DNA from: Sulfuracidifex tepidarius
GTDB taxonomy: Archaea > Thermoproteota > Thermoprotei_A > Sulfolobales > Sulfolobaceae
Direction: 5' to 3'
Length of the DNA: 64,000 bases
NCBI RefSeq assembly: GCF_008326425.1
Contig: NZ_AP018929.1
Coordinates: 1,254,875-1,318,874 of the forward strand
Made by a program: the position numbers and the translations under genes. Below, piece after piece: positions 1 through 64,000 of this stretch. Numbering within the stretch: position 1 is the first letter of the stretch; each line of letters starts with the position of its first letter. The notes under the pieces were generated by a model, which worked only from the letters and a program-made list of their open reading frames with translations, ran no database searches and was not told the origin of the DNA.

Positions 1-1
1 T

Positions 2-637
2 TTACAGTTCTCTATCTTCGCCAACGGTGACGAACTCGCACCTTTCTACAGCGATGAGGGGAACAGAGACATCATCTCCCCTATGGTAATGGAGTTCCTC
101 CGCCCGTTCGGTAGCTCTAAGTATTTAGGTGTAGCCAGAGACAACATTGAAGACGTCAGGTCTAACATCTTGAAGGGTGTGGAGGAATCTGACGTCGTGA
201 TCTCCATTGGTGGATCGTCCGTGGGAGAGAAGGACTTCGTCAAGAGAGTGATAAGGGAGGAAGGAGACCTTCTCTTCGAGGGGATATCCACAAACGTGAT
301 TAAGAGAGGAGCTATGGGTGCAATAAAAGGGAAGCCTGTCCTGGTTCTTCCGGGTCAGGTAGTTTCTGCTTTCCTTGTCCTCCACGAGCTCGTTTTCTCT
401 CTCCTCTCAAGGTTCGGCGTTCAGAGGAGGAAGCTGAAGGTAAAGTTGGGCGAGGAACTCTTGGTGACCCATAACATGGACTCTACTTTTCTTTTCCAAA
501 TAGACGGTTGTTACGCCAAACCCATGAGGTGGGGAGTCGGGCTATACAGTGAGCTAGCCAAGGCTAACTCATACGGTTATCTGAAGAGGCTTTCTCATTA
601 CAGAAAGGGAGAGGAGATTGAGCTCTATCTCCTTTGA
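2..637 (+). CDS. moeA: Molybdopterin molybdotransferase MoeA, C-terminal part
   Basis: MoeA inserts molybdate into adenylylated molybdopterin in cofactor synthesis. The reading frame is open to the window edge, so the N-terminus is missing. Visible are the NGDEL segment that opens the MogA/MoeA-like fold, GGSSVGEKDF (substrate-binding signature of this fold), the GKPVLVLPG stretch, and a C-terminal beta domain of about 70 residues matching MoeA domain IV. The mobA-like gene starts inside or just after its 3' end, so the two form a cofactor operon. Family assignment is firm; the substrate metal (Mo or W) cannot be read from the sequence. Confidence 0.85.
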   Translation, partial: LQFSIFANGDELAPFYSDEGNRDIISPMVMEFLRPFGSSKYLGVARDNIEDVRSNILKGVEESDVVISIGGSSVGEKDFVKRVIREEGDLLFEGISTNVIKRGAMGAIKGKPVLVLPGQVVSAFLVLHELVFSLLSRFGVQRRKLKVKLGEELLVTHNMDSTFLFQIDGCYAKPMRWGVGLYSELAKANSYGYLKRLSHYRKGEEIELYLL

Positions 638-1181
638 TGTAATGGTTTTAGCCGGAGGTATGTCCAGGAGGTTCGGGTGTGATAAGTGTTCCTTCAGGAT
701 CAACGGAAAGACCATGCTCGATAGACTTGTGTCAGAGCTAGACCCTTTGATAGTAACCAGACATAAGCGGGGTTACAAGAGGGAGGTAGTGGAGGAAGGT
801 GAATATGGAGGACCGTTAAAAGGAGTTAAGGAAGGAGTCAAACATGTAAGAGGTGAGAAGGTTTTCATAACTGGGTGCGACTATCCGTTCCTTACTTTCA
901 GGGTAGTCAGTTCTATGTGCGAAAAGAACTATAAGGTCGTTTCATTTTATGATGGTAAGGTACAACCCCTTCTCTCATGTTACTCCGTTTCGTATTTGAG
1001 AGACGCAATTCGAAAGGCATCGAGGTTGAGCGATCTGGTGACCCTTTCCGACGAAATATACTACGTGGGCTATTACGAGATGAAAATGTACGACCCGTTG
1101 TTGGCTTCGATCCAGGATTATGATTCCATAACGACACACACGAAATTAAGGTTCAGTAACAGCCTAGTGGTGATCAAGTAA
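618..1181 (+). CDS. mobA: Molybdenum cofactor guanylyltransferase MobA-like
   Basis: This enzyme class transfers GMP from GTP to molybdopterin to make the guanine dinucleotide cofactor. The N-terminal VLAGGMSRRFGCDK matches the nucleotide-binding loop LAGGxSxRxGxxK. EYGGPLKGVKEG and FITGCDYPFL correspond to the conserved GPLxGI segment and the Mg-binding CDxPF motif. A TTG start at 618 overlaps moeA by 20 nt; an ATG at 642 would start the protein exactly at VLAGG and leave a 4-nt gap. Length (about 187 aa) is normal. Function is supported both by motifs and by the moeA neighbour. Confidence 0.85.
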   Translation: MSSISFDVMVLAGGMSRRFGCDKCSFRINGKTMLDRLVSELDPLIVTRHKRGYKREVVEEGEYGGPLKGVKEGVKHVRGEKVFITGCDYPFLTFRVVSSMCEKNYKVVSFYDGKVQPLLSCYSVSYLRDAIRKASRLSDLVTLSDEIYYVGYYEMKMYDPLLASIQDYDSITTHTKLRFSNSLVVIK

Positions 1182-1398
1182 TGTATTTTTTCCCTGCAAG
1201 TCCTCCTTAACGGGACGTCTCCTTTACTACGTCGTTCAGAATACACATTTTCAGTTTGTGGAACTTCATCCCTAGGGTTTCAATGGTATAGAAAAGAGCG
1301 TGTTCGTAAAATCATGTATTTTCAATATGTTCTTGTTCCAAATAGGAATAACAAGACAGCTTAGTTTAATAGGAACTAAAGATATCTCTTCTTTCTCA

Positions 1399-2070
1399 AT
1401 GAAAATATGCTCTCTCTTTTCAGGGGGAAAGGACAGCACTTATGCTTTACATTGGGCAGTCCTTAAAGGTTTCGAAGTGACCAGCCTGATCACTTTCCTC
1501 CCTGAGCTAGAAGATTCATGGATGTTTCAATATCAGAACGTCAAATTCACTGAGTTCCAAGCAAGGTCGATGGGTTTCCCCGTAAAGACGTTTGAGACTT
1601 CCGGGGAAAAGGAAGAGGAGATCGAGGACCTCAGGAGGGCTTTGCTTTTCTGCAACAATGAGGGAAACCAGGGAGTTGTTACCGGAGCCCTACTTTCGGA
1701 CTATCAGAGGATGAACATAAACATGGTTGCAGGTGAGCTAGGAATGAAGGTTTTCTCTCCACTCTGGAGGAAGGACCAAGAGCACTACATGAGGTCTCTA
1801 CTTAATGAAGGTTTCAAGTTCATAATAACTCATTCAGCCTCAATGGGGTTTCCTCACCATTTGGTGGGGAAAGCGGTCGACGAACGAGACATAGAGGAAA
1901 TCATCCTTGCGTCGAGGAAATACGGCTTCAACCCAGCCTTTGAAGGTGGCGAAGCAGAGACTTTCGTGGTAGACGCTCCTCTTTTCAGGCATGAGCTAGA
2001 GGTAAAAGGAAACGTTATCTGCGTTAGTGACTCATGCACTTACTCCATAAAAGAGGTGATATCGGAGTGA
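1399..2070 (+). CDS. Dph6-like diphthine-ammonia ligase (ATP pyrophosphatase fold)
   Basis: Proteins of this family amidate diphthine on translation elongation factor 2, using ATP and ammonia. The N-terminal LFSGGKDSTYAL is the PP-loop of the N-type ATP pyrophosphatase fold. GGEAETFVVDAPLF near residue 190 is the family signature. About 223 aa is the usual archaeal length. The ATG at 1399 is chosen because SGGKDS must sit near the N-terminus; in-frame starts upstream would add an unlikely hydrophobic leader. The stop overlaps the GTG start of the next gene as GTGA, implying co-transcription, although no functional link to that deaminase is obvious. Confidence 0.8.
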   Translation: MKICSLFSGGKDSTYALHWAVLKGFEVTSLITFLPELEDSWMFQYQNVKFTEFQARSMGFPVKTFETSGEKEEEIEDLRRALLFCNNEGNQGVVTGALLSDYQRMNINMVAGELGMKVFSPLWRKDQEHYMRSLLNEGFKFIITHSASMGFPHHLVGKAVDERDIEEIILASRKYGFNPAFEGGEAETFVVDAPLFRHELEVKGNVICVSDSCTYSIKEVISE

Positions 2071-3287
2071 AGGACTTCACGGTCATCAACTGTTCCCTCG
2101 TGGTCGTCTCTCCTTGGGAGGTCAAGAGCAGAGTCAAGGTTCACGTGAAGGACGGTGTAATAGATGATGTAGGAGACTACCAGTCTGGAGACGTGCTGGA
2201 CTGTGAAGGCGGAGTCCTCATGTCGGGACTAGTTAACTCTCACACTCACACGCCGATGAGCCTCCTCCGTGGCTATAAGGACGACCTTGACTTACACGAC
2301 TGGTTGAGGGCAATGTGGGAAAAGGAAGACGACATGTCAAAGGAAGTGATGAACGTCGGTAGTGAGATATCCATGATAGAGATGATATCTTCAGGCACTA
2401 CCTCATTTGTGGACATGTACTTCAACCCTGAAGGTGTCAGAGACTTATCGGAGAAATATAAGGTCAGGGCCTTCGCCGGAGAGACCTTCATGGACACAAG
2501 GGAAAGCCCGGAGGCCGTGGCGAGAAGACAGAGGTCCCTCTCCTCTTCACGTTACTTTAGGCCTATAGTCAATGTCCATTCCCTCTACACCGCCTCTTTG
2601 GAGAGCGTCAGAAAGGCTTACGAAATATCAGAGGAACAGGGGACTTGGATACACATGCACATCTCAGAGACGAGGGAAGAGGTCTTTCAGATCAAGAAAA
2701 GGACAGGGAAGTTCCCGATCCAATTGCTCCACGACGAAGGGTTGATAGATAGGATCCAAGCAGTGCACGTGGGTTGGGTTACCAACCAGGAATTAAAGTA
2801 CTTGAGTAACGCTACGCACTGTCCCACTTCTAACATGAAATTGGCAACTGCTGGTGCATTTCCCTTCAAGGAAATGTATAACGCTGGAGCTAACATCACC
2901 CTCGGTACGGACGGGGCCGCGAGCAACAACTCACTTGACATGTTTAGGGAAATGAAGACTGCAGTGTTGGTTCAGAGGCACTCATACTGGGACTTATGGG
3001 TCAAGGCTTCTCACGTATTGCAGGCATCGACCCTTGACGGGTATAAGCTCATCGGTGTAAATGGAGGTGAGATAAGGAAAGGAATGGTAGCAGACATGAT
3101 AATTTTAGACCCTAGAAGACTCAGACCTTTGAGTGAGGATAGGGTACTCTCGAACGTGGTGTACAATACCACAGGAGATTCAGTGAGAAAGGTCTTAGTG
3201 GACGGTAACTTAATTTACGATGAGGAAGTGAAGGAGAGGTTCATGGGTAGGCTAGACGAACTTTACAGTTCAATTAAGAGTTTTTGA
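2067..3287 (+). CDS. mtaD: Amidohydrolase, S-adenosylhomocysteine/methylthioadenosine deaminase type
   Basis: This is a metal-dependent amidohydrolase of the MtaD/SAH deaminase group, which deaminates adenosyl thioethers to inosyl products in methionine salvage. The metal ligands can be followed in order: SHTHTPM (HxH), HMHISE, HVGW and GTDGAASNN. The segment between HTHTPM and the DLHDWL helix, with its SLLRGY, is typical of MtaD rather than of guanine or cytosine deaminases. The start is the GTG overlapping the upstream stop; an ATG 33 nt further upstream lies inside that gene. Exact substrate is inferred from family. Confidence 0.8.
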   Translation: MKDFTVINCSLVVVSPWEVKSRVKVHVKDGVIDDVGDYQSGDVLDCEGGVLMSGLVNSHTHTPMSLLRGYKDDLDLHDWLRAMWEKEDDMSKEVMNVGSEISMIEMISSGTTSFVDMYFNPEGVRDLSEKYKVRAFAGETFMDTRESPEAVARRQRSLSSSRYFRPIVNVHSLYTASLESVRKAYEISEEQGTWIHMHISETREEVFQIKKRTGKFPIQLLHDEGLIDRIQAVHVGWVTNQELKYLSNATHCPTSNMKLATAGAFPFKEMYNAGANITLGTDGAASNNSLDMFREMKTAVLVQRHSYWDLWVKASHVLQASTLDGYKLIGVNGGEIRKGMVADMIILDPRRLRPLSEDRVLSNVVYNTTGDSVRKVLVDGNLIYDEEVKERFMGRLDELYSSIKSF

Positions 3288-3584
3288 CCCTGACCAGAAA
3301 GTGCTTTCAGCTCGCTTCAACTTTCCTAGACGATAAGTCCATAAGTTCACGCTAAATTCTAAATCATTTAGCTAAAAGAGAGTCTCAGAGGGTTCTGATA
3401 CGAATTGAAGGAATCCAGAAAGAAACCAGAAGAGTAAGGTCTGAATCGCAGAGAAGATGCTTCTCTCTTCCCTTCCCGTCTTAGACTCCGCCTTTCACCT
3501 TTCTCTCCCCCCTTTCCGTCACTCCTTCATTCAACAGGGAAAGTTTAATGGGAAGTGACATTTCAAGAAGCTCAAAATTCTCCT
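3288..3584. other. Gene-free interval between convergent genes
   Basis: About 300 bases separate the deaminase from the convergent glycosyltransferase. I see pyrimidine-rich stretches at the right-hand end and no plausible gene, tRNA or box C/D RNA. Confidence 0.6.
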
Positions 3585-4466
3585 TCACTTTCCTCTGAGA
3601 GTCCTGAGAACGTTCCACAAAAACCCGTACGGTAACGATATAGCTAACGCTAACCCAGGTAGAAGGTTGTAACCCCACTTCCTTAGATCACCGTAATACT
3701 TGATCCCGAAACCTATGATAGGGAAGAACATTAAGGAGATCGGTGGAAAAAGGACGGATGAGGCTCCGATTACGTAATAAGACCCATAGTACAAGTAGCC
3801 CGTGAGAAAGGTGAAGTCCGTAAGTCCATCGAACACCATCATCATGTCGTACTTAGTCCTCCATAAGTTTCTCCTAGCTTCCCTCAAGGAAGTCCTGAAG
3901 TCCTTCCTGAGGTGGGACGAGTTCAGGTGAAGGCACCTCTCCTCCACAGGGCCTACTGTCATCCCTTTCTTCTTGAGCTTTGAGTAAAGCCATATGTCCT
4001 CATCTCTCGCATACTTCTCATCGAACATGCCTATTTCCCTTATCTTCTCCACGTTCAACGCGGCGCATCCCAAGTTAGGGTTCTCCTCCCCTACAGCCCG
4101 GGGCCTCTTCAGTTCCTCTTCACTGTATGCGTAGTGCATCCACGAATAGGCATAGCCATCTTCATTCACCTTCTTTACTAAGGACTCTGCAGACGGGATT
4201 ACTACGTCGCTGTCCATGGTGATCACAACGTTTTCGGTAGCCAGAGAAAGCAGCTTGTTCCTCAGCTTAGCCATGTTCACTGTCTCGAGCTTCCTGTCCT
4301 TAACATGCCTCACGTTGAAACGGTCTATGAGCTCTCCCAGATCTTCCCTCTCACTGTTGTCGTAAACTGTCACCTTATCTGAAATCGCAGTGGCGGAGGC
4401 CAAAGTTCGTTGAACCCACTCCTTCTTGTCTCCAGGTCCCACTGGAATTAAAACCTCGGGCATCAA
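3585..4466 (-). CDS. Family 2 glycosyltransferase with C-terminal membrane segments
   Basis: This is a GT-A fold glycosyltransferase, probably building surface glycans or glycolipids. VLIPVGPGD opens the nucleotide-binding fold and TMDSDV near residue 85 is the DxD-type metal motif. FDEKYARDEDIWLYSKL supplies the ED catalytic region typical of GT2. Residues from about 220 to the end form two or three hydrophobic helices, so the enzyme is membrane anchored. It is divergent from the GT4 gene with only nine bases between starts, so the two probably share a control region and pathway. Donor and acceptor are unknown. Confidence 0.8.
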   Translation of the reverse strand: MMPEVLIPVGPGDKKEWVQRTLASATAISDKVTVYDNSEREDLGELIDRFNVRHVKDRKLETVNMAKLRNKLLSLATENVVITMDSDVVIPSAESLVKKVNEDGYAYSWMHYAYSEEELKRPRAVGEENPNLGCAALNVEKIREIGMFDEKYARDEDIWLYSKLKKKGMTVGPVEERCLHLNSSHLRKDFRTSLREARRNLWRTKYDMMMVFDGLTDFTFLTGYLYYGSYYVIGASSVLFPPISLMFFPIIGFGIKYYGDLRKWGYNLLPGLALAISLPYGFLWNVLRTLRGK

Positions 4467-4475
4467 AATGAGTTA

Positions 4476-5531
4476 GTGCAATCAATAAAAAACGTTGAAG
4501 TGGGAGTGGTAGCTCACGGCCTGGGGGTCAGAGAAGTCTACAGTGGAGAAGGAAAGGTGTACCTCACGTCGTTCCAAATGCTCGAAGAGAAAGGGGTCTC
4601 TTACGTCCCCATCTCTTTCGGGAAGCCTAAGAAGAGAGAGTCGATCCACTTCTTACCCTTCTCCCTTCCTAAGTTCGACAAGTATCAGAGAATCCTCGTG
4701 AAGATCCCAGCGTCCAGAGTTAAACCAAAGGTCTTCCTCAACTTGTCTGGAGTACCGATTCCTCTATCTCGAATAGCCCCTCACGTGATCTATGCAGGAG
4801 CCCCTGCAATTTCATCGCTCCCCTCAAAGTACATAGGAATCTGGAGGGCATACCTGATCCCTTTCTACCTTTATCTCCCCAAGCTGAAGAGAGAGGCTTC
4901 TAGATGTGAGATAATAGCTAACTCGAAACTTTCAGCTAAAGCCATAAGCGAAGTTTACGGTGTACGTGAGCCTGACGTGATATATCCCCCTGTTGATGTG
5001 GAGAAGTTCGGGGAAGTTTACGCCAAAAAGGACAGGGAGGACATGTTCGTGACTATAGGCAGAATAGAAAGAGGTAAGATGCTGGAGAATGCCGTACAGC
5101 TCTCAGCTAAAACGGGAGTGAAGGGTGTAATTGTGGGATCGTTGATAGAAAGGGACTACTTGAGGAGGTTAACCAAGCTGAGGGACGAGATAGGTGCCAA
5201 AGTCGAGATATACCACGACTTACCCCAAGACCAAATGATAGAATTGATGAGCACGGCAAAGGTGTATTTCCACCCTACTCTGGGGGAACACTTCGGCATA
5301 CCTGTAGTGGAGGCTATGTCTGCAGGCTTAATCCCCTTGGTCCCAGTGAACAGCGGGGCATATGAAGTAGTACCCAAGGAGTTAGGATACAACTCGGTGG
5401 AGGAAGCGTCATCTAAACTCAAGGACTTGTTGAACCTTGACATGAGGGAAAAAATGCATGAGATAGCTGCAGGGTTTTCCTCCTCAGCTTTTAAGGCTAG
5501 ACTATGGGAGCACGTGTCTAAATACTTGTGA
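4476..5531 (+). CDS. Family 4 glycosyltransferase
   Basis: This retaining GT-B fold glycosyltransferase has the C-terminal signature EHFGIPVVEAMSAGLIP, with the donor-binding Glu pair. VTIGRIERGKMLENAVQL marks the start of the second Rossmann domain near residue 190. The start is GTG at 4476; an in-frame GTG at 4506 would begin at VGVVAHGLG and is also possible. The protein has no membrane segment. It is divergent from the GT2 gene and probably works with it on a surface polysaccharide or N-glycan. Sugar specificity cannot be read. Confidence 0.8.
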   Translation: MQSIKNVEVGVVAHGLGVREVYSGEGKVYLTSFQMLEEKGVSYVPISFGKPKKRESIHFLPFSLPKFDKYQRILVKIPASRVKPKVFLNLSGVPIPLSRIAPHVIYAGAPAISSLPSKYIGIWRAYLIPFYLYLPKLKREASRCEIIANSKLSAKAISEVYGVREPDVIYPPVDVEKFGEVYAKKDREDMFVTIGRIERGKMLENAVQLSAKTGVKGVIVGSLIERDYLRRLTKLRDEIGAKVEIYHDLPQDQMIELMSTAKVYFHPTLGEHFGIPVVEAMSAGLIPLVPVNSGAYEVVPKELGYNSVEEASSKLKDLLNLDMREKMHEIAAGFSSSAFKARLWEHVSKYL

Positions 5532-5681
5532 AAAGGAAGAAGATATAAAGATAGAGAGGAAAAATCAAGAAAGAAAATCAGGAATAGAGAGGAAAAGAAA
5601 GAGATGGGTAGGAGGGATAAGCACATCTCCCCTCATCACCCTCTTCTCCTTTCCCTCTCTTTCAAGTCGGGATAACCTCAC

Positions 5682-7625
5682 CTACTTGCTGGGGTAGACC
5701 ACGGTGAACTTCTCCTTTAAGTATTCCCCGTATTCCTTGACTTCGTCAGCGCAACTCGAGATTTCCTTGAACTCTCCCTCGCTGAGTTCCCTATACTCGA
5801 ACGTCGGTATGCCGACTTTCTCTTCAAAGAGACGCTTAGCGTACTCCTTGGCTTTGCCCTGCATCTTCTTCATTGCCTCAAGGTACTCCATCTTAGAGAG
5901 GTCTTTCATTTCCTCCTCTGTGATCATCTTTTCCATCAGGAGGGCCTTCAAGAGGCGGACGAACTCAAACCTAGGGGGTTGGAGCCCAAGCTTCGAAGGA
6001 CTCACCTTTCCCCTGAGGTATATCTTCCCACCTACCATTCCTGTCCCTACGAAGTTCCCGACCCTGGCGTCCTTAGACTTCAGGTCTAACACTACTGTCA
6101 CCCCACCTGCCATGTATTCTCCCAGGTAGTCGTCAACCATACCCCCTATGATGAGGTAAGGCTTCTTGTTCTGATATTCCCTCATCTGTATCCCTACCCT
6201 GTTCCCTGCGTTTCCCTTGACCACTATCACACCTCCTTGGAAAGTCTGCCCAATTACGTCCCTAGCGTCGCCGTCCACTACCACCTTCCCTCCGTGCATT
6301 GTATCGCAACAGTCGTCTTGTACATTACCGTGGACGTGGAAAGTGTTACCTTCGTTAAGGTTAGCCATGGAGTTCCCTACAACCCCGTAGAGATGGACCT
6401 CTAATCCCTTGATCCCCTTGAAGGGGAGGGTATTGCCTATGAACCTCTGTCCGTTGACTCCCTTGATAGTCAACTTCCCCTTCCATGACAGCTCTTCAAG
6501 CCTAGAGTTAAGCTCCTCCGAAGAGAGGTTTATGGCGTCGATATCGAAGAAGTCTGTCTCGAACGTTGGAGGAGGAGAGAACGACATCACCTCATCGTCC
6601 TCCCTACCTCTAGAGATGACGCCTCTCTTGAGCGACGCTAAGAAGTACGACCCCGGCTTTAAAGTCCATATCTTAGCGTTGGGGGAAACTTCCCTGATTT
6701 CGCTCTCTTCACTAGCCACATAAAAGGCGTCGTCGTCTTCCCCGATTATCGCAGGTCTAAACTTGGAACGGTCGGCTATCCCGACCAAGTATAGGTCATC
6801 CATGGAGTCGTACCCTATCACGGCCGTGAATGGCCCGTCTAGCCTGGCGTTACGGTACAAGTAGTCCTTTACAGAAGGTAAAGCTGAGGACCGTCTAGAG
6901 GGGTTCAGGACTATCTTCACTGCCTCCTCTAACGGGATTCCTTCCTCTAACAACTCCTGGAAGAGGAACGCTATGACCTCACTGTCGGTCCCCACGAAGC
7001 TTTCCCACCCCCTGTTCTGGAGGAACTCCACGTTAGCACCAAAGGAGCTAACGTCGCCGTTGTGTACTATAGCGATATTGAAAGTCGAGAATGGATGGGA
7101 CCAGTAGGGATAGAAACCTGGGGAATTAGTGGGCTGTCTAGTATGAGCTAGCCACATGTCTCCCTCCATCAACTCCACGTTGTACTTCCTAGCCACGTCC
7201 GCTGGATACCCTACGTCCTTGAAGACTGAGACAGACGTGCCCACGCTGTATATCCTTCCCTTACCTCTGCTGTCGTCCCAGAGCACTTCATTTATGTTCC
7301 TTACCGCCTTCTTCAGCCTGTTCACGTCCCCGAGGGTCATTATACTGCAGTTACAGAAGCTACCTCTCTCGTAGGACGCGTTCATGGACGTAACTTGGAG
7401 CCCGTGTTCGTTAAGCATCCTCATTATCCTCGAGGGGTCACCTTCCAGGAAGGCCTTCAGTGAGTATACGTTTCCCTCGCCCAAGTTAAACGTCGCGAAC
7501 CCTGCCCCCTTATCGCTACCCCTGTGCCTGACCTTCTCTATTGCCTTCACTACAGTGGAGCCGGGGATCTTCTTCTTGCCGTCTTTCCTTATTACTCCAA
7601 ACACTCCGCACCCAGAAGGTATCAT
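5682..7625 (-). CDS. gltB: Glutamate synthase subunit: glutaminase plus GXGXG domain
   Basis: This subunit hydrolyses glutamine and passes ammonia to the synthase subunit encoded just upstream. CGVFGV at residues 6-11 places the class II amidotransferase nucleophile Cys near the N-terminus, so a five-residue propeptide must be removed. [11 protein letters not shown] and HNGDVSSF follow as amidotransferase core motifs. Residues about 390-560 form the right-handed beta-helix GXGXG domain (repeated GG/VxGNxG turns), which in bacterial GltB lies at the far C-terminus. The glutaminase and GXGXG parts are fused here and the FMN domain is a separate gene. Start and upstream stop overlap as ATGA. Confidence 0.85.
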
Positions 7626-9772
7626 CAGAGACCACCCGCGGGTTTAACCCTGAGTATTTCCCTTACCCTCCTGTTCAAGTTCACAGACCTCAACAGCTCC
7701 CTGTTTCCGGTCAGGGAAGACTGGACGCTGTAAACTCCCGACGCACCGGCAAGGAGGGCTATCTCCTTCTTCATCCCTGCTATCAAGTTGAAAGCCCTCT
7801 CCTTCAAGTCCCCTTCACTTCCCTGACCTATAGCCCTCTCGAGGAGGGAGTATGAAACTATGGTGGAGTCTGCACCTAGGAGGACCATTTTGAACACGTC
7901 CGCTGAGTCTCTGATCTTCGTTGATTTAGCCAGTATGTCGTAATAGTACCTTACGCCGTTGTCCTTCAAGCGTGTGTCGAGTTCAGATACGACTACCTCC
8001 AGATCGTCTTTCCCTTCGTCTTCGTCTATGATAAAGCCGGGAACGTCAAGTCCGATCACACTGTCTATCACGTTCAAGGAGGAGGGTACAATTAGGTAGT
8101 GTCCTTCTTTCAGGGAAGCGCTCCAACTTGCAATACCCCTCCCGTCGGCTGAGAATGATACCTCTTCGTACCCACGGGCCGTGTCCTCGGAGAAGACAGC
8201 TGAGCTCAGGGCCATTGAAGCCCAGAGGAAGGCTTCCCTATACTTCTCCGGAGCGTTGTTTACGTCGTATATGACCGGAAGCGATAGGTATACCTTCCCG
8301 TGGTCCAAGTAAAAGGACGTATCGATGTCCTCCCTGTAAGGGTCTATTGGAGGTCTAGTGACCTGAGCACCGTCAGACCTCAACCAGTCGGTTATCCTTC
8401 CCGGCTTCTCAACGTCTGGAGGCGCAGTGCTTCCCATGCTAGTTATCACGGGCTCTCCCTTGTTCATAAGCTCGTGAAGGTATACCTCTATTCTCCTGTT
8501 CCAAAGCTCCCCCTGTTTCACTGTGGCTTCCTCAACCCTCCCGTCTATTCCCAAGATCTCAAGGGTCTCCTCGCTGAGCCCATTCCCGTATAGGAGATCC
8601 CTTCTCCCTCTCAATTCCCTCACGTTCCTCAACCCCAGGTTATCCAAGATGTTCCTCAGCTCAGACCCGAACCCGTTTATGAAGTTCGTGAGAGTCTTCA
8701 CTCCGAACTCTATGTCCATCTCCCTGGTACCGTCTATCTTGTTTGTGAGTGCGGTCGGACATGAACCTATGTGACACTTGTGAACCATGACACACCCCAT
8801 CGCGATCAGGGCCCCAGTTCCTACACTAACTATGTCAGCACCTAGAGCTATCAACTTCGCAGCGTCGGTAGCTGAGGTCACCCTCCCGGCTGCTATCACG
8901 GTGAAGTTTTCCCTCAACCCTTCTTTCCTTAATACATTGTCCGCCGAAGCGACTGCCATCTCTATGGGTATACCCACGTTGTCCCTGATCACCTGAGGAG
9001 TTGCGCCCGTCCCAGCCCCATGTCCGTCTATGATCACGCCATCGGCGTTCATCCTCGCTATTCCAGCAACTACGTAGGGTATGTAGTTAGTCGCAGCCAC
9101 CTTAACGAAGACCGGCTTTCTGGTCATCTCCTTCAAAGCTTGTATCCTCTGTCCTAAGTCCTCGATGGAGTATATGTCGTGGTGAGGGGCGGGAGAGATA
9201 GCGTCCATTCCCTCGGGTATCCTCCTGGCTAAGGAGATGGGTCTAGTGACTTTCTTACCGGGTAAGTGTCCTCCAATACCTGGTTTCGCTCCCTGTCCTA
9301 TCTTTATGACCACACCCAACCCCTTACTCAGGACACTAGAGTCCACTCCGAACCTAGCTGAGGCCCACTGTACGAAGATTCTCTTGTACTTAGACACTTC
9401 CTCGTGGAGGCCTCCCTCTCCCGTCCCTGCAAGGGTCTTGGTCATGTCCGCTACTTTGGCAATTGTTATGTTCGGATTTCCGCTTAACGCTCCGTAAGAC
9501 ATGTCTCCCAAATACAAGGGCATAGACATATCCACGTTAGAAAAAGAGAAAGATAGGGAGGAGGTAGGAGAGTCGGTCAGCTCAGGGTTTTTACCTAATT
9601 TGAATTCCACTTTGTCTATGATCCTGTTCCCTCCCCTTTCGAAGATGGAATGGGGCTTTCCTGTCAATGCAAGTTTTCTGATGTGTTCTATCCTTTCGTT
9701 GGTCCATAACTCACTGTCAGTCTGACGTGGGATCGGAAGGTATTTATTGATTATCATCAAATGAGGTCGCAA
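7625..9772 (-). CDS. Glutamate synthase, FMN-binding catalytic subunit
   Basis: This is the FMN/[3Fe-4S] synthase domain that aminates 2-oxoglutarate to glutamate. [32 protein letters not shown] and [10 protein letters not shown] are the classic FMN barrel motifs of glutamate synthase. [13 protein letters not shown] supplies the three cluster cysteines. At 715 aa it is longer than the catalytic core, the last 250 residues being poorly conserved. The ATG at 9772 lies about 25 bp from a TATA-like GTTATATAAG (minus strand, near 9790-9800), suggesting a leaderless transcript; ATG 9757 is the alternative. It is the first gene of a two-gene operon. Confidence 0.85.
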
Positions 9773-10099
9773 GAAAGGTATGTCAATATTCTTATATAAC
9801 TGTTAATGATAAAATTTAACGATCTTTTAGGTACTAGATTAAGTAGTTACACGTATTAACTTATCATGATAAGTGTACGTATTATCGTAGGTGAATGCTA
9901 ATTTACTAAACTTTTAATCAAAATCGAGATTAGGATAATAAATATCTCATAATTTAAAGAATCTAATATAAAGATTAAAGAAGAAATGTCTATCTTTTAA
10001 AATTTTTTTAAGGTAAAGACGACGTAAAAAGTATGGGAGCCAGAGAAACCTAGAGGTAGGAGAAAGGAAAAGGAAGAGCTTTGAAGCGCCGCTCTTATC
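9773..10099. promoter_or_regulatory. Promoter region of the glutamate synthase operon with a 16-bp palindrome
   Basis: This AT-rich interval contains the minus-strand TATA-like box near 9790-9800. About 90 bp upstream of the gene lies a perfect palindrome ACTTATCATGATAAGT at 9859-9874. Its position suits an operator for a nitrogen- or amino-acid-responsive regulator, but that is inference. No gene is seen. Confidence 0.5.
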
Positions 10100-10780
10100 T
10101 TACTTTAGATGGACTTGAGTCATTCTTCCACAACATTCTACAGTCACTTCGTCTCCTTTCTTCACTTCCACTGGTCCCACGAAGACGCCTGAGGAGACAT
10201 ATCCGTTCACAACTCCTACTCTTTCAGTGAGCCATTTCAGCATCTCTATGGGTCCGCCTAACAGAAACATTGGGGAGTCTTCTCCCACTTTTTCTCCGTT
10301 TAGATACATCGAAGCCTTCAGAGGCAGTTCAACCTCATGTCCGATGAATAGGTTTCCGGCCGCAGAGTCGTCTGCCAAGAGCTGATTTGCATTCAAGTTC
10401 CAAGTATTAAACCTGGTAGACGGCAACTCTACTCCTATGAAGATTCCCTTTACGCATTCCGGTATATTCACGGGATTACAACCCTGAGCTAGAATTACGA
10501 CTTCAAGCTCTGCGAAGTTCTTAGGAAAGGAGAGTAAGACTTCTCTCTCTTTAGTTATCATCTTCTTTGTGAGTATACCATACATTGGTTGGTCACCTCC
10601 GAACCTCTCTAGGTGTTCTTTCCTCACTAATGATATCTTGTACCCGCCTAGACCTTCGTCAGATACTAGTAGAGAAGAGAACCTGAGAAATATGTTCATT
10701 GCCTCTTCCTTACTTACCTCAAAAGGTTCTATTGCCTCCTTTCGCTTATATGCGTTATAAAGAAGTTCAGCTTTCTCCAT
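10100..10780 (-). CDS. Fumarylacetoacetase-fold hydratase (2-oxopent-4-enoate hydratase type)
   Basis: The 226-residue protein resembles 2-keto-4-pentenoate hydratase (MhpD) and related decarboxylases of the fumarylacetoacetate hydrolase superfamily, which handle ring-cleavage products. QLLADDSAAGNLFIG near residue 133 matches the conserved LLADNxSxGxxVLG motif. FLLGGPIEMLKWL corresponds to the LGNPLxALxWL signature, and the terminal beta strands containing KKGDEVTVE match the usual GDxVxAE turn. No other aromatic degradation genes are nearby, so the physiological substrate is unknown. Confidence 0.65.
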   Translation of the reverse strand: MEKAELLYNAYKRKEAIEPFEVSKEEAMNIFLRFSSLLVSDEGLGGYKISLVRKEHLERFGGDQPMYGILTKKMITKEREVLLSFPKNFAELEVVILAQGCNPVNIPECVKGIFIGVELPSTRFNTWNLNANQLLADDSAAGNLFIGHEVELPLKASMYLNGEKVGEDSPMFLLGGPIEMLKWLTERVGVVNGYVSSGVFVGPVEVKKGDEVTVECCGRMTQVHLK

Positions 10781-10824
10781 GAATAAGAATTGTAGAGGGA
10801 AGAAATAAAAGCGATTAGAAAAAG

Positions 10825-10900
10825 TGCGGCCACCGGGATTTGAACCCGGGACCTCCGGCTTGGAAGGCCGGCGTCCTAATCCATGCTAGACTATGACCGC
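10825..10900 (-). tRNA. tRNA-Gly (anticodon TCC)
   Basis: On the minus strand a full cloverleaf can be drawn. Acceptor GCGGTCA pairs with TGGCCGC with one G-U pair, the anticodon arm GCCGG/CCGG encloses a CTTCCAA loop, and the T arm carries GGTTCAAATCC. No CCA is encoded and no intron is evident. It lies between the hydratase and slaB genes. Confidence 0.9.
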
Positions 10901-10938
10901 ACTTATACGTGTGTTATAGGGTTAAAAAAAGTTTACCT

Positions 10939-12378
10939 TTACCTTATCTTTCTTAAGACGAGGACTACTGCTATTATTGCAACTATTAAACCGATTATTC
11001 CTGCTGCTAATGCCACGTATACTAGAGTTGAAGCTGAGCTTACTGTTGATTTGAGCGATGTTACTGAGCTGTTTACACTAGATAGTTCACTCTTAAGAGA
11101 AGATATGTTAGAGTTTAATGAGCTTATTTCTTTCTCTAGCTGCGGAATGCTGGTTGAATTTATGTTAGTTACTGTCTTATTTAGAGATATTAACGTAGAA
11201 TTAAGCGAGGATATCTCAGTAGACAACTGGTCTATCTTTGACTCTAGCCCTTGTACTGTAGCGTTCAGACTGGACATTTCTTTCTCTAGGTAAGAGGTAG
11301 TATTTTCTAGACTGTTCACTTCCTTCTGAAGCTGGGTTATTGTTGCATTGTAGTTGTAGATTGCAGACGCATAGATTACATATGGTAATGATGCTGACAT
11401 TCCACTATATGAAGCAGAGGCAGATATCTCCATGTTAAGAGTTGTCTGGCTTGTCGACAGAGGAGGAGTGAACGTTATGTTAACTAGTCCGTTAGAGCCT
11501 ACTGTAGCAGTGTATTGCTCGATGCTTCCGTTAGGATAAGTTACCATTTCAGTTATCTTAGCTCCAGAAGCAGGAACTCCATCATCTATTGCATTATACT
11601 CTATTGTAAGTGGTACACCTTGGTATACATTAATTATTCTATCGTTAGCCGGGGCTACACTTTGTCCGTTCTGGAATATTCCCTGAACAGTAAATGAGAA
11701 CCCTACATTGGGTAATACTAAGGTAACTGGGAATGTAGTGTTAGAGTTTACTGTTACAGTAGTGTTTTGCGTTACGTAACCAGTAGCACTAGCTTTCACT
11801 ATATATGTAACCGGAGTTCCAAAGTAAGGTACAGTTAGATCTACAGTTCCGGTCGACGAGGTAATTCCACTGTTAACCTGCTGGTCGTTAGTTGAGTTCA
11901 ATACAACTACTGAAGCTCCAGATATAGGGAGGTTGCTTTCATTCTCTACAGTTACGGATATTGTAGCTTGTTGATAATGTGGTGGAACTATGGTTATGTT
12001 GAACTCTACTGATGCGTCTCCATATGTAGGATCATTTAGGATTATCAGATACTTTCCTGGCGGATTATCTCCAGTCATTATTGATCCAGTGAATCCTCCA
12101 GTGGAGTTGGTGAACTCAGGTATGGAATTGTATAATTTGGCAACCAGTGTTCCATTTACCTCAATGAAACGATCTATCGTTACAGTGAACTGAGAGCTCT
12201 TATATGGAGAGGTGAAGCTCAGTACGACTGACTGACCGTACTGATAGATTTGGTTGTTCTGAGCCGGGCTATATATAGTATATCCATCTCCTGTTATCAT
12301 AGACATAGCTGTAAATGATGAGAAAACGAAAGATATCGCAACTATTGCCATTATTAAACCAATTTTATTCATCTTCAT
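10939..12378 (-). CDS. slaB: S-layer stalk protein SlaB
   Basis: SlaB anchors the crystalline S-layer to the membrane. The protein has an N-terminal hydrophobic signal (IGLIMAIVAISFVF), several beta-sandwich stretches rich in Asn-linked sequons, a long heptad-like coiled coil at about residues 345-450, and a single C-terminal membrane helix ending RKIR. This order is the SlaB hallmark. ATG 12378 is preferred because GTGAT, complementary to the 16S 3' end, lies just upstream. It follows slaA by about 50 bp, with a T-rich tract between them that could partly terminate transcription. Confidence 0.9.
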   Translation of the reverse strand: MKMNKIGLIMAIVAISFVFSSFTAMSMITGDGYTIYSPAQNNQIYQYGQSVVLSFTSPYKSSQFTVTIDRFIEVNGTLVAKLYNSIPEFTNSTGGFTGSIMTGDNPPGKYLIILNDPTYGDASVEFNITIVPPHYQQATISVTVENESNLPISGASVVVLNSTNDQQVNSGITSSTGTVDLTVPYFGTPVTYIVKASATGYVTQNTTVTVNSNTTFPVTLVLPNVGFSFTVQGIFQNGQSVAPANDRIINVYQGVPLTIEYNAIDDGVPASGAKITEMVTYPNGSIEQYTATVGSNGLVNITFTPPLSTSQTTLNMEISASASYSGMSASLPYVIYASAIYNYNATITQLQKEVNSLENTTSYLEKEMSSLNATVQGLESKIDQLSTEISSLNSTLISLNKTVTNINSTSIPQLEKEISSLNSNISSLKSELSSVNSSVTSLKSTVSSASTLVYVALAAGIIGLIVAIIAVVLVLRKIR

Positions 12379-12429
12379 GATTATCACGTACAAATAATTT
12401 TAAGGTTAACTTTGAAAAAAAGTTTAACT

Positions 12430-15400
12430 TTACACATATGTTACATTAGCGAACTCTAGGGTTGTTGGGAACTCTGACATTATTGGTCCGCCGGGGTACG
12501 AGTATGCTTGTACGTATACTGTGTACACATGTCCTGGTTCAAGGCCGGTTATTCCTCCTAAGTTAAGTGATACTGGTAGAGACACACCTGGGGCGAAGAA
12601 TGGATCGTAGGTGTATCCTGTTGCAACTCCTAATACGGCAGTAGTCGAGTTTGCTGCATATCCTTCATGAACCTCTCCCTGCATGTATACGAAGAATGGA
12701 TACTTTATCACTGGAGTTACATTCAGGTTTAGTACCAAGCTTCCAGATGTTATTTGCACTGACTGGTTATACATGTATGTCTCAGACGCTGCTGTAGTGT
12801 ATAGAGTTGGGTTATGTGGTACGTATATTCCGTATGGGGCTATCCTCAATGGCTCCTGGTTTACTGGAAGTAAGTACGCTGTTGCGCTGAATTGATCTCC
12901 TAGACTATCTTTCACATTTACGGTTATAGTGGAGTTGACAGTCTCATTTAGTACTGTACCGTTCTGTAGAACTACCTTAGGAGCTACGAAGTCTTGTACA
13001 GGAAGTCCTAAGCTCAGTGTTATTCCGTTAGACTCTACCATTAGAGTTGGATATGGTGCACTTGTTGTTCCAGGAGTGAATTCGAAGTTCACTGGTGATC
13101 CTATGTAGTATGGAGAGGATATATTTTCTCTAGCTAGTAGTGGTAATGCGTCTCCAGTTACTTTGCTGGTGTATATCATTCCATGGGTCATGTTATATAC
13201 AGTGACATTTGTCTCATCGGTAGTTGTGTTGTATGTTATTACTGCAGTGTAGTTAAGTGTTGAGTGTATCGTAACGGATGTGGCATTGAGATAGGTTATG
13301 CTGGATGGACTTGTGGCTGCTTCACTTGGGTCTGCTATCTGTATCTCTGGTTGTGTGACTACGTATAGTGGAAGTCTTCCTACTACTACTTGAGTTGGGC
13401 TTATTGCCTTAATTGTGGTTATTATGAAGTCTACAGTTCCGTTTCTTATCGGGGCTATTGCCGTTGAGTTGAGGAGTAGTTTGGTAGTGTTATGTATTGT
13501 CTGTCCAGATATGTTATCCTTGTAGTATACTGTTACGTAGCTTCCGTTAAGTTCTTGAGCTGTCACGTGAAGTACTCTCTCAAGTCCAGGTATGCTTATC
13601 GAGGTAGTGAATATTCCACTGCAGGAGGAGTCCTCAGACAACTCTAGGTTGGGTATTATAGAGCTTACGTTGTTATGAGTTAGGGTTATGTTCTCTGTGG
13701 TTCCGTTGCTTAACATTACAGCTATTCCAGTTAGGTTACCTACGAATATTCCGTTCATTGCGCCAGGATAGTATAGATACATTCCTGGGAATGTGGACAC
13801 GGTAGCTATCTTAAGTATAGATCCTAGAGGGCCTGCATAGAATCCGTCTAAGAGGCTGATGTTATAGTAGTTTTGAGGTATGTATGCAGTCTTTGGAGTG
13901 TGGAGTGCGGGTAGAGATGAGGTATTGAACGTTATAGTGTAGTTCAATTCATATCCCCTAGTGTTATTGAAGTACCAGTACACGGCGAAGTCAGAGTCTA
14001 CGTATGTTATTTCCATCTTTGTTGCAGATAGATCCTGAGGTGGCACATACAGAGTTAATCCGTCTACGTACTGGATTCCTGCGAATGACGTTGTCTGCTC
14101 AACTACTTGAGGAGTTGTTCCTGAGGTAAGCATTATATTCAGCTTCAGAGTGTAGAATGGAGTGGTATTAGTATATGCCTCTACTGTGTAATACTTATCA
14201 CTGGTTGTGTTTAGCACTGGAACTGCATGGAGGGCAGGTTCAGGAAGCGTATATATGTTAGATAACGACTGGACTAGGTTAGCACCGTTGAATAAGTACA
14301 CATGGAATCCTGTGCTTGCACCGATTGGAGGTACGTTTGTATCCCACTGTCCGTTGACTGATGGAGCGTTAACTGAGTTTGCTGTGAAACCGGTGTATAA
14401 TGGGTCGTCTGGAGCCTTAACAGTTATGTTCTCTACTCCAAGGCAGTATGGAGATAAGGAGCTTACTACTGGTGAGGATGGATATGTCACGAACTGTGGA
14501 GTTAGAACTTCTGCTCTGTATGGATAGACATTGCTGAACGGAACGTTAAGCTGATCATATCCTCCTACTGTCACTACTGTATAGTTGTCCCATATTCCAA
14601 ATTCTACTAGGGCTATGTATCCTACTCCAGGAACTCCTATTGCTATTGGAAGTGGATAATTACCAGTTGAGTGATATCCTACACCATCTAAACCTAATGC
14701 ACTGTATCCTGTTCCAGTTATTATTCCTCTTTCTTCAGACTCAGTGGAGAATGTCATCACGTACGCTGGTTTTGCGGATGGAGAGTATGTCAGCATTGCT
14801 GATGCGTTAATTGTTACATTTACCTTGTTAATCAGGTATGGGTAATCAGGAGTTATGTTGAATGCTATATAGTCTGCAGGTGCATTAGCACTAACATGTG
14901 AGAAGTATATAGTAATGTTGAACAGGTTTTCTGTTCCACTGGCGTAGCCAGAGGACTGCAATGTAGCATTATCGTTTACAGTTAATGTAGTAGTAATGTT
15001 ATTTACTGTAGGTGGAGTTGCATTGAAGTCGTCCGTTGGGTAGGAAGCGAATGTGGGACTTGGAGTTCCAGCAGATATTGAAACATTTCCTAAAATTGGG
15101 TTATAGGAATATACTGAATCTACGTTTTCATACGCAATTGCCTTAAATAATCCGGTTAGAGCTAGAGTAGATCCGTAGAAGTTGTTTATAGCTGGTCCAT
15201 ATATTTCTTGACCGGCTGAGTTATATACCATTACGTCCTTTGTGTTATTTACTATTCCATTGACCTTGAAGTATACTGTAATTGGGTACTGTGGAGAGTA
15301 TGTTAGGTTGAGGAATAATTTTTCGCTAGTTAAGCCAGCATCATAGGCGCTTGGATCACTTACTATTATGGACCCGTTCTGTCTTCCTGCAAATTCGTCG

Positions 15401-16044
15401 TAGTTGCTAGTTGGGAAGAATCCGTTCTCTTGTAATCCATTTTCCAATGATACTATCATGTTATTAGGAGATCCAACACCAAAGGTGTAGTTTGAACCGG
15501 AGTAGTCAACTACTAGCACATCTCCAATTTGTATTGTTGCAGGATCAAAAATCTCTGGAAGTGCTATCTCGTTTACAGAGCTGACTTTTGCACCTGTGTC
15601 ATTTAGCACGTAGTTTCCTACGTTAGGTATAGCTCCTACAAACTCCTTTACTGACTCAGTTGTTCCGGTTGACGGTGTTGCGTTTATCACAAACAGCATC
15701 GAGCTTAGGCTGGGTGAGTAGTAAGTCAAGTTTTGGTATCCAACTATGCTTGATAATGTTACTTCGCTCTCTAGATTTCCGTTAGGATAGTAGAGGTAGA
15801 ATGTTAACGCACTAGGATTGAACATAGAAGTATTCATTATGAAGAGGTTAACTAAACCTCCTGGCATTTTTCCATTGTAGTAGGGAATAACGTTAGATGC
15901 CGGTAAGGTGTATATCTCGGATGGGTTGTCGCTTCCGAACTTAATTGGGTATGATAGCGCTGCTGCTGTGGTTAGAGGGAGTATTCCCACTAACACAGAT
16001 CCTAAGAAAATACCTAGTATGGCTAGTCCTACTATTTTGTTCAT
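12430..16044 (-). CDS. slaA: S-layer lattice protein SlaA
   Basis: SlaA forms the outer S-layer canopy. The roughly 1204-residue protein has a signal peptide (GLAILGIFLGSVLVGILPL, then Ala-Ala-Ala), no other membrane segment, and is Ser/Thr/Tyr/Asn-rich with dozens of N-glycosylation sequons. Length and the adjacent slaB match the Sulfolobales locus. The start at 16044 is chosen over an in-frame TTG at 16065. TATATATA at 16078-16085 places transcription initiation near 16055, which would exclude the TTG. The A/T-ending codon choice differs from the flanking metabolic genes, as expected for a very highly expressed gene. Confidence 0.9.
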   Translation of the reverse strand: MNKIVGLAILGIFLGSVLVGILPLTTAAALSYPIKFGSDNPSEIYTLPASNVIPYYNGKMPGGLVNLFIMNTSMFNPSALTFYLYYPNGNLESEVTLSSIVGYQNLTYYSPSLSSMLFVINATPSTGTTESVKEFVGAIPNVGNYVLNDTGAKVSSVNEIALPEIFDPATIQIGDVLVVDYSGSNYTFGVGSPNNMIVSLENGLQENGFFPTSNYDEFAGRQNGSIIVSDPSAYDAGLTSEKLFLNLTYSPQYPITVYFKVNGIVNNTKDVMVYNSAGQEIYGPAINNFYGSTLALTGLFKAIAYENVDSVYSYNPILGNVSISAGTPSPTFASYPTDDFNATPPTVNNITTTLTVNDNATLQSSGYASGTENLFNITIYFSHVSANAPADYIAFNITPDYPYLINKVNVTINASAMLTYSPSAKPAYVMTFSTESEERGIITGTGYSALGLDGVGYHSTGNYPLPIAIGVPGVGYIALVEFGIWDNYTVVTVGGYDQLNVPFSNVYPYRAEVLTPQFVTYPSSPVVSSLSPYCLGVENITVKAPDDPLYTGFTANSVNAPSVNGQWDTNVPPIGASTGFHVYLFNGANLVQSLSNIYTLPEPALHAVPVLNTTSDKYYTVEAYTNTTPFYTLKLNIMLTSGTTPQVVEQTTSFAGIQYVDGLTLYVPPQDLSATKMEITYVDSDFAVYWYFNNTRGYELNYTITFNTSSLPALHTPKTAYIPQNYYNISLLDGFYAGPLGSILKIATVSTFPGMYLYYPGAMNGIFVGNLTGIAVMLSNGTTENITLTHNNVSSIIPNLELSEDSSCSGIFTTSISIPGLERVLHVTAQELNGSYVTVYYKDNISGQTIHNTTKLLLNSTAIAPIRNGTVDFIITTIKAISPTQVVVGRLPLYVVTQPEIQIADPSEAATSPSSITYLNATSVTIHSTLNYTAVITYNTTTDETNVTVYNMTHGMIYTSKVTGDALPLLARENISSPYYIGSPVNFEFTPGTTSAPYPTLMVESNGITLSLGLPVQDFVAPKVVLQNGTVLNETVNSTITVNVKDSLGDQFSATAYLLPVNQEPLRIAPYGIYVPHNPTLYTTAASETYMYNQSVQITSGSLVLNLNVTPVIKYPFFVYMQGEVHEGYAANSTTAVLGVATGYTYDPFFAPGVSLPVSLNLGGITGLEPGHVYTVYVQAYSYPGGPIMSEFPTTLEFANVTYV

Positions 16045-16077
16045 TTGAATTCCCTGCCTTCTCAATCAAGCTAGCAC

Positions 16078-16085
16078 TATATATA
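16078..16085 (-). promoter_or_regulatory. TATA box of slaA
   Basis: TATATATA lies about 37 bp upstream of the chosen slaA ATG. This predicts a transcript with a 10-12 nt leader. The surface-protein gene at 16129 diverges from the same interval. Confidence 0.6.
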
Positions 16086-16128
16086 CTTTAGTATATTTCT
16101 GTATACAATGGAATCGATATAAAATTGA

Positions 16129-17691
16129 ATGAGTCTTAAGGAGACTTTTCTACAGTTCTCCATAATACAAGGTAGGAAAAGAATTAGATTAAGTCTGAGA
16201 ATAATCCATTTGAAGGTTAAGATCTTGAAAGAGGTAAAGAATCCTAAAGTAATACTTCAGGACAGGAAGGTCTTGGGCACACTGCTTTTTTCATTAGTCC
16301 TAGGATTGATCCTGGCGTCTTTTTCCATCGGTGCTACATCTTCTACTTCGTCCAACCTACAGTTAGCTCCCTTGTCAATAGGAGGAGTTGACGGTTCAAA
16401 CGTTGTTCCAACGTCGGGAAGTTCCGCTCAATTTAACGTATTGGTGATAAATCAGGGAAATGACGTGGGAAGCGGTGAAATTGAGGTCAATGGAATGCAG
16501 AGTGCTTCAGTTTCAGTTCCTCCACTCTCGTTCAAGGAAGTCACACTTACGCTTCCTGTGGGAGAAGACGTCGTATCACTGGACGGTCAGAGCTTTTCAG
16601 TCGATGTAGTACACGTAAGTCAAGCGATTCAAGGTACGGTTTACGTGAATGGGAGTAATGGAATCGAGTTAGTGAGCGCTAAGCCGGGGGAGTATCTTTC
16701 CTTTAACGTTACTTTGACTTACAACGTCCCCTCAGGTTTAATGGGGAACCTAACTTTCGTCCAATCCTCAGGTAACTTAGTCACAAACGCATTTGTCAAC
16801 GGCGTTGAAGAGACTACTTCCTTCCCAAGTTCCTCACAGAGTTATGAGGCAAGCGAAACTCAATTCGTCGCAATACCTGATTACCTATCTCAGGGAATAT
16901 ACTACTTCTATGGAGCTTTCCTCTTGAATTACAATGGCACTTTAACAGGTTATGTGCCATACTTTGTTGTAGTCAACGTTAGTTATGGACTCACAGGCAC
17001 GCTCGAAACCCCCTCGTTCTCATCTGCCGGACCTAACGGGTCATATGTATGTGTGCAGAACGTGAGCAATGGATACTTACTGCTCTTAAAGGATGTAGCG
17101 AACCAGCAAGATATCGTGAAGGTCATAGAAGGAACTAGCTCTGGAAATGTAAGTTACACGTTCGAGAATCAAACTTACTACTATACATACAATCTTCAAC
17201 CAGACGGAGCTTCCGGAATAGTGTACGGAAACTCGAAAGGCTTAGAGTTCTATATGACTTCGTCTTTCATGGAGGTATATGTCCCTGGTAGTCAGGTTCA
17301 CGGAATGTGGGTCTATGTCCAAGGACCTAACTTCCCTAACGGTATAACCTTGACTGTAGTGTCTCCTAACGTTGTACCAACTTCCTCCACAGCTACATCA
17401 TCTACAACGTCCACAACATCAGCTACTACGACCTCCAGCACCTCTTCCACAACCACAACGTCATCTACAACAACTTCCTCCACAGCTACATCATCTACAA
17501 CGTCCACAACATCAGCTACTACGACCTCCAGCACCTCTTCCACAACCGCAACTTCGCCTGTAACAACCCTGAAATCTCAAACTCCAACCTCTACAACTTC
17601 TTCAAGTGGGTTGAATATCACTCTATTAGTAGTAATAGTTATTGTAATTATTGTTGTAGCTATAGCGGCAGTATTCTTGCTAAGAAGGTAA
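16129..17691 (+). CDS. Ser/Thr-rich surface protein with C-terminal membrane anchor
   Basis: I do not recognise a named family. The protein has a basic N-terminal tail, a hydrophobic helix at about residues 48-66 that could be a signal or anchor, then beta-rich extracellular sequence with many Asn sequons. A Thr/Ser stalk (about residues 415-490) follows, and a terminal membrane helix ending LLRR. The architecture is like a minor S-layer or envelope protein, and its position divergent from slaA supports that. The 47 residues before the first hydrophobic helix are unusually long, so a downstream start is possible. The stalk contains a DNA-level tandem duplication. Confidence 0.6.
   Translation: MSLKETFLQFSIIQGRKRIRLSLRIIHLKVKILKEVKNPKVILQDRKVLGTLLFSLVLGLILASFSIGATSSTSSNLQLAPLSIGGVDGSNVVPTSGSSAQFNVLVINQGNDVGSGEIEVNGMQSASVSVPPLSFKEVTLTLPVGEDVVSLDGQSFSVDVVHVSQAIQGTVYVNGSNGIELVSAKPGEYLSFNVTLTYNVPSGLMGNLTFVQSSGNLVTNAFVNGVEETTSFPSSSQSYEASETQFVAIPDYLSQGIYYFYGAFLLNYNGTLTGYVPYFVVVNVSYGLTGTLETPSFSSAGPNGSYVCVQNVSNGYLLLLKDVANQQDIVKVIEGTSSGNVSYTFENQTYYYTYNLQPDGASGIVYGNSKGLEFYMTSSFMEVYVPGSQVHGMWVYVQGPNFPNGITLTVVSPNVVPTSSTATSSTTSTTSATTTSSTSSTTTTSSTTTSSTATSSTTSTTSATTTSSTSSTTATSPVTTLKSQTPTSTTSSSGLNITLLVVIVIVIIVVAIAAVFLLRR
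17380..17565 (+). repeat. 93-bp tandem duplication encoding Thr/Ser stalk
   Basis: Two nearly identical 93-bp copies start at 17380 and 17473, both beginning ACTTCCTCCACAGC. The 31-codon unit keeps frame and only changes the length of the Ser/Thr-rich stalk. The near identity suggests a recent slip or recombination event. Confidence 0.85.
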
Positions 17692-18018
17692 CCCTCCTAA
17701 AGTAATAGGAGAATAATTTTTTCCTATATGTCTATTTTTCTTTAATTAAAATTTCTATCAAGCAGTAAATGAATCAAGATTACATTATCTGGACTACTGC
17801 AAAACGATAATATTATTATGCTAGTGTATAGAAATATCCCTTAATGCACGTTAGTTGTACTGCGTGATAATAAAGTTCTCTTATAGTATAATTTAATTAG
17901 AAAAACCTTCACAGTTCAATTTATCCCAATACTGAGGAATCCTTATCACGTACTTTCATAACCACGTCTGATATGATAATTATCAAGGCTTTTAAAACGA
18001 CGTGCTGATAACAAGGTA
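17692..18018. other. Gene-free AT-rich interval at the accessory-region edge
   Basis: The stretch between the surface-protein gene and the integrase relic is AT-rich. It contains short A/T runs and weak inverted repeats; I see no convincing gene or RNA. Confidence 0.5.
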
Positions 18019-18221
18019 ATGGGTAATAAATAAGACTTTCACATTTGGTGATATAAGAATAAGGGAAGTCAAGGGGAAGTATTACGTTTACACTATAGAG
18101 AATGACTTAAGTGGTAAGAGGAGGGACAATTACATAGCACCTTTAGACCAGGTCGTAAAGGACTATTATGATATCAGGTGCCGCGGCCGGGATTTGAACC
18201 CGGGTCAGGGGCTCGACAGGC
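18019..18221 (+). pseudogene. SSV-type integrase N-terminal relic, int(N), running into tRNA-Asp sequence
   Basis: Reading on the plus strand gives MGNK, then after a one-base shift TFTFGDIRIREVKGKYYVY, IAPLDQVVKDYY and RGRDLNPG. This matches the N-terminal layout of SSV-type integrases (basic KGxYYVYxLE, YxxPLxxVVxxY), which end at an attachment core inside a tRNA 3' half. The frameshift after MGNK and the absence of a following catalytic part show it is dead. In SSV-type integration the provirus is split into int(N) and int(C); no int(C) is visible here. It marks an older insertion using tRNA-Asp. Confidence 0.65.
18180..18221 (-). other. Left attachment core: 42-bp copy of the tRNA-Asp 3' half
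   Basis: These 42 bases are identical, in reverse orientation, to 57523-57564 of the intact tRNA-Asp (anticodon loop through acceptor 3' strand). The sequence right of 18221 is unrelated to the tRNA 5' half, so this is not a functional tRNA. A slightly diverged direct copy occurs at 37193-37237, and the two bracket the element. Confidence 0.8.
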
Positions 18222-18360
18222 TAGATAGTGTTTCAGTAAAACGGGGTTTAGAAACGTTTTCTGTTGCACGTTGAAGTAGAAATAGAATCATCTTGTAAAA
18301 GAAAAGTAGAATAAAATAGTAGCAGAATTCGTAAGACGTTTCAAAGCGTTTACCCCCCGG

Positions 18361-18582
18361 TTAACGCAAAATTTCGTCTCTGTACTTTAAACAGTATTCC
18401 CGGAACTTTTTACCACCGTATTTTTGCCACTTACGGTAAATTAATCCCCTCTTGTACAGTCTGGTCAGATAAACGAGCAGTTCTTCTTTTGGGATACCAG
18501 TCTTTTCCTCTAAACGCTCTAAAGTAGCACAGCCGTGAGATAAAATTATCAATATTTTCTCAGTATTCTGGAGTTTTTGCAC
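18361..18582 (-). CDS. Small winged-helix regulator
   Basis: The 73-residue protein is a compact winged helix-turn-helix: an N-terminal helix, LERLEEKTGIPKEELLVYLTRLYKRGLIYRKW as helix-turn-helix plus recognition helix, and a short basic wing (KKFREYCLKY). Small regulators of this kind are common in Sulfolobales plasmids and viruses. Two identical-arm palindromes lie 45-130 bp upstream of its start (18626-18643 and 18692-18709), consistent with autoregulation. Family-level function is clear; the regulated genes are unknown. Confidence 0.65.
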   Translation of the reverse strand: MQKLQNTEKILIILSHGCATLERLEEKTGIPKEELLVYLTRLYKRGLIYRKWQKYGGKKFREYCLKYRDEILR

Positions 18583-18625
18583 AATATTTTAACGTGTAAA
18601 ATCCCCTTAATAAACCTTAAGTAGG

Positions 18626-18709
18626 ATTAACATACTTGTTAATATCCTAACAGCGCTGTAAAAAACAACTTTCTAATCCCACCCACTCAGGATTAACATA
18701 TTTGTTAAT
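18626..18709. promoter_or_regulatory. Paired operator-like palindromes
   Basis: ATTAACA-TACT-TGTTAAT at 18626-18643 and ATTAACA-TATT-TGTTAAT at 18692-18709 have perfect 7-bp arms and 4-bp spacers, and both are preceded by AGG or CAGG. Their centres are 66 bp apart, upstream of the winged-helix gene, suggesting cooperative repressor sites. Confidence 0.6.
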
Positions 18710-18806
18710 GTTATTTACATTCACGCGAGAGCTTGCCCAAACAAACAAAAAATCGAGGATCCAGGCAGGATTAAAGTTATTAGTTATAAAGTACAAAGAA
18801 GTATAA

Positions 18807-18872
18807 GGCGGGGTCAGTTCGCAACAAGCTCATCATGGGTCAGCCCGTCGTCCCTCATCATTTGACCCCGCC
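18807..18872 (-). ncRNA. Box C/D sRNA A
   Basis: On the minus strand the order is complete. Box C ATGATGA is at 18861-18855 and an 11-nt guide at 18854-18844. Box D' CTGA is at 18843-18840, box C' ATGATGA at 18836-18830, a 12-nt guide at 18829-18818 and box D CTGA at 18817-18814. GGCGGGGTCA and TGACCCCGCC close the ends as a 10-bp stem. A TTTAAA-type TATA box centred near 18900 is about 28 bp upstream. Such RNAs guide fibrillarin to 2'-O-methylate RNA. The box D guide pairs with the universal 16S rRNA segment CGCAACGAGC with one wobble (recalled consensus, not searched). Confidence 0.85.
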
Positions 18873-18905
18873 ATGTACCATATTGTACTTTCAGATATTT
18901 AAACC

Positions 18906-18941
18906 TTGTGGTACATTGTGGTACATTAAAGTTTTTATATT
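18906..18941 (+). promoter_or_regulatory. Promoter and direct-repeat operator of the RHH gene
   Basis: TTGTGGTACA is repeated back to back at 18906-18915 and 18916-18925, immediately before a TATA-like TTTTTATATT (18932-18941) and GAGGT SD ahead of the ATG at 18970. Further GTAC boxes flank it. The arrangement suits autorepression by the ribbon-helix-helix protein. Confidence 0.55.
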
Positions 18942-18969
18942 AAAGTACAGTAAAGTATACTGAGGTAAA

Positions 18970-19197
18970 ATGCCTAGACCCGGTTACAAGTCAGTTTACT
19001 TCCCTGACGACGAGTTATGGAAGAAGATAGTAGATGAAGCTGAAAAGAGGAAAGTGAGCGTTTATGAAGTGTTGAAAGAGGCTTTCGAGTGTTATATGAA
19101 GGAAAAGGAAGGAAATAAAATGAGTTCGGAAGAGATAGTTAAGGAACTTCAGGAGTTGAAGAGAAGAGTTGAAGAGTTAGAAAAGAAGGTTAAATAG
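18970..19197 (+). CDS. Ribbon-helix-helix (CopG-like) DNA-binding protein
   Basis: This 75-residue protein starts with a beta strand (YKSVYFPDDE) followed by two helices (LWKKIVDEAEKRKVSVYEVLKEAFECYMKE), the ribbon-helix-helix fold seen in CopG and Arc repressors. The last 30 residues are a heptad coiled coil (LQELKRRVEELEKKV) probably used for oligomerisation. GAGGT at 18962-18966 is a fitting SD. In Sulfolobales plasmids such proteins control copy number or their own promoter. Tandem decamer repeats just upstream support autoregulation. It lies between two box C/D sRNA genes. Confidence 0.7.
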   Translation: MPRPGYKSVYFPDDELWKKIVDEAEKRKVSVYEVLKEAFECYMKEKEGNKMSSEEIVKELQELKRRVEELEKKVK

Positions 19198-19210
19198 AAT
19201 TTTTATTCAG

Positions 19211-19226
19211 TAAACTAGGAAGTTTA
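19211..19226. repeat. Element palindrome, copy 1
   Basis: TAAACT-AGGA-AGTTTA carries the same 6-bp arms as the copies at 27.7-35.5 kb but a different spacer. It ties the left part of the element to the right part. Confidence 0.6.
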
Positions 19227-19350
19227 TTCAATTTTTCTCACGCTATTTTTCCCTTTGGGATCCCAGATATGCGCTTATACTATTTACTTAACAATTTTTC
19301 AAAATTCAATGAGAAGAAAGCTTAATAGTTAGGAAAGTAAGAATAAGTTA

Positions 19351-19427
19351 GGGATGAGGGGGTCAGGTCAGAGCAACGGCGGCCTATCATAGGTCAACTC
19401 GTGTCGTGCTCATCATCCCCTCATCCC
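19351..19427 (-). ncRNA. Box C/D sRNA C
   Basis: On the minus strand: box C ATGATGA (19416-19410), 12-nt guide (19409-19398), D' TTGA (19397-19394), degenerate C' ATGATAG (19390-19384), 12-nt guide (19383-19372) and box D CTGA (19371-19368). An 11-bp perfect stem (GGGATGAGGGG on the plus strand at 19351 with its complement at 19417-19427) closes it. The D' guide is complementary to CTCGTGTCGTG, resembling the conserved 16S segment near E. coli 1064-1075. The D guide is complementary to AACGGCGGC, resembling the 23S segment before helix 69. The promoter at 19452-19471 shares a 20-nt core with that of sRNA B. Confidence 0.8.
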
Positions 19428-19496
19428 CGATTTCTATTTGTGAAAAAACACATTTAAAAACTTTTCTGTTTTTATTTTAGTACGATTACTATCTCA

Positions 19497-19850
19497 TTAG
19501 AAATAATATTTGTAATAGTGATAATAGTAATAGTAATGATAACTATGCAGTTCCATTGCTGCAAATAGCATTAATACTCCTAATAATATCGCTAAACCGT
19601 TGGCAAGCGGGTTATCATAAGAGAAGTGAGCTAAGGCAATCCTCCTCCACCTTCCTTTTAACTTATGGTAAATTCCTCTCTCTGTAAATACGTCTAAAAG
19701 CATATGAGAAGGGCCAACTAACAACCCGTCAAGAATAACAGAAAGAACGAAAAGAACAGAAGGAAAAACTAAATAAAGAAAAACACCTATAGGGAGAGAA
19801 AGCAAAAGACCCCACAGAATAGACCTATAAACAGTATGAGTCCTAGGTAT
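19497..19850 (-). pseudogene. DUF1286-type membrane protein, N-terminally truncated
   Basis: The minus-strand frame reads IPRTHTVYRSILWGLLLSLP, hydrophobic helices, PSHMLLDVFTERGIY and a final hydrophobic helix, ending in an odd Tyr/His run. The HxxLDxxTExG segment and the PRTHT motif match the DUF1286 family, common in Sulfolobales plasmids and proviruses and related to membrane metal-dependent hydrolases. Its N-terminal exposed part is missing where it meets the TnpB fragment at about 19845-19855, so it was probably cut by that insertion. Confidence 0.55.
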
Positions 19851-20484
19851 TAACGTCCTGGCAAGTGTTGTAGTTGACGACGCATGGTTGCTCTACAAGG
19901 GTGTTAGGGCTAAGGCGGACTACTTCTTCCTTCAAAGGAGGATAGCGCAAGCCCAGTCCCTTGTTGACAAAACTAAAGATCTGGGTGAGGACGAGGCACG
20001 CGCTGAATTAACAAGAGAGAAGAGGAGGTTGTTCAAGAAACTAACAAGACGTCTCTTGCATCTGTACAGAAACCTAGCGTTCCACTTGGTAAGGACTCTC
20101 CATGAGCTAGGAGTTTCAGCCATATACTTGGGTTATCCCTTCAATATAGCACAAGATAAGGGTAATAAGTTCACAGTCAATCTGTGGTCTTACCGTGAAC
20201 TGATGGATGCTATCGAGTTGAAGGCTCAAGAGTACGGGATGAGAGTGTTTGAAGTTGTTGAATATAATACTTCGAAATACTGTGCATACCATGGCGTGGA
20301 GGTAAAAAGGTATCCGAGGGGAGTCGTTAATTGTTCACTTGGTCACAGATTGCACAGCGACTTGAACGGTGCTTTAAACATTCTTAAGAAAGCGATAGAC
20401 AAAGTAGTGTTGACGGCTAAAAAACCGTTGTCTTTCCTAGTATTTCATAACGGAGTAGCACCCGTAAAGGGGTGTAACCCTTGA
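19843..20484 (+). pseudogene. TnpB fragment of an IS200/IS605-family element
   Basis: TnpB is the RNA-guided nuclease carried by IS605-type transposons. The surviving frame begins VLGINVLASVVVDD (first RuvC Asp region), followed by the helical KLTRRLLHLYRNLAFHLV, then WSYRELMDAIELKAQEYG. After that come a zinc-finger remnant (YCAYHGVEV and NCSLGHRLHSDLNGALN) with the final RuvC Asp. The N-terminal half is absent and no tnpA is present. The plus-strand start lies directly against the DUF1286 fragment. Confidence 0.8.
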
Positions 20485-20497
20485 GACCTCAGGGAAC

Positions 20498-20630
<133 letters not shown>

Positions 20631-21050
20631 TAAATCTACATATATTTATACTTTTAGTTCACATTATCTGTTTTAATCACTGAATCTGTATCTCAAAGAT
20701 TAAATAATGAGTATTTATATCTTTTCAATTAGCATATTGAGGATGTTATTAACTTTATAATTTTTTATATAAATTCACTAGAAAATTTTAGTAATATAGA
20801 CTGTCTTAAAATTTTTTAAAACTATCCTACTAAAAACTATGTACAGACGAGTTATTTACGCTGTTAAATTGGCATATTCATAAAAAGTATTTAGAAGAAT
20901 GAGAGTATTAATGGAACAAATAACATTGTGAAAACTTAATACTTATTTCGATAATAAAACATGAAGTTTTTGTTCTAAAATCCTAATGTTCCGTTTCAAA
21001 GTATTTCCAACTTTAAACAAATTTAAAAATCTTCATTCTACTCATTTTTT
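20631..21050. other. AT-rich intergenic stretch
   Basis: Very AT-rich with no gene seen. A TTTAAA-type TATA box near 21022-21028 lies about 26 bp before the next ATG, so the transporter gene there is probably leaderless. Confidence 0.5.
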
Positions 21051-22145
21051 ATGAGATTTTCTTTAGGTTTAAGCTGGACTGCAACATTCCTTCAATTAGC
21101 TTTAAGGTTAAGTTGGGGAGTTGTTGCAGTAACTTTCGCTTATATTCTTCATATGACTTCGGTGGAAATAGGAACAGTACTCTTCCTTTTTTATGTAGGT
21201 TACGTGAGTAGTTCAATATTATGGGGTATTTTTATTGATAGAGTAGGACCAAAAAATTCAATATTTATTTCAGCGTTGCTTTCAGGAATTTTTATACCAT
21301 TTTTCATATTTGTAAAAAGTATTTACGAGCTTTATTTATTATACTTTATTGAAGGTCTTTTAACAGCAGGACTTTTTCCATCATCAGTAAAAATTGTTTC
21401 CTCACTGGAAAGACCATTAACTCCTTATTTAGCGCTCCTGGAGAGTTCAGCTCCAATAGTTTTACTTCTCTTAGCTATTTTTTCTGGAATTATCTTGATT
21501 TATTGGAAATTTTTTTATATTAGTATATTTATAGGATTAATATTGACGTCTCTTTTATCATTCTTTCTTAATGTTAAAGTTAGTAAACCAAAGAGTGCTA
21601 GAAAAGTTATACTAAATAAAAGGGTAGGTAAGGTCTCAATTATAAGAGCTGGAGAATTATGGGGTACATGGGGGACGTCATCGTGGCTATTCCCCTTTTT
21701 AGTTCTTTACGATAGTGTACCTGAAAGACTTTCTGAAATTTTATTCGTATTATATGCAGTAGGTCAAGTATTTTCTATAATACTTTCTGGGAGACTTTCG
21801 AGGATTATCGAGGATATTAAATTAGTTAAAACCTCATTAATTCTCTTTATTATTTCAATAATTATTGTATCATTTATAAAGAATCCATATTTTCTCATGC
21901 CAATTAGTGTTATTCTAGGAATATCTTCCTTTATGTATAGACCTCCTACAGATTCAATAGTAGTAAAAATAATGGGTAAAGAAAATGCAGGAACTTCTAT
22001 GGGATTCGCTAATGCAGTATCTCAGATAGGATCCATGATAGCGCCTTTATTTGTGGGTATAGTAATATCCATAGGGAGTCCTATGCTTGCAATAGATAGC
22101 TTAATAATTGGTCCTTTATTATCTCTTTTAATAATTTTCATATAA
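21051..22145 (+). CDS. Major facilitator superfamily transporter
   Basis: The 364-residue protein consists of 10-12 hydrophobic helices. LWGIFIDRVGPKNSIF is the MFS loop 2-3 motif (GxxxDRxGxRxxx), and SGRLSRIIEDIKLVK corresponds to its weaker repeat in the second half. It belongs to the DHA-like branch often annotated as sugar or multidrug permease; substrate is unknown. Base composition and codon use are far more AT-rich than the chromosome left of 17 kb or right of 38 kb, in line with acquisition from a low-GC relative. Confidence 0.75.
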   Translation: MRFSLGLSWTATFLQLALRLSWGVVAVTFAYILHMTSVEIGTVLFLFYVGYVSSSILWGIFIDRVGPKNSIFISALLSGIFIPFFIFVKSIYELYLLYFIEGLLTAGLFPSSVKIVSSLERPLTPYLALLESSAPIVLLLLAIFSGIILIYWKFFYISIFIGLILTSLLSFFLNVKVSKPKSARKVILNKRVGKVSIIRAGELWGTWGTSSWLFPFLVLYDSVPERLSEILFVLYAVGQVFSIILSGRLSRIIEDIKLVKTSLILFIISIIIVSFIKNPYFLMPISVILGISSFMYRPPTDSIVVKIMGKENAGTSMGFANAVSQIGSMIAPLFVGIVISIGSPMLAIDSLIIGPLLSLLIIFI

Positions 22146-22176
22146 AAATAATTTTAAGTTTTTAGAATAAAAAAGA

Positions 22177-23595
22177 TTATAACTTATCATTATCCTTACT
22201 ATTTGTTATGTCTTTTAGTGCGTAACTTGGTATTCCTTCATTTCCAGTATATCTTCTCTGTATTTCTTCTAATGGCATTTGTTTAGTTTCTAACGAGAGG
22301 AAATAGTATATTGCTGCAGCAATTATTGCGACAATTATATCGTAAAGCAGAGAATTAGCTACTCCCAGAAATGCGTATAGTGACAGTGCAGGTAAAGCTA
22401 AACCGAATTCGAATAATTTCTCCCAACCTACTGACAATCCCCTTAATTTGGTAGGAAATACTTCTCCTGCTGGAACGTATTGTAAAGTACCTACGAATCC
22501 TACATTTATAAGGAAGAACAAAGAGAACATTGCTACTACTAAAGGAATCGATAGGATACCCATTAAATAGGCTACGTAAAGTACAGCTAAAGGAATTGCG
22601 GAAAGACCGAAACCTAACGTTCCCAAGATTTTTCTTCCTAATTTGTCTGCAGCAAACACTGTAATTAGAACTCCAAAGGTACCTAGAATATCAATACTTA
22701 ACGTACCTAATAAAGACTCAAATGACGAAGCTCCTAAATCCGAAAGAACCTTACTGGAATACACTGAAACAAGGTTAACTGTCAAAGCATATGCAGCACC
22801 TATCCAAAAGATAAAGGCCACTTGTCTAGCATAGGTTCTGCTAAAGAATGCTTTCAAATTTTGTTTGAATGAAGGTTTTTCCTCTTGAATAGCGTCAAAA
22901 TTAACCTCAGGCTCTAAGCCGCACTTCTCTAATCTCTTTACTGCCTCCTCAACTTTCTTCTTATTGCCTACTTCTGCGGCCCATCTTATACTTTCTGGCA
23001 TTTTTCTCCTTAATAATAGAAGTATTATTGGAGGTGCTGCTGCAATGATAAAGTCAATTCTCCATGCAGTTAAAACGCCAACTACTGCTGTTAATCCTAG
23101 ACCTATACCGACAGTAGCTATAGTACCCAACATGAAGAATACCTTCTCCATTGACAGTAGTCTTCCTCTAGTTCCTGCTGGAGCGTATTCTGAGACTAAA
23201 GGTACAGCAGCTGCATAGTCTATTCCTATAAAAGCTCCCAAGAAGAACCTGAATACGAAGAAAGATATACCATCAAAAGACGCTGCGCTCAATAAAGCGA
23301 ATATAGCCATACCAAGAGTATCGTAAATGAACAATTCCTTTCTACCGAATTTATCTGAAAGCAAACCGCCTAGTACTGCTCCTCCTGCAACTCCTACCCA
23401 ATATCCTGCTACAACTATTGCAGTCATTACTGCGCTTAAATGGAATAAAATTGAGACAGCTAATAAAGAAACTGAGGCACCGAATTCATTGAATGCGTCT
23501 GTGAAAGGTCCTAAAGCAGCCAAAACTGTTAGCCTTTTGTGGAAAGATCTGACTTTCGTATTATCTAATATTTCGTAATTTACCTTGTCGCTCAT
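22177..23595 (-). CDS. Sugar-porter-like MFS transporter
   Basis: About 12 membrane helices with several MFS signatures: GGLLSDKFGRKELF (loop 2-3), RFFLGAFIGIDYAAAVPLVSEYAPAGTRG (helix 4-5), and AADKLGRK in the second half. The middle loop ends near PESIRW, which is the PESPRWL motif of sugar porters. Length 472 aa is normal. Substrate could be a sugar, phosphate or an organic acid. It converges on the first MFS gene with a 31-bp gap. Codon use is AT-rich like its neighbours. Confidence 0.75.
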   Translation of the reverse strand: MSDKVNYEILDNTKVRSFHKRLTVLAALGPFTDAFNEFGASVSLLAVSILFHLSAVMTAIVVAGYWVGVAGGAVLGGLLSDKFGRKELFIYDTLGMAIFALLSAASFDGISFFVFRFFLGAFIGIDYAAAVPLVSEYAPAGTRGRLLSMEKVFFMLGTIATVGIGLGLTAVVGVLTAWRIDFIIAAAPPIILLLLRRKMPESIRWAAEVGNKKKVEEAVKRLEKCGLEPEVNFDAIQEEKPSFKQNLKAFFSRTYARQVAFIFWIGAAYALTVNLVSVYSSKVLSDLGASSFESLLGTLSIDILGTFGVLITVFAADKLGRKILGTLGFGLSAIPLAVLYVAYLMGILSIPLVVAMFSLFFLINVGFVGTLQYVPAGEVFPTKLRGLSVGWEKLFEFGLALPALSLYAFLGVANSLLYDIIVAIIAAAIYYFLSLETKQMPLEEIQRRYTGNEGIPSYALKDITNSKDNDKL

Positions 23596-23901
23596 TAAAG
23601 TTCACGGGTTAAGAAATAAGATTTTATCCTTTATATTCGTTCATGAAACAGATTTTAAATGATAAACACTCATAATGTTTAAAATCTTGAACTTATACAA
23701 ATGAATAAAACCTTTTTATATATAATTTGTATACGATTGTTAATATTTTATAAAATGTTCTATAGAATTAAAAAAGACTTTAACTTTATTTATAGATAAT
23801 ATCAGAATTTACACCTTTTAAGTATATTCTTTCACTATTTTTAGTCTGAAACTGATATTTTTCTAATAAGATTTAAAAATCATCAAGTCAAGTTGGTAAC
23901 A

Positions 23902-24603
23902 ATGATTATATTTTCCGATTACGATAGAACTCTGGCAATGAAGGAAGACGGATTTGAAATAAGGGAAGAAGTAGCTGACAGAGTAAACGCCTTTGTCAGA
24001 AACGGGGGAAAATTCTTTGTAGTAACAGGAAGAGAAAAGAAAAATACTGGAGGGATAAGGAGAAAAACAATTTATGAGCTTTCTGGCAAATTGTCTCCAA
24101 CTGGCTGGATTTTGGAAAATGGGGGAATAATAGTCCTTGATAGAGAAATAAATCTGGTTGAAAGAGAATGGATAGATTACATGGATGAGATATCTGAGGA
24201 GCTATATAAGGAAAAAATAGAATTTTCTAAAGGAGAAACTATAATATTTGCAGATAATAGCTATGATAAGAAGGCATTATTAGAAAAGATAGTGAAAAAA
24301 GGGAAAATAGAGTGGAACACAAAAGACGCAATGATTCTCTCATCTAAAATAAATAAAGGAGTTGGAATCGATGAAGTATTTAGGATTTTAGGTAAGGACG
24401 TTAGTATAGGAATAGGAGATGCACAAAACGATATATCATTATTTAGAAAAGTCGATATTAAAGTGGCAGTAAATAACGCTCTTCCTTGCATAAAAGAAAT
24501 TGCAGATATAGTTCTCAATAATTCTGCGGGTTACGGTGTAATTGAATTACTTGACTTAATAGAAGAAAATAAAGTAAAGATTGAAGATAAAATCGTAAAA
24601 TAA
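23902..24603 (+). CDS. HAD-superfamily phosphatase, Cof/SPP type
   Basis: FSDYDRTLA near the N-terminus is the DxDxT nucleophile motif, VVTGRE is motif II, and GIGDAQNDISLFRKVDIKVAVNNA is the motif IV GDxxND followed by the VAVxNA turn. These define a type IIB HAD phosphatase (phosphoglycolate, sucrose- or mannosyl-glycerate-phosphate phosphatases). The ATG at 23902 starts just before the first strand; a TTG at 23893 adds three residues. Substrate is unknown. It shares the AT-rich character of the surrounding block. Confidence 0.75.
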   Translation: MIIFSDYDRTLAMKEDGFEIREEVADRVNAFVRNGGKFFVVTGREKKNTGGIRRKTIYELSGKLSPTGWILENGGIIVLDREINLVEREWIDYMDEISEELYKEKIEFSKGETIIFADNSYDKKALLEKIVKKGKIEWNTKDAMILSSKINKGVGIDEVFRILGKDVSIGIGDAQNDISLFRKVDIKVAVNNALPCIKEIADIVLNNSAGYGVIELLDLIEENKVKIEDKIVK

Positions 24604-25048
24604 TAATACTATAAACATGAGAATAATATATGAATTTACTACAGAATAATATAAATGACCTATAATATAAATCAGTGGTATAAAAATTTAGGATAAGGAA
24701 AATAATAAATTGTTATTTGAACTAGTGTTTACACTAGTGCTTTCGGAAAGTTTATAGCTTTAGACTAAGGAGATGCCACTAAATCATAGTGTAAGAACTT
24801 TTCCAAAATAAGGCATAAGTACTATAGTCTTTAGTTGTTTTCAATTTCTAAATATGCTTTAATAATATTATATGTAAGCTGTAAATCGCCTGATATATCC
24901 GGCAGTATTTCTGCTCCGAGCCTTATACTATTTAAATAATTAGATAAAGATGGAAGCTTAATCATAGAAGAGGAAAAGATTAATAGGTGGCTAAATATAT
25001 TAATTCTAAAATTGGATATCCTAGGTTAGCTGAATTTGGGGAAATGTA
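24604..25048. other. Gene-poor stretch with an 18-bp inverted repeat
   Basis: ACTAGTGT-TT-ACACTAGT lies at 24721-24738. A 44-codon minus-strand frame at 24831-24965 (MIKLPSLSNYLNSIRLGAEI...) looks like a real protein tail but matches nothing I know; it may be a remnant. No other gene is seen. Confidence 0.4.
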
Positions 25049-25375
25049 ATGGGATTTAATATTTTTAAGAATAGGGACGTTAAACTTTATCTCATTCAAC
25101 ACTCCATACAACCGTATTTAGCTCTTTCTTTCATTTTACCGGCTTATGTTTTTCTATTTAGCAAGAACATTATTTTAGTGGGTGTTCTTCTGAGTATTGC
25201 GTACTTGTTAGAACATCTGACAGTAATTTCTGGTTTTTTAACGGATTACATGGTAAATACTCGGCTATATGATTTTATTCTTTCAGTTTTAAGTGGATTA
25301 ATATTTCTTATCTCTTCATTAGTTTATTCAAACTCAGTGAGTTTTATTTTTTTATTGTACGCCGTCCTAGGTTGA
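25049..25375 (+). pseudogene. Truncated MFS transporter, N-terminal third
   Basis: The frame encodes three or four hydrophobic helices (QPYLALSFILPAYVFLF, ILVGVLLSIAYLLEHL, FILSVLSGLIFLISSLVY) and stops abruptly after FLLYAVLG. A full MFS protein would be three to four times longer. The following ATPase frame starts within four bases of the stop. The junction at about 25370 therefore looks like a recombination point between the AT-rich block and the mobile element. Confidence 0.55.
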
Positions 25376-28143
25376 ACGAGATATTCCTTAAGTATTCTGA
25401 TAAATTAAAGAGAAATCAATCAGTAATTGGTAAGCGTCAAAGAGAAGTTTTAGCTAGCAGATTAGAGCAGTATGCGAAAGACAACATCTACTACTTGCAG
25501 CCTTACGTTCTTTCAGATGATAAGAAGAGAATTAAACAGCTAGCGAAAGAGCTCCAACAATTTATTCTAACTAAAAGTAGAAAATTGAGGTTGGAAATAA
25601 GGAAAACTAAGGGCTGGGAAGATAATATCCCCAGGGTTCCAAGGTTTCATTCATTAAAACTCAAGAGATGGCTCTGGATTGACGAGGACAAAATAAGTAA
25701 AGTTGCGGTAATTCCTAATCCATCTGTTATCCCAGTGAACTTCGTAGTTGGAGGAGTGCTCCCAGAACTTCCCCCTAACAGAAATGGGTTTGAAATAGGA
25801 AAAACGGTACCTTCTAGCAAACCATATATGTTAGAGTTAGAGGACCTTTACCGGCACGGCTATATTATCGGAGGGACTGGAGCTGGGAAGACCACAACCA
25901 TAATCTCTCTGATAACATCAATAAGGAAGGCATACAATAATGCAATAATAATGATATTCGACCCTCACGGCGATATGGCAGAAGAAGTAGCCTCCTATTT
26001 CGCCGATAACGAGAATTTAATATACTTCCACCCAGTTGAGGCTCCTCTCTCAATCAATCCCCTAGCTTTGCCCAATTTGCCTAATAAAGAACAAGCGTTG
26101 TTGTTAGGTTTCAGCAACGTTATGGAGATATTCGAGAAATTATTCGGCCTTAAGGACACTGCAGTGTATGTTAAGTACATCATTCAGGTTTCAATGCAAT
26201 TGCTCTACTCAAAAACTCCAGAACCCACGTTTAGGGACCTTTACAGGATCATCTACAAGCTGAGAACAGGGGAAATAGATTTGCCGGTAGACGACCCTAC
26301 GTGGGAAAGTAAGCTAGAAATGTTCCAGAACATGCAGGAGCAAAGTTTCTTATCCGCAATCTCTAGGTTGGAAATGCTAGGGACAAATCCATTATTACTT
26401 AAGATATTCAGTAAGACAAAGATAGACGATAATGAGTTATTCAAGCCTGGAAATATTATAGTAATAAACGCATCGAAAGCAGCTGTAGGAAATGACGCTT
26501 CATTTCTAATATTAGCTGGATGGATCTTTAAGACGTGGTATTATGCGTTGGCTAGAGCTGCATTGAATATGGAAAGGATCCCAATCATAGCATTTATGGA
26601 CGAGTTCCAAAATATCGCTTCCCTTAGCGTGATAGACGATATCTTAAGTGAAGCTAGAAAATATGCAATGCATATCATAATGGCGCACCAGCATACTGGA
26701 CAGTTAGATATGTCACTAATTAAATCAATAATGAGTAATACGGGAGTTAAGATGTTAATGAAGGAACAAGGTGATGACGCCAAAGCATTTGCAAAGATAT
26801 TCCCAGATTTCGGCTCCGAACTAGAAAAGACGCTGCCAGGTTTAGGAGTAGGCGAAGCAGTAGTAATTATTACACCGAGGAAAGAAGGGGATAAGGTAGT
26901 TCCAGTAAGGGTTAAGATAAACTACGTCCCCACTAAAAAGGATCCGGAGAAGCTGAAGAAGGTAATAGAGAGAATGCAGAAATACGCGACTGGAGAAGTG
27001 CCGAAGAATGAAGACATAGAGAGTATAGTAAATCCAATTATGAAATACATAGAGAAACCTCAAGTACTGGAACAGCTTGTCCTCTACCACATCTTCAAGA
27101 ACGGGAAGAAGATGTATTTAGTAGACTTACTAAAGGAATTAGGCCTGGATAGGGATAAGGTAAATGACGTTGTAAATAAGTTAGAGAAGTTGGGTTATAT
27201 TGATGTTGAAAAGGAGGGCAATAAGAAAGTGTTATACTATGGTAAAGGGTTATTCGGAAATGTGAAGGCGGCCGCTCCTTCGCAAGAAGGACGCAAACTA
27301 GCTATGAAAGTGATGTTACGCTATATGAAGCAGGGATATTACGTAGCTCCAGCTAAGCAGTCACAAGAGTTAAGCTCTAGGCCAGATTTAGTAGCAATCC
27401 CTATCGATAAAAGTTCACTAAGGCCACTTTATGACAGGGCTATCGCTATTGAGATAGAGAGCTGCAATGAATTGAGTGTACACCCAGAGCAGGTAGTGCG
27501 TAACTGGCGCAAAGAAAGTGTGAAAGATTTCACCGAAGTACACAGCTGGACCTATGCTGAGTGTTTCGATAAACTGCAGCAGTTATATAACCAACTTTCT
27601 GACGAAGAGAAGAAGAAAGTAAAGATATTCGCATTAAAAGTTAGAGAGAAGACAGTACAGAAAGTAGAAGAAAAAACTGAAGAGACACAGAAGGAATCAC
27701 AGTCAACTGGGGAGTTTACGTCAAAAGGACCAGAGCAGAGCGAAACTAAAGCTGTAACTAGTGCTACTAATAACAATAATATCAAAGGACCAGAGACGTT
27801 AACCGGGGGGTTAACAGCGAATGAGAATAAGCAGCAAACTATAACTCAGACTAATGCTGCAACAGATAATACTATAGCATCTAACGCCCAGAGCAATGAC
27901 GGTAAACTGGGGAGTTTACAAGGAGATGGAGCGATAGTTCTATCGCTCCAGGGTAGGATAATTAGGATAAATAAAACTAAAAGTACGATAGAAATCGATG
28001 GAGAAGAATATAAAGTTCCGTCTTTTGAACTAAGGGCTATAATAAATAGAAAAGATAGTATAATAGCAGTTAGCAAGAAGGAAAAGAAAATTATAGTAGC
28101 TTACGATAACGGAGTTACCTCGGAAATAGGCATTATTTCTTAA
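25372..28143 (+). CDS. TraD/HerA-like DNA-transfer ATPase with winged-helix and PD-(D/E)XK-like domains
   Basis: The 923-residue protein has Walker A GTGAGKTT at about residue 167, IMIFDPHGD at about 195, Walker B FMDEFQNIA at about 410 and AHQHTGQL near 437. These are features of VirD4/TraD/HerA motor ATPases that move DNA. A winged helix follows at about 560-620 (KKMYLVDLLKELGLDRDKV). RPDLVAI (about 670) and AIAIEIES (about 690) then form a PD-(D/E)XK-like nuclease pattern. A low-complexity tail (about 763-855) precedes a small beta domain. The start is an inferred TTG at the junction with the MFS fragment, so the N-terminus may be lost. It probably serves conjugation, partition or packaging. 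Confidence 0.75.
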   Translation: MNEIFLKYSDKLKRNQSVIGKRQREVLASRLEQYAKDNIYYLQPYVLSDDKKRIKQLAKELQQFILTKSRKLRLEIRKTKGWEDNIPRVPRFHSLKLKRWLWIDEDKISKVAVIPNPSVIPVNFVVGGVLPELPPNRNGFEIGKTVPSSKPYMLELEDLYRHGYIIGGTGAGKTTTIISLITSIRKAYNNAIIMIFDPHGDMAEEVASYFADNENLIYFHPVEAPLSINPLALPNLPNKEQALLLGFSNVMEIFEKLFGLKDTAVYVKYIIQVSMQLLYSKTPEPTFRDLYRIIYKLRTGEIDLPVDDPTWESKLEMFQNMQEQSFLSAISRLEMLGTNPLLLKIFSKTKIDDNELFKPGNIIVINASKAAVGNDASFLILAGWIFKTWYYALARAALNMERIPIIAFMDEFQNIASLSVIDDILSEARKYAMHIIMAHQHTGQLDMSLIKSIMSNTGVKMLMKEQGDDAKAFAKIFPDFGSELEKTLPGLGVGEAVVIITPRKEGDKVVPVRVKINYVPTKKDPEKLKKVIERMQKYATGEVPKNEDIESIVNPIMKYIEKPQVLEQLVLYHIFKNGKKMYLVDLLKELGLDRDKVNDVVNKLEKLGYIDVEKEGNKKVLYYGKGLFGNVKAAAPSQEGRKLAMKVMLRYMKQGYYVAPAKQSQELSSRPDLVAIPIDKSSLRPLYDRAIAIEIESCNELSVHPEQVVRNWRKESVKDFTEVHSWTYAECFDKLQQLYNQLSDEEKKKVKIFALKVREKTVQKVEEKTEETQKESQSTGEFTSKGPEQSETKAVTSATNNNNIKGPETLTGGLTANENKQQTITQTNAATDNTIASNAQSNDGKLGSLQGDGAIVLSLQGRIIRINKTKSTIEIDGEEYKVPSFELRAIINRKDSIIAVSKKEKKIIVAYDNGVTSEIGIIS
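27703..27718. repeat. Element palindrome, copy 2 (imperfect)
   Basis: TCAACT-GGGG-AGTTTA lies inside the low-complexity tail of the ATPase gene, where it is read as STGEF. One arm base differs from the consensus. Confidence 0.6.
27798..27815. repeat. Variant palindrome GTTAACC-GGGG-GGTTAAC
   Basis: This perfect 7-bp-arm inverted repeat keeps the GGGG centre of the dispersed element palindrome but has different arms. It sits between copies 2 and 3, also inside the ATPase tail coding sequence. Confidence 0.55.
27903..27918. repeat. Element palindrome, copy 3 (perfect)
   Basis: TAAACT-GGGG-AGTTTA is in the ATPase tail, read as KLGSL. Ten bases downstream, 27928-27949 is a second inverted repeat, GGAGCGATA-GTTC-TATCGCTCC. 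Confidence 0.7.
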
Positions 28144-28648
28144 ACATCTCTACATGATTGGGCAGGATAAAATAAGTAGGCCTCTTTTTGTCTGGGTCTT
28201 TAACTTTGATAACTTTCTTTTCCCTGACTAATTTGGTTAATGCAAAACTGAATACTGCTACTGCAGCTTCCTTCTGTTCCTCGTAAAATTTTGCTAACTT
28301 CTCATCATAGCCGAAAACTAGATCTTGTAGTTTGGATCTCCTTATAGGCTTCCTGTAAGTAGTTACATACTCATCAATAAGCTTAGGAATTAATCTCTTT
28401 ATCTTAATATGAATAGGTTCCTCTTCATCCTCAACAGTTAAGTATAATACGTTTTCATCTTTCTTCTCACGCTTAGATTTCCTTTCATTTTTCTTAATAT
28501 TCTCTGATACACTTTGATCAGAATTGCCATTTACTGTAGAAGACTGAGAACTATTACTATTTATCATTTTCCTTTCATTTTCATTGCTAATTACTACTTT
28601 ATTTTCATTTGTATTAGGAGGAGTTGAAGAGTATTGATCTGCAGACAT
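28133..28648 (-). CDS. Element protein with disordered N-terminus and winged-helix-like C-terminus
   Basis: I do not recognise a family. The first 70 residues are Asn/Ser/Lys/Glu-rich and likely disordered. The rest (IHIKIKRLIPKLIDEYVTTYRKPIRRSKLQDLVF onward) is helical and ends with a KVIKVKDPDKKRPTYFIL hairpin, resembling a winged helix. It converges with the ATPase gene, with overlapping stops. Its start faces the 11-bp iterons about 200 bp away, so a replication initiator, partition adaptor or autoregulator binding those iterons is plausible but unproven. Confidence 0.55.
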   Translation of the reverse strand: MSADQYSSTPPNTNENKVVISNENERKMINSNSSQSSTVNGNSDQSVSENIKKNERKSKREKKDENVLYLTVEDEEEPIHIKIKRLIPKLIDEYVTTYRKPIRRSKLQDLVFGYDEKLAKFYEEQKEAAVAVFSFALTKLVREKKVIKVKDPDKKRPTYFILPNHVEMFKK

Positions 28649-28844
28649 TTTCCTTCATCAATATGCTTATTTAAAAAGCAAAATCATTGTTTCTCTATAT
28701 ATAGTAAGCTATATTATTAATTTGTAATGTTTCTGTATTCATAGTAAATAATATCTTTTAGAAACAATATGTATGACAAAACATTACTACTTCTCTATAT
28801 AGAGTAATAACTATGAATAAGCTATAATAAGTATGCATACATAA

Positions 28845-28910
28845 TAGGCGTAAAATAAGCGTGATATAAGTGTAAAATAGGCGTTGTATAAGCGAATAAT
28901 AGGCGTTTAA
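28845..28910. repeat. Six tandem 11-bp iterons
   Basis: Six units follow each other without gaps, each starting TA(A/G)G(C/T)G: TAGGCGTAAAA, TAAGCGTGATA, TAAGTGTAAAA, TAGGCGTTGTA, TAAGCGAATAA, TAGGCGTTTAA. They are followed by the palindrome GCGTACGC (28911-28918) and flanked on the left by AT-rich sequence. An 11-bp period puts all sites on one helix face, as in plasmid origins and partition sites. Confidence 0.8.
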
Positions 28911-28918
28911 GCGTACGC

Positions 28919-30276
28919 ATTTCATCTCTATACCCCCAAATCCCCCCTTTTTCTCTAACTCTCTTTCTAAATTTCTATACCCCCTAATTTCGGGCCCAAG
29001 GCCCGCCTACTCTTTTGCTTTTAACTACAAACTCTTTTCTTACTCTTTCTAACTCTGCTTTGCTTTTTCTGCTTCCACTTTTTGCTTTACAAATCTTTTC
29101 TTACTCTATCTGCTAACTGCTTATCTGCTTTTACTCTTTCTTCTAACTATTATTCTCTGCTGCTTACTCTTTTCTAACTAACAATTATGCTTCTAAGCAT
29201 CTTTTATTACCTCTAACCTCTTTCTCTCTTTACTATCTAACAATTCTCTCTCTTCACTGCTTCTTTCTAACAAACTACTACTCTCTAACTAACATTTTTG
29301 CTTTGCAAATCTTACTATACTCTCTTCTTCTCTCTAACTCACTTTTTGCTTTTATTATACCCTCAAACTATGTTTCTTTTGCAGCTCTTCTAACTGCTAA
29401 CTGCTTATTATTCTACTTACTCTCTCTTTTCTGCAGCTTTGCTTACTATTATCTCTGCTTTGCTTCTTTCTTTAAGCAGCTCCAAGATCCTTTTTACCTT
29501 ACTAACTATTTTTACTATAACTACACTTTCCCTCCTCTAACTTACAATTCTCTTTATAAATAGTTCTAAACTTAACTTACAAATTTACAACTGCGCATAA
29601 ACTAATTCCCTCTCTGCCCTTAGCCCTTAACTTAATTCTCTTTTTCAAGAATTTACATAGAACATTATTTTATAAAAATCTATAAGGGCTAACGCCCTTA
29701 ACCCAACCTAATCCCTAAATTACATTATATCTAGCTCCGGAGTTTTCTAAATACTAAACCTATTAACTCTGTTCTGCTTTTAGGGCCTACTCAGGGTCCT
29801 ATAGCCTTAGCTGCTATTTACCAGGCCTAAAAACCTAAGCTGCTTACAAGATCCTATATCCTCTGCTTAACCTAACTACCAGATCCATTATCTAACCTAA
29901 CTACTAATTCTGGACCTCTGACATTGCTGCAACTTATTCTGACTCCTTAAACCTAAAAACAACTGCTTAACCTCAAAACTAAAGGGGGGCCTGGTGAAGG
30001 AACAAAAAAGGGCCCAAGGTAGTGATGAAGTGCATAATTCTCTTTGTAAAGTAGTTCTCTATGAAGATAATAATATATTGTTATTTTGCATTTAGTGTGC
30101 AAAAAAGTAGAAAAATAGTTTATCTCTTTTAGTGTGAAATAAAAGATAGTTAGTTTATCTTAAAGTATTGAAAATAATGAAATAAAAGGACTGTTATATT
30201 ATTTGTATTGTGATAATAAAAGGATAGAGAAATAAACAGAAAAGTTTTTAAATCTGTTTTTACAGAAGTAGAAATC
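28919..30276. other. 1.36 kb gene-free, pyrimidine-rich stretch
   Basis: From 28,920 to about 29,560 the plus strand is strongly C+T-rich, built from recurring words such as CTCTTTCTAACT and CTGCTTTGCTTTT. Further right it becomes AT-rich with scattered GGGCCCAAGG motifs (28990 and 30002) and a short hairpin CGGGC-CCAAG-GCCCG at 28989-29003. Frames in the tract are low-complexity and I do not accept them as genes. It abuts the iterons on the left and the sRNA B promoter on the right, so it could be part of an origin region. Confidence 0.6.
30234..30253 (+). promoter_or_regulatory. Promoter of box C/D sRNA B, shared with sRNA C
   Basis: The 20 bases here, containing the TATA-like TTTTTAAAT, are identical to the minus-strand bases 19471-19452 before sRNA C. 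A second identical block, TAGAAATCGGGG, leads into both RNA stems. The TATA centre is 28 bp from the sRNA 5' stem. Confidence 0.75.
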
Positions 30277-30342
30277 GGGGCGGGAGTGATGAAGGTTCCA
30301 GGGCTGACCCATGATGAAAGGCTTGGAGCCTGAACCCGTCCC
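30277..30342 (+). ncRNA. Box C/D sRNA B
   Basis: Box C GTGATGA is at 30286-30292 and an 11-nt guide at 30293-30303. Box D' CTGA is at 30304-30307, box C' ATGATGA at 30311-30317, a 12-nt guide at 30318-30329 and box D CTGA at 30330-30333. An 8-bp stem (GGGGCGGG with CCCGTCCC) closes the ends. Spacings match sRNAs A and C, and the three-base D'-C' linker is the same length in all three. The guides are complementary to CCCTGGAACCT and GCTCCAAGCCTT; I do not recognise their targets. Confidence 0.85.
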
Positions 30343-30403
30343 TCAATATTACCTTTCTCTTAAGGCTAAATAAGCTTTTCTTCACTGAATTTTGAAAATT
30401 GTA

Positions 30404-30419
30404 TAAACTCCCCAGTTTA
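30404..30419. repeat. Element palindrome, copy 4 (perfect)
   Basis: TAAACT-CCCC-AGTTTA, in non-coding sequence 62 bp after sRNA B; the orientation of the G-run is opposite to copy 3. Confidence 0.7.
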
Positions 30420-30722
30420 CTGAGAGAAATTCAACACTAGTAATAACTACTACTAAGAGTTTTGAGAAGTGAAAAGAAAGCGTGGAAAGTTTTAGGCCCA
30501 GGGTGAAAAGAAGTAAACAAGGCCTTCTCATCCGCACTAAAATTTTTCTAAAAAATACAAAAAATTCAATTAGTCTCAAAAAAGTGTAAGTTAGTCTGTG
30601 TAAAAATGTGTAAAATTGAAAGAAGTGTAAAAGTGTTTGTTTTTGTTTTTTATTTTTTGCAAATTTGTAGTAGTAGTATATATTAGCAAGTCTTTACAAA
30701 GAGAAATTAGAATTTATTTCAA

Positions 30723-30737
30723 TAAACGGGGAGTTTA
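30723..30737. repeat. Element palindrome, copy 5 (one base short)
   Basis: TAAAC-GGGG-AGTTTA lacks one arm base. It lies 41 bp left of copy 6 (centre to centre about 55 bp). Confidence 0.6.
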
Positions 30738-30777
30738 TTCAGAAAATTAGTTGCACTTTAGAAAGATTTTTTGAAAT

Positions 30778-30793
30778 TAAACTGGGGAGTTTA
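30778..30793. repeat. Element palindrome, copy 6 (perfect)
   Basis: TAAACT-GGGG-AGTTTA, just past the 3' end of the gene ending at 30861. Confidence 0.7.
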
Positions 30794-30860
30794 CGTTACT
30801 TTGAAAATTTATTACAAAACTGAGAAAATAGGTTGATAGTATAAGCTTATTGTTATTCTC

Positions 30861-31388
30861 TCACTCAAGAAGTGATTTGTCCAGCCTAATCTTTAAGATT
30901 TGGCCATTTCTTAGTCTATACGCAAAGATTATTTTATGTAACGTGAAATCCTTTAAGATCTCTTCTACCCTGGACAATGTGATATGTTTATTATTTACTT
31001 TTGCCTTATGATATATCTGTTCTGCTATAGTCTCATCTGGTGAATTTTCAATATAGCCTTTAGTTTCATAAAGTACTCTCAGAACCTCTACTTCATCTTC
31101 ATCTAGCTTTCTTCCCAACAATCTTTCGGCCTTCTCCTTAACTTTCTCAAAACTACCCTGGAGCTGCAATATTTTCTTAGCAGTCTCTGACAACGAATAA
31201 ACGTTAATGTTGTTTAGCTTCTTTACTGTTATCCAGCCCTTTATTATGTATCTCTTTACCCTGGGATAAATCTCCTTACTCTCTGTCTCAATAGCTGCAG
31301 CCAAGTCTTTTGCAAGCTTAGGACCAGCTAATAATTCCTTAAATATTGTTATAATGTTCTTAGATTTAAAGGGAAGAAGCGTAGTCAT
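30861..31388 (-). CDS. Winged-helix-containing element protein
   Basis: I do not know a named family. The N-terminal 75 residues read as a winged helix: NIITIFKELLAGPKLAKDLAAAIETESKEIYPRVKRYIIKGWITVKKLNNINVYSLSETAKKIL, with helix-turn-helix and a wing. A charged helical middle (EKVKEKAERLLGRKLDEDEVEVLRVLYE) is followed by a second helix-rich domain. GAGGTGAG precedes the ATG by four bases. It forms an operon with the gene at 31393, separated only by palindrome copy 7 within that gene's 3' end. It is probably a regulator of the element. Confidence 0.6.
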   Translation of the reverse strand: MTTLLPFKSKNIITIFKELLAGPKLAKDLAAAIETESKEIYPRVKRYIIKGWITVKKLNNINVYSLSETAKKILQLQGSFEKVKEKAERLLGRKLDEDEVEVLRVLYETKGYIENSPDETIAEQIYHKAKVNNKHITLSRVEEILKDFTLHKIIFAYRLRNGQILKIRLDKSLLE

Positions 31389-31392
31389 TGTC

Positions 31393-32028
31393 TCACCTCC
31401 TTAAACTCCCCAGTTTACTCGAGAAATCGTAGAGTGAGAGCTGCCTACCCTGGGGCTTAGATATTATCCTTAGCAGTTCTGTTAACATCTTTTGCAGCTT
31501 TTTGGGATCCTTTCTATCTTCGTTACGACCAAATAAGTACCCTGTAACGTCTAATCCGTTAAAATTATTAACTAAAGCTTCTTTCAGCTCCCTTTTACTG
31601 CTGACACCGAGATACCATTTATCTCCTTTTATAACAGTAAGGAATTCTGAAAGACTATAATCTCTATACTTCTCATCAGAAGCATATCCATAAAATACCC
31701 CGAAACCCTGGCTCTCTAACTCTTCTCCTATTTCGATATCGTTTAGAGAATGTACCGGAACTACGAATACTATGTTACGCAATAGATCCAGCTTAACTAT
31801 CTTTGCAGCAACTTTCGGCTTAATATAATCAGGCCATAAGGCTATCCTAACATAATTATGTAATTTCACTAACTTCTTTAAATAAGGGATATAGCCGAGC
31901 TTGCTACTTAACAATAATTTCTTGTCATCATAGAATCCGGGGTATGGGAAGATAATTTCTCCTACATATTCACTATAATATCCTGTAATGAAATCTGCAA
32001 GAGGCCCTCTACCTATACCGATTATCAT
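31393..32028 (-). CDS. Unknown element protein, possible tRNA-guanine-transglycosylase-like fold
   Basis: Visible are a glycine-rich start (MIIGIGRGPLADF), the segment LWPDYIKPKVAAKIVKLDLLRNIVFVVPVHS, and GFGVFYGYASDEKYRDYSLSEFL. The WPD.IKP stretch and alternating strands vaguely recall the Tgt/DpdA-like barrel proteins carried by some viruses, but key catalytic residues cannot be placed, so this is a guess. ATG 32028 is preferred over GTG 32037 because GAGGTGAG lies at the right distance. The last residues (SKLGSLRR) are encoded by palindrome copy 7. Confidence 0.5.
   Translation of the reverse strand: MIIGIGRGPLADFITGYYSEYVGEIIFPYPGFYDDKKLLLSSKLGYIPYLKKLVKLHNYVRIALWPDYIKPKVAAKIVKLDLLRNIVFVVPVHSLNDIEIGEELESQGFGVFYGYASDEKYRDYSLSEFLTVIKGDKWYLGVSSKRELKEALVNNFNGLDVTGYLFGRNEDRKDPKKLQKMLTELLRIISKPQGRQLSLYDFSSKLGSLRR
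31402..31417. repeat. Element palindrome, copy 7 (perfect)
   Basis: TAAACT-CCCC-AGTTTA, within the last codons of the 31393 gene and 14 bp upstream of the next gene's start at 31388. Confidence 0.7.
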
Positions 32029-32042
32029 CAGCCTCACCTCAT

Positions 32043-32058
32043 TAAACTCCCCAGTTTA
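32043..32058. repeat. Element palindrome, copy 8 (perfect)
   Basis: TAAACT-CCCC-AGTTTA, 15 bp upstream of the ATG at 32028. Copies 7 and 8 thus stand at the same distance before two consecutive genes, next to identical GAGGTGAG SD sequences. Confidence 0.7.
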
Positions 32059-32143
32059 CCACTCTCTCTTGAGAGAAATTCCATCTGAAGAAGAATGAAG
32101 TAAAGAATTAGTATAATGAAAATAATGAAAAAGAAGAGGGATC

Positions 32144-32419
32144 TCATTGTTGAACCCTGATCTCCACTAAGGCTTCCAATAATTTTCTTCCTTTTTCTGT
32201 TATGTTTACTATTTTTCTTACGGATCCATGAAGACCTTCAGTGTACGTTACTTCTATTAATCCCAATTGCTGCATCTGTGGGAGAACAGTAAAATAGAGA
32301 GCGCTAGGGCTGATCCCAGTTAGTGTTTGTAATTCTGACAGTGATAACGGTTTTCCATATATGTTCTCTAATACCTTTGTTACGTGTTCGCATCTTAATG
32401 GATTAGAACGCTCTTTCAT
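32144..32419 (-). CDS. Winged-helix transcriptional regulator
   Basis: The 91-residue protein is a PadR/MarR-like winged helix: NPLRCEHVTKVLENIYGKPLSLSELQTLTGISPSALYFTVLPQMQQLGLIEV, a wing, and a terminal helix GRKLLEALVEI. It begins with the motif SNPLRCEH, shared with the divergent gene at 32511 (SNPLRCEHLYRIL), so the two are paralogues. The 91-bp interval between them carries the inverted repeat at 32432-32451. Likely a repressor of the element's operons. Confidence 0.7.
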   Translation of the reverse strand: MKERSNPLRCEHVTKVLENIYGKPLSLSELQTLTGISPSALYFTVLPQMQQLGLIEVTYTEGLHGSVRKIVNITEKGRKLLEALVEIRVQQ

Positions 32420-32431
32420 TTACTTTCTACT

Positions 32432-32455
32432 TTAGAAATTGCGATTTCTAACTTA
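32432..32455. promoter_or_regulatory. Operator-like inverted repeat between divergent regulators
   Basis: TTAGAAAT-TGCG-ATTTCTAA (32432-32451) has perfect 8-bp arms. The adjoining TTTCTAACTTA (32445-32455) recurs at 33099-33109 in front of the long small-gene operon, so one regulator may bind both. Confidence 0.6.
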
Positions 32456-32510
32456 TAAGTCTTATGTCTTAACTAATAATTTATAAGGTACACAAAAAAA
32501 TATCTTAATT

Positions 32511-32816
32511 ATGGCTTACAAATTAGAAGACAAGAGAACTATGCCTCGAGACTTATCGAATCCTCTCAGATGTGAACATCTATACAGAATTCTTACTACA
32601 TTAGAAGAACCAGTAACTATTTCAGAATTATGGGAAAAGGCCAAAATAAGCCCTGGAATATATTACAATACAATAGAAAAGAATTTATTGCAATTAGATC
32701 TAATAAAATATGAAGAAAAAGGGAGAAGTACAGTAGTTATTCTTACGGATAAAGGAAGAAAATTACTAGAAGTTCTGAAGGATATAGGTTTTTCTAAGAT
32801 CTCAGAAATACGTTAA
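32511..32816 (+). CDS. Winged-helix transcriptional regulator, paralogue of the 32144 gene
   Basis: The 101-residue protein carries LSNPLRCEHLYRILTTLEEPVTISELWEKAKISPGIYYNTIEKNLLQLDLIKYEEKGRSTVVILTDKGRKLLEVL, a typical winged helix with terminal helix. It shares the opening motif and fold with the divergently transcribed gene. TTTATAA near 32481-32487 lies about 27 bp before the ATG, so translation is probably leaderless. Its stop overlaps the stop of the small convergent gene at 32813-32983. Confidence 0.7.
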   Translation: MAYKLEDKRTMPRDLSNPLRCEHLYRILTTLEEPVTISELWEKAKISPGIYYNTIEKNLLQLDLIKYEEKGRSTVVILTDKGRKLLEVLKDIGFSKISEIR

Positions 32817-32983
32817 TCCTTTTTCTGCTCTTCAGAAACATAGAATCTTAAATCCAATTCTTTTTCTATCTTTTCTAATTCATCTTCTAGTAAGTTATAC
32901 GATCTCTCATCAAGCTTAGTGACTAACCTTTCTCTTAATTTCAATATGACATATTTTGCTCCAAGATAGTAGTCACGATCCAT
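32813..32983 (-). CDS. Small charged element protein (56 aa)
   Basis: The protein begins MDRDYYLGAKYVILKLRERL and continues with a Glu/Lys-rich helix (LLEDELEKIEKELDLRF). It is short but has balanced codon use, an ATG start and a stop that overlaps the convergent regulator's stop by four bases. No family is recognised; a helical DNA- or protein-binding adaptor is possible. No SD was identified. Confidence 0.55.
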   Translation of the reverse strand: MDRDYYLGAKYVILKLRERLVTKLDERSYNLLEDELEKIEKELDLRFYVSEEQKKD

Positions 32984-33098
32984 ATTATATCTGTTATTTT
33001 AAAAAAAGAGAGAGTTAGATGAAACAGATCTATGCTGAATTCTATATATATTCTATTTTCTATGTTAGATGTTAGAAAACAAAAAGCTTAAATATTAC

Positions 33099-33109
33099 TT
33101 TCTAACTTA
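33099..33109 (+). promoter_or_regulatory. Promoter region and putative operator of the small-gene operon
   Basis: TTTCTAACTTA repeats the motif seen at 32445-32455, and is part of the imperfect inverted repeat ACTTTCTAA-CTTAGAAGT. It overlaps the region just after TTAAATATT (33089-33097), a TATA-like box about 38 bp before the first ATG at 33132. Confidence 0.5.
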
Positions 33110-33131
33110 GAAGTTAATAGGTAATAGAAAA

Positions 33132-33461
33132 ATGAGCTTAACCGAAATGGTTTCAAAGGCAAACTCCCCAGTTGAAGGGAAGGAAAAAGATTTAGTTTTT
33201 TTAATTTCCATGTTAGATAAGGAAGATAAGATAGAGTTTGTAAGGACTTTTGAAAGTGATTTCTGGTCCCTAGTCGAGAACAAGATGTTAACAAAAACTG
33301 CAGTGTATAAGTTCCTTAGTGGCTATGCTCCATCTGATGAAAGAATACTAAGGATTGTGGAGGCTGACGGAGAAGCTAGGAAGTGGCTTATAGAAAGAGT
33401 GAAAGAGAAGGCAAAGAAGGCACTACAAATCATTAGCGAAATGGAGGCTGAGGAGGAATGA
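33132..33461 (+). CDS. First gene of small-gene operon, helical DNA-binding-like protein
   Basis: No family recognised. After a variable N-terminus (coded partly by palindrome copy 9), residues 20-85 are helical: DLVFLISMLDKEDKIEFVRTFES, then SLVENKMLTKTAVYKFLSGYAPSDERILRIVEADGEARKW. The TKTAVYKFLSGYAPSDERI segment looks like a helix-turn-helix recognition region; the same residues are typical of small lambda-repressor-like proteins. The end is Glu/Lys-rich. Its stop overlaps the next start (ATGA), beginning a run of translationally coupled genes. Confidence 0.55.
   Translation: MSLTEMVSKANSPVEGKEKDLVFLISMLDKEDKIEFVRTFESDFWSLVENKMLTKTAVYKFLSGYAPSDERILRIVEADGEARKWLIERVKEKAKKALQIISEMEAEEE
33160..33175. 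repeat. Element palindrome, copy 9 (imperfect)
   Basis: CAAACT-CCCC-AGTTGA, inside codons 10-15 of the first operon gene; the outermost pair still matches as C/G-type arms are partly preserved. Confidence 0.5.
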
Positions 33462-33646
33462 CGACTGCTAAAGTATATTATAAACTGGAAGTGTTAGCAC
33501 CCTGTGAAGAGCTTGCAAAAGAGATTAACGGAGCATTGGAAGGACAAATCTTCGATTATGAAACTATGCAACTGAAAAAATTGGAAATTGAAGAACTATG
33601 CCCAGAATGTATCGTAATTGTTAAAAAGGTAGGTGGGGAGGAATGA
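33458..33646 (+). CDS. Small operon protein (62 aa), cysteine-containing
   Basis: The sequence TTAKVYYKLEVLAPCEELAKEINGALEG predicts a beta strand followed by a helix, then a second strand pair with ELCPECIVIVKKVG. Three cysteines (one CxxC) could bind a metal. No known family. The start overlaps the previous stop by four bases and the end overlaps the next start, so it is translated from the same message. Confidence 0.55.
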   Translation: MTTAKVYYKLEVLAPCEELAKEINGALEGQIFDYETMQLKKLEIEELCPECIVIVKKVGGEE

Positions 33647-33900
33647 GGATCCCTGGCAGGAAAATTGAGGAGTTCTGTTACACTGATAAATATTATAATG
33701 AATATGCAGCGTTTTGCTATGATGCGAGAGTGGATGTCAATGATGTCGAGTTCAGTGATAAAGATTTAGAAGAAATTGTGGATCAGTATGAGGAAGAAAT
33801 TATAGAAATTTTGAGAGATAAAGGCTACAGAATTTCGGAAAGTAAAAGCAAGAAGATTACCTTACAAAATTATAAAAAATTGGAGGATTGGTTGAAATGA
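33643..33900 (+). CDS. Small acidic operon protein (85 aa)
   Basis: The protein is highly acidic in the middle (VDVNDVEFSDKDLEEIVDQYEEEIIEILRDKGYRI) with aromatic-rich N-terminus (CYTDKYYNEYAAFCYDARV). No recognised family. The acidic helix could mimic DNA, as some small plasmid and virus proteins do, but that is speculation. ATGA-type overlaps occur at both ends. Confidence 0.55.
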   Translation: MRIPGRKIEEFCYTDKYYNEYAAFCYDARVDVNDVEFSDKDLEEIVDQYEEEIIEILRDKGYRISESKSKKITLQNYKKLEDWLK

Positions 33901-34370
33901 CTGAGCAAACTACTTCTACTTTGCAACAATACTTAGAGAAAGCTTATGCTCTAGCCTATAAGGCACAGAGATTAATATCAGTAGACAGAGCTGCTTACAG
34001 AATTTTTAAAGAAATTAAGGAATTGATAGGAAGCTTAGAAGAATACATTATTAATAATATTGAATACGACAGCGTTGAGGTAGGCAATAAACTGAAGTAT
34101 TACGAAAAGCAGTTAGCTCTTATTGAGGAGAAGAAGGATAGTTTACTACTTAGGTTCTTCAGGCAGATGAGTGAACACCCCAGTTTACCGCAAAATCTAG
34201 ATGAAGAGAAGTACATTATCAACTGGATGGCTTCTAAGGGTTATGAATTCTGCAGCTATGACAAACAAGAAGCATTGCAGAAGTTAGATGAAGTTAAGGA
34301 AGGGGGAGTAATAGAGGAAGAGGATCCGCTTACTGGACTAGATATTTGGTGTTTGAAGGTGAGAAAATGA
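33897..34370 (+). CDS. Helical operon protein (157 aa)
   Basis: No known family. The N-terminal 100 residues are mostly helical (LQQYLEKAYALAYKAQRLISVDRAAYRIFKEIKELIGSLEEYI and a coiled segment KYYEKQLALIEEKKDSLLLRFFRQM). The C-terminal part KYIINWMASKGYEFCSYDKQEALQKLDEVKEGG has mixed structure. The ATG at 33897 overlaps the previous stop; the longer frame from 33888 starts with TTG and is less likely. Palindrome copy 10 is inside the gene (HPSLPQ). Confidence 0.55.
   Translation: MTEQTTSTLQQYLEKAYALAYKAQRLISVDRAAYRIFKEIKELIGSLEEYIINNIEYDSVEVGNKLKYYEKQLALIEEKKDSLLLRFFRQMSEHPSLPQNLDEEKYIINWMASKGYEFCSYDKQEALQKLDEVKEGGVIEEEDPLTGLDIWCLKVRK
34172..34187. repeat. Element palindrome, copy 10 (imperfect)
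   Basis: TGAACA-CCCC-AGTTTA, inside the 33897 gene; the right arm is intact and the left arm has diverged at two positions. Confidence 0.5.
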
Positions 34371-34588
34371 TAGATGAAAGGACCCTGGAGCTAATTTCAA
34401 ACTGTTGGGTTAAGTTCAGGCATGTAATGCATGTTAGCCAATTATGTGAAGACTGCAAACATGTCATGTGTGTATTTTTACTAAAAATAGCAGAGGACGA
34501 TAAGGAGTTTGCAGACGATTTAGATCTGAAAGAAGACGTAGAGTACTGCGAAAGACTGGAAAAAGTTACGGTTCCAGGTGTTATTTAA
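34367..34588 (+). CDS. Small Cys-rich operon protein (73 aa)
   Basis: The protein contains SNCWVKFRHVMHVSQLCEDCKHVMCVFLLKI, with a CxxCxxxxC arrangement plus two histidines that could bind zinc. The C-terminal part is acidic with another Cys. No known family. The ATG at 34367 overlaps the preceding stop (ATGA); the frame from 34346 would overlap the previous gene more deeply and starts with a weaker codon. Confidence 0.55.
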   Translation: MIDERTLELISNCWVKFRHVMHVSQLCEDCKHVMCVFLLKIAEDDKEFADDLDLKEDVEYCERLEKVTVPGVI

Positions 34589-34926
34589 TGAGAAGAGCCT
34601 TAAGGATAGTTCATTTTGACAAAGATCATAAAGCTAAATATCTAGAGCTTAGCTTTGACAGTGCTGCTATTAACGATAAGGGATACGCGGATGACGGATC
34701 GTTACTAATATCTATCTCTCAGGGAGAGCAGAGGATTGCATTTCAACTAAGCGTATCAGAAGCTGCATTGCTAAAAGAGAGATTAGATTACATTCTAGCA
34801 CTCTTAGCTAAGCAATACATAGAAATTGATGAAAAAGCAGCAAAGGAAAGACAGCAAAAACAAGTCAAAAAGGATCAGAAAAAGGAAGAGTACTTAGATG
34901 AAGAGGTTGAGGAGGAAGAAGGATGA
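34588..34926 (+). CDS. Operon protein with beta-sheet core and charged tail (112 aa)
   Basis: The first 60 residues alternate strands ([57 protein letters not shown]), reminiscent of a small ssDNA-binding or PC4-like sheet with a terminal helix. The last 30 residues are Lys/Gln/Glu-rich and end in an acidic run. No firm family. An acidic C-terminal tail after a sheet domain is common in ssDNA-binding proteins, which makes that reading attractive but unproven. Confidence 0.55.
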
Positions 34927-35129
34927 GGGTAATAACATTCAAAGTTGATGAAGAACTATTGCAAAAACTCGACTTATACTGCATTAATAATAATCTAGAT
35001 AGGAGTGAAGCGATTAGGGATGCTATAAAACTTTACTTAAGCTGTGTGCATCATAAGGGCAGAGTTTACAGACTAAATTCTATCGGAGAGAATTATCAGA
35101 ATAGGGAAATTAGGGTGCAGGAGCTATGA
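34923..35129 (+). CDS. Ribbon-helix-helix protein
   Basis: [39 protein letters not shown] is a textbook ribbon-helix-helix: strand, helix A, turn and helix B with the RSEAIRDAI signature of CopG/NikR-like regulators. The 29 residues after it are basic and probably extended. It overlaps both neighbours by four bases. It is a likely operon regulator or plasmid copy-control protein. Confidence 0.75.
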
Positions 35130-35263
35130 AGAAGAGCACACTACTAATGCTGCTTCAAAATATTTATGAAGATGTTGATTACTGCAGCTGTTTCGCTGCA
35201 AAGAAAAAACTAGAGTGGTTAATCAAGAAACTTCAGGAGGAGGATATTGAGAATGACAGTTAA
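35126..35263 (+). CDS. Very small operon protein (45 aa)
   Basis: The frame [20 protein letters not shown] continues [25 protein letters not shown] and stops. The ATG overlaps the preceding stop (ATGA), and its own end overlaps the next gene's ATG at 35253. This seamless coupling is the reason for accepting so short a gene. It is helical with two cysteines; no family recognised. Confidence 0.5.
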
Positions 35264-35546
35264 TCAGATAATAGAAGAAAACAGAGAGCTGCAGTTACAA
35301 CTATCTAAAGCAATAAACACTATTACAAAGCTCGAAAACAGAATTGCAGCGCTGCAAAAGAAGATAGAAGCCTTGCAGAAAGAGAATGAAAAACTAAAAG
35401 ATGAAAACAAAAAGCTTCAGAAGCAAAATAATATCTTAATGAGAGCTATAGAGATTGCACTGCAAATTCATAACGCTGAAGCACAATACAAACATCTCAG
35501 CTTAGTTCTGCAGAAAATCAAAGAAACTGGGGAGTTTAAGGGGTGA
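35253..35546 (+). CDS. Coiled-coil operon protein (97 aa)
   Basis: Nearly the whole protein is a heptad coiled coil (IIEENRELQLQLSKAINTITKLENRIAALQKKIEALQKENEKLKDENKKLQKQ), followed by a hydrophobic-amphipathic helix. No catalytic motif is seen. ATG 35253 is preferred over TTG 35247. The last codons (ETGEFKG) come from palindrome copy 11. A dimeric scaffold or membrane-independent adaptor is likely. Confidence 0.6.
   Translation: MTVNQIIEENRELQLQLSKAINTITKLENRIAALQKKIEALQKENEKLKDENKKLQKQNNILMRAIEIALQIHNAEAQYKHLSLVLQKIKETGEFKG
35524..35539. repeat. Element palindrome, copy 11 (one mismatch)
   Basis: GAAACT-GGGG-AGTTTA, in the final codons of the coiled-coil gene and 14 bp upstream of the last operon gene's GTG start, a spacing like copies 7 and 8. 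Confidence 0.6.
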
Positions 35547-35552
35547 TTTCTT

Positions 35553-35834
35553 GTGGAATTGCAACAATTATTAATTCCGAAAGTGACTGTTTCTAAAATG
35601 AGGAAGAAGAACGGCTACATATATTACGTCTATATCCCACAGTCCTATACGGAATATATACAATATAAAAAGTGGAATATAATTGCAGTACTAAACGGTA
35701 AGGAAATTCCTCTAGGTCCGAGGAGTCCATTTAAACACGGAAATAATCTAATCGTTACTCTTCCGCTAGCCTACAAGGATTTATGGGAGTCATATTTAGG
35801 TAAAGAAATAGACCTAATCTTTTTGAGGATCTAA
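35553..35834 (+). CDS. Last gene of the small-gene operon (93 aa)
   Basis: The N-terminal KVTVSKMRKKNGYIYYVYIPQSYTEYIQYKKWNIIAVLNGKEIPLG predicts an all-beta small domain similar to AbrB-like or barrel DNA-binding folds, followed by NLIVTLPLAYKDLWESYLG. GTG start with GGTGAT SD nine bases before. The 3' end overlaps the convergent integrase gene by 21 bases. Role unknown. Confidence 0.6.
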   Translation: MELQQLLIPKVTVSKMRKKNGYIYYVYIPQSYTEYIQYKKWNIIAVLNGKEIPLGPRSPFKHGNNLIVTLPLAYKDLWESYLGKEIDLIFLRI

Positions 35835-37079
35835 AAGTTTAGGTACATATTTATCATATATCTGCTGCAGTTCTATGTCGGATATGACAAAGTAATGGTT
35901 CTGTAAGATCTTAAACTGCTCCGGGGGAGCTCTCCCTTGGAGCAAATTGATGATCATAGGGCTTACTCCCTTCTTCAACATGTAAGAAGCCCAGAAACTC
36001 CTTATATCATAAAGTCTGAACTCTTTGCCGAGTACTTTCTTCATTGCTTCTTTGATTGATACTTTCAAATCTGGGAGTTGGAACGGAAATAATTTCTGTT
36101 TCCACTTTTCAATATCATTGACTATCTGCTTTATCGAATTTTCATATTTCCTCACAAATTCTTCTCTATAAGGTAAGTATATGTTCTTCAGATATTCCGC
36201 AGTCTTTTCATGTATAAACGATATATAAGCCCTTTTAGTTTCGTTTTCCTTCATCAGTTTAATTACCCTGTGCTCCAGATCCAACTGGTCCAGCATTATG
36301 TTATAGGCTTCCCCTACCCTTAAGCCCGTTTCACATAATACCAAGAAATATGTCTTGGCGCCTAAGTGGTTTATTTCTTTAAATATCTTTTTTAACGTCT
36401 CCAGATCAAGGTTCTCTGGCTTATGCTTATACTTTCCTCTGGGGACTTTGAATGACGTGTAAAGTAATTGTGCAAGACTGATATTCTTCTCCCTCACTAC
36501 CGTCTTAATGAGGAGCTTTAAGGAGTTGGCCATATGTCTAGCAATGTTAGGGGTTTCAGCTTCACTTAGTAGTTCTCTAATTCCGTCAGGTGATAATTCA
36601 TAGCCCAGTTCCGACAGAGCCCGGTTCAAGTATCTCATTCGCTGCTTCCTAGTGCTCAGTGCTTTTTCGTTGAGTATAATCTCAAACTTCTTTACATCAT
36701 CTTCACTAACGATGTAAGTGTTAGTAGTAGTTTTTAGATAATCTCCCAGATACTGATAAAGCAGTGTTAGGAAGAAGTTTCTGAAGCCCTCATCTTTTAG
36801 CGCTTTCACTATTACGCTCATTGCAGTGGTAGGATCGACATCTACAGTCTTCAAACCGTAAAGTGCATCGCTCAGTTCCTCTAAACTGAGCATCTCTGCA
36901 GTGATGCTTATTATTTCATCTGGGACCTTCTTTACTTTGCCTGCAACATATCTGTATAAAGTACTTCTGTCAATTCCTAGCTTTTGTGCGACATAACTTA
37001 ACCCGTATTTTTCTATAGCTTTCTTCAATATTCGGATTTTTTGCTCACTATCGAGTTTATTTACGTCAATCTTTACCAT
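35814..37079 (-). CDS. Tyrosine recombinase (integrase) with N-terminal helix-turn-helix
   Basis: The C-terminal half is a tyrosine recombinase: LVLCETGLRVGEAYNI supplies catalytic Arg I, YISFIHEKTAEYL the beta-hairpin Lys region, RLYDIRSFWASYMLKKGV the YxxR box, LLQGRAPPEQF a conserved Gly-Arg, and HYFVISD the nucleophile Tyr. The N-terminal 60 residues hold a resolvase-like helix-turn-helix (YVAQKLGIDRSTLYRYVAGK). ATG 37079 with GTGAG before it is preferred to an upstream in-frame start. The gene is intact and not split by an attachment site, unlike SSV-type integrases. The core at 37193-37237 is only 114 bp upstream, so it probably acts on tRNA-Asp. Confidence 0.85.
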   Translation of the reverse strand: MVKIDVNKLDSEQKIRILKKAIEKYGLSYVAQKLGIDRSTLYRYVAGKVKKVPDEIISITAEMLSLEELSDALYGLKTVDVDPTTAMSVIVKALKDEGFRNFFLTLLYQYLGDYLKTTTNTYIVSEDDVKKFEIILNEKALSTRKQRMRYLNRALSELGYELSPDGIRELLSEAETPNIARHMANSLKLLIKTVVREKNISLAQLLYTSFKVPRGKYKHKPENLDLETLKKIFKEINHLGAKTYFLVLCETGLRVGEAYNIMLDQLDLEHRVIKLMKENETKRAYISFIHEKTAEYLKNIYLPYREEFVRKYENSIKQIVNDIEKWKQKLFPFQLPDLKVSIKEAMKKVLGKEFRLYDIRSFWASYMLKKGVSPMIINLLQGRAPPEQFKILQNHYFVISDIELQQIYDKYVPKLLDPQKD

Positions 37080-37192
37080 AATCTCACATTCTATTATTAA
37101 ATGGTGAGGGTGTTGCAAAAATATCCTTCGCTGTTGCAAATCCCTTATATCTATAGAGAACGTAACTCTCTTTCAATTTAAAGTAAAATTAA

Positions 37193-37237
<45 letters not shown>

Positions 37238-37243
37238 GCAATC

Positions 37244-37257
37244 AGGGGGTACCCCCT
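37244..37257. repeat. Palindrome AGGGGGTACCCCCT, first copy
   Basis: A perfect 14-bp palindrome directly right of the attachment core. It recurs, extended to 18 bp, at 37913-37930. Confidence 0.6.
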
Positions 37258-37275
37258 ACAGACGATTATGAGATC

Positions 37276-37488
37276 GTGGGGTGGGTGTGGTTAACGCCAC
37301 TTGGAGAGCTGAAGAGCCATAACGTAGACGTAAATCTAGAAGAGTCCGCTAGCGATGGAAGTACCCCTAACATCCCCAAGTCTTTCATATATAATAATAA
37401 GAAGTACCCACAAGGCGTTTACTACCTAATCCGCAAAAAAGGACGTGAAGCGTTGATTAGCGAAAGCGCCTTGAAGTTGCTTTCTTAG
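37276..37488 (+). CDS. Uncharacterised short frame beside the attachment site
   Basis: Seventy codons from a GTG give a protein containing LGELKSHNVDVNLEESASDGSTPNIPKSF and YPQGVYYLIRKKGREALI. Codon use is reasonable but no family is recognised. The frame is open leftward through the attachment core (reading FEPGSRARQ), as an integrase or other gene fused across the site would be. It may be the tail of a gene disrupted by integration rather than a free-standing gene. Confidence 0.35.
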   Translation: MGWVWLTPLGELKSHNVDVNLEESASDGSTPNIPKSFIYNNKKYPQGVYYLIRKKGREALISESALKLLS

Positions 37489-37759
37489 CAAGGAGGTATT
37501 CCAACACCCCCGTTTCTAACGTTTTCTTTTCACTTCGTGTACTTTTATTTGAGCGTCCCCTTCGCCACAGGGAAAGCCGTTATTTTTGAGAGCGAATTGA
37601 AAGATAGTCGTGATAGACTTTGTTTACTGAACGTGTTACTAACTCAGTTTGTCTTAGCAGTGAGGAATCCTTTCCACATCATTTCAATACAACACGTTTT
37701 TATGGCAATAGCCCCGTGCTTTAAAGCTTACATGACGTGAAAGGGGCATAGTCTAGATT
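37489..37759. other. Gene-free interval
   Basis: Between the short frame and the integrase relic I see no convincing gene. A 67-codon plus-strand frame (37537-37740) has unusual composition and no supporting SD. Confidence 0.45.
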
Positions 37760-38031
<272 letters not shown>

Positions 38032-38084
38032 TCAGTATTAGACTGTGAATTACCGTTAAAAAATCTTCCTTAGTCTTTCTTCCT

Positions 38085-38786
38085 TCACTTTCTGAGCTTC
38101 AAGTTGCTGAACATCATAGCGACTAGGAAGGACGAGCTCTTAACGCTCTCTATCGTCGGATAAAGTTCCCATTCCAGTTCCCCGTGAGCAAGAAGGTTCC
38201 TGATGTTTATCGCTAGCCTTATTGCTAGGTCGGCCTTCTCGTCCCTTATGAACTTGCTAGCCCACGAAATCAAGCTTCCCTGGGAGAAGGGGAAGGTCTC
38301 TCCGTTCACCTTCACCTTATACACGCTCCAGTTCTTCTTTCTCAGGTAGAGCTTTATTCTCCTGTAAGTCGGGTGCTTCACCTTCACCTTGTGTTCCTTG
38401 TACTTTATGGTTGTGCTCTCCCCAAGCCATGAAGTGTAGAGGCTCCTCAACCCCATTTCTAGGATTAGGTAAGTCTCCAACGTAGTCACGTGTCTGAGAC
38501 ACGGGAAGTCGAGGAGTTTGATGGAGGCTTTCTGGATCTCAACTACCTTCTCGGGCAAGTCCCAGATGAGCTCACCTTCACCGTAGACGAAGTAAGGTAT
38601 GTTAGCCAGGAAGACCCCTACAACACTACTCTTCTTGTTCTTCACTTCTACCTTGCTGTCGCCTATCACTGCGAACCTCTTGTCACCTTCCTTCTCTACC
38701 TTGAAGTCAAAGTCCTCCAACACCTCCTCTAGGAGGTCCTCGTCGCTCTTCTTCCAGTATTGAAAGAAGTCCTTTACCGTTGCCAT
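38085..38786 (-). CDS. Uncharacterised protein with HEPN-like RNxxxH motif
   Basis: The protein is about 233 residues. No family is named with confidence. Near the C-terminus LAINIRNLLAHGELEWELYP contains the RNxxxH pattern of HEPN ribonuclease-type domains, set among helices as expected. The N-terminal half is beta-rich and Lys-rich. ATG 38786 suits a leaderless transcript from TTTAAA at 38815-38820. An in-frame ATG at 38804 lies too close to that box. The gene diverges from the isomerase-like gene, apparently from the same TATA box. Confidence 0.5.
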   Translation of the reverse strand: MATVKDFFQYWKKSDEDLLEEVLEDFDFKVEKEGDKRFAVIGDSKVEVKNKKSSVVGVFLANIPYFVYGEGELIWDLPEKVVEIQKASIKLLDFPCLRHVTTLETYLILEMGLRSLYTSWLGESTTIKYKEHKVKVKHPTYRRIKLYLRKKNWSVYKVKVNGETFPFSQGSLISWASKFIRDEKADLAIRLAINIRNLLAHGELEWELYPTIESVKSSSFLVAMMFSNLKLRK

Positions 38787-38814
38787 GAGCTTTTTCTTGT
38801 ACACTGAGGAATGT

Positions 38815-38820
38815 TTTAAA
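38815..38820. promoter_or_regulatory. Shared TTTAAA box between divergent genes
   Basis: The symmetric TTTAAA lies 31 bp from the minus-strand ATG (38786) and 26 bp from the plus-strand ATG (38844). Both genes can be leaderless and transcribed from the same TBP site. Confidence 0.5.
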
Positions 38821-38843
38821 GAAGTCTTCTCTTATCTTTTTCT

Positions 38844-39578
38844 ATGCCAGGAGGAAGAGGAAGGATAGGCGTCGTTATACCCGCAGGGAACGCGGGGATG
38901 GAATACGACTTTTGGAAGATGGCTCCAGAAGGCGTCACAGTCCACTTCACGAGGATGAAACCTACAAAGGGTTGCGAACCTACGGACGAAAGGGAATTCG
39001 AGAGCGAGTTGAAGGAGGTCTTCTCTCTGCTGAACGACGTATCTGAGGTCATAGTCTACGGTAGGACTTACGGAACTCACAAACACGCCCACGTCATAAA
39101 GAGGGCCTCAAACAAACCTTTAGTATTACCAGAGGAGGAGGCTGTTTCCGTGTTGAGAGAGCTAAACGTGAAAAGGCTTTTCGTAGCTACTCCTTACATA
39201 CAGAAGAGGACGTTAGAGGAGGCTTCATTCTTTAAGGAGAACGGGTTCGACATCACGGGATACGACGGGCTCAACAAGGTCAGGGGAGTTGACATTTCCA
39301 ACACAGCTGTATTTACGATATACAGGCTAGTGAAGAGGAACATGGAAGCCGTGAAGAAGTCTGATGCTATTTACATTGCGTGTACAGCACTGGCGACTTA
39401 CGAGGCTTCGAAGTACCTACACGAAGACCTTGGCATCCCTGTGGTGAGTGAAAACGCTGTCGCTATGTTGGGAGCATTGAATAAGATTGGGGTTAGTTTC
39501 TCTCCTCCAGGGTTCAGAGTTTGCACCCAACGATCACAGTTCACTAAGTCTGGAAGATCATCATCTGAGGAGAGTTAA
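38844..39578 (+). CDS. Asp/Glu racemase superfamily protein, maleate isomerase-like
   Basis: The fold starts with [28 protein letters not shown], typical of maleate isomerase and arylmalonate decarboxylase. The second catalytic cysteine is present in [12 protein letters not shown] (about residue 178). At the first position, where maleate isomerases have GCT, this protein has VYGRTYG, so the first cysteine is missing as in arylmalonate decarboxylases. The last 25 residues ([17 protein letters not shown]) look unlike the family and may be a shifted tail. Substrate unknown. Confidence 0.65.
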
Positions 39579-39751
39579 CTCGGCTGAGGAAAAACTTTTC
39601 TCATGACTTTTAGAAGTTCTGGATCTTCATGAGAATATGTATGTGGAATCACCTGTGTAAAAGCTCAGGAAACATGTAGGTAAGGTGAACATTCAGAGAA
39701 CCTCCCATCCATTCTCTCTCCTACGGACGAATATAGCTTTTGTACATATCT

Positions 39752-41497
39752 TCACGTATTATTTCTCCATTGATTCAACCAACCGTGAAGACGAAGCTTC
39801 ACCCTTTCCTTTAACAGCAAGTAAAACGGAATTAAGAAAAACACTATTGAGACAGGGAGACTGACGTAGAAGAAATAGAAATACCTCTGAAAGCTGACCT
39901 CTCCTTCACCCCTGCTTAGGTGGACTTCGACTAATCCGTTGTAACTCTTAGCATTCAAAAAGAAGGAACGACCAAGGAGCAATATCACGTTACCGGTATA
40001 GTTTCCGTCTTTAACTTGAACTTGTCCTTGATTTACGACCAGCTTTCCGCCTGCTCCTGTTCCGTTAGGGAAGAGGATCAAACCCTGATATACTTTACTC
40101 TCGTAAAGGTAAGCTGTTGGGTTACCCGGGAAGATCTTGATCAAAGTGAGGTTGCTGTCGTTGAGTGGAAGGAAAGTCACCACGTATTTCACCCCATTAG
40201 TTGCATTGTTCACCTCTTCTGCTACTTGATAGTTAAAGCATACCACGTTGACAACGTCAGGCCATGAGAAGAAAGCGATTCTATAAGGGAAAGTCTGAAT
40301 GTTGGTTTCAACTATCGTATAGCACGGATCATGAGAGGAGAGGTAGCTGTAAACTTGATAAAACTGAGGAATCACCTGATACGTTGGAGAGAAGTTCAGC
40401 TCCTGATAAGTCGAGCTCAAAGGAGAATATGAAGGCAGAAACACACCTACTATCAATACCAGAAACAACACCCAAGTGAACCTGAAGAAGGGGAATGAAA
40501 GGAGGAGTAGGGAGAATGAGAGAAGGAACACCTTCTGAGGGAAAGTGGTTATTGTCAGGACTAACGAACCCACCAATGGTATATCAAGGGGGTAATGCAT
40601 CAAGTAAACGAAGAGGAACATGACTAGAGCTGACACGAAGGTTAATGCTAGAGGTTCCCTTTTCCCTTCCTTGGAAAGTCTAGAAGCCCAGGTCACTAGA
40701 ACCATGGAAAGGAAGATCGAGAATATCATGACGCTGTAAATGAAGATGTCGTAAGTTATCTTGTAGGCTATTGGCTTATATGCGGTAACGTCGACTAAGT
40801 AGATGAACAGTTCCTCGGGCAACTCCGAAGCGAAGGATATGACAACGGAGAGGAACATCAGTAGTACGGCTCTGGTTTTCCCCTCCATCAAGGATAAGAC
40901 CATGAGGGGGAGTTCAAAGATGAACGAGAAGAGGAACCCCTCGAAGTAGACCAAGTTGGAAAGGACTGTGAAAAGCGAAAGGAAAGCTAAGTTCTTCGTG
41001 CTCTGATCCTTCATCAGTCTGTATGATCCCAGGAAGACCATAGGCATGAAGGACATGGAAAACAGGATTCCCGGCGAGTCCCCCAAGTAAAGCATGGAAG
41101 AGTAAGCCGGGTTCAGGGCATAGAAGAATGGAAGAACGTAAATCACGAAGTCCTTGTAGGCTATCTCCCTCTTCCTCCTAGGATTATATGGGTATAACTC
41201 CTTCACTGCGAAGTGGAACGAGATCACGCTCAGGACGAAAGGTGCAATGGTCTCTATCTTCTCCGCGTTGAGGGTACCAAAGAGTGACACGAGGTAAAAG
41301 AACACTGTGGATATGGAAATGTCCCCAAAGGTCCCGTAATCAGCCAGGGAGAAGAAAGGGGGGAACGAAGGTTTCAGAGGTGGAGGCTCGCTATCTAACA
41401 TAGAGAAAGGTCCAGATACTATGAGGTTCCTGAACATCAGCAGGAAGAACCCGATCACAACCGCGACGTACAGTAACTCCTTCCTTCTCGTGCTCAT
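39752..41497 (-). CDS. Large membrane protein, glycosyltransferase-C-like
   Basis: The 581-residue protein has about ten N-terminal membrane helices, a luminal or extracellular beta-rich domain at about residues 390-540 with several Asn sequons, and one more membrane helix before a basic tail. The helix number and the loop after helix 1 (DSEPPPLKPSFPPFF) resemble archaeal GT-C type proteins, but no DxD motif is obvious, so that remains a guess. It ends an operon with two small membrane-protein genes. Confidence 0.55.
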   Translation of the reverse strand: MSTRRKELLYVAVVIGFFLLMFRNLIVSGPFSMLDSEPPPLKPSFPPFFSLADYGTFGDISISTVFFYLVSLFGTLNAEKIETIAPFVLSVISFHFAVKELYPYNPRRKREIAYKDFVIYVLPFFYALNPAYSSMLYLGDSPGILFSMSFMPMVFLGSYRLMKDQSTKNLAFLSLFTVLSNLVYFEGFLFSFIFELPLMVLSLMEGKTRAVLLMFLSVVISFASELPEELFIYLVDVTAYKPIAYKITYDIFIYSVMIFSIFLSMVLVTWASRLSKEGKREPLALTFVSALVMFLFVYLMHYPLDIPLVGSLVLTITTFPQKVFLLSFSLLLLSFPFFRFTWVLFLVLIVGVFLPSYSPLSSTYQELNFSPTYQVIPQFYQVYSYLSSHDPCYTIVETNIQTFPYRIAFFSWPDVVNVVCFNYQVAEEVNNATNGVKYVVTFLPLNDSNLTLIKIFPGNPTAYLYESKVYQGLILFPNGTGAGGKLVVNQGQVQVKDGNYTGNVILLLGRSFFLNAKSYNGLVEVHLSRGEGEVSFQRYFYFFYVSLPVSIVFFLIPFYLLLKERVKLRLHGWLNQWRNNT

Positions 41498-41501
41498 GAG
41501 T

Positions 41502-41702
41502 TCACCTCTTCATCATGAAAAGGATCAAAGCCATGAAGACTATCAGTGGGTACATCACGTAGGAAGAGAAGACGTAAGCTTTACCTGTACTTCCGAGTGA
41601 GAGGAAGATAAGGACGCCGGAGACCAGGAGAAGGGCTAGGTCGATGGCCCATCTGAATTTCATGCTACCATCTATGAATGTAAAGTAAATATCTCTTATC
41701 AC
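41502..41702 (-). CDS. Small two-helix membrane protein
   Basis: The 66-residue protein has two hydrophobic helices ([19 protein letters not shown] and [17 protein letters not shown]). The start overlaps the preceding gene's stop by four bases and the end is five bases from the next start, so it is part of the operon. No family recognised. Confidence 0.55.
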
Positions 41703-42037
41703 AGCAGAAGGAAAGACATGACAAGTGCTATCACTATTATCGATCCTGCGAATATGGTGTTCTGCAAGCTTCTAGACTTGTATTCTCCCCTCTGCAAGTC
41801 CTTCTCTACCGCTACGTAAGAGTAAATCCCGTAGGTTATCGTCAATGCCCCCATGAAGATGAGGACTTCACCGTAAACAACTGAGGAAGATATAGAGACG
41901 TCCTTGGTCTCTTTTATCAAGTCTAGGAAGATCGCGAACTTAGCTATCACGAAACCGAACCCTATTAACGCTATCCCGGTCCTGACCCAGGCCAGGAAGG
42001 TCCTCTCATTGGCTAGGTGGTCTGTTGCTGATACCAT
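41699..42037 (-). CDS. DUF202 (YidH-like) membrane protein
   Basis: [29 protein letters not shown] is the characteristic N-terminus of the DUF202 family: a soluble helix with NERTxLAWxRT followed by the first of three membrane helices. Total length 112 aa is normal. Its biochemical role is unknown in any organism I can name. It heads the three-gene membrane-protein operon. Confidence 0.8.
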
Positions 42038-42070
42038 GAATGTAGATTTTCGGTACTGATAAAAATATAG

Positions 42071-42499
42071 CTAAGGTGCCCTGGACCCCACTACTTCCTC
42101 GTCGTCGAACTTCAGGGAGAAACCCAGCTTCCTCCCTATTGCTATCATGGGGTAATTATTGGGTAACGTATAAAATATCACTCTGGGTAAACCTTTCTCC
42201 TTCGCCAAAGAGATCAAGGAAGATACTATCCTGGTCCCTATCCCGAGCCTCCTGTGCTCTCTCCTCACTACCAAACTGAACTCGCCGTTATCGTAGAGGG
42301 ATCCTTCTCCCACGACCTTTCCGTCCCTACACGCCAAAATTGTGATGTGGTCTTCCTGGGTCAGGATTCGCCTCACTTCCTCTTCGCTAACCTTGTGGTA
42401 AACGAAGAACCTCATGTAAAGGTCTTCGTCTGTAAGTGATGAATAGAGATCCATGAGATGTGTTAAATCGTCCATGGAAGCACGTCTAATCTCTAACAT
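42071..42499 (-). CDS. GNAT-family acetyltransferase
   Basis: The protein begins LEIRRASMDDLTHLMDLYSSL, and contains RREHRRLGIGTRIVSSLISLAKEKGL, which is the acetyl-CoA-binding RxxGxG/A motif, and YTLPNNYPMIAIGRKLGF, the typical GNAT end. The ATG at 42499 begins directly before the first strand. Targets are unknown; archaeal single-domain GNATs often acetylate proteins or small amines. Confidence 0.75.
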   Translation of the reverse strand: MLEIRRASMDDLTHLMDLYSSLTDEDLYMRFFVYHKVSEEEVRRILTQEDHITILACRDGKVVGEGSLYDNGEFSLVVRREHRRLGIGTRIVSSLISLAKEKGLPRVIFYTLPNNYPMIAIGRKLGFSLKFDDEEVVGSRAP

Positions 42500-42695
42500 G
42501 TTTGTTATTATGTTTAAAAGCAAATATTCTTACGGTTCCAAAAGAGAGATTACGTCTAACTAGGAAAGAACTTACGAAACGTTTAGAACTTGGGAGGCTT
42601 TATAAGTACATAAAAAAGTTACTAAAAAGAAAAATTAATATAACAGACTTAAATGCGTGAAATCTAATTGCTAACATATTATAAAGTGTTGAGAT

Positions 42696-43040
42696 ATGGG
42701 AAAGATAATCATACCATGTGAGAGGGCCACGAAGGACGTAATACCGGCCATAAAGGTGATGTTGATAAAACGCTTAAGCGAGGGCGGTATGACGCAGTCT
42801 GAGATAGCGAAGGTCTTCGACATAACTACTGCAGATGTGAATTACTATCTTCATGGAAAGAGGGGAAACACGCCTATAACTAAAAAGTTGGAGGAGAACC
42901 CTGATTTCAACGGGGTTGTAAGCGAATATGCGTCTAGGATCCTCAATAAGAGAGATGAGAACTATAACCTTTGCATGCTCTGTAGTTATGCTAGGACTAA
43001 GATATTGAAAGAAACTCAGCTCTGTCCTTACGAGTGGTAG
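42696..43040 (+). CDS. Helix-turn-helix regulator with C-terminal cysteine cluster
   Basis: The 114-residue protein has AIKVMLIKRLSEGGMTQSEIAKVFDITTADVNYYLHGKRG, a helix-turn-helix of the XRE-like COG2522 type. Cysteines at the N-terminus (IPCERA) and the C-terminus (CMLCSYAR and LCPYEW) could form a metal or redox site. It stands alone with a long A/T-rich upstream region. Confidence 0.7.
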   Translation: MGKIIIPCERATKDVIPAIKVMLIKRLSEGGMTQSEIAKVFDITTADVNYYLHGKRGNTPITKKLEENPDFNGVVSEYASRILNKRDENYNLCMLCSYARTKILKETQLCPYEW

Positions 43041-43254
43041 CTTAAACTGAGTTATTATTTTAATTATATATATAGACGAGAAGTATTTTAATTTAAAAAT
43101 TTTGTTTTATACCTCCTCTGGGTATTAGAAGTAAATTCTTCTTTTTGTATCTTCAATTTCTTTCAATAAAACTTGGAATTGAAGGTCGGACTTTTTCCTT
43201 ACCTTCACGAGTGGTTCATCACAACATTTTTCCTCCTTCTTTCTAATCGTAATT

Positions 43255-44595
43255 ATGGTAGGAATTTTCGTATCCGACGTAAGAACTAAAATCGTAGTTA
43301 CTTTAGGTCCGTCCTCCATAGATAAGGCCAGAGAGCTGTCTAGGTATGCCAACGTCTTTAGGTTCAACTTCGCTCACGGTGATGAAGATTCCCACGCAGA
43401 GTATTTTCAGAAGGTGAGGGAAACCAAGGTCCCAATCCTTGTGGACTTGCCCGGCCCGAAGTTGAGGATAGGAGACCTGAAATCGAGAGTAGTTCTGAAG
43501 AAAGGAGATAAGGTAACCTTCTCACAGATCGATGGTATACCAGTAGAAGATCCCTTGTTTTATGAAGCTGTTCAGGAAGGACATGACGTTCTCCTGGCTG
43601 ACGGAACAATAAAGGTGAGGATACTTACTGTGGAGAAGGATAGAGTAGAGGGAGAGGTAATCGAGGGCGGTGTCCTAACATCGAGGAAAGGAATAAACAT
43701 ACCCGAAGCGAGATTGAAGGCCGGATTAACCGAGAACGACATCAAGCTCATGAAGGAAGCTATAGATCTGGGCTCAGATTTCATAGGGCTTTCTTTTGTG
43801 CTAGGTCCCGAAGACGTTAAGAGAGCTAAGGAGATTGTAGGGGAGAAGTCGTGGATAGTATCCAAGATAGAGAAGAAAGAGGCAGTGTCAAGGATAACTG
43901 AAATCGTCAGTTTCACCGACGCTGTAATGGTAGCCCGAGGTGATCTGGGGGTTGAAATAGGTCTTGAGAACTTACCTATAGTCCAAAGGAAGATAGTCAG
44001 GATCTCAAGGAATGCGGGAAAGCCCGTGATCCTAGCAACGCAGGTGTTGGAGTCCATGGTTAACAGCCCTGTCCCCACTAGGGCTGAAGTGATAGACGTG
44101 GCGAACTCGATAGTTGAGGGGGTAGACGCGATCATGCTTAGCGATGAGACTGCGGCGGGCAATTTCCCTTTGGAGAGCGTTAAATATCTGCACGATACAA
44201 TAATGGCAGTTGAGCCTCATGTGAGGGCTAAGAGACCCAAGGGGGATAACGAGGACGACGCTATCGCCATCGCAGGGGTTAAGGCAGCCTACCTGTCTTC
44301 AGCTGAAGCCATAGCGGTGCACAGCAGGAGCGGAGCCTCAGTCGTGAGGGTTTCCAGAATGAGACCAAGACAGAGGATATTAGGTCTTTGCCCGGACGAG
44401 AAGATGGCCAGGAAGTTGGCGCTGTGTTGGGGGGTTTCTCCTTTCGTAGTCAAGAAGGTTGACAACTTGAACGAAATAGTGAAAATCGTGGAGGAGACAA
44501 CTTTGAAACTGGGCCTCAAGGGAAAAGTGGTAATCCTGGGAGGCGACCCGACACAGGAGGAAGGTAAAACCAATTTCCTAATGATTAGGGGGTAG
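43255..44595 (+). CDS. pyk: Pyruvate kinase
   Basis: It converts phosphoenolpyruvate and ADP to pyruvate and ATP. TKIVVTLGPSS, FRFNFAHGDEDSH, DLPGPKLRIG, SKIEKKEA and MVARGDLGVEIGLENLPIVQRKI cover the catalytic barrel and B-domain hinge. LATQVLESMVNSPVPTRAEVIDVANSIVEGVDAIMLSDETAAG is the Mg/PEP-site segment. At 446 residues it is of archaeal size with a short C-domain. The start ATG at 43255 adds a few residues before the first strand. Its 3' end overlaps the convergent oxidoreductase by 18 bp. Confidence 0.9.
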   Translation: MVGIFVSDVRTKIVVTLGPSSIDKARELSRYANVFRFNFAHGDEDSHAEYFQKVRETKVPILVDLPGPKLRIGDLKSRVVLKKGDKVTFSQIDGIPVEDPLFYEAVQEGHDVLLADGTIKVRILTVEKDRVEGEVIEGGVLTSRKGINIPEARLKAGLTENDIKLMKEAIDLGSDFIGLSFVLGPEDVKRAKEIVGEKSWIVSKIEKKEAVSRITEIVSFTDAVMVARGDLGVEIGLENLPIVQRKIVRISRNAGKPVILATQVLESMVNSPVPTRAEVIDVANSIVEGVDAIMLSDETAAGNFPLESVKYLHDTIMAVEPHVRAKRPKGDNEDDAIAIAGVKAAYLSSAEAIAVHSRSGASVVRVSRMRPRQRILGLCPDEKMARKLALCWGVSPFVVKKVDNLNEIVKIVEETTLKLGLKGKVVILGGDPTQEEGKTNFLMIRG

Positions 44596-45651
44596 GAAAC
44601 GTGAGAGGTATCCGTAATCCCTCTCTTCGCCTCTGGCTAGCTTCGACGCGAACATCCCCATGGCTGGGGCGTAACTCCACCCTAACCTACAAGCCCCGGT
44701 CGCCACAACTAAGTTGTCCCTTCTACCAAGTATGGGGAACCCGTCTGGAGAACAAGGCCTGAGACCCCACTTGACGTCTACTACCTTCTCGAACTTGACT
44801 AGATTTGACGCTGACCTAATTATCTCGTCCCTCCTGTCGTGGTCGGAGAAGTCAGCGTCGAAACCACCGGTGACCTTAACGTAGTCTAGAGGAGACACGG
44901 CTATTCCGCTCTCAACGTGAACGAATGCCGAGTTCAGGACTGGCTTTCCCTCAACTCTGAAACCGACCCCACGAAAAGCGGTGAGGGGAACGTCGACGAA
45001 GTCCCTTACGTGGGCACCTGAGGTCAGGACTATCACGTCAAAGTCGTTTAGCTCATTTAGGTCCTTCACTTCCCTCTTGATCACCTTCACGTGTGCTATT
45101 TCCTTCTTCATCCTCTCAACGAACTTCTCTGTGGACAGCCTAGACAGCTCGGGGAAGAATATCCCGCCAGCGAAGCCGTCCACCTCCACCTCCTCGAACT
45201 TGTTCCTGAACGGGGATCTTCTCTCCTCCTCGACCCCCTTCTCCATACCAGTTTTATCAGAATACACCTCCAGGAGGCCATCCTCGAAGTAGAGGAAGTC
45301 GTTCTTCTCTTCTGCCATTCTCTTGTACTCCTTGAGTGAGAACGAAGCCATTTCCCTCATGGTCTCCCAAGCTTCCTCTGGGGGAGTCTTCTCCATCTCC
45401 TTGAGCAGGGTGATCAACCATCTCCTGTCCACTTCTCTCATCACTGTTACCCCTTTGTTCCTGAACCTCAGCATCTTCTTCATCATGTTGAGTGAGTTTA
45501 TCCTATCGAACCTGAAAGGCTCTATCAAGCCTGCGGCGTGGACGGAGCCGTGACCTAGTTCCTCCTTTTCGAAGATAGTGACGTCCTCTTCCCTCAGGTA
45601 ATAGGAAGCGAACAGACCTACTATTCCTCCTCCTACGATAGCGACTTTCAA
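44578..45651 (-). CDS. FAD-dependent amine/glycine oxidase (DadA/ThiO-like)
   Basis: KVAIVGGGIVGLFASYYL is the dinucleotide-binding GxGxxG loop at the N-terminus, and GLRPCSPDGFPILGRRDNLVVATGACRLGWSYAPAMG near the C-terminus is the FAD contact region of D-amino-acid or glycine oxidases. The start TTG overlaps the HEAT-repeat stop (TTGA). With a ThiS/MoaD-like protein two genes upstream, a ThiO-like role in sulfur or thiazole chemistry is possible, but general amine oxidation is as likely. Confidence 0.75.
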   Translation of the reverse strand: MKVAIVGGGIVGLFASYYLREEDVTIFEKEELGHGSVHAAGLIEPFRFDRINSLNMMKKMLRFRNKGVTVMREVDRRWLITLLKEMEKTPPEEAWETMREMASFSLKEYKRMAEEKNDFLYFEDGLLEVYSDKTGMEKGVEEERRSPFRNKFEEVEVDGFAGGIFFPELSRLSTEKFVERMKKEIAHVKVIKREVKDLNELNDFDVIVLTSGAHVRDFVDVPLTAFRGVGFRVEGKPVLNSAFVHVESGIAVSPLDYVKVTGGFDADFSDHDRRDEIIRSASNLVKFEKVVDVKWGLRPCSPDGFPILGRRDNLVVATGACRLGWSYAPAMGMFASKLARGEERDYGYLSRFLPPNH

Positions 45652-46292
45652 GAGAGTTCTTGCATTATCCTCTTAGCTTCAATTTTAACTTTACTATCTT
45701 CCTTCGTTAGCTCCGTGAGGTATTGCGTCATGTCCCTCAACTCGTCTCTCTTGAAGAACCCTGTGGAGAGAGCAACTTTCCAAGCTATGATCCTCACCGA
45801 AGCCTTCTCGCTCTTGAGCAGGGAGACGTACCTCTCCTTGTCCCTTTCAGTGAATATACCTTCCTTCATCAGTTCCTGGAACAGCCTCCATGCCTTCTTC
45901 CTGATCGTGGGATACCTGCTCTTCAATAACCTCCAGAAGGAGTCCCTCACGCTGTAAACGAAGACCCAGTCTATTAATCCCAGTTCCACCAACTCATGTA
46001 CTCTCTTCCAAGCAGACCACTTTATGGTGTCAGACCTAGCCTTCATAGTTCTTTCAACTCCTTTCACGTTCAGGGAAACGTAGACGTCGATGTGGTTCCA
46101 AGCGTCTTCCCTCACTCCCTCCAAGGGGTTCCAGAGCAAAGACCTGAGGTACAGTCTGTTCCTGATTAGAGGTAGGACATTGCCTTCTTTCATTTCCTCT
46201 ACTATCTTCCACCCCTCTTTTCTTTTCCTCCCGTCCGGGCTCCTGAGGAGGGACAACACTTCCCTAACGTTCACGTCATCCACCCGTCGCAA
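45648..46292 (-). CDS. HEAT-repeat-like alpha-solenoid protein
   Basis: The 214 residues consist of repeating helix pairs of about 40 residues with W-x-(R/K) and A-W-K/R features (GWKIVEEMKEG, DAWNHIDVYVS, SAWKRVHELVE, KAWRLFQELMKEG, IAWKVALSTGF). That marks a HEAT-like solenoid used for protein contacts. It overlaps both neighbours. No catalytic motif is present. Confidence 0.7.
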   Translation of the reverse strand: MRRVDDVNVREVLSLLRSPDGRKRKEGWKIVEEMKEGNVLPLIRNRLYLRSLLWNPLEGVREDAWNHIDVYVSLNVKGVERTMKARSDTIKWSAWKRVHELVELGLIDWVFVYSVRDSFWRLLKSRYPTIRKKAWRLFQELMKEGIFTERDKERYVSLLKSEKASVRIIAWKVALSTGFFKRDELRDMTQYLTELTKEDSKVKIEAKRIMQELS

Positions 46293-46482
46293 CTAGGAAG
46301 ACTGTCAACGTCTCGTTTGACCTCACCCTCTCGTCCTCTGGGACGGGGGTGTTACCTCTGAGTACTACTGAGCCTTGGGGAGTGTAGCCTATCTTCTTCA
46401 GCAAGTCCCTTATGGTAGACCCCTCATCTACTTCTACTTCCACCACTTTGGATTCCTTTATCAGGTTGACAGTTACTTTCAT
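46276..46482 (-). CDS. Ubiquitin-fold sulfur-carrier-like protein ending in GG
   Basis: The 68-residue beta-grasp protein (VTVNLIKESKVVEVEVDEGSTIRDLLKKIGY, then GNTPVPEDERVRSNETLTVFLVATGG) ends in the diglycine needed for adenylation, as in ThiS, MoaD, Urm1 and archaeal SAMPs. The PVPEDERV segment before the last strand is most like ThiS/Urm1. An E1-like enzyme is not nearby. It is the first gene of the operon with the HEAT and FAD proteins. Confidence 0.75.
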   Translation of the reverse strand: MKVTVNLIKESKVVEVEVDEGSTIRDLLKKIGYTPQGSVVLRGNTPVPEDERVRSNETLTVFLVATGG

Positions 46483-46506
46483 AATGAGAGAGTGAGGAGT
46501 TCTAAC

Positions 46507-47373
46507 CTAAAAGTTTACAGTCCTACCTTTCCTCATGAGTTCCTTCATCCTCTCCACTGCTAACTGAAGTTCTTTCTCGTCCTCTGAGTAAGCTGAGACC
46601 GAGTTAGTATAGAAACAAGGCTTCTCTGAGTCCAACCTGAGCCTCCCGCAAATTCTGGTCTTCGTCAGGTTACCTTTCTCCAGTTCATCAATGGAGAAAT
46701 TCCTATAGGTAGAGATGACTCCCTTCTCCAAGACCATGTTCCCGACGAACCTGCCCTTTATAACGTCAGCTATCGTGATGTAAGAGGACAGCTTCACGTT
46801 GTCAGCCCTCCTCATTATTGGTATCATGAGAGGGATAGCGGAGATGTTACCTTTCTCTAGCTCCACACTAATGTCTTCATCTACACATTCGCCTTCAACC
46901 CTAGGCTCGAATCCCATTCCTTTCAAGACTTCTTCCCACGTGACCTCACCAGACTCTATGGACGACTCTTCAAACAAGGCTACGGTATGTCCCTCGATGG
47001 AAACTCCAGTGTTGTAAAGCTCCTTATCGTAGTCAAGGTCGTCTATTTCGCCTGAAATTAGCTTGTGGAAAAGCGAATTGAGGCTCTGGTTCACCTCACC
47101 TTCGCTCCTTATAACTCTGAACGACCCGAAACCGTAAGCAGGAACGTACATCATGAGGTATCCGTTAAGGTACACCGTGTGGTTTCCTACCTTTCCTTCG
47201 TAAAGTGCAGAGAAGAGGGACTTGAGGGATTCCGTGTCAAGCCCGGGCTCAACTGTAACCTCGAAACCTTTCCCCTTCACTATCTTTCTATCTCCTTCCT
47301 TTAGAACAAAGAGAGGAGGATTCTCCTTGTAAGTCTGACCTCCCTGCAGGATTCCTTGAGAACAGATTTTCAT
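46507..47373 (-). CDS. Uncharacterised protein downstream of glycogen synthase
   Basis: I recognise no family for these 288 residues. Mixed alpha/beta sequence, with a Cys pair late in the chain (RICGRLRLDSEKPCFY), and no signal or membrane helix. It starts two bases after the glycogen synthase stop, so it is co-transcribed with GT5 and GH57 and may influence glycogen metabolism. Confidence 0.55.
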   Translation of the reverse strand: MKICSQGILQGGQTYKENPPLFVLKEGDRKIVKGKGFEVTVEPGLDTESLKSLFSALYEGKVGNHTVYLNGYLMMYVPAYGFGSFRVIRSEGEVNQSLNSLFHKLISGEIDDLDYDKELYNTGVSIEGHTVALFEESSIESGEVTWEEVLKGMGFEPRVEGECVDEDISVELEKGNISAIPLMIPIMRRADNVKLSSYITIADVIKGRFVGNMVLEKGVISTYRNFSIDELEKGNLTKTRICGRLRLDSEKPCFYTNSVSAYSEDEKELQLAVERMKELMRKGRTVNF

Positions 47374-47375
47374 GT

Positions 47376-49082
47376 TTAAAAAGAAGATGTAGCCCTATAT
47401 TTAGCCATGTTAAGGGACTTCTTGTAGCAGTCCAGCACAGAGTTCGTCACGGACCCCCACGTGAACTTCTCCTCTACCCTCTTGGACGCGTTGTCCCTCA
47501 CCCTGTTCCACATGTTGACTTCGCTGGTCTTGAACGTCCTGAGTTTCGACAGGAGTCCAGAGTCGTTCTTCTCTCCCGCCTCAGCCAAGAGGAGGGAGTC
47601 TATGATCGCGTTAGAAAGGTCTCCTATGCTCTCCGGGGACACTAACATTCCAGTCCCATTGTTCTGGTCTCCTCTGAGGTCGATCACGCTTTCCCTCAGA
47701 CCTCCTACAGCGTAAGCTATGACTGGAGTGCCCACAGCCATGGACTCTATCGCGTTTATTCCGAAGGGCTCCCACCTGGAGGGTACGGCGAAGACAGAGG
47801 AAACGTAATGGAAAGTCTTATACAGCTCATAGTCGAACCTGCCAAGGACCAGCCTCACGTTGTCCCTCAACTCAGAAGCCCTATCTATGAGGTCTTGTAG
47901 AAGAGCGTAGTCCCCTATTGGGATACCTAACGCTATCATCCTTGCATCGTGTACCTCGTTAACTACTTCATACATTGCCCTCAAAAGTAGGTCTATTCCC
48001 TTCTGGAAAGACAGCCTGCCCGTGAAAAGGATGAGGGGACCCTCTCCCATGTCCTCAAACGTCCAGTCATCCCTTATACCGAGGGATCTCCTGGCGTTCC
48101 ACAACATGTTCCCCGTGGTGTAGTCCTCCGGTATCGCCTTGAGGGTATGCAGTGACGAGAGTATCTTCTTCCTCCCCTCTCTCCTGTCCCTAGTTGAGAG
48201 GAACTTCTCCGCTAGGGAGGAGGCTTCCTTCACACTCCAGTCAGTCCCGTTGTACTCCACACAGCTCTTGTTCTCTATCCAGTTGCCCACGAAGTTGTAA
48301 ACGTCGTATGTGAGGTAGCTATAGCTAACGGTCGAGACCACGTCAGCCTCGTAACAGCCGAATTTCTCTATGGAGCTATGTGACAACGCGTCCCAGACGT
48401 AAGAGTACTTCATGAGGGAGTGGCGCGACACCATCCACACGTAGTGGTAGCTGTCCTCGAGTCCGCTCCACTCAGCCGACGGGAAGTGCCAGGGAGCAGA
48501 CACCTTGTTGAGTAGATGTATTGTGAATATCATCGGTATAACCACCCTCCTGTCCTCCAAGGTCTGCTTCACCTTTACTGCCGGAACTACGGAGTGCCAG
48601 TCGTTAGCATGTATCAGGTCGGGCAGTTTGTCGGGCATGAAGTGGAACGTCAGCCTCTCCATCCCTTTAGTGAAGAGGGAGGACTTCTCCATGGCGTTCT
48701 CGTAGATGTTCCACGAGTCAAGGATCTTCCCTGTGTCGTAGTCTAACCCCTTCACCATGATAACCTTGAACCCGTCTAACTTACCTTCTTCGAAACCTAT
48801 CCTGTAGTGGTAATACTTACCGTCTGTCCCGCGCCTATCTCCCTCAGCTGTGATCCCCATGTCGTTGAGGGAAAGCATTGATCTGTAGTTCCCGTTCAAG
48901 TGCCTCCCATGGGAAGGCATCATCACCGTCACGTCATATCCTCTCGTCGCAAGTTCCTTCCCCAGATAGTAAACTACGTTCCCCATCCCTCCTACTCCTG
49001 CTACCTTGAAAAGCTCAAATGAGAGGAACCATACTCTTTTCACGTCGTCTGGAATCCATATCGACTCTATTCTCTTAAGCAT
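47376..49082 (-). CDS. glgA: Glycogen synthase, family 5 glycosyltransferase
   Basis: WFLSFELFKVAGVGGMGNVVYYLGKELATRGYDVTVMMPSHG holds the K-x-GG ADP/UDP-glucose loop of glycogen synthases. HANDWHSVVPAV, FTGRLSFQKGIDLLLRAM and SRWEPFGINAIESMAVGTPVIAYAVGGLRE are the classic downstream motifs. At 568 residues it is longer than bacterial GlgA and fits the archaeal type. It overlaps the GH57 gene by eight bases. It elongates alpha-1,4-glucan from nucleotide glucose. Confidence 0.85.
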   Translation of the reverse strand: MLKRIESIWIPDDVKRVWFLSFELFKVAGVGGMGNVVYYLGKELATRGYDVTVMMPSHGRHLNGNYRSMLSLNDMGITAEGDRRGTDGKYYHYRIGFEEGKLDGFKVIMVKGLDYDTGKILDSWNIYENAMEKSSLFTKGMERLTFHFMPDKLPDLIHANDWHSVVPAVKVKQTLEDRRVVIPMIFTIHLLNKVSAPWHFPSAEWSGLEDSYHYVWMVSRHSLMKYSYVWDALSHSSIEKFGCYEADVVSTVSYSYLTYDVYNFVGNWIENKSCVEYNGTDWSVKEASSLAEKFLSTRDRREGRKKILSSLHTLKAIPEDYTTGNMLWNARRSLGIRDDWTFEDMGEGPLILFTGRLSFQKGIDLLLRAMYEVVNEVHDARMIALGIPIGDYALLQDLIDRASELRDNVRLVLGRFDYELYKTFHYVSSVFAVPSRWEPFGINAIESMAVGTPVIAYAVGGLRESVIDLRGDQNNGTGMLVSPESIGDLSNAIIDSLLLAEAGEKNDSGLLSKLRTFKTSEVNMWNRVRDNASKRVEEKFTWGSVTNSVLDCYKKSLNMAKYRATSSF

Positions 49083-50412
49083 CTTGAAGCCACCTCTTTA
49101 GGTTCTCTTCATGGGACTTAAACTTTGGCTCCCTCTTCACGATCTCCATGAATTCCTTCCTGTTCCACGCTACGGACGACCTCTTGTCCTTTGACGTGAA
49201 GAAGTAAGGTTCGTTCTTAACGTCGAGTGCGTGGAGCTCCTCGTCTAGGAAGACGTTGATCGCGAAGAACTCGTTTATGAACGCGTCTATCGGAGATCCG
49301 AAAGCGTTGAAGTATGAGTGTACCTCAGCAGGACCTCCCTCGCCAAGGAACATGTAGTAATAGTTGTCACTGGTGGTGAAGTACTTCCATACCTTCAGCC
49401 TCTCTTTCCCTATCTCCTTGGAAGGCATTTCAGATCTCCTCACCATGTCGTCATAAGCCCACTGCATTATGTTCCCCAACCAACTGCTCTCGTCCTTCTT
49501 TATGTCAGCCCAGGAAGTGGTACCCTGAAACTTGAACGAGTCGTAAGCGTCCCTCGACACCTCCCTCGGTAAGGTCATGGACACTCCTTCCCTAGAGAGG
49601 GATGAGGGCAACCACCTCAGGAAGTCGAGAATTCCCGTGGACTGGTCGTGGTGCTCCCCGAAGGTTTCGTAATCAACGAAGACCAAACCGTTCTGACCCG
49701 GAGTCCACTTGACCCACGATGCGAACTTGTCCGCCGTGAGAGGGTATTGGTCCCAAGCCTTATTTGAGAACCTGAAGGCTATGTCGTCGCTCAGTCTGTA
49801 GTTCCTGAACAGTATCGACATCCCGCTGTTCTCGTGTTTGTAAATGTAGTTAGGGTTTCTTCCCTTCAGTTCCCTCTCAACTCCCTCTGTTAGGATTGCG
49901 TTGAAGCCCATCTTACTAGCCTCTTGGACTACCCTGTTGTTCGTGAGAAGCTCGGTGTTCTCAAAAGTTACTGGTGTCTGTTTGAAGTAAGATTTAATCA
50001 ATTCCCTATGTTCCTTCACCTGCTCCCTCCATTCGCTCAAGTCTTCCCACATAGACGTCACCGAGTGATAGTAAGTCTGGGAAAGGAACTCGACCTTATG
50101 TGTGTAAGAAAGTTGTTGAAAGAGCTCTATGACCTCTTTTCCCCACTTCTCAGCCTGCTCCATGAAAGTCCCGCTGATTGAAAAGAAGAACTTCACTTCC
50201 CTTCCTTCCTCTTCCCCTCTCTCTATCTCTTCAAGTATCACTGTAGTCGCAGGCAAGTAACATCGCTTTTTCACCTTCTCGAAAATCTCTCTATTCACCT
50301 TCATGTCTATGAACCTTTCCTCTAGGTAACCTCTGTAGATAGGGTTCCAAAACATGTCCTTCCTTATCCTAAAAGGTTGATGTACCTCAAAGCCTACAGT
50401 TAATTTGTTCAT
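49075..50412 (-). CDS. Family 57 glycoside hydrolase (alpha-amylase-like)
   Basis: GFEVHQPFRI is GH57 motif 1 (HQP). MGFNAILTEGVERELKG carries the nucleophile region (TEGVE), and FVDYETFGEHHDQSTGILDFLRWLP carries the acid/base Asp and the conserved YETFGEH. Members are alpha-amylases, 4-alpha-glucanotransferases and branching enzymes. The ATG at 50412 is 28 bp from an A/T box, so it is probably leaderless. It is the first gene of the leftward arm of the glycogen cluster. Confidence 0.85.
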   Translation of the reverse strand: MNKLTVGFEVHQPFRIRKDMFWNPIYRGYLEERFIDMKVNREIFEKVKKRCYLPATTVILEEIERGEEEGREVKFFFSISGTFMEQAEKWGKEVIELFQQLSYTHKVEFLSQTYYHSVTSMWEDLSEWREQVKEHRELIKSYFKQTPVTFENTELLTNNRVVQEASKMGFNAILTEGVERELKGRNPNYIYKHENSGMSILFRNYRLSDDIAFRFSNKAWDQYPLTADKFASWVKWTPGQNGLVFVDYETFGEHHDQSTGILDFLRWLPSSLSREGVSMTLPREVSRDAYDSFKFQGTTSWADIKKDESSWLGNIMQWAYDDMVRRSEMPSKEIGKERLKVWKYFTTSDNYYYMFLGEGGPAEVHSYFNAFGSPIDAFINEFFAINVFLDEELHALDVKNEPYFFTSKDKRSSVAWNRKEFMEIVKREPKFKSHEENLKRWLQDA

Positions 50413-50447
50413 AACTGTTTATATGTGGTTATCTATTATTAATAATC
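50413..50447. promoter_or_regulatory. Compact divergent promoter of the glycogen cluster
   Basis: Only 35 bp separate the two ATGs. TTTATAT at 50418-50424 lies 27 bp before the rightward ATG, and ATTATTAATAAT at about 50435-50446 lies 28 bp before the leftward ATG. Both arms can therefore be leaderless, with interleaved TATA boxes likely to couple their expression. Confidence 0.6.
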
Positions 50448-51707
50448 ATGAACTGGAACCTTTCTGATGTAAAAGTAGTAGTCCCGATAGGCGGTGAGGC
50501 GACCAGACTCAGACCACTCACCATAGAGACGTCTAAGGCAACCGTCAGGCTGCTCAACAGACCATTAATAGAGTTCCCAATAGCTGAGCTCGCGTCCCAG
50601 GGGTTGAAGGAGTTCATATTCGGGGTGAAAGGTTACATTAACTACAAGTCACTCTTCGACACATTTAAGGAAGGAGTGGGTTTCTCAGCCAGACACAGGA
50701 TAAAACCCAGGGTTCACTTCAAGTATCAGCCACGTGTGGACAGCGTTGGAAACGCCGACTCAGTGAGGATAAACATGGAGTACTATAGAATAGAGGAGCC
50801 AGTCCTCGTAATACAAGGAGACAACATCTTCAGGATGGACGTGAGGAAAGCCCTCGAATACCACGACGAGAGGGAAGCCATGATGACTATAGTGTTGAAG
50901 AAGAGCGATGACGTGAGGGAGTTCGGGGTCGCAGACCTTGATAAGGACATGCTCATAAAGAGGTTCGTTGAGAAACCCAAGAGACCAGAAGACGCACCGT
51001 CGAACTTGATAAACACGGGGATTTACATCCTTTCACCGGAGATAAGGAAGGTGTTCAGGTCCAACGAAATGACGGAGATGTTGAAACAGGGTAAGATGGA
51101 CTTCGGCAACGACGTGATACCCTTCCTCATAAAGAAGGGATACCCCGTTTACGGTTACGTCACCGACGACTTGTGGTTCGACGTCGGGACGCCCGACAGA
51201 TACTTGGACGCAATGTTGACCCTCCTGAAGGAATTACCTGATAGAGAAATAGAAGGGATAAGGATAGATAAAGAGAAGAGGATTTTCGTACAAGGAACCA
51301 GCCCCGACTCTATCAGGAGGAGAAACGTGATCAGGAACAAGTACAGGAAGGGTAAGATCTCCATAGAGGGGAACGTACTCATAGGTAGGCATTGCCAGAT
51401 TAACGAAGGGACTCACATCGAGAACTCCTCAATAGACAATTTCACCATCCTGGGAAGGGGAGTGAAGGTCATAGGCTCCTCAGTCATGGACAGAGTGTTC
51501 ATAGGTGACGGGGCAGTAATAGAGAACTCCGTCATAGGGAGACACGTGGAGATAAGGTCAACTCAAGGCAAGCCGGTGAAAGTGGTGAACAGCGTTATCG
51601 GCGACGATGTCGTGATCATGGGAGGAGTTGAACTAACCGGTTCAAAGGTTTACCCGCATAAGATCATCAATGAAGGTAGCAAGATGAACGACACAGTGCT
51701 GACGTGA
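50448..51707 (+). CDS. Sugar-1-phosphate nucleotidylyltransferase (glucose pyrophosphorylase type)
   Basis: [35 protein letters not shown] is the nucleotide-binding GGxxxRLxPLT signature. QGDNIFRMD supplies the metal-binding Asp and FVEKPKRP the catalytic EKP lysine. From about residue 280 a left-handed beta-helix of hexapeptide repeats ([35 protein letters not shown]) follows. It probably makes the ADP- or UDP-glucose used by the synthase transcribed from the opposite arm. Confidence 0.85.
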
Positions 51708-51711
51708 AACC

Positions 51712-53565
51712 ATGAGAGTTGCGAGCCTGGGAAACGGGAACTTATTGGTCAACGTCGACGAGAAGGGAAGGATCGTAGACCTTTATTACCCTTATGTGGG
51801 GATGGAAAACCAGACCTCCGGGGAGCCGATAAGGTACGCAGCCTTCAGCGACGGTGTGACCAGCGTAGACGATGAGTGGAAAGTCGAGGTGGGGTATCTC
51901 GATTCCACTAACATGGTGGAGGTGAGACAGAGTTCAGACAGACTTAACGTTTCAATGCTGACCTATTACTTCCTAGACAACGAAGAGAACACCCTCTATT
52001 CCCTAATAAAAGTGTTCAACAACTCCCCCAAGAGGAGGGACATAAAGCTCTTCTTCATCAATAACTTCAACTTGTACGCTTCCTCCTTCGGCGACACTGG
52101 ATTTTACGATCCGATAACCCAGTCTGTGATACACTATAAGGCGAAAAGGTACATTGGAGTAAAGTTGTTCTCTACCTCCTCGTTCACGGAGGAATACCAG
52201 ATCTCAAAGGGAGACCTTATGTATGACGTCTACGACGGTAAGCTCGACGGAGGTACTATAGCTAATGGAGACGTGAACTCAGCTGTAGCTGTGAACCTCA
52301 CAATAGATTCTAACACTTTCTCAAAGGCTTACTTCACGATCTCCTTCTCCAGGGAGCTTGAAGACCTCAGGAGGATGTTGAGAAAGGTTAACTTCGCTCA
52401 GGTGGAGACTTCGTTCACCCTCAGTTACATGTTCTGGAAGAACTGGCTCTCCAGGAGCTCGTTCAAATTTACAGAGGATAAGTTCAGGAAACTTTATAAC
52501 GTCAGCTTGCTTGCGGTGAGGAACCACATGGACGGCAGGGGGAGCCTCATAGCTTCGTCTGACTACTCCTTCGTTAAGGTATATGCTGACTCCTACCAGT
52601 ACTGTTGGCCGCGTGACTGTGCCTACGCGTCTTACGCTCTCGAGGTAGCCGGTTACAGAGAGCTGGTGAACAGACACCTCCACTTTATGGAGTGCTTGAC
52701 CAGCAACGAAGGGTTCTTTTACCATAAGTATAACCCTGACGGAAGCTTGGCTAGCTCGTGGCATCCTTGGGTCATGGAGGGAAGACCCATCTATCCGATA
52801 CAGGAGGACGAGACTGCATTACCTATCTGGCTCATGGGGGCCCACTTCGAAGCCGTAGGGGACGTAGACGAGATAGAGAAACCGTATAAGAGGTTCGTGA
52901 AGAGGTCAATGAGGTTCCTCATGGACTACATGGAGGAAGGGTTACCTAAACCGTCTTTCGACCTTTGGGAGGAGAGGTACGGAATCCACATGTTCACCGT
53001 GGCAACTGTGTACGGTGCGCTCCAGAAGGGAGCTCTCTTGGCCAAGGCTATGGGGGACGAGGTGTTAGCCGAGGACTCAATAGAGGTAGCTACGTCCTTA
53101 AAGGAAGTCGCAATGAAGAGGTTAGTGAGCAACGGGAGGTTCATAAGGAGGATAGACGAGCACGGGGAGAAGGACATGGTAGTCGACGCGAGCATGTACG
53201 CTCCGTACTTCTTCGGCATGGTCAAGCCAGACGACCCTATAATGGTGAAGACAATACAGGAGATCGAAGGTAAGCTCAAGGTGAACGGTGGTATAATTAG
53301 GTATGAGAACGACTTCTACCAAAGGAGAAAGAAAGATCCCAACCCGTGGGTAATTACCACGCTCTGGGTCGCTGAGTATTACGCTGACCTCGGGAAGGTC
53401 GAGAAAGCTATGGAGTACATAAACTGGGTCTCGTCTAAGGCAATCCCTTCGGGTCTCCTCCCCGAACAGGTGGACCCTGAGACGGGTGAGCCTACGTCAG
53501 TTACTCCCTTGGTTTGGTCTCACGCTGAGTACATAATAGCTATTAACAAGGCTATGAAGATTTAA
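51712..53565 (+). CDS. Family 15 glycoside hydrolase (glucoamylase/trehalase type)
   Basis: The N-terminal beta domain ([30 protein letters not shown]) and the alpha/alpha-barrel motifs [40 protein letters not shown] and [27 protein letters not shown] are diagnostic for prokaryotic GH15. The Glu in EDETAL and in LLPEQ are the catalytic pair. No signal peptide, so it acts intracellularly to release glucose from glycogen ends. It follows the nucleotidyltransferase by four bases. Confidence 0.85.
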
Positions 53566-53574
53566 TAGAACAAA

Positions 53575-55413
53575 ATGATCCTCCCAGACGACTGTGAAGA
53601 CAAGGAATGGGTCATTCCGACCAGGACGGGAGGCTATTCCTCCTCCACTGTCTGTGGGGTCAACTCCAGGACGTACCACGGCTTCCTAGTTGTACCGCAG
53701 AACCCTCCTCACTTCAGGTTTCTAGTCCTGTCTAAGTTCGAGGACTTCTTGAGGCTAGGAAAGGAGGAAGTGCCCCTGAACACTAATCACTACATGGGAG
53801 GATTCTATCCGGACGGTTACAAGTTCATTACCAGATTTGAGAGGGGAAGGAACTACGTCAGGTGGTACTACGAGTATGGTACGGTTGACATTGAGAAGAC
53901 CTTGGTCGTGAACCAGCTATACAACGCAGTGGACGTCATTTACAAGTCAACCAGGGGCACCTTCAAGGTATGTCCCCTCCTGACGTACAGGAGCCATCAC
54001 CTGACGTGGAAGAACAGACAAGGTTTCTTCATGATGGAAACTCAGGACAACAAGATAAACGTCCTCTTTGAGAACAAGAAAATCCTGACCATGGAGGTAG
54101 AAGGGGACAACAGGATAGAGCCCACAGGGTATTGGTACTACAACTTCATGTATAAGCTAGACAAGGAAAACGGCTCGAACTATCAGGAGGACCTTTACAA
54201 CCCTTTCTGTGTTTACTCTACCTCAAACCAGCTGGTCATCCACGCTTACAGCGGCGAGAAGCCGAATTCCCCACCATCTTTTAAGGTAATGCACAGAGAC
54301 CCCGTGAGGTTGTTGGGGGAATCTTCTTTGGATTTCCTAGTAAAGGGAGACAAAGGATGGGCTTTGATAGCCGGCTATCACTGGTTCGATGAGTGGGGAA
54401 GGGACACTTTCGTATCCATGGAGGGAGCACTCCTAATGAACGGGGGGGCCAGGGAAGCTTCGGACATAATAAAGAGGTATTTCCTTGATGAGGAGAAAGG
54501 AATGTTGCCAAACAACTACATAGACTACAACGGAGAACCGATATACCGAGGAGTAGACGTCTCCCTGTGGGGGATCAACGCGGTCTACAGGTACTATACC
54601 TATACTCATGACAAGGATCTGGTGAAACAAGTGTTTGAAAACATGCAGGACGTGATCGAATGGTACACCAAGGGAAACGGAATAGTATACAACAAGGAAG
54701 GACTGATCTTCCATCGAGGTGCCCCGAGGACTTGGATGGACGCCCAGTATGACGGAGTTGTAGTGACCCCGAGAGAAGGCGCTGCGGTAGAAGTGAATGC
54801 TCTATGGTACAACGCGTTGATGGAGATGAACTTCCTCTCAAAGGTTTTAGGGGAAGGAGATGATAGATTCGTTGAGGGCGCTGAGAGGACTAAGAAGTCG
54901 TTCCTGTCCTCGTTTTTAGGGGAGAACTACCTTCATGACATGATAGACTGGGACGGTAGACCTGACAGATCGCTTAGACCCAACCAGATACTTGCAGTTT
55001 CATTACCTTTCCCTCTAGTCGAGGGGGAAAAAGCTAGAAAGGTAGTGAGGGCAGTGGAAGATTCTCTCTTCAGACCTTACGGGCTGAGTTCCCTCTCTAG
55101 AAGTTCACCGGATTACAAGCCAGTATACAAGGGAGATCGGGCCTCTAGGGACAACGCTTACCACAACGGTCCTATATGGCCTTGGTTGCTAGGGAGCTTC
55201 ATAGATGCAAAAATAAGGATGGAGGACAACCAGATCATGTTGAAATTGCTCATTGACCAACTCAGACCACTCCTTTCCTTAGCGGAGAGAAACGGAGGTT
55301 ATCTACCAGAGATCTTCGATGATGTACCACCTTACAAGCCTAGAGGATGCATAGCACAAGCGTGGAGCAACGCAGAGGTGTATAGGGGTATAACTAAGTT
55401 GATCAACCTTTAG
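53575..55413 (+). CDS. Amylo-alpha-1,6-glucosidase (glycogen debranching type)
   Basis: GGYSSSTVCGVNSRTYHGFLV opens the archaeal/bacterial GDE N-domain. WFDEWGRDTFVSMEGALL, PRTWMDAQYDGVVVTPREGAAVEVNALWYNAL and DNAYHNGPIWPWLLG mark the alpha/alpha barrel with its catalytic acids. At 612 residues it is normal length. It removes alpha-1,6 branches in the glycogen pathway, and is the third gene of the rightward arm. Confidence 0.85.
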   Translation: MILPDDCEDKEWVIPTRTGGYSSSTVCGVNSRTYHGFLVVPQNPPHFRFLVLSKFEDFLRLGKEEVPLNTNHYMGGFYPDGYKFITRFERGRNYVRWYYEYGTVDIEKTLVVNQLYNAVDVIYKSTRGTFKVCPLLTYRSHHLTWKNRQGFFMMETQDNKINVLFENKKILTMEVEGDNRIEPTGYWYYNFMYKLDKENGSNYQEDLYNPFCVYSTSNQLVIHAYSGEKPNSPPSFKVMHRDPVRLLGESSLDFLVKGDKGWALIAGYHWFDEWGRDTFVSMEGALLMNGGAREASDIIKRYFLDEEKGMLPNNYIDYNGEPIYRGVDVSLWGINAVYRYYTYTHDKDLVKQVFENMQDVIEWYTKGNGIVYNKEGLIFHRGAPRTWMDAQYDGVVVTPREGAAVEVNALWYNALMEMNFLSKVLGEGDDRFVEGAERTKKSFLSSFLGENYLHDMIDWDGRPDRSLRPNQILAVSLPFPLVEGEKARKVVRAVEDSLFRPYGLSSLSRSSPDYKPVYKGDRASRDNAYHNGPIWPWLLGSFIDAKIRMEDNQIMLKLLIDQLRPLLSLAERNGGYLPEIFDDVPPYKPRGCIAQAWSNAEVYRGITKLINL

Positions 55414-55752
55414 TGCTCTAATTCTCTTCAAGCTTGACAACTCTAGGAGGAATTAATACTATATACTATAAATCTTGTTGCAAATATCTAGATTTTTCTC
55501 TTCAATTCTTGATATCTTAGTTTCTCTCTCCTCTCTGAGTTATAGGCAGAGACTTGGTTCACGTCCCTTTGTTTCTGCCCGTTAGATACCGAGAAAGGAT
55601 AAAGAGTAAGTTGTTAACTTACTTTTTTCTATCAATAAAAGTAAATAATTTTCTTAATTTCTTTCATACATTAATAAAAAAGTATAAGTTTACACATAGG
55701 GTATTAGTAAACTAAAGTAAGTTTAAATATATAAAACAATATAAGATATATC
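55414..55752. promoter_or_regulatory. Intergenic promoter region before the sugar transporter
   Basis: AT-rich interval with TTTAAATATATAAAA at about 55720-55735, the probable TATA box of the following gene. No gene or RNA is seen. Confidence 0.5.
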
Positions 55753-57159
55753 ATGGCTCAACCTAAGGAAAGGGATGTAATAATAGAGAAATTGGACTCT
55801 CATTCAACAACTTCGATTTACTGGTCCCTGACCATCCTTGCCACAATAGGCGGGTTCCTGTTCGGATATGACACGTCTAACATAGGTTCAGCTCTAGACC
55901 TAATGAAGAGCGTGTTTCCAGGTCTATCGTCACCTTTGGTAGAGGGGTACTTAGTTGCCGGAGCTTCTCTCGGTGCAGCTGTAGGTGCCATCATAGCAGG
56001 CCCCGTGACAGATAAGTTCGGAAGGAAGTCAATGTTGATAGCTGACGCTGCAATCTATGCAATAGGTGCCATAGTTTCAGCGTTCACGGTGAACGTGCCT
56101 ATGATCCTTGTAGCTAGGACCTTCATAGGGTTAGCAATCGGAGCTGACTCCGGAATAGCTACAGCTTACATTGCTGAGTATGCTCCCAAATCGAGGAGAG
56201 GTTCTCTTTCCATTTTACAACAATGGATGATAACGATAGGGATACTGTCAGCTTACCTCGTCGGCCTTGCGACTCTTTACATCCTGCCTTCTTATGCGTT
56301 CTCCCTGGACTGGAGGATAATGCTCGGGGTCGCCGCTATCCCAGCGCTGATAGGCTTAGCTTTCAGGTTCAGAATGCCCGAGTCGCCGAGGTGGCTGATA
56401 GAGAATGGTAAGTTCTCGAAGCTCAAGAGCGACTTGTCTAAGTTGGGAATAGAGGTAAGTGAAGACGACTTGAAAGGGATAAAGCTCCCTAAGAAGGGGA
56501 AGATAACTCCTGGAATAAAGAGAGCCCTTCTGATAGCTGGGCTTTTCATGGTATTTCAACAGATAACCGGCATAAACATCCCGTTCTACTACGGACCTAC
56601 TATCCTGTCCAAGTACTTCTCTGCTTCAGGCGAGGTTTCTACAATAGAGGTTGGAATAATGGCAACGACAGTACTTGCAATAATTAACGTAGCTGCTACT
56701 TACATAGGTTTCAAATACATCGATTCTTACGGAAGGAAATCCATTGCTAGACTCGGATACGCGGGAATGGCAGTCTTCATGATCCTCGGAATTGCCTCGT
56801 TCATCTTGACCTCTGGCATAATTAAGACAGTTGGACTAATGGTTGCGTTCTCAGGTTTCATAATCTTCTTCGCCTTCGGTGTAGGAGGTACGGGGTGGCT
56901 AATTCAGGGAGAGTACTTCCCAACTGAGGTCAGAGGGAGAATGGCAGCGACTGTAGCCTTCATAGATTGGATAGCAAACTTCGCTATAACCGAGATATTC
57001 CCTGTCATGGACTCGAGCGTGGGACTTGGAGTGAGCATGGGTATATTTGCACTGTTGTCGATAGTCGCCGTAGTCTTCGTCATGACGTCAGTACCTGAAA
57101 CTAAGGGTTTGTCGGTGGAGGAGATAGCTGAGATGTTTGAGAAGAAAGCCAGTAGCTAG
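55753..57159 (+). CDS. Sugar-porter MFS transporter
   Basis: The 468-residue protein has 12 membrane helices. [19 protein letters not shown] (helix 1), [40 protein letters not shown] and [16 protein letters not shown] are the complete set of sugar-porter family motifs. [17 protein letters not shown] segment in helix 7 matches the sugar-contact region. It probably imports a monosaccharide, which would feed the adjacent glycogen cluster. Composition is chromosomal, unlike the MFS genes at 21-23 kb. Confidence 0.85.
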
Positions 57160-57492
57160 AGAGGAGAGAAATTATTGCCTTCTCTCTAACCTTTAACCTT
57201 TTCTTTCTTGGATTTTGTAATCTTAACCTTTTTGAATACCTAGTCAGGCCTTAAAGGTCAAGCTAAACCTTACAGCTAAATTTGAGTTCATAATCATGTA
57301 GAGTGAACCCACGGCAATGTTGCTCCATTAAAGTCTGATAAAATATAATTTCAGTTTCCCCAAATTCGTCTTATCCTCTCACGTCACCAAACACGTAGTT
57401 TTCATATCAGGGGAGTCATAGAACTAACATCAGCCATATCTTATACTCTTCGTTAGATTTATATATAGAAGAGGAAAATGATAATTTGAGTT
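57160..57492. promoter_or_regulatory. Intergenic region with the tRNA-Asp promoter
   Basis: TTTATATATA at 57458-57467 lies about 30 bp before the mature tRNA-Asp 5' end. The rest shows only A/T-rich sequence; no gene is seen. Confidence 0.55.
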
Positions 57493-57565
57493 GCCGTGGT
57501 AGTCTAGTGGCCTAGGATGGGGGCCTGTCGAGCCCCTGACCCGGGTTCAAATCCCGGCCGCGGCG
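57493..57565 (+). tRNA. tRNA-Asp (anticodon GTC), intact
   Basis: GCCGTGG pairs with CCGCGGC (one U-G), the D arm carries AGTCTAGTGGCCTA, the anticodon arm GGGGC/GCCCC encloses CTGTCGA (GTC), and the T arm has GGTTCAAATCC. Its 3' 42 bases are identical to 18180-18221 in inverted orientation, marking it as the tRNA that gave rise to the attachment cores. Confidence 0.9.
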
Positions 57566-57664
57566 CCTTTCTTTCCTTAAATGGAAGATAGTTTGGTTAT
57601 TATGATCATTAGATTATATCTACACCTAATTAAATCATCATTTTAAAAAAAAACAAAAACACAC

Positions 57665-58130
57665 ATGGCTAACTCTCTTCTTCCCCCTGAACGAATTATT
57701 GATGAGTTTTTATGGTTACGTATCGAAAAGCTTAATGGTAATTTTTCCCCAATACGAATCATGGATATTAACATAGATATTAACATAAGTACGGAGGTTT
57801 ACTATGACGAAGTTGAGGAGCTCTTAGACAAGGGTGATCTTGTTCAGACCCGTGAGAAGTACTACAAAGCGGCTGAGGATTTAATCAAGCTTTTAGCTAT
57901 CCAGAATAATTTAAAAAATATTATAGGAACTGTTGAAAAGAGGGAAGATAGGAGAGCGAAGATTTGTTTAAAGCGTCCAAGTTACTGAGGTCTAATGACG
58001 CTAAGATACTCAAGTTTTGGGCAATTGCATGAGTTCTTCACGTTGATAGGTTCCATGAGATGGGCTTAAGTGAGAAGGAAGTGAACTAAAGGAGGACGTA
58101 AAAAGGCTGATTTCTATCGTAGATATCTGA
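57665..58130 (+). pseudogene. PaREP1-family protein, frameshifted
   Basis: The first frame reads EEVYYDEVEELLDKGDLVQTREKYYKAAEDLIKLLAI-like sequence typical of PaREP1 proteins and then stops after LKRPSY. Further on, in another frame, VDRFHEMGLSEKEV and EDVKRLISIV, which belong to the same family's C-terminus, can be read with additional stops between. So the gene is a decayed copy. PaREP1 genes often lie near tRNA and plasmid insertion sites. Confidence 0.6.
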
Positions 58131-58219
58131 TGAAATTTTTTTAATATTTATAGTAATTCAAGAAGCCGTTCGAATCGTCATCCCTTAGAGAATTATAACC
58201 GGTCTACCTACTTTACCGC

Positions 58220-58561
58220 ATGACGTCTGAACTGGAGAGGAAAATAGCTTACTGGAGGTGTCAAAACAAACCCGTGATTTTCATAGCGAAGACCTTGAAA
58301 ATACCTTGCGACGACGTGAGGAAGGTATTGTTCTCGTGGAAAAAGAGGACTCAAGGATATCTTGATTCACTTGAAGCTAAAACCGTCCTCTTGAACCCTG
58401 ACATCAGGGGTTTACTCCATTCAACTGACCTTACTTCTGATTACGCGGTGAAGTTGTTATCTAACGAGAACGTGGTAAATTACATGGTGCTCAACAGGAA
58501 CGAGAAACACAACAGATACATGGACTGTTTGAGGTACCACATACTACTGGTGCAGGGCTAA
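58220..58561 (+). CDS. Small helical protein with helix-turn-helix-like start
   Basis: No named family. ELERKIAYWRCQNKPVIFIAKTLKIPCDDVRKVLFSWKKRTQGYL resembles a helix-turn-helix of the resolvase type, followed by helices (AVKLLSNENVVNYMVLNRNEKHNRYMDCLRYH). It ends with a four-base overlap with the convergent amidohydrolase stop. Confidence 0.5.
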   Translation: MTSELERKIAYWRCQNKPVIFIAKTLKIPCDDVRKVLFSWKKRTQGYLDSLEAKTVLLNPDIRGLLHSTDLTSDYAVKLLSNENVVNYMVLNRNEKHNRYMDCLRYHILLVQG

Positions 58562-59787
58562 GGCCTTCTTCTCACCTTCTCCCACCCGTTTACGTTAACC
58601 ATATTCCCATCCCTAGCTACCACTCTCCCATCTCTGATCACATACCTAGGGGGTTCCATGAACCTGAGGACGTCCTCAACGTTGTCAACTCCCATGACCA
58701 GCAGGTTAGCTGGTTTCCCTTCTTCCAAACCGTACTGGAGCCTCCATGCCCTTGCTGCATTGTAAGTTATCAGGTTCAAGCTACGCTTTATCTCCTCGAT
58801 GCTCATTTGATCCATGTGAACAGCCATGAAGAGGGGCTGGAGCATGTTCCCATTCCCTAGTGGATACCAAGGGTCTATCATGCAGTCCTGTCCTAATGCT
58901 ACGTTGACTCCCATGGAAGTCATGAGCCTTATAGGCGCTACGCCTCTCCTCTTGGGATAACCGTCCATCCTTCCCTGCAACATCACGTTTATGAGGGGAT
59001 TCGGAACTACGGTCACTCCGGCCTTAGCTACCATTGACAGGAGCTTCCTGGTGTAGTTCTGATCCCAGCTGTGCATTGCAGTGACATGACCAGCAGTTAC
59101 CCTCCCCTCCCAACCGTTAGTCAAGGTGTTCTTCACTACGACTTCAAGGAACCTCGAGTTCGGGTCGTCGGTCTCGTCCACGTGGCCGTCCACGTCCTTG
59201 CCCATTTCCCTCGCTAAGGAGAACGCGAACTCCACCGAGCGTACTCCGTCCTCTCTGGTGAGCTCTGCATGAGGTATCATCCCGACGTTGTCTACGCCCT
59301 CTTCCATGGCCCTTCTTAGGTATTCGTCGTTTCCCCTGTCTGTGAATATTCCGTCCTGTGGGAAAGCCGTGAGCTGGAGGTCAACAACCCCTCTGAACTT
59401 GTCCCTTACCCTCTTCAGGCCCCTCACCAACTTGAACGACTTCTCAGTTACGTCCACGTGAGACCTGACCCATAATGTGCCGTAAGCTAGCATCAGCTTC
59501 AGCGCTACACTAGCCCTCTCCTCAACTTCCTGTTCGCTTAGTTTCCCCTTGATTTCCCTCCACCTCTCTATTCCTTCCCAGAGTGTACCGCTCATGTTCT
59601 CGTTGCCTGAAAACACGCTGTCCAAGTGGAAATGCATGTTAAAGAAGGGAGGAATCACAAGACCTCCTTCAGCGTCAATACTTTCATTGTCCCCCTCACA
59701 ACTCTCCTTTAGACAAGTTATCCTTCCATCCTCTATTCCCACCTCTACCTTTCTACCGTCCAAGAGCCTGGCGTTTTTTACCTTCAT
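58558..59787 (-). CDS. Amidohydrolase, cytosine-deaminase-like
   Basis: The protein (about 409 aa) has FNMHFHLDSVF (HxH metal ligands), HVDVTEKSF, HVDETDDPNSR, GHVTAMHSW and NVALGQDCMIDPWYPLGNGNML (final Asp). This is the CodA/D-aminoacylase-like amidohydrolase pattern of cytosine or isoguanine deaminases. ATG 59787 is preferred over an in-frame start at 59841 because the protein then starts at the first beta strand (MKVKNARLLDGRKVEVG). It diverges from the ABC transporter. Confidence 0.75.
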   Translation of the reverse strand: MKVKNARLLDGRKVEVGIEDGRITCLKESCEGDNESIDAEGGLVIPPFFNMHFHLDSVFSGNENMSGTLWEGIERWREIKGKLSEQEVEERASVALKLMLAYGTLWVRSHVDVTEKSFKLVRGLKRVRDKFRGVVDLQLTAFPQDGIFTDRGNDEYLRRAMEEGVDNVGMIPHAELTREDGVRSVEFAFSLAREMGKDVDGHVDETDDPNSRFLEVVVKNTLTNGWEGRVTAGHVTAMHSWDQNYTRKLLSMVAKAGVTVVPNPLINVMLQGRMDGYPKRRGVAPIRLMTSMGVNVALGQDCMIDPWYPLGNGNMLQPLFMAVHMDQMSIEEIKRSLNLITYNAARAWRLQYGLEEGKPANLLVMGVDNVEDVLRFMEPPRYVIRDGRVVARDGNMVNVNGWEKVRRRP

Positions 59788-59846
59788 GATGGAAAGCACG
59801 ATTTCGCGAAAAAATCTTTTATAGATGGACAGGCTATCCAACCTCC
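59788..59846. promoter_or_regulatory. Divergent promoter with central palindrome
   Basis: TTTTATAG (59817-59824) lies about 27 bp from the rightward ATG and about 33 bp from the leftward one, so one TATA element may serve both. The adjoining TTTCGCGAAA (59802-59811) is a perfect 10-bp palindrome and possible operator. Confidence 0.5.
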
Positions 59847-60893
59847 ATGGACTACAGAGTTGTTGCGGGGATAGCGTTGCTCGTGGTAGGGATAGGGTTC
59901 ACTCTCGGTGCTTTCGAACTTTCCTCTTCCCATGTCGAGATAGGAAGCAAGTCTCAGGGGAGCTATTATCCCTTGACTGTGGTGGACGGGCTGGGTCAGA
60001 CCATCACGGTGAGCTCGTATCCTTCTAGAATAGTGAGCGTTGCTCCCAGCGACACCCAAATCCTGGTCTCCCTTGGATTGGGTAAGAACATAGTCGGAGT
60101 AGACTTCTACTCCGCTGAGCTTTTAGAAGAACTGAACGAGAGCTCTCAGATCCAGAACGCCCACGTCATAACTGGGGTTTATCCACTGAATGTGACGGGA
60201 ATAGTGGTCTTAAACCCTTCCATCGTGGTAGCTGACGCGGGACTTGAGGGATCGTATTATAACCAAATGAAGGACGCTAACCTGACTGTCTTCTACACGC
60301 ACGGAGATCTGGACGTGAACTTCCATGAGATAGAGAACGACGTCATGATGACTGCCACGGTGTTCGACAGAGTGAATGAAGGAAATCAACTGGTATCGTG
60401 GATGAACCAAAAGATAGGGGAATTCTCTTCCTCGAGTGACATTGGAAGCGTTGCCTATGTACTTTGGATCTGCCCTGATTTCTCTTTCTATACAGTAGGA
60501 GGAAACACGTTCATATCCAACGTTATGGCTCACGCAGGAGGGACTAACGTGTTCTCCTCTCAGAGCGGTTATCCTCTAGATCATGTGTCCCAGTTGATAG
60601 AGAGCGACCCTGACGTGGTAGTTTTCACAGAAATGTACAACGTAAGCTACACCGAGAGCTTAATTCACGAAATGGAGCAGGAATATCCCGCCCTACATAA
60701 TGTGACGGCGTTCAAGGAAGGTAGAATTTACATCTTGGATCAAGGACTTCCTGTCTCGATCATGAACGAACCTGCACCGCTCTCAGTGTACGGCATATCG
60801 ATCGTTCACGAGATAATGGAAGACAAAGCCCCCCATGTGATAAACCAGTCTTGGGTCGAGGATGATCTGAATGTATCATTACCGATATTTTGA
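59847..60893 (+). CDS. ABC transporter substrate-binding protein (cobalamin/siderophore type)
   Basis: A hydrophobic N-terminal anchor (VVAGIALLVVGIGFTLGAF) is followed by TVVDGLGQTITVSSYPSRIVSVAPSDTQILVSLGLGKNIVGVDFYS, the typical start of cluster-A binding proteins of the BtuF/FhuD group. DPDVVVFTEM and VTAFKEGRIYIL mark the second lobe. It feeds the permease and ATPase encoded next. Ligand could be cobalamin, heme or an iron chelate. Confidence 0.75.
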   Translation: MDYRVVAGIALLVVGIGFTLGAFELSSSHVEIGSKSQGSYYPLTVVDGLGQTITVSSYPSRIVSVAPSDTQILVSLGLGKNIVGVDFYSAELLEELNESSQIQNAHVITGVYPLNVTGIVVLNPSIVVADAGLEGSYYNQMKDANLTVFYTHGDLDVNFHEIENDVMMTATVFDRVNEGNQLVSWMNQKIGEFSSSSDIGSVAYVLWICPDFSFYTVGGNTFISNVMAHAGGTNVFSSQSGYPLDHVSQLIESDPDVVVFTEMYNVSYTESLIHEMEQEYPALHNVTAFKEGRIYILDQGLPVSIMNEPAPLSVYGISIVHEIMEDKAPHVINQSWVEDDLNVSLPIF

Positions 60894-61857
60894 GGTGGTA
60901 GTCCTCCTCTCCTTGTTGGACGTAGTTTCGTTCTTCCTTTCACTTGTGTTCGGCGCAGTCTACATACCTCCTTCTCTCTTTTCCTCTCATCCGTACTCCT
61001 TCATTGTCTACTCCATAAGGTTCCCCACGGCGATCTCTACAGCGTCAATAGGGGCTGACTTGTCCCTCACCGGGCTTATACTCCAAATGATCCTGAGGAA
61101 CCCGGTCATGGACCCTTACGTTACCGGCACGGCTTCAGGAGCGGGTTTCGGAGCCGTCTTGACTTACGCCCTCTTAGCTTTCAATTTTCCCCTATTTCTG
61201 GTCCAAGGGATTTCGCCTTTCCTTGCCTTCATCTTCTCCATGGTAGCTACAGCTATGACGCTGGTAATAGGAAGGAAAGGAGATACGTACTCCCTTGTAA
61301 TTGGGGGAGTGGTAGTCTCGTATTTCTTCTCTGCGCTGATCATATTATCTGAGTCAGTCATTTCAAGGATCACACCAGAGGTTCCTCCCCTGCTCTTCTT
61401 TCTCTTCGGCGAAATAGACGACGTGAGCTGGACCGAGACCGCCATTCTCTTCAATGTTACCTTGGCGCTCGGGTACCTTTGCTACATCATCGGTAGAAAA
61501 ATAGATGTCCTGTCTCTGAGCGACGAAATATCTTTTAGCAAGAGTATAAACCCCGGAAGATACAGACTCCTGATCATAGTCCTTGTGAGTGCTGTGGTCA
61601 GCGTCGACGTGTCAGTAGGAGGAATAATAGGTTTCCTGGGAATAATAAGCCCGCACATAATGAGGGGTGTTCTAGGAGGGAGATCCACGGTGAGCATGGT
61701 GGTTCCAGTCTCATTGCTGGGCAGTTCTGTTCTCTTGCTCTCTAACGTGATATCCAGAGGTGCCCTAGGGTTCACACTTCCCTTGACTGCGGTCACTTCC
61801 CTCATTGCTGTACCCGTGATAACCTCAATCTTGAGGCGACACCCGAATGTTGATTAA
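60871..61857 (+). CDS. FecCD/BtuC-type permease
   Basis: Nine to ten membrane helices; GLILQMILRNPVMDPYVTGTASGAGFGAVLTY contains the RNPxxDPxxxG signature of FecCD permeases. GFLGIISPHIMRGVLGG is the coupling-helix motif for the ATPase. The 23-bp overlap with the binding-protein gene is longer than usual, so a start a few codons later (after the GAGGTGG at about 60890) is possible. The gene ends overlapping the ATPase start. Confidence 0.8.
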   Translation: MYHYRYFEVVVLLSLLDVVSFFLSLVFGAVYIPPSLFSSHPYSFIVYSIRFPTAISTASIGADLSLTGLILQMILRNPVMDPYVTGTASGAGFGAVLTYALLAFNFPLFLVQGISPFLAFIFSMVATAMTLVIGRKGDTYSLVIGGVVVSYFFSALIILSESVISRITPEVPPLLFFLFGEIDDVSWTETAILFNVTLALGYLCYIIGRKIDVLSLSDEISFSKSINPGRYRLLIIVLVSAVVSVDVSVGGIIGFLGIISPHIMRGVLGGRSTVSMVVPVSLLGSSVLLLSNVISRGALGFTLPLTAVTSLIAVPVITSILRRHPNVD

Positions 61858-62530
61858 AGGACTGTCAACTCAAATCCACGGAAAAGTTATCCTGAGTGAT
61901 GTTACAGTGAACTTCATGAAAGGGCTCAACGTGATTCTCGGACCCAACGGGTCTGGCAAGACGACGCTTTTACGTACCATCATAGGAATGATAGATCCAG
62001 TCATGGGAGAGATCACCCTCGACGAAGGAGAGATCGGCTATTCCCCGGCTGAGTTTTTCCCTGCTCCAATGAGGGTCATCGACGTCATGAGGTCGGGAAC
62101 CAGTGTGAGAGATTCAATTTATCTATCTTACCTTCAGGAGTTAGGTATGGACGAGTACAGAGAGAGGGAGTTCTCCACTCTCAGCTCTGGAGAGAAGAGG
62201 ATGGTCCTCGTTGCTAAAGCTCTAGCTGAGGGAAACTCAGTCCTGATGGATGAGCCTCTCTCGAACTTGGACGCTAGGAACTACGTTAGGCTAGTGAAAG
62301 CTATGAGGAAGTTCTCCAAGACCAAGACTATTATAGTTACCTCCCATGACGTTGAACTCGCGACTGTAGCAGACCATGTAGTCCTCATGAAGAATGGGAT
62401 GGTCTTCAAGGAGGGTGACCCGTCATCTGCTTTGACTGAGGAAACTCTGTCGACGCTGTACGACGTGAAAATGAGGAGAGTCAAGGTAGGTGAAAGAATA
62501 ATATTCGTCAAGGATATCTCTAATATATGA
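61847..62530 (+). CDS. ABC transporter ATPase (BtuD/FepC type)
   Basis: Walker A GPNGSGKTTLL, LSSGEKRMVLVAKAL signature, Walker B NSVLMDEPLSNLD and switch His in VTSHD are all present in the 227-residue protein. The ATG at 61847 overlaps the permease end by 11 bp. With its two partners it forms a complete three-component importer. Confidence 0.85.
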   Translation: MLIKGLSTQIHGKVILSDVTVNFMKGLNVILGPNGSGKTTLLRTIIGMIDPVMGEITLDEGEIGYSPAEFFPAPMRVIDVMRSGTSVRDSIYLSYLQELGMDEYREREFSTLSSGEKRMVLVAKALAEGNSVLMDEPLSNLDARNYVRLVKAMRKFSKTKTIIVTSHDVELATVADHVVLMKNGMVFKEGDPSSALTEETLSTLYDVKMRRVKVGERIIFVKDISNI

Positions 62531-63222
62531 AAATATCAGCTCCTTTCGCAGGACCAATATCCTTTCCTTTACTCGTCGCTAGAGACAGGGGATTGCTCAG
62601 GGGGTACGAACTATCTAACTCTTGTCAAGACAACAAGCTCGGTGAGGTAGTGCTAGACTCAATCACCAACATCTGGAGGATCGAAGACGAATACGAAGTG
62701 AGGTCAGGCGTATTCATAAAGATGTACTCGATGATAGGAAGGAAGGAGTCCAACGTGGTTTATACTGTGAGGAAGGGTACGTTAGCTGACTACAACGCTA
62801 GGCTTTACGCCTTACAACACGGGAAGGAAGTAGTGAACTTAACGCCTAATGAGGTAGTTAAAAAGGCTGAGGAGGGCTTCATGGGGATAGTAGGAAACGA
62901 GGTGAAAGTAGGAGAATCCCTGGAGGAAGAGTTCATGAGAGAAGGAATTTTAGCTCCGTCCTGTTTGATGGCGTTCAAGACAGACGACCCAGACGTGTTG
63001 AGGATTTACGATGACGGAATAAGGATAATAAACGAAGAACCTATTCTAGCCTCTTCGATAATATCAAGGGAGTCTGGTTATTATGACGAGGAGACAATGA
63101 GGAGGATAATCTCGCTTTATCACCATAGAAGAACCGAGGACAGGAATGAGCTGATGAAAGCTATCTCGATCTACTCCAAAGTTGAGCAGAACGTGAGCAA
63201 AATAAAGGTGGGTAACACATAA
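62527..63222 (+). CDS. DUF3834-like solute-binding-type protein
   Basis: The 231-residue protein starts MKISAPFAGPISFPLLVARD and has alternating strands and helices like a periplasmic-binding-fold lobe (DYNARLYALQHGKEVVNLT, GFMGIVGNEVKVGESLE). I recall a Sulfolobales-specific family of this type (DUF3834), considered related to solute-binding proteins. It has no signal peptide. Its ATG overlaps the ATPase stop by four bases, so it belongs to the transporter operon. Confidence 0.5.
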   Translation: MKISAPFAGPISFPLLVARDRGLLRGYELSNSCQDNKLGEVVLDSITNIWRIEDEYEVRSGVFIKMYSMIGRKESNVVYTVRKGTLADYNARLYALQHGKEVVNLTPNEVVKKAEEGFMGIVGNEVKVGESLEEEFMREGILAPSCLMAFKTDDPDVLRIYDDGIRIINEEPILASSIISRESGYYDEETMRRIISLYHHRRTEDRNELMKAISIYSKVEQNVSKIKVGNT

Positions 63223-63430
63223 GATTTCCATAGAAATGCGGTAGAGAAAAGGTAGGAGAGGACAAAAAGAGGTAGAAATCATTTTTGCATAAATTGTGAA
63301 AATATATGTAAGAAATTTTTTATCTTGATTGATTTTATTTCACAGGTTGATAACATAAGTGAGGTATGAGTTCCCTGCCAGGAGAGCTTGACAAAAATAA
63401 CTATATAACTTTTTTCCTTTCAGGGTCTTA

Positions 63431-64000
63431 TCATTCTTCTCTTCTCTGAGTGTTCTCTAACTTTCTCATCTCTTTCTGGATCTTGTTTCTCTGCCTGCTC
63501 TCTATGAAGTAGGCTCCAGAGATTCCAACTACATATAGACTTGAAAGTATTATACCTATGATAGTCTCAACTACTCCTCCAGTAGTACCAGGAGATATTA
63601 TCCACGCGATTATGAAAGAACCCAGTATTCCCCATCTCCAGTTCTTCTTCCACGTAGAAGCCTTGACTGCACCTATATAGGTCAGAACGTCCATTACTAG
63701 AGGAAACTCGAATGCTATACCTGTCACGAAAAGCATTGTCATGATTATGTTCACGAATGCTCTAAGTCCTAACGTAGGGGCTACCGCACCTCCGAACTGA
63801 TTAACGTAAAGGATTATGAACTTCAGCATGAACGGAATTATAACTAAATACGCGAATGAAGCTCCTGCGCCGAAGAGCAGGAATGCAGGCAAGAGGAACC
63901 ATTTTATCACTTTCTTCTCTCTTTCGTATAGACCAGGGGAAACGAAAGCCCAGATTTCCCTCACTATTATGGGCATTGCAAAGAATGTGGCCAAGAAAAG
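63431..64000 (-). CDS. tatC: Sec-independent translocase subunit TatC, partial
   Basis: TatC receives twin-arginine signals for folded-protein export. PIIVREIWAFVSPGLYEREKK is the conserved cytoplasmic loop (FxxPGLxxxE) and GIAFEFPLVMDVLTYIG is the FExP-like TatC segment. Five membrane helices are visible. The frame remains open at the window end, so the N-terminus with helix 1 lies beyond 64000. The C-terminus is a basic cytoplasmic tail. Confidence 0.85.
   Translation of the reverse strand, partial: LFLATFFAMPIIVREIWAFVSPGLYEREKKVIKWFLLPAFLLFGAGASFAYLVIIPFMLKFIILYVNQFGGAVAPTLGLRAFVNIIMTMLFVTGIAFEFPLVMDVLTYIGAVKASTWKKNWRWGILGSFIIAWIISPGTTGGVVETIIGIILSSLYVVGISGAYFIESRQRNKIQKEMRKLENTQRREE

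Follow-up and report, generated by a model that had tools for sequence, protein, structure and literature searches.

A helically phased repeat array beside the conserved box of Sulfolobales conjugative plasmids, a candidate docking site of an archaeal transfer origin

What function could a gap-free run of six short, exactly phased repeats serve in the non-coding DNA of a 2.56-Mb Sulfolobales chromosome? The window analyzed here, a stretch of 64,000 nucleotides from Sulfuracidifex tepidarius, carries such an array at 28845–28918 on the forward strand, made up of six 11-bp units (28845–28910) and a G+C-rich end, GCGTACGC (28911–28918). The initial annotation had described phased, gap-free 11-bp iterons next to a short palindrome, with AT-rich DNA to the left, and had proposed a replication origin or partition site. 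The iterons and the AT-rich flank were borne out: the units start at 28845, 28856, 28867, 28878, 28889, and 28900, a step of exactly 11 bp without gaps; Tandem Repeats Finder detected the array independently; it is the window maximum of lag-11 self-similarity; and first-order Markov simulations of the window, 200 in all, never came close to six phased TARGYG words (maximum run, 2). The proposed consensus, TARGCGTNNWA, is exact in four of the six units, with unit 3 reading TAAGTGT and unit 5 TAAGCGA. The palindrome is present but was rejected as a conserved element; because relatives carry differing sequences at the same place (GCGTACGG, GCACCGC, GATACGGC, and GGCACGG), GCGTACGC is better read as a variant of an end unit rich in G+C. 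A second match in the same genome (C1:1685868) is partial: it has two units only, lacks the adjoining box described below, and apparently lies inside a coding start.

The element that carries the array, whose identity the initial annotation had missed, is a Sulfolobales conjugative plasmid (CP) reduced to a remnant. It extends from 18186 to 37235 between 36-bp att repeats that differ at one position (18186–18221 and 37200–37235, both on the forward strand), and its genes stand in the order of Sulfolobus CPs: a TraG/VirD4-like coupling ATPase (25372–28143, forward strand), a small gene on the opposite strand, a long non-coding stretch with the section B box, section C genes, and a pNOB8-type tyrosine integrase (35814–37139, reverse strand). 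Over the part that could be matched, its TraG shares 60–87% identity with the TraG proteins of pARN3, pYN01, and pAH1; it lacks about 110–117 N-terminal residues present in intact relatives. A complete section A (TrbE and the mating genes) is absent between 18.2 and 25.4 kb of the window, where section A and the TraG N-terminus are replaced by transporter and other genes; since the mating-pore genes and the TraG N-terminus are missing, the element is probably inactive. As the initial annotation had stated, no Rep, prim-pol, or MCM gene was matched among the element genes scanned. A second CP remnant in the same genome (L076, G000:C1:2106000–2125900) retains a complete section A; residues 1–757 of its TraG, which match the window copy at 97% identity across 639 residues, are joined to an integrase fragment, and the cassette described below is missing, so that the two remnants are roughly complementary. 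To either side of the window element we noted a 93-bp tandem duplication (17373–17567) in the Thr/Ser-rich end of a 520-aa ORF (16129–17691), an end that looks like a surface-protein stalk, and a region (37276–37963) whose short ORFs and tRNA-like att fragments resemble those at about 1684800–1685450 of G000:C1 (L006); they adjoin tRNA genes at both genome sites, which suggests leftovers of another integrated element.

When the DNA left of the box was extracted from the window and 16 plasmids, and then from further chromosomal copies, every CP examined had an array at exactly this spot, abutting the conserved box (TTTCATCTCTATACCCCC, 28920–28937, forward strand). The array lies inside "section B," published as the putative replication origin of Sulfolobus CPs, in which TCTATACCCCC has already been described (PMC4390865). 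The window copy has the same locus downstream of TraG and the same box as section B of pNOB8/pARN/pKEF9/pSOG/pAH1/pTC, but sits on an integrated remnant. The array sequences themselves fall in about eleven classes, for which the letters A–K are our own labels. Class A (TARGCGT, 11-bp steps) is common to the window, pAH1, and two chromosomal relatives (G030 and G028), and the remaining CPs have other repeat sequences at exactly the same place, so that the absence from related elements, which the initial annotation had named as refuting its own proposal, is not what we observe. Nearly all arrays are phased at 10, 11, or 21 bp, that is, with the DNA helix. Autocorrelation against dinucleotide shuffles in 16 representatives gave lags of 11/22/33 for class A, 10/20/30 for pMGB1, and 21 for most others (typically z 3–7), with no further lag enriched across classes; two further classes (G001 and G030b) were recognized by visual inspection and alignment. 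In the 14 kb around its TraG homologue, the Thermococcus plasmid pT33-3, for which conjugation is proven, shows no phased array, a point against the transfer reading given below. Chromosomal loci with an array and no TraG were considered as a sign of a non-transfer role and set aside: that of G028:C1 is a degraded remnant keeping the last TraG codons, that of G019 is degraded, and that of G003 stops at a contig edge. One further locus (L127, G029:C1:564000–576000) encodes at 5500–6350 a 123-aa relative of the small protein with a phased-looking array, without TraG, together with a purine/pyrimidine-skewed tract and an adjoining pXZ1-type integrase-like gene (36% identity); it may represent a small plasmid that integrated together with a docking cassette of its own.

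To the right of the box, a second box copy (TTTCTATACCCCC, 28972–28984, forward strand) has its TATACC core 45–47 bp past that of the first box in most CPs, and it is followed by a short hairpin (CGGGCCCAAGGCCCG, 28991–29005) whose stem is maintained by compensatory changes in several relatives (CGGGC/GCCCG, TCTGGC/GCCAGA, and TTTGCC/GGCAAA); some relatives lack the hairpin. A non-coding, pyrimidine-rich tract poor in G (4–11% G; 28920–29920, forward strand) begins at the box; with about 4–12% G it is also found in other CPs, over 0.65–1 kb, and in the small plasmids pRN1 (900–2075) and pXZ1 (1900–2700), always beginning at the box, and its composition seems to be conserved rather than its sequence. 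The tract bears on the published hypothesis that the array represents the iterons of a replication origin and the small gene encodes an unrecognized CP initiator. Section B has been presented as the putative origin, CPs without RepA need some other initiator (PMC4390865), and the small gene and the array are universal in the CPs that we checked; however, the GC-skew extremum of CPs shifts away once the G-poor tract is masked, and we therefore rejected genome-wide GC skew as origin evidence. As to wider occurrence, viral contigs gave two exact box matches; these, and every exact match in GTDB contigs with one exception, appear to be unrelated and due to chance, and the viral collections yielded no relatives of the small protein or of the tract.

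The small gene (28133–28648, reverse strand), which overlaps TraG tail to tail by 11 bp, encodes 171 residues with a disordered basic N-terminus and a domain that we term winged helix-turn-helix (wHTH)-like on the basis of its sequence pattern and of weak PDB profile matches to the helix-wing of MarR (E 0.41 and 0.68); it matches no Pfam or NCBIfam family. Its single-sequence structure model is poor (pLDDT 40), and the models made without an alignment (pLDDT 40 and 59) were too poor for a structure search. The initial annotation had named this protein as a candidate binder of the array, and we retain it as the best candidate, its relatives switching class together with the array. The C-terminal domain of TraG (27904–28143, forward strand), all-beta in a low-confidence model, is co-inherited with both. 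Because every CP has the array upstream of its small gene, one could envision that it is simply the autoregulatory operator of that gene. Yet it abuts the box, beyond the promoter-like sequence found close to the start of the gene, and it is present on pRN1 and pXZ1, which have no small gene, and we regard an operator as very improbable.

The comparison of 24 elements covered the TraG core, the TraG C-terminal domain, the small protein, the array, and the 300 bp to the right of the box. Similarity between arrays was correlated with that of the small protein (Mantel r 0.68; 0.54 deduplicated) and of the TraG C-terminal domain (0.83; 0.60 deduplicated), not with that of the TraG core (−0.06; −0.05 deduplicated), and, once near-duplicates were removed, not with that of the 300 bp beyond the box (0.09); the elements being related, permutation p-values are no more than guides. 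Because the array class follows the small protein and the TraG C-terminal domain rather than the TraG core, the three are exchanged as one cassette, and natural swaps point the same way. The cassette was clearly different in 23 of 25 pairs whose TraG cores are at least 80% identical, including pHGQ25/pRT2 (core 99%, small protein 36%, array 10%), the window and pARN3 (core 92%, small protein 17%), and two copies within one genome, G030a/G030b (core 92%, small protein 19%); in the two exceptions, pING1/pKEF9 share their cassette and pSOG2/G021 are intermediate. Identical or near-identical cassettes were found on cores only 33–57% identical (pARN3, pARN4, pKEF9, pING1, pSOG1, and HS-7), and pARN3 and pKEF9 share 100% of both small protein and array on cores 39% identical, as pNOB8 and pB12E5 share 96% and 85%, respectively, on cores 37% identical. 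G030a has an array 98% identical to that of the window and a protein 78% identical, so exchange can happen within a class as well.

The edges of the cassette lie in the TraG linker and at the box, the latter seen in pHVE14 as compared to pARN3. At the left edge is a dispersed 16-bp palindrome, TAAACTGGGGAGTTTA (27903–27918), which encodes GKLGSL in the TraG linker. This palindrome recurs in the window at 27706, 27903, 30404, 30779, 31402, 32043, and 35524, as well as in L009, L010, L011, and others; most CPs examined have roughly 5–12 copies, inside and outside genes, and pTC has none. Within the TraG linker its translation reads GKLGSL/TGEF, and one pRN1 copy, at 765, lies beside the first array of that plasmid. 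It is possibly a recombination site. The parts of the cassette are adjacent, so their co-inheritance alone does not prove mutual contact, and genetic linkage could explain it, with recombination having its edges in the TraG linker and the box; TAAACTGGGGAGTTTA and the conserved box could both promote exchange, with the array diverging by drift and being swapped as a neutral passenger. Against this, many unrelated sequences have kept the phasing, and particular classes turn up again on small plasmids that are unrelated; we see only a remote chance that neutral hitch-hiking is the whole explanation. Among our observations, only the copies on pRN1 and pXZ1 escape the linkage argument.

These copies came to light when a DNA search with section B matched pRN1, a non-conjugative, RepA-type plasmid of 5350 bp with neither TraG nor the small gene. 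Its three array-plus-box units all lie on the same strand; their boxes are at 913, 1078, and 1686, and their arrays are of class A (z 8.7 to the window array), class D (z 16), and class G (z 6.2). The plasmid pXZ1, also non-conjugative and without the small gene, likewise has three units, at 1908, 2102, and 2236: one of class D (z 15.9), one with 10-bp phasing that matched no known CP class, and one of class F (z 10.3). Array matches of z 6–16, as found for the assigned units, were reached by none of 300 shuffles; the boxes score 24–29 bits in pRN1 against a null maximum of 14.4 (500 trials) and 17.9–18.6 bits in pXZ1 against a null maximum of 16.5. No array-plus-box unit was found in pHEN7, pSSVx, or pDL10, of which pSSVx spreads inside virions. 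A search with the small protein matched pRN2, which has a homologue of the gene and a box of 5.3 bits that is within the null and not significant. The lack of units in pSSVx agrees with a role in transfer; their lack in pHEN7 and pDL10, the pRN2 box, and the unmatched pXZ1 array count against it. Several class-specific sites without the cognate protein are what we would expect of a hitch-hiker plasmid, and the presence of units of multiple classes on pRN1 and pXZ1, in our analysis the decisive hint, has the pattern of staphylococcal oriT mimics. In the pWBG749 family, five oriT subtypes have a specificity set by SmpO and do not track the conjugation genes; mimics of each are found on non-conjugative plasmids (PMC8136818). 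The latter two features recur here, the mimics as units on plasmids that lack transfer genes and the incongruence of array classes with the core transfer genes in the Mantel tests and natural swaps. The present system differs in being archaeal, in having a wHTH-like protein in the place of SmpO and no recognizable relaxase, and in including the tail of the coupling ATPase in the cassette.

The small plasmids also bear on the two roles first proposed. The minimal replicon of pRN1 has been mapped to about 2101–5197 by two laboratories (PMC4234260; PMC3869888); all three pRN1 units (about 820–1700) lie outside it and are therefore dispensable for the replication of that plasmid. One plasmid, moreover, would have no need of three origins of differing specificity, and the exchanged cassette takes in the tail of TraG. 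Taken with the dependence of the GC skew on the G-poor tract, these points leave the replication-origin reading less well supported, and we consider it unlikely. As a partition site, the array would be a centromere and the small protein an adaptor of the ParR or TubR kind. The parC locus of R1 and tubC consist of contiguous 11–12-bp repeats cooperatively bound by a small protein (ParR and TubR, respectively), and 11-bp phased repeats with a wHTH-like binder resemble them; class diversity would in addition supply compatibility. However, in all intact CPs the small gene adjoins a convergent gene, that of TraG, so that the partner NTPase expected in the same operon is lacking; pNOB8 and pYN01 have separate ParB/ParA-type genes; and pRN1 and pXZ1 carry three arrays each with no gene for the protein. 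Finally, the stability region of pRN1 lies around orf80 and upstream, and its arrays lie downstream (PMC4234260). A partition site is thus quite unlikely. That part of the initial proposal which saw a cis-acting site of a plasmid-type element is very probably right, but transfer fits the evidence better than replication or partition.

We thus favor, with a probability of roughly 0.6, a reading in which the array serves Sulfolobales CPs as an oriT-like docking site on the DNA and gives their transfer origin its specificity. Under this reading, the small protein would bind one unit per helical turn and coat the array on one face of the DNA; the TraG C-terminal domain, on its flexible linker, would recognize the resulting protein-DNA filament, by which the coupling ATPase would select the DNA of its own plasmid. 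The strand would then be opened or processed nearby, at the two copies of the box and at the hairpin, and the first DNA to be unwound or exported may be the G-poor tract. As one exchangeable cassette, the tail of TraG, the small protein, and the array would together set specificity, and small plasmids holding copies of several classes would be mobilizable by different CPs. A comparable arrangement is known from the F plasmid, in which TraM is bound at phased sbm sites near oriT and is recognized by the C-terminal tail of TraD; a different DNA-binding fold is expected here. Hfr-like transfer out of an integrated Sulfolobus plasmid requires traG, and the authors of that study suggest that it starts from a plasmid origin (PMC9899855). 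No relaxase has been identified for archaeal conjugation according to published papers, no oriT for it has been reported in the literature that we searched, and, as a point against the transfer reading, we found no report of pRN1 or pXZ1 mobilization in the accessible literature.

In the section B literature that we searched, we did not find the phased array, its classes, their co-inheritance with the TraG tail and the small protein, or a role in transfer, although an earlier description is possible. We judge it an evenly balanced question whether archaeal conjugation has here its first recognizable transfer origin, a docking module that works without a relaxase and is composed of a coupling-ATPase tail, a small wHTH-like protein, a helically phased array, and the box. 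Plasmids would exchange this module to alter their mobilization specificity, and small multicopy plasmids such as pRN1 would copy it in several classes so that different CPs carry them. How archaeal CPs choose and launch their DNA would become a question for the bench, given a defined cis site, a likely binder, and the matching part of the ATPase. If the reading is true, a region long annotated as a replication origin would be reassigned, and non-coding DNA of pRN1, a plasmid that serves archaeal vectors, would be explained as a set of hitch-hiking sites. Vectors equipped with such sites would then become testable for conjugal delivery into Sulfolobales.
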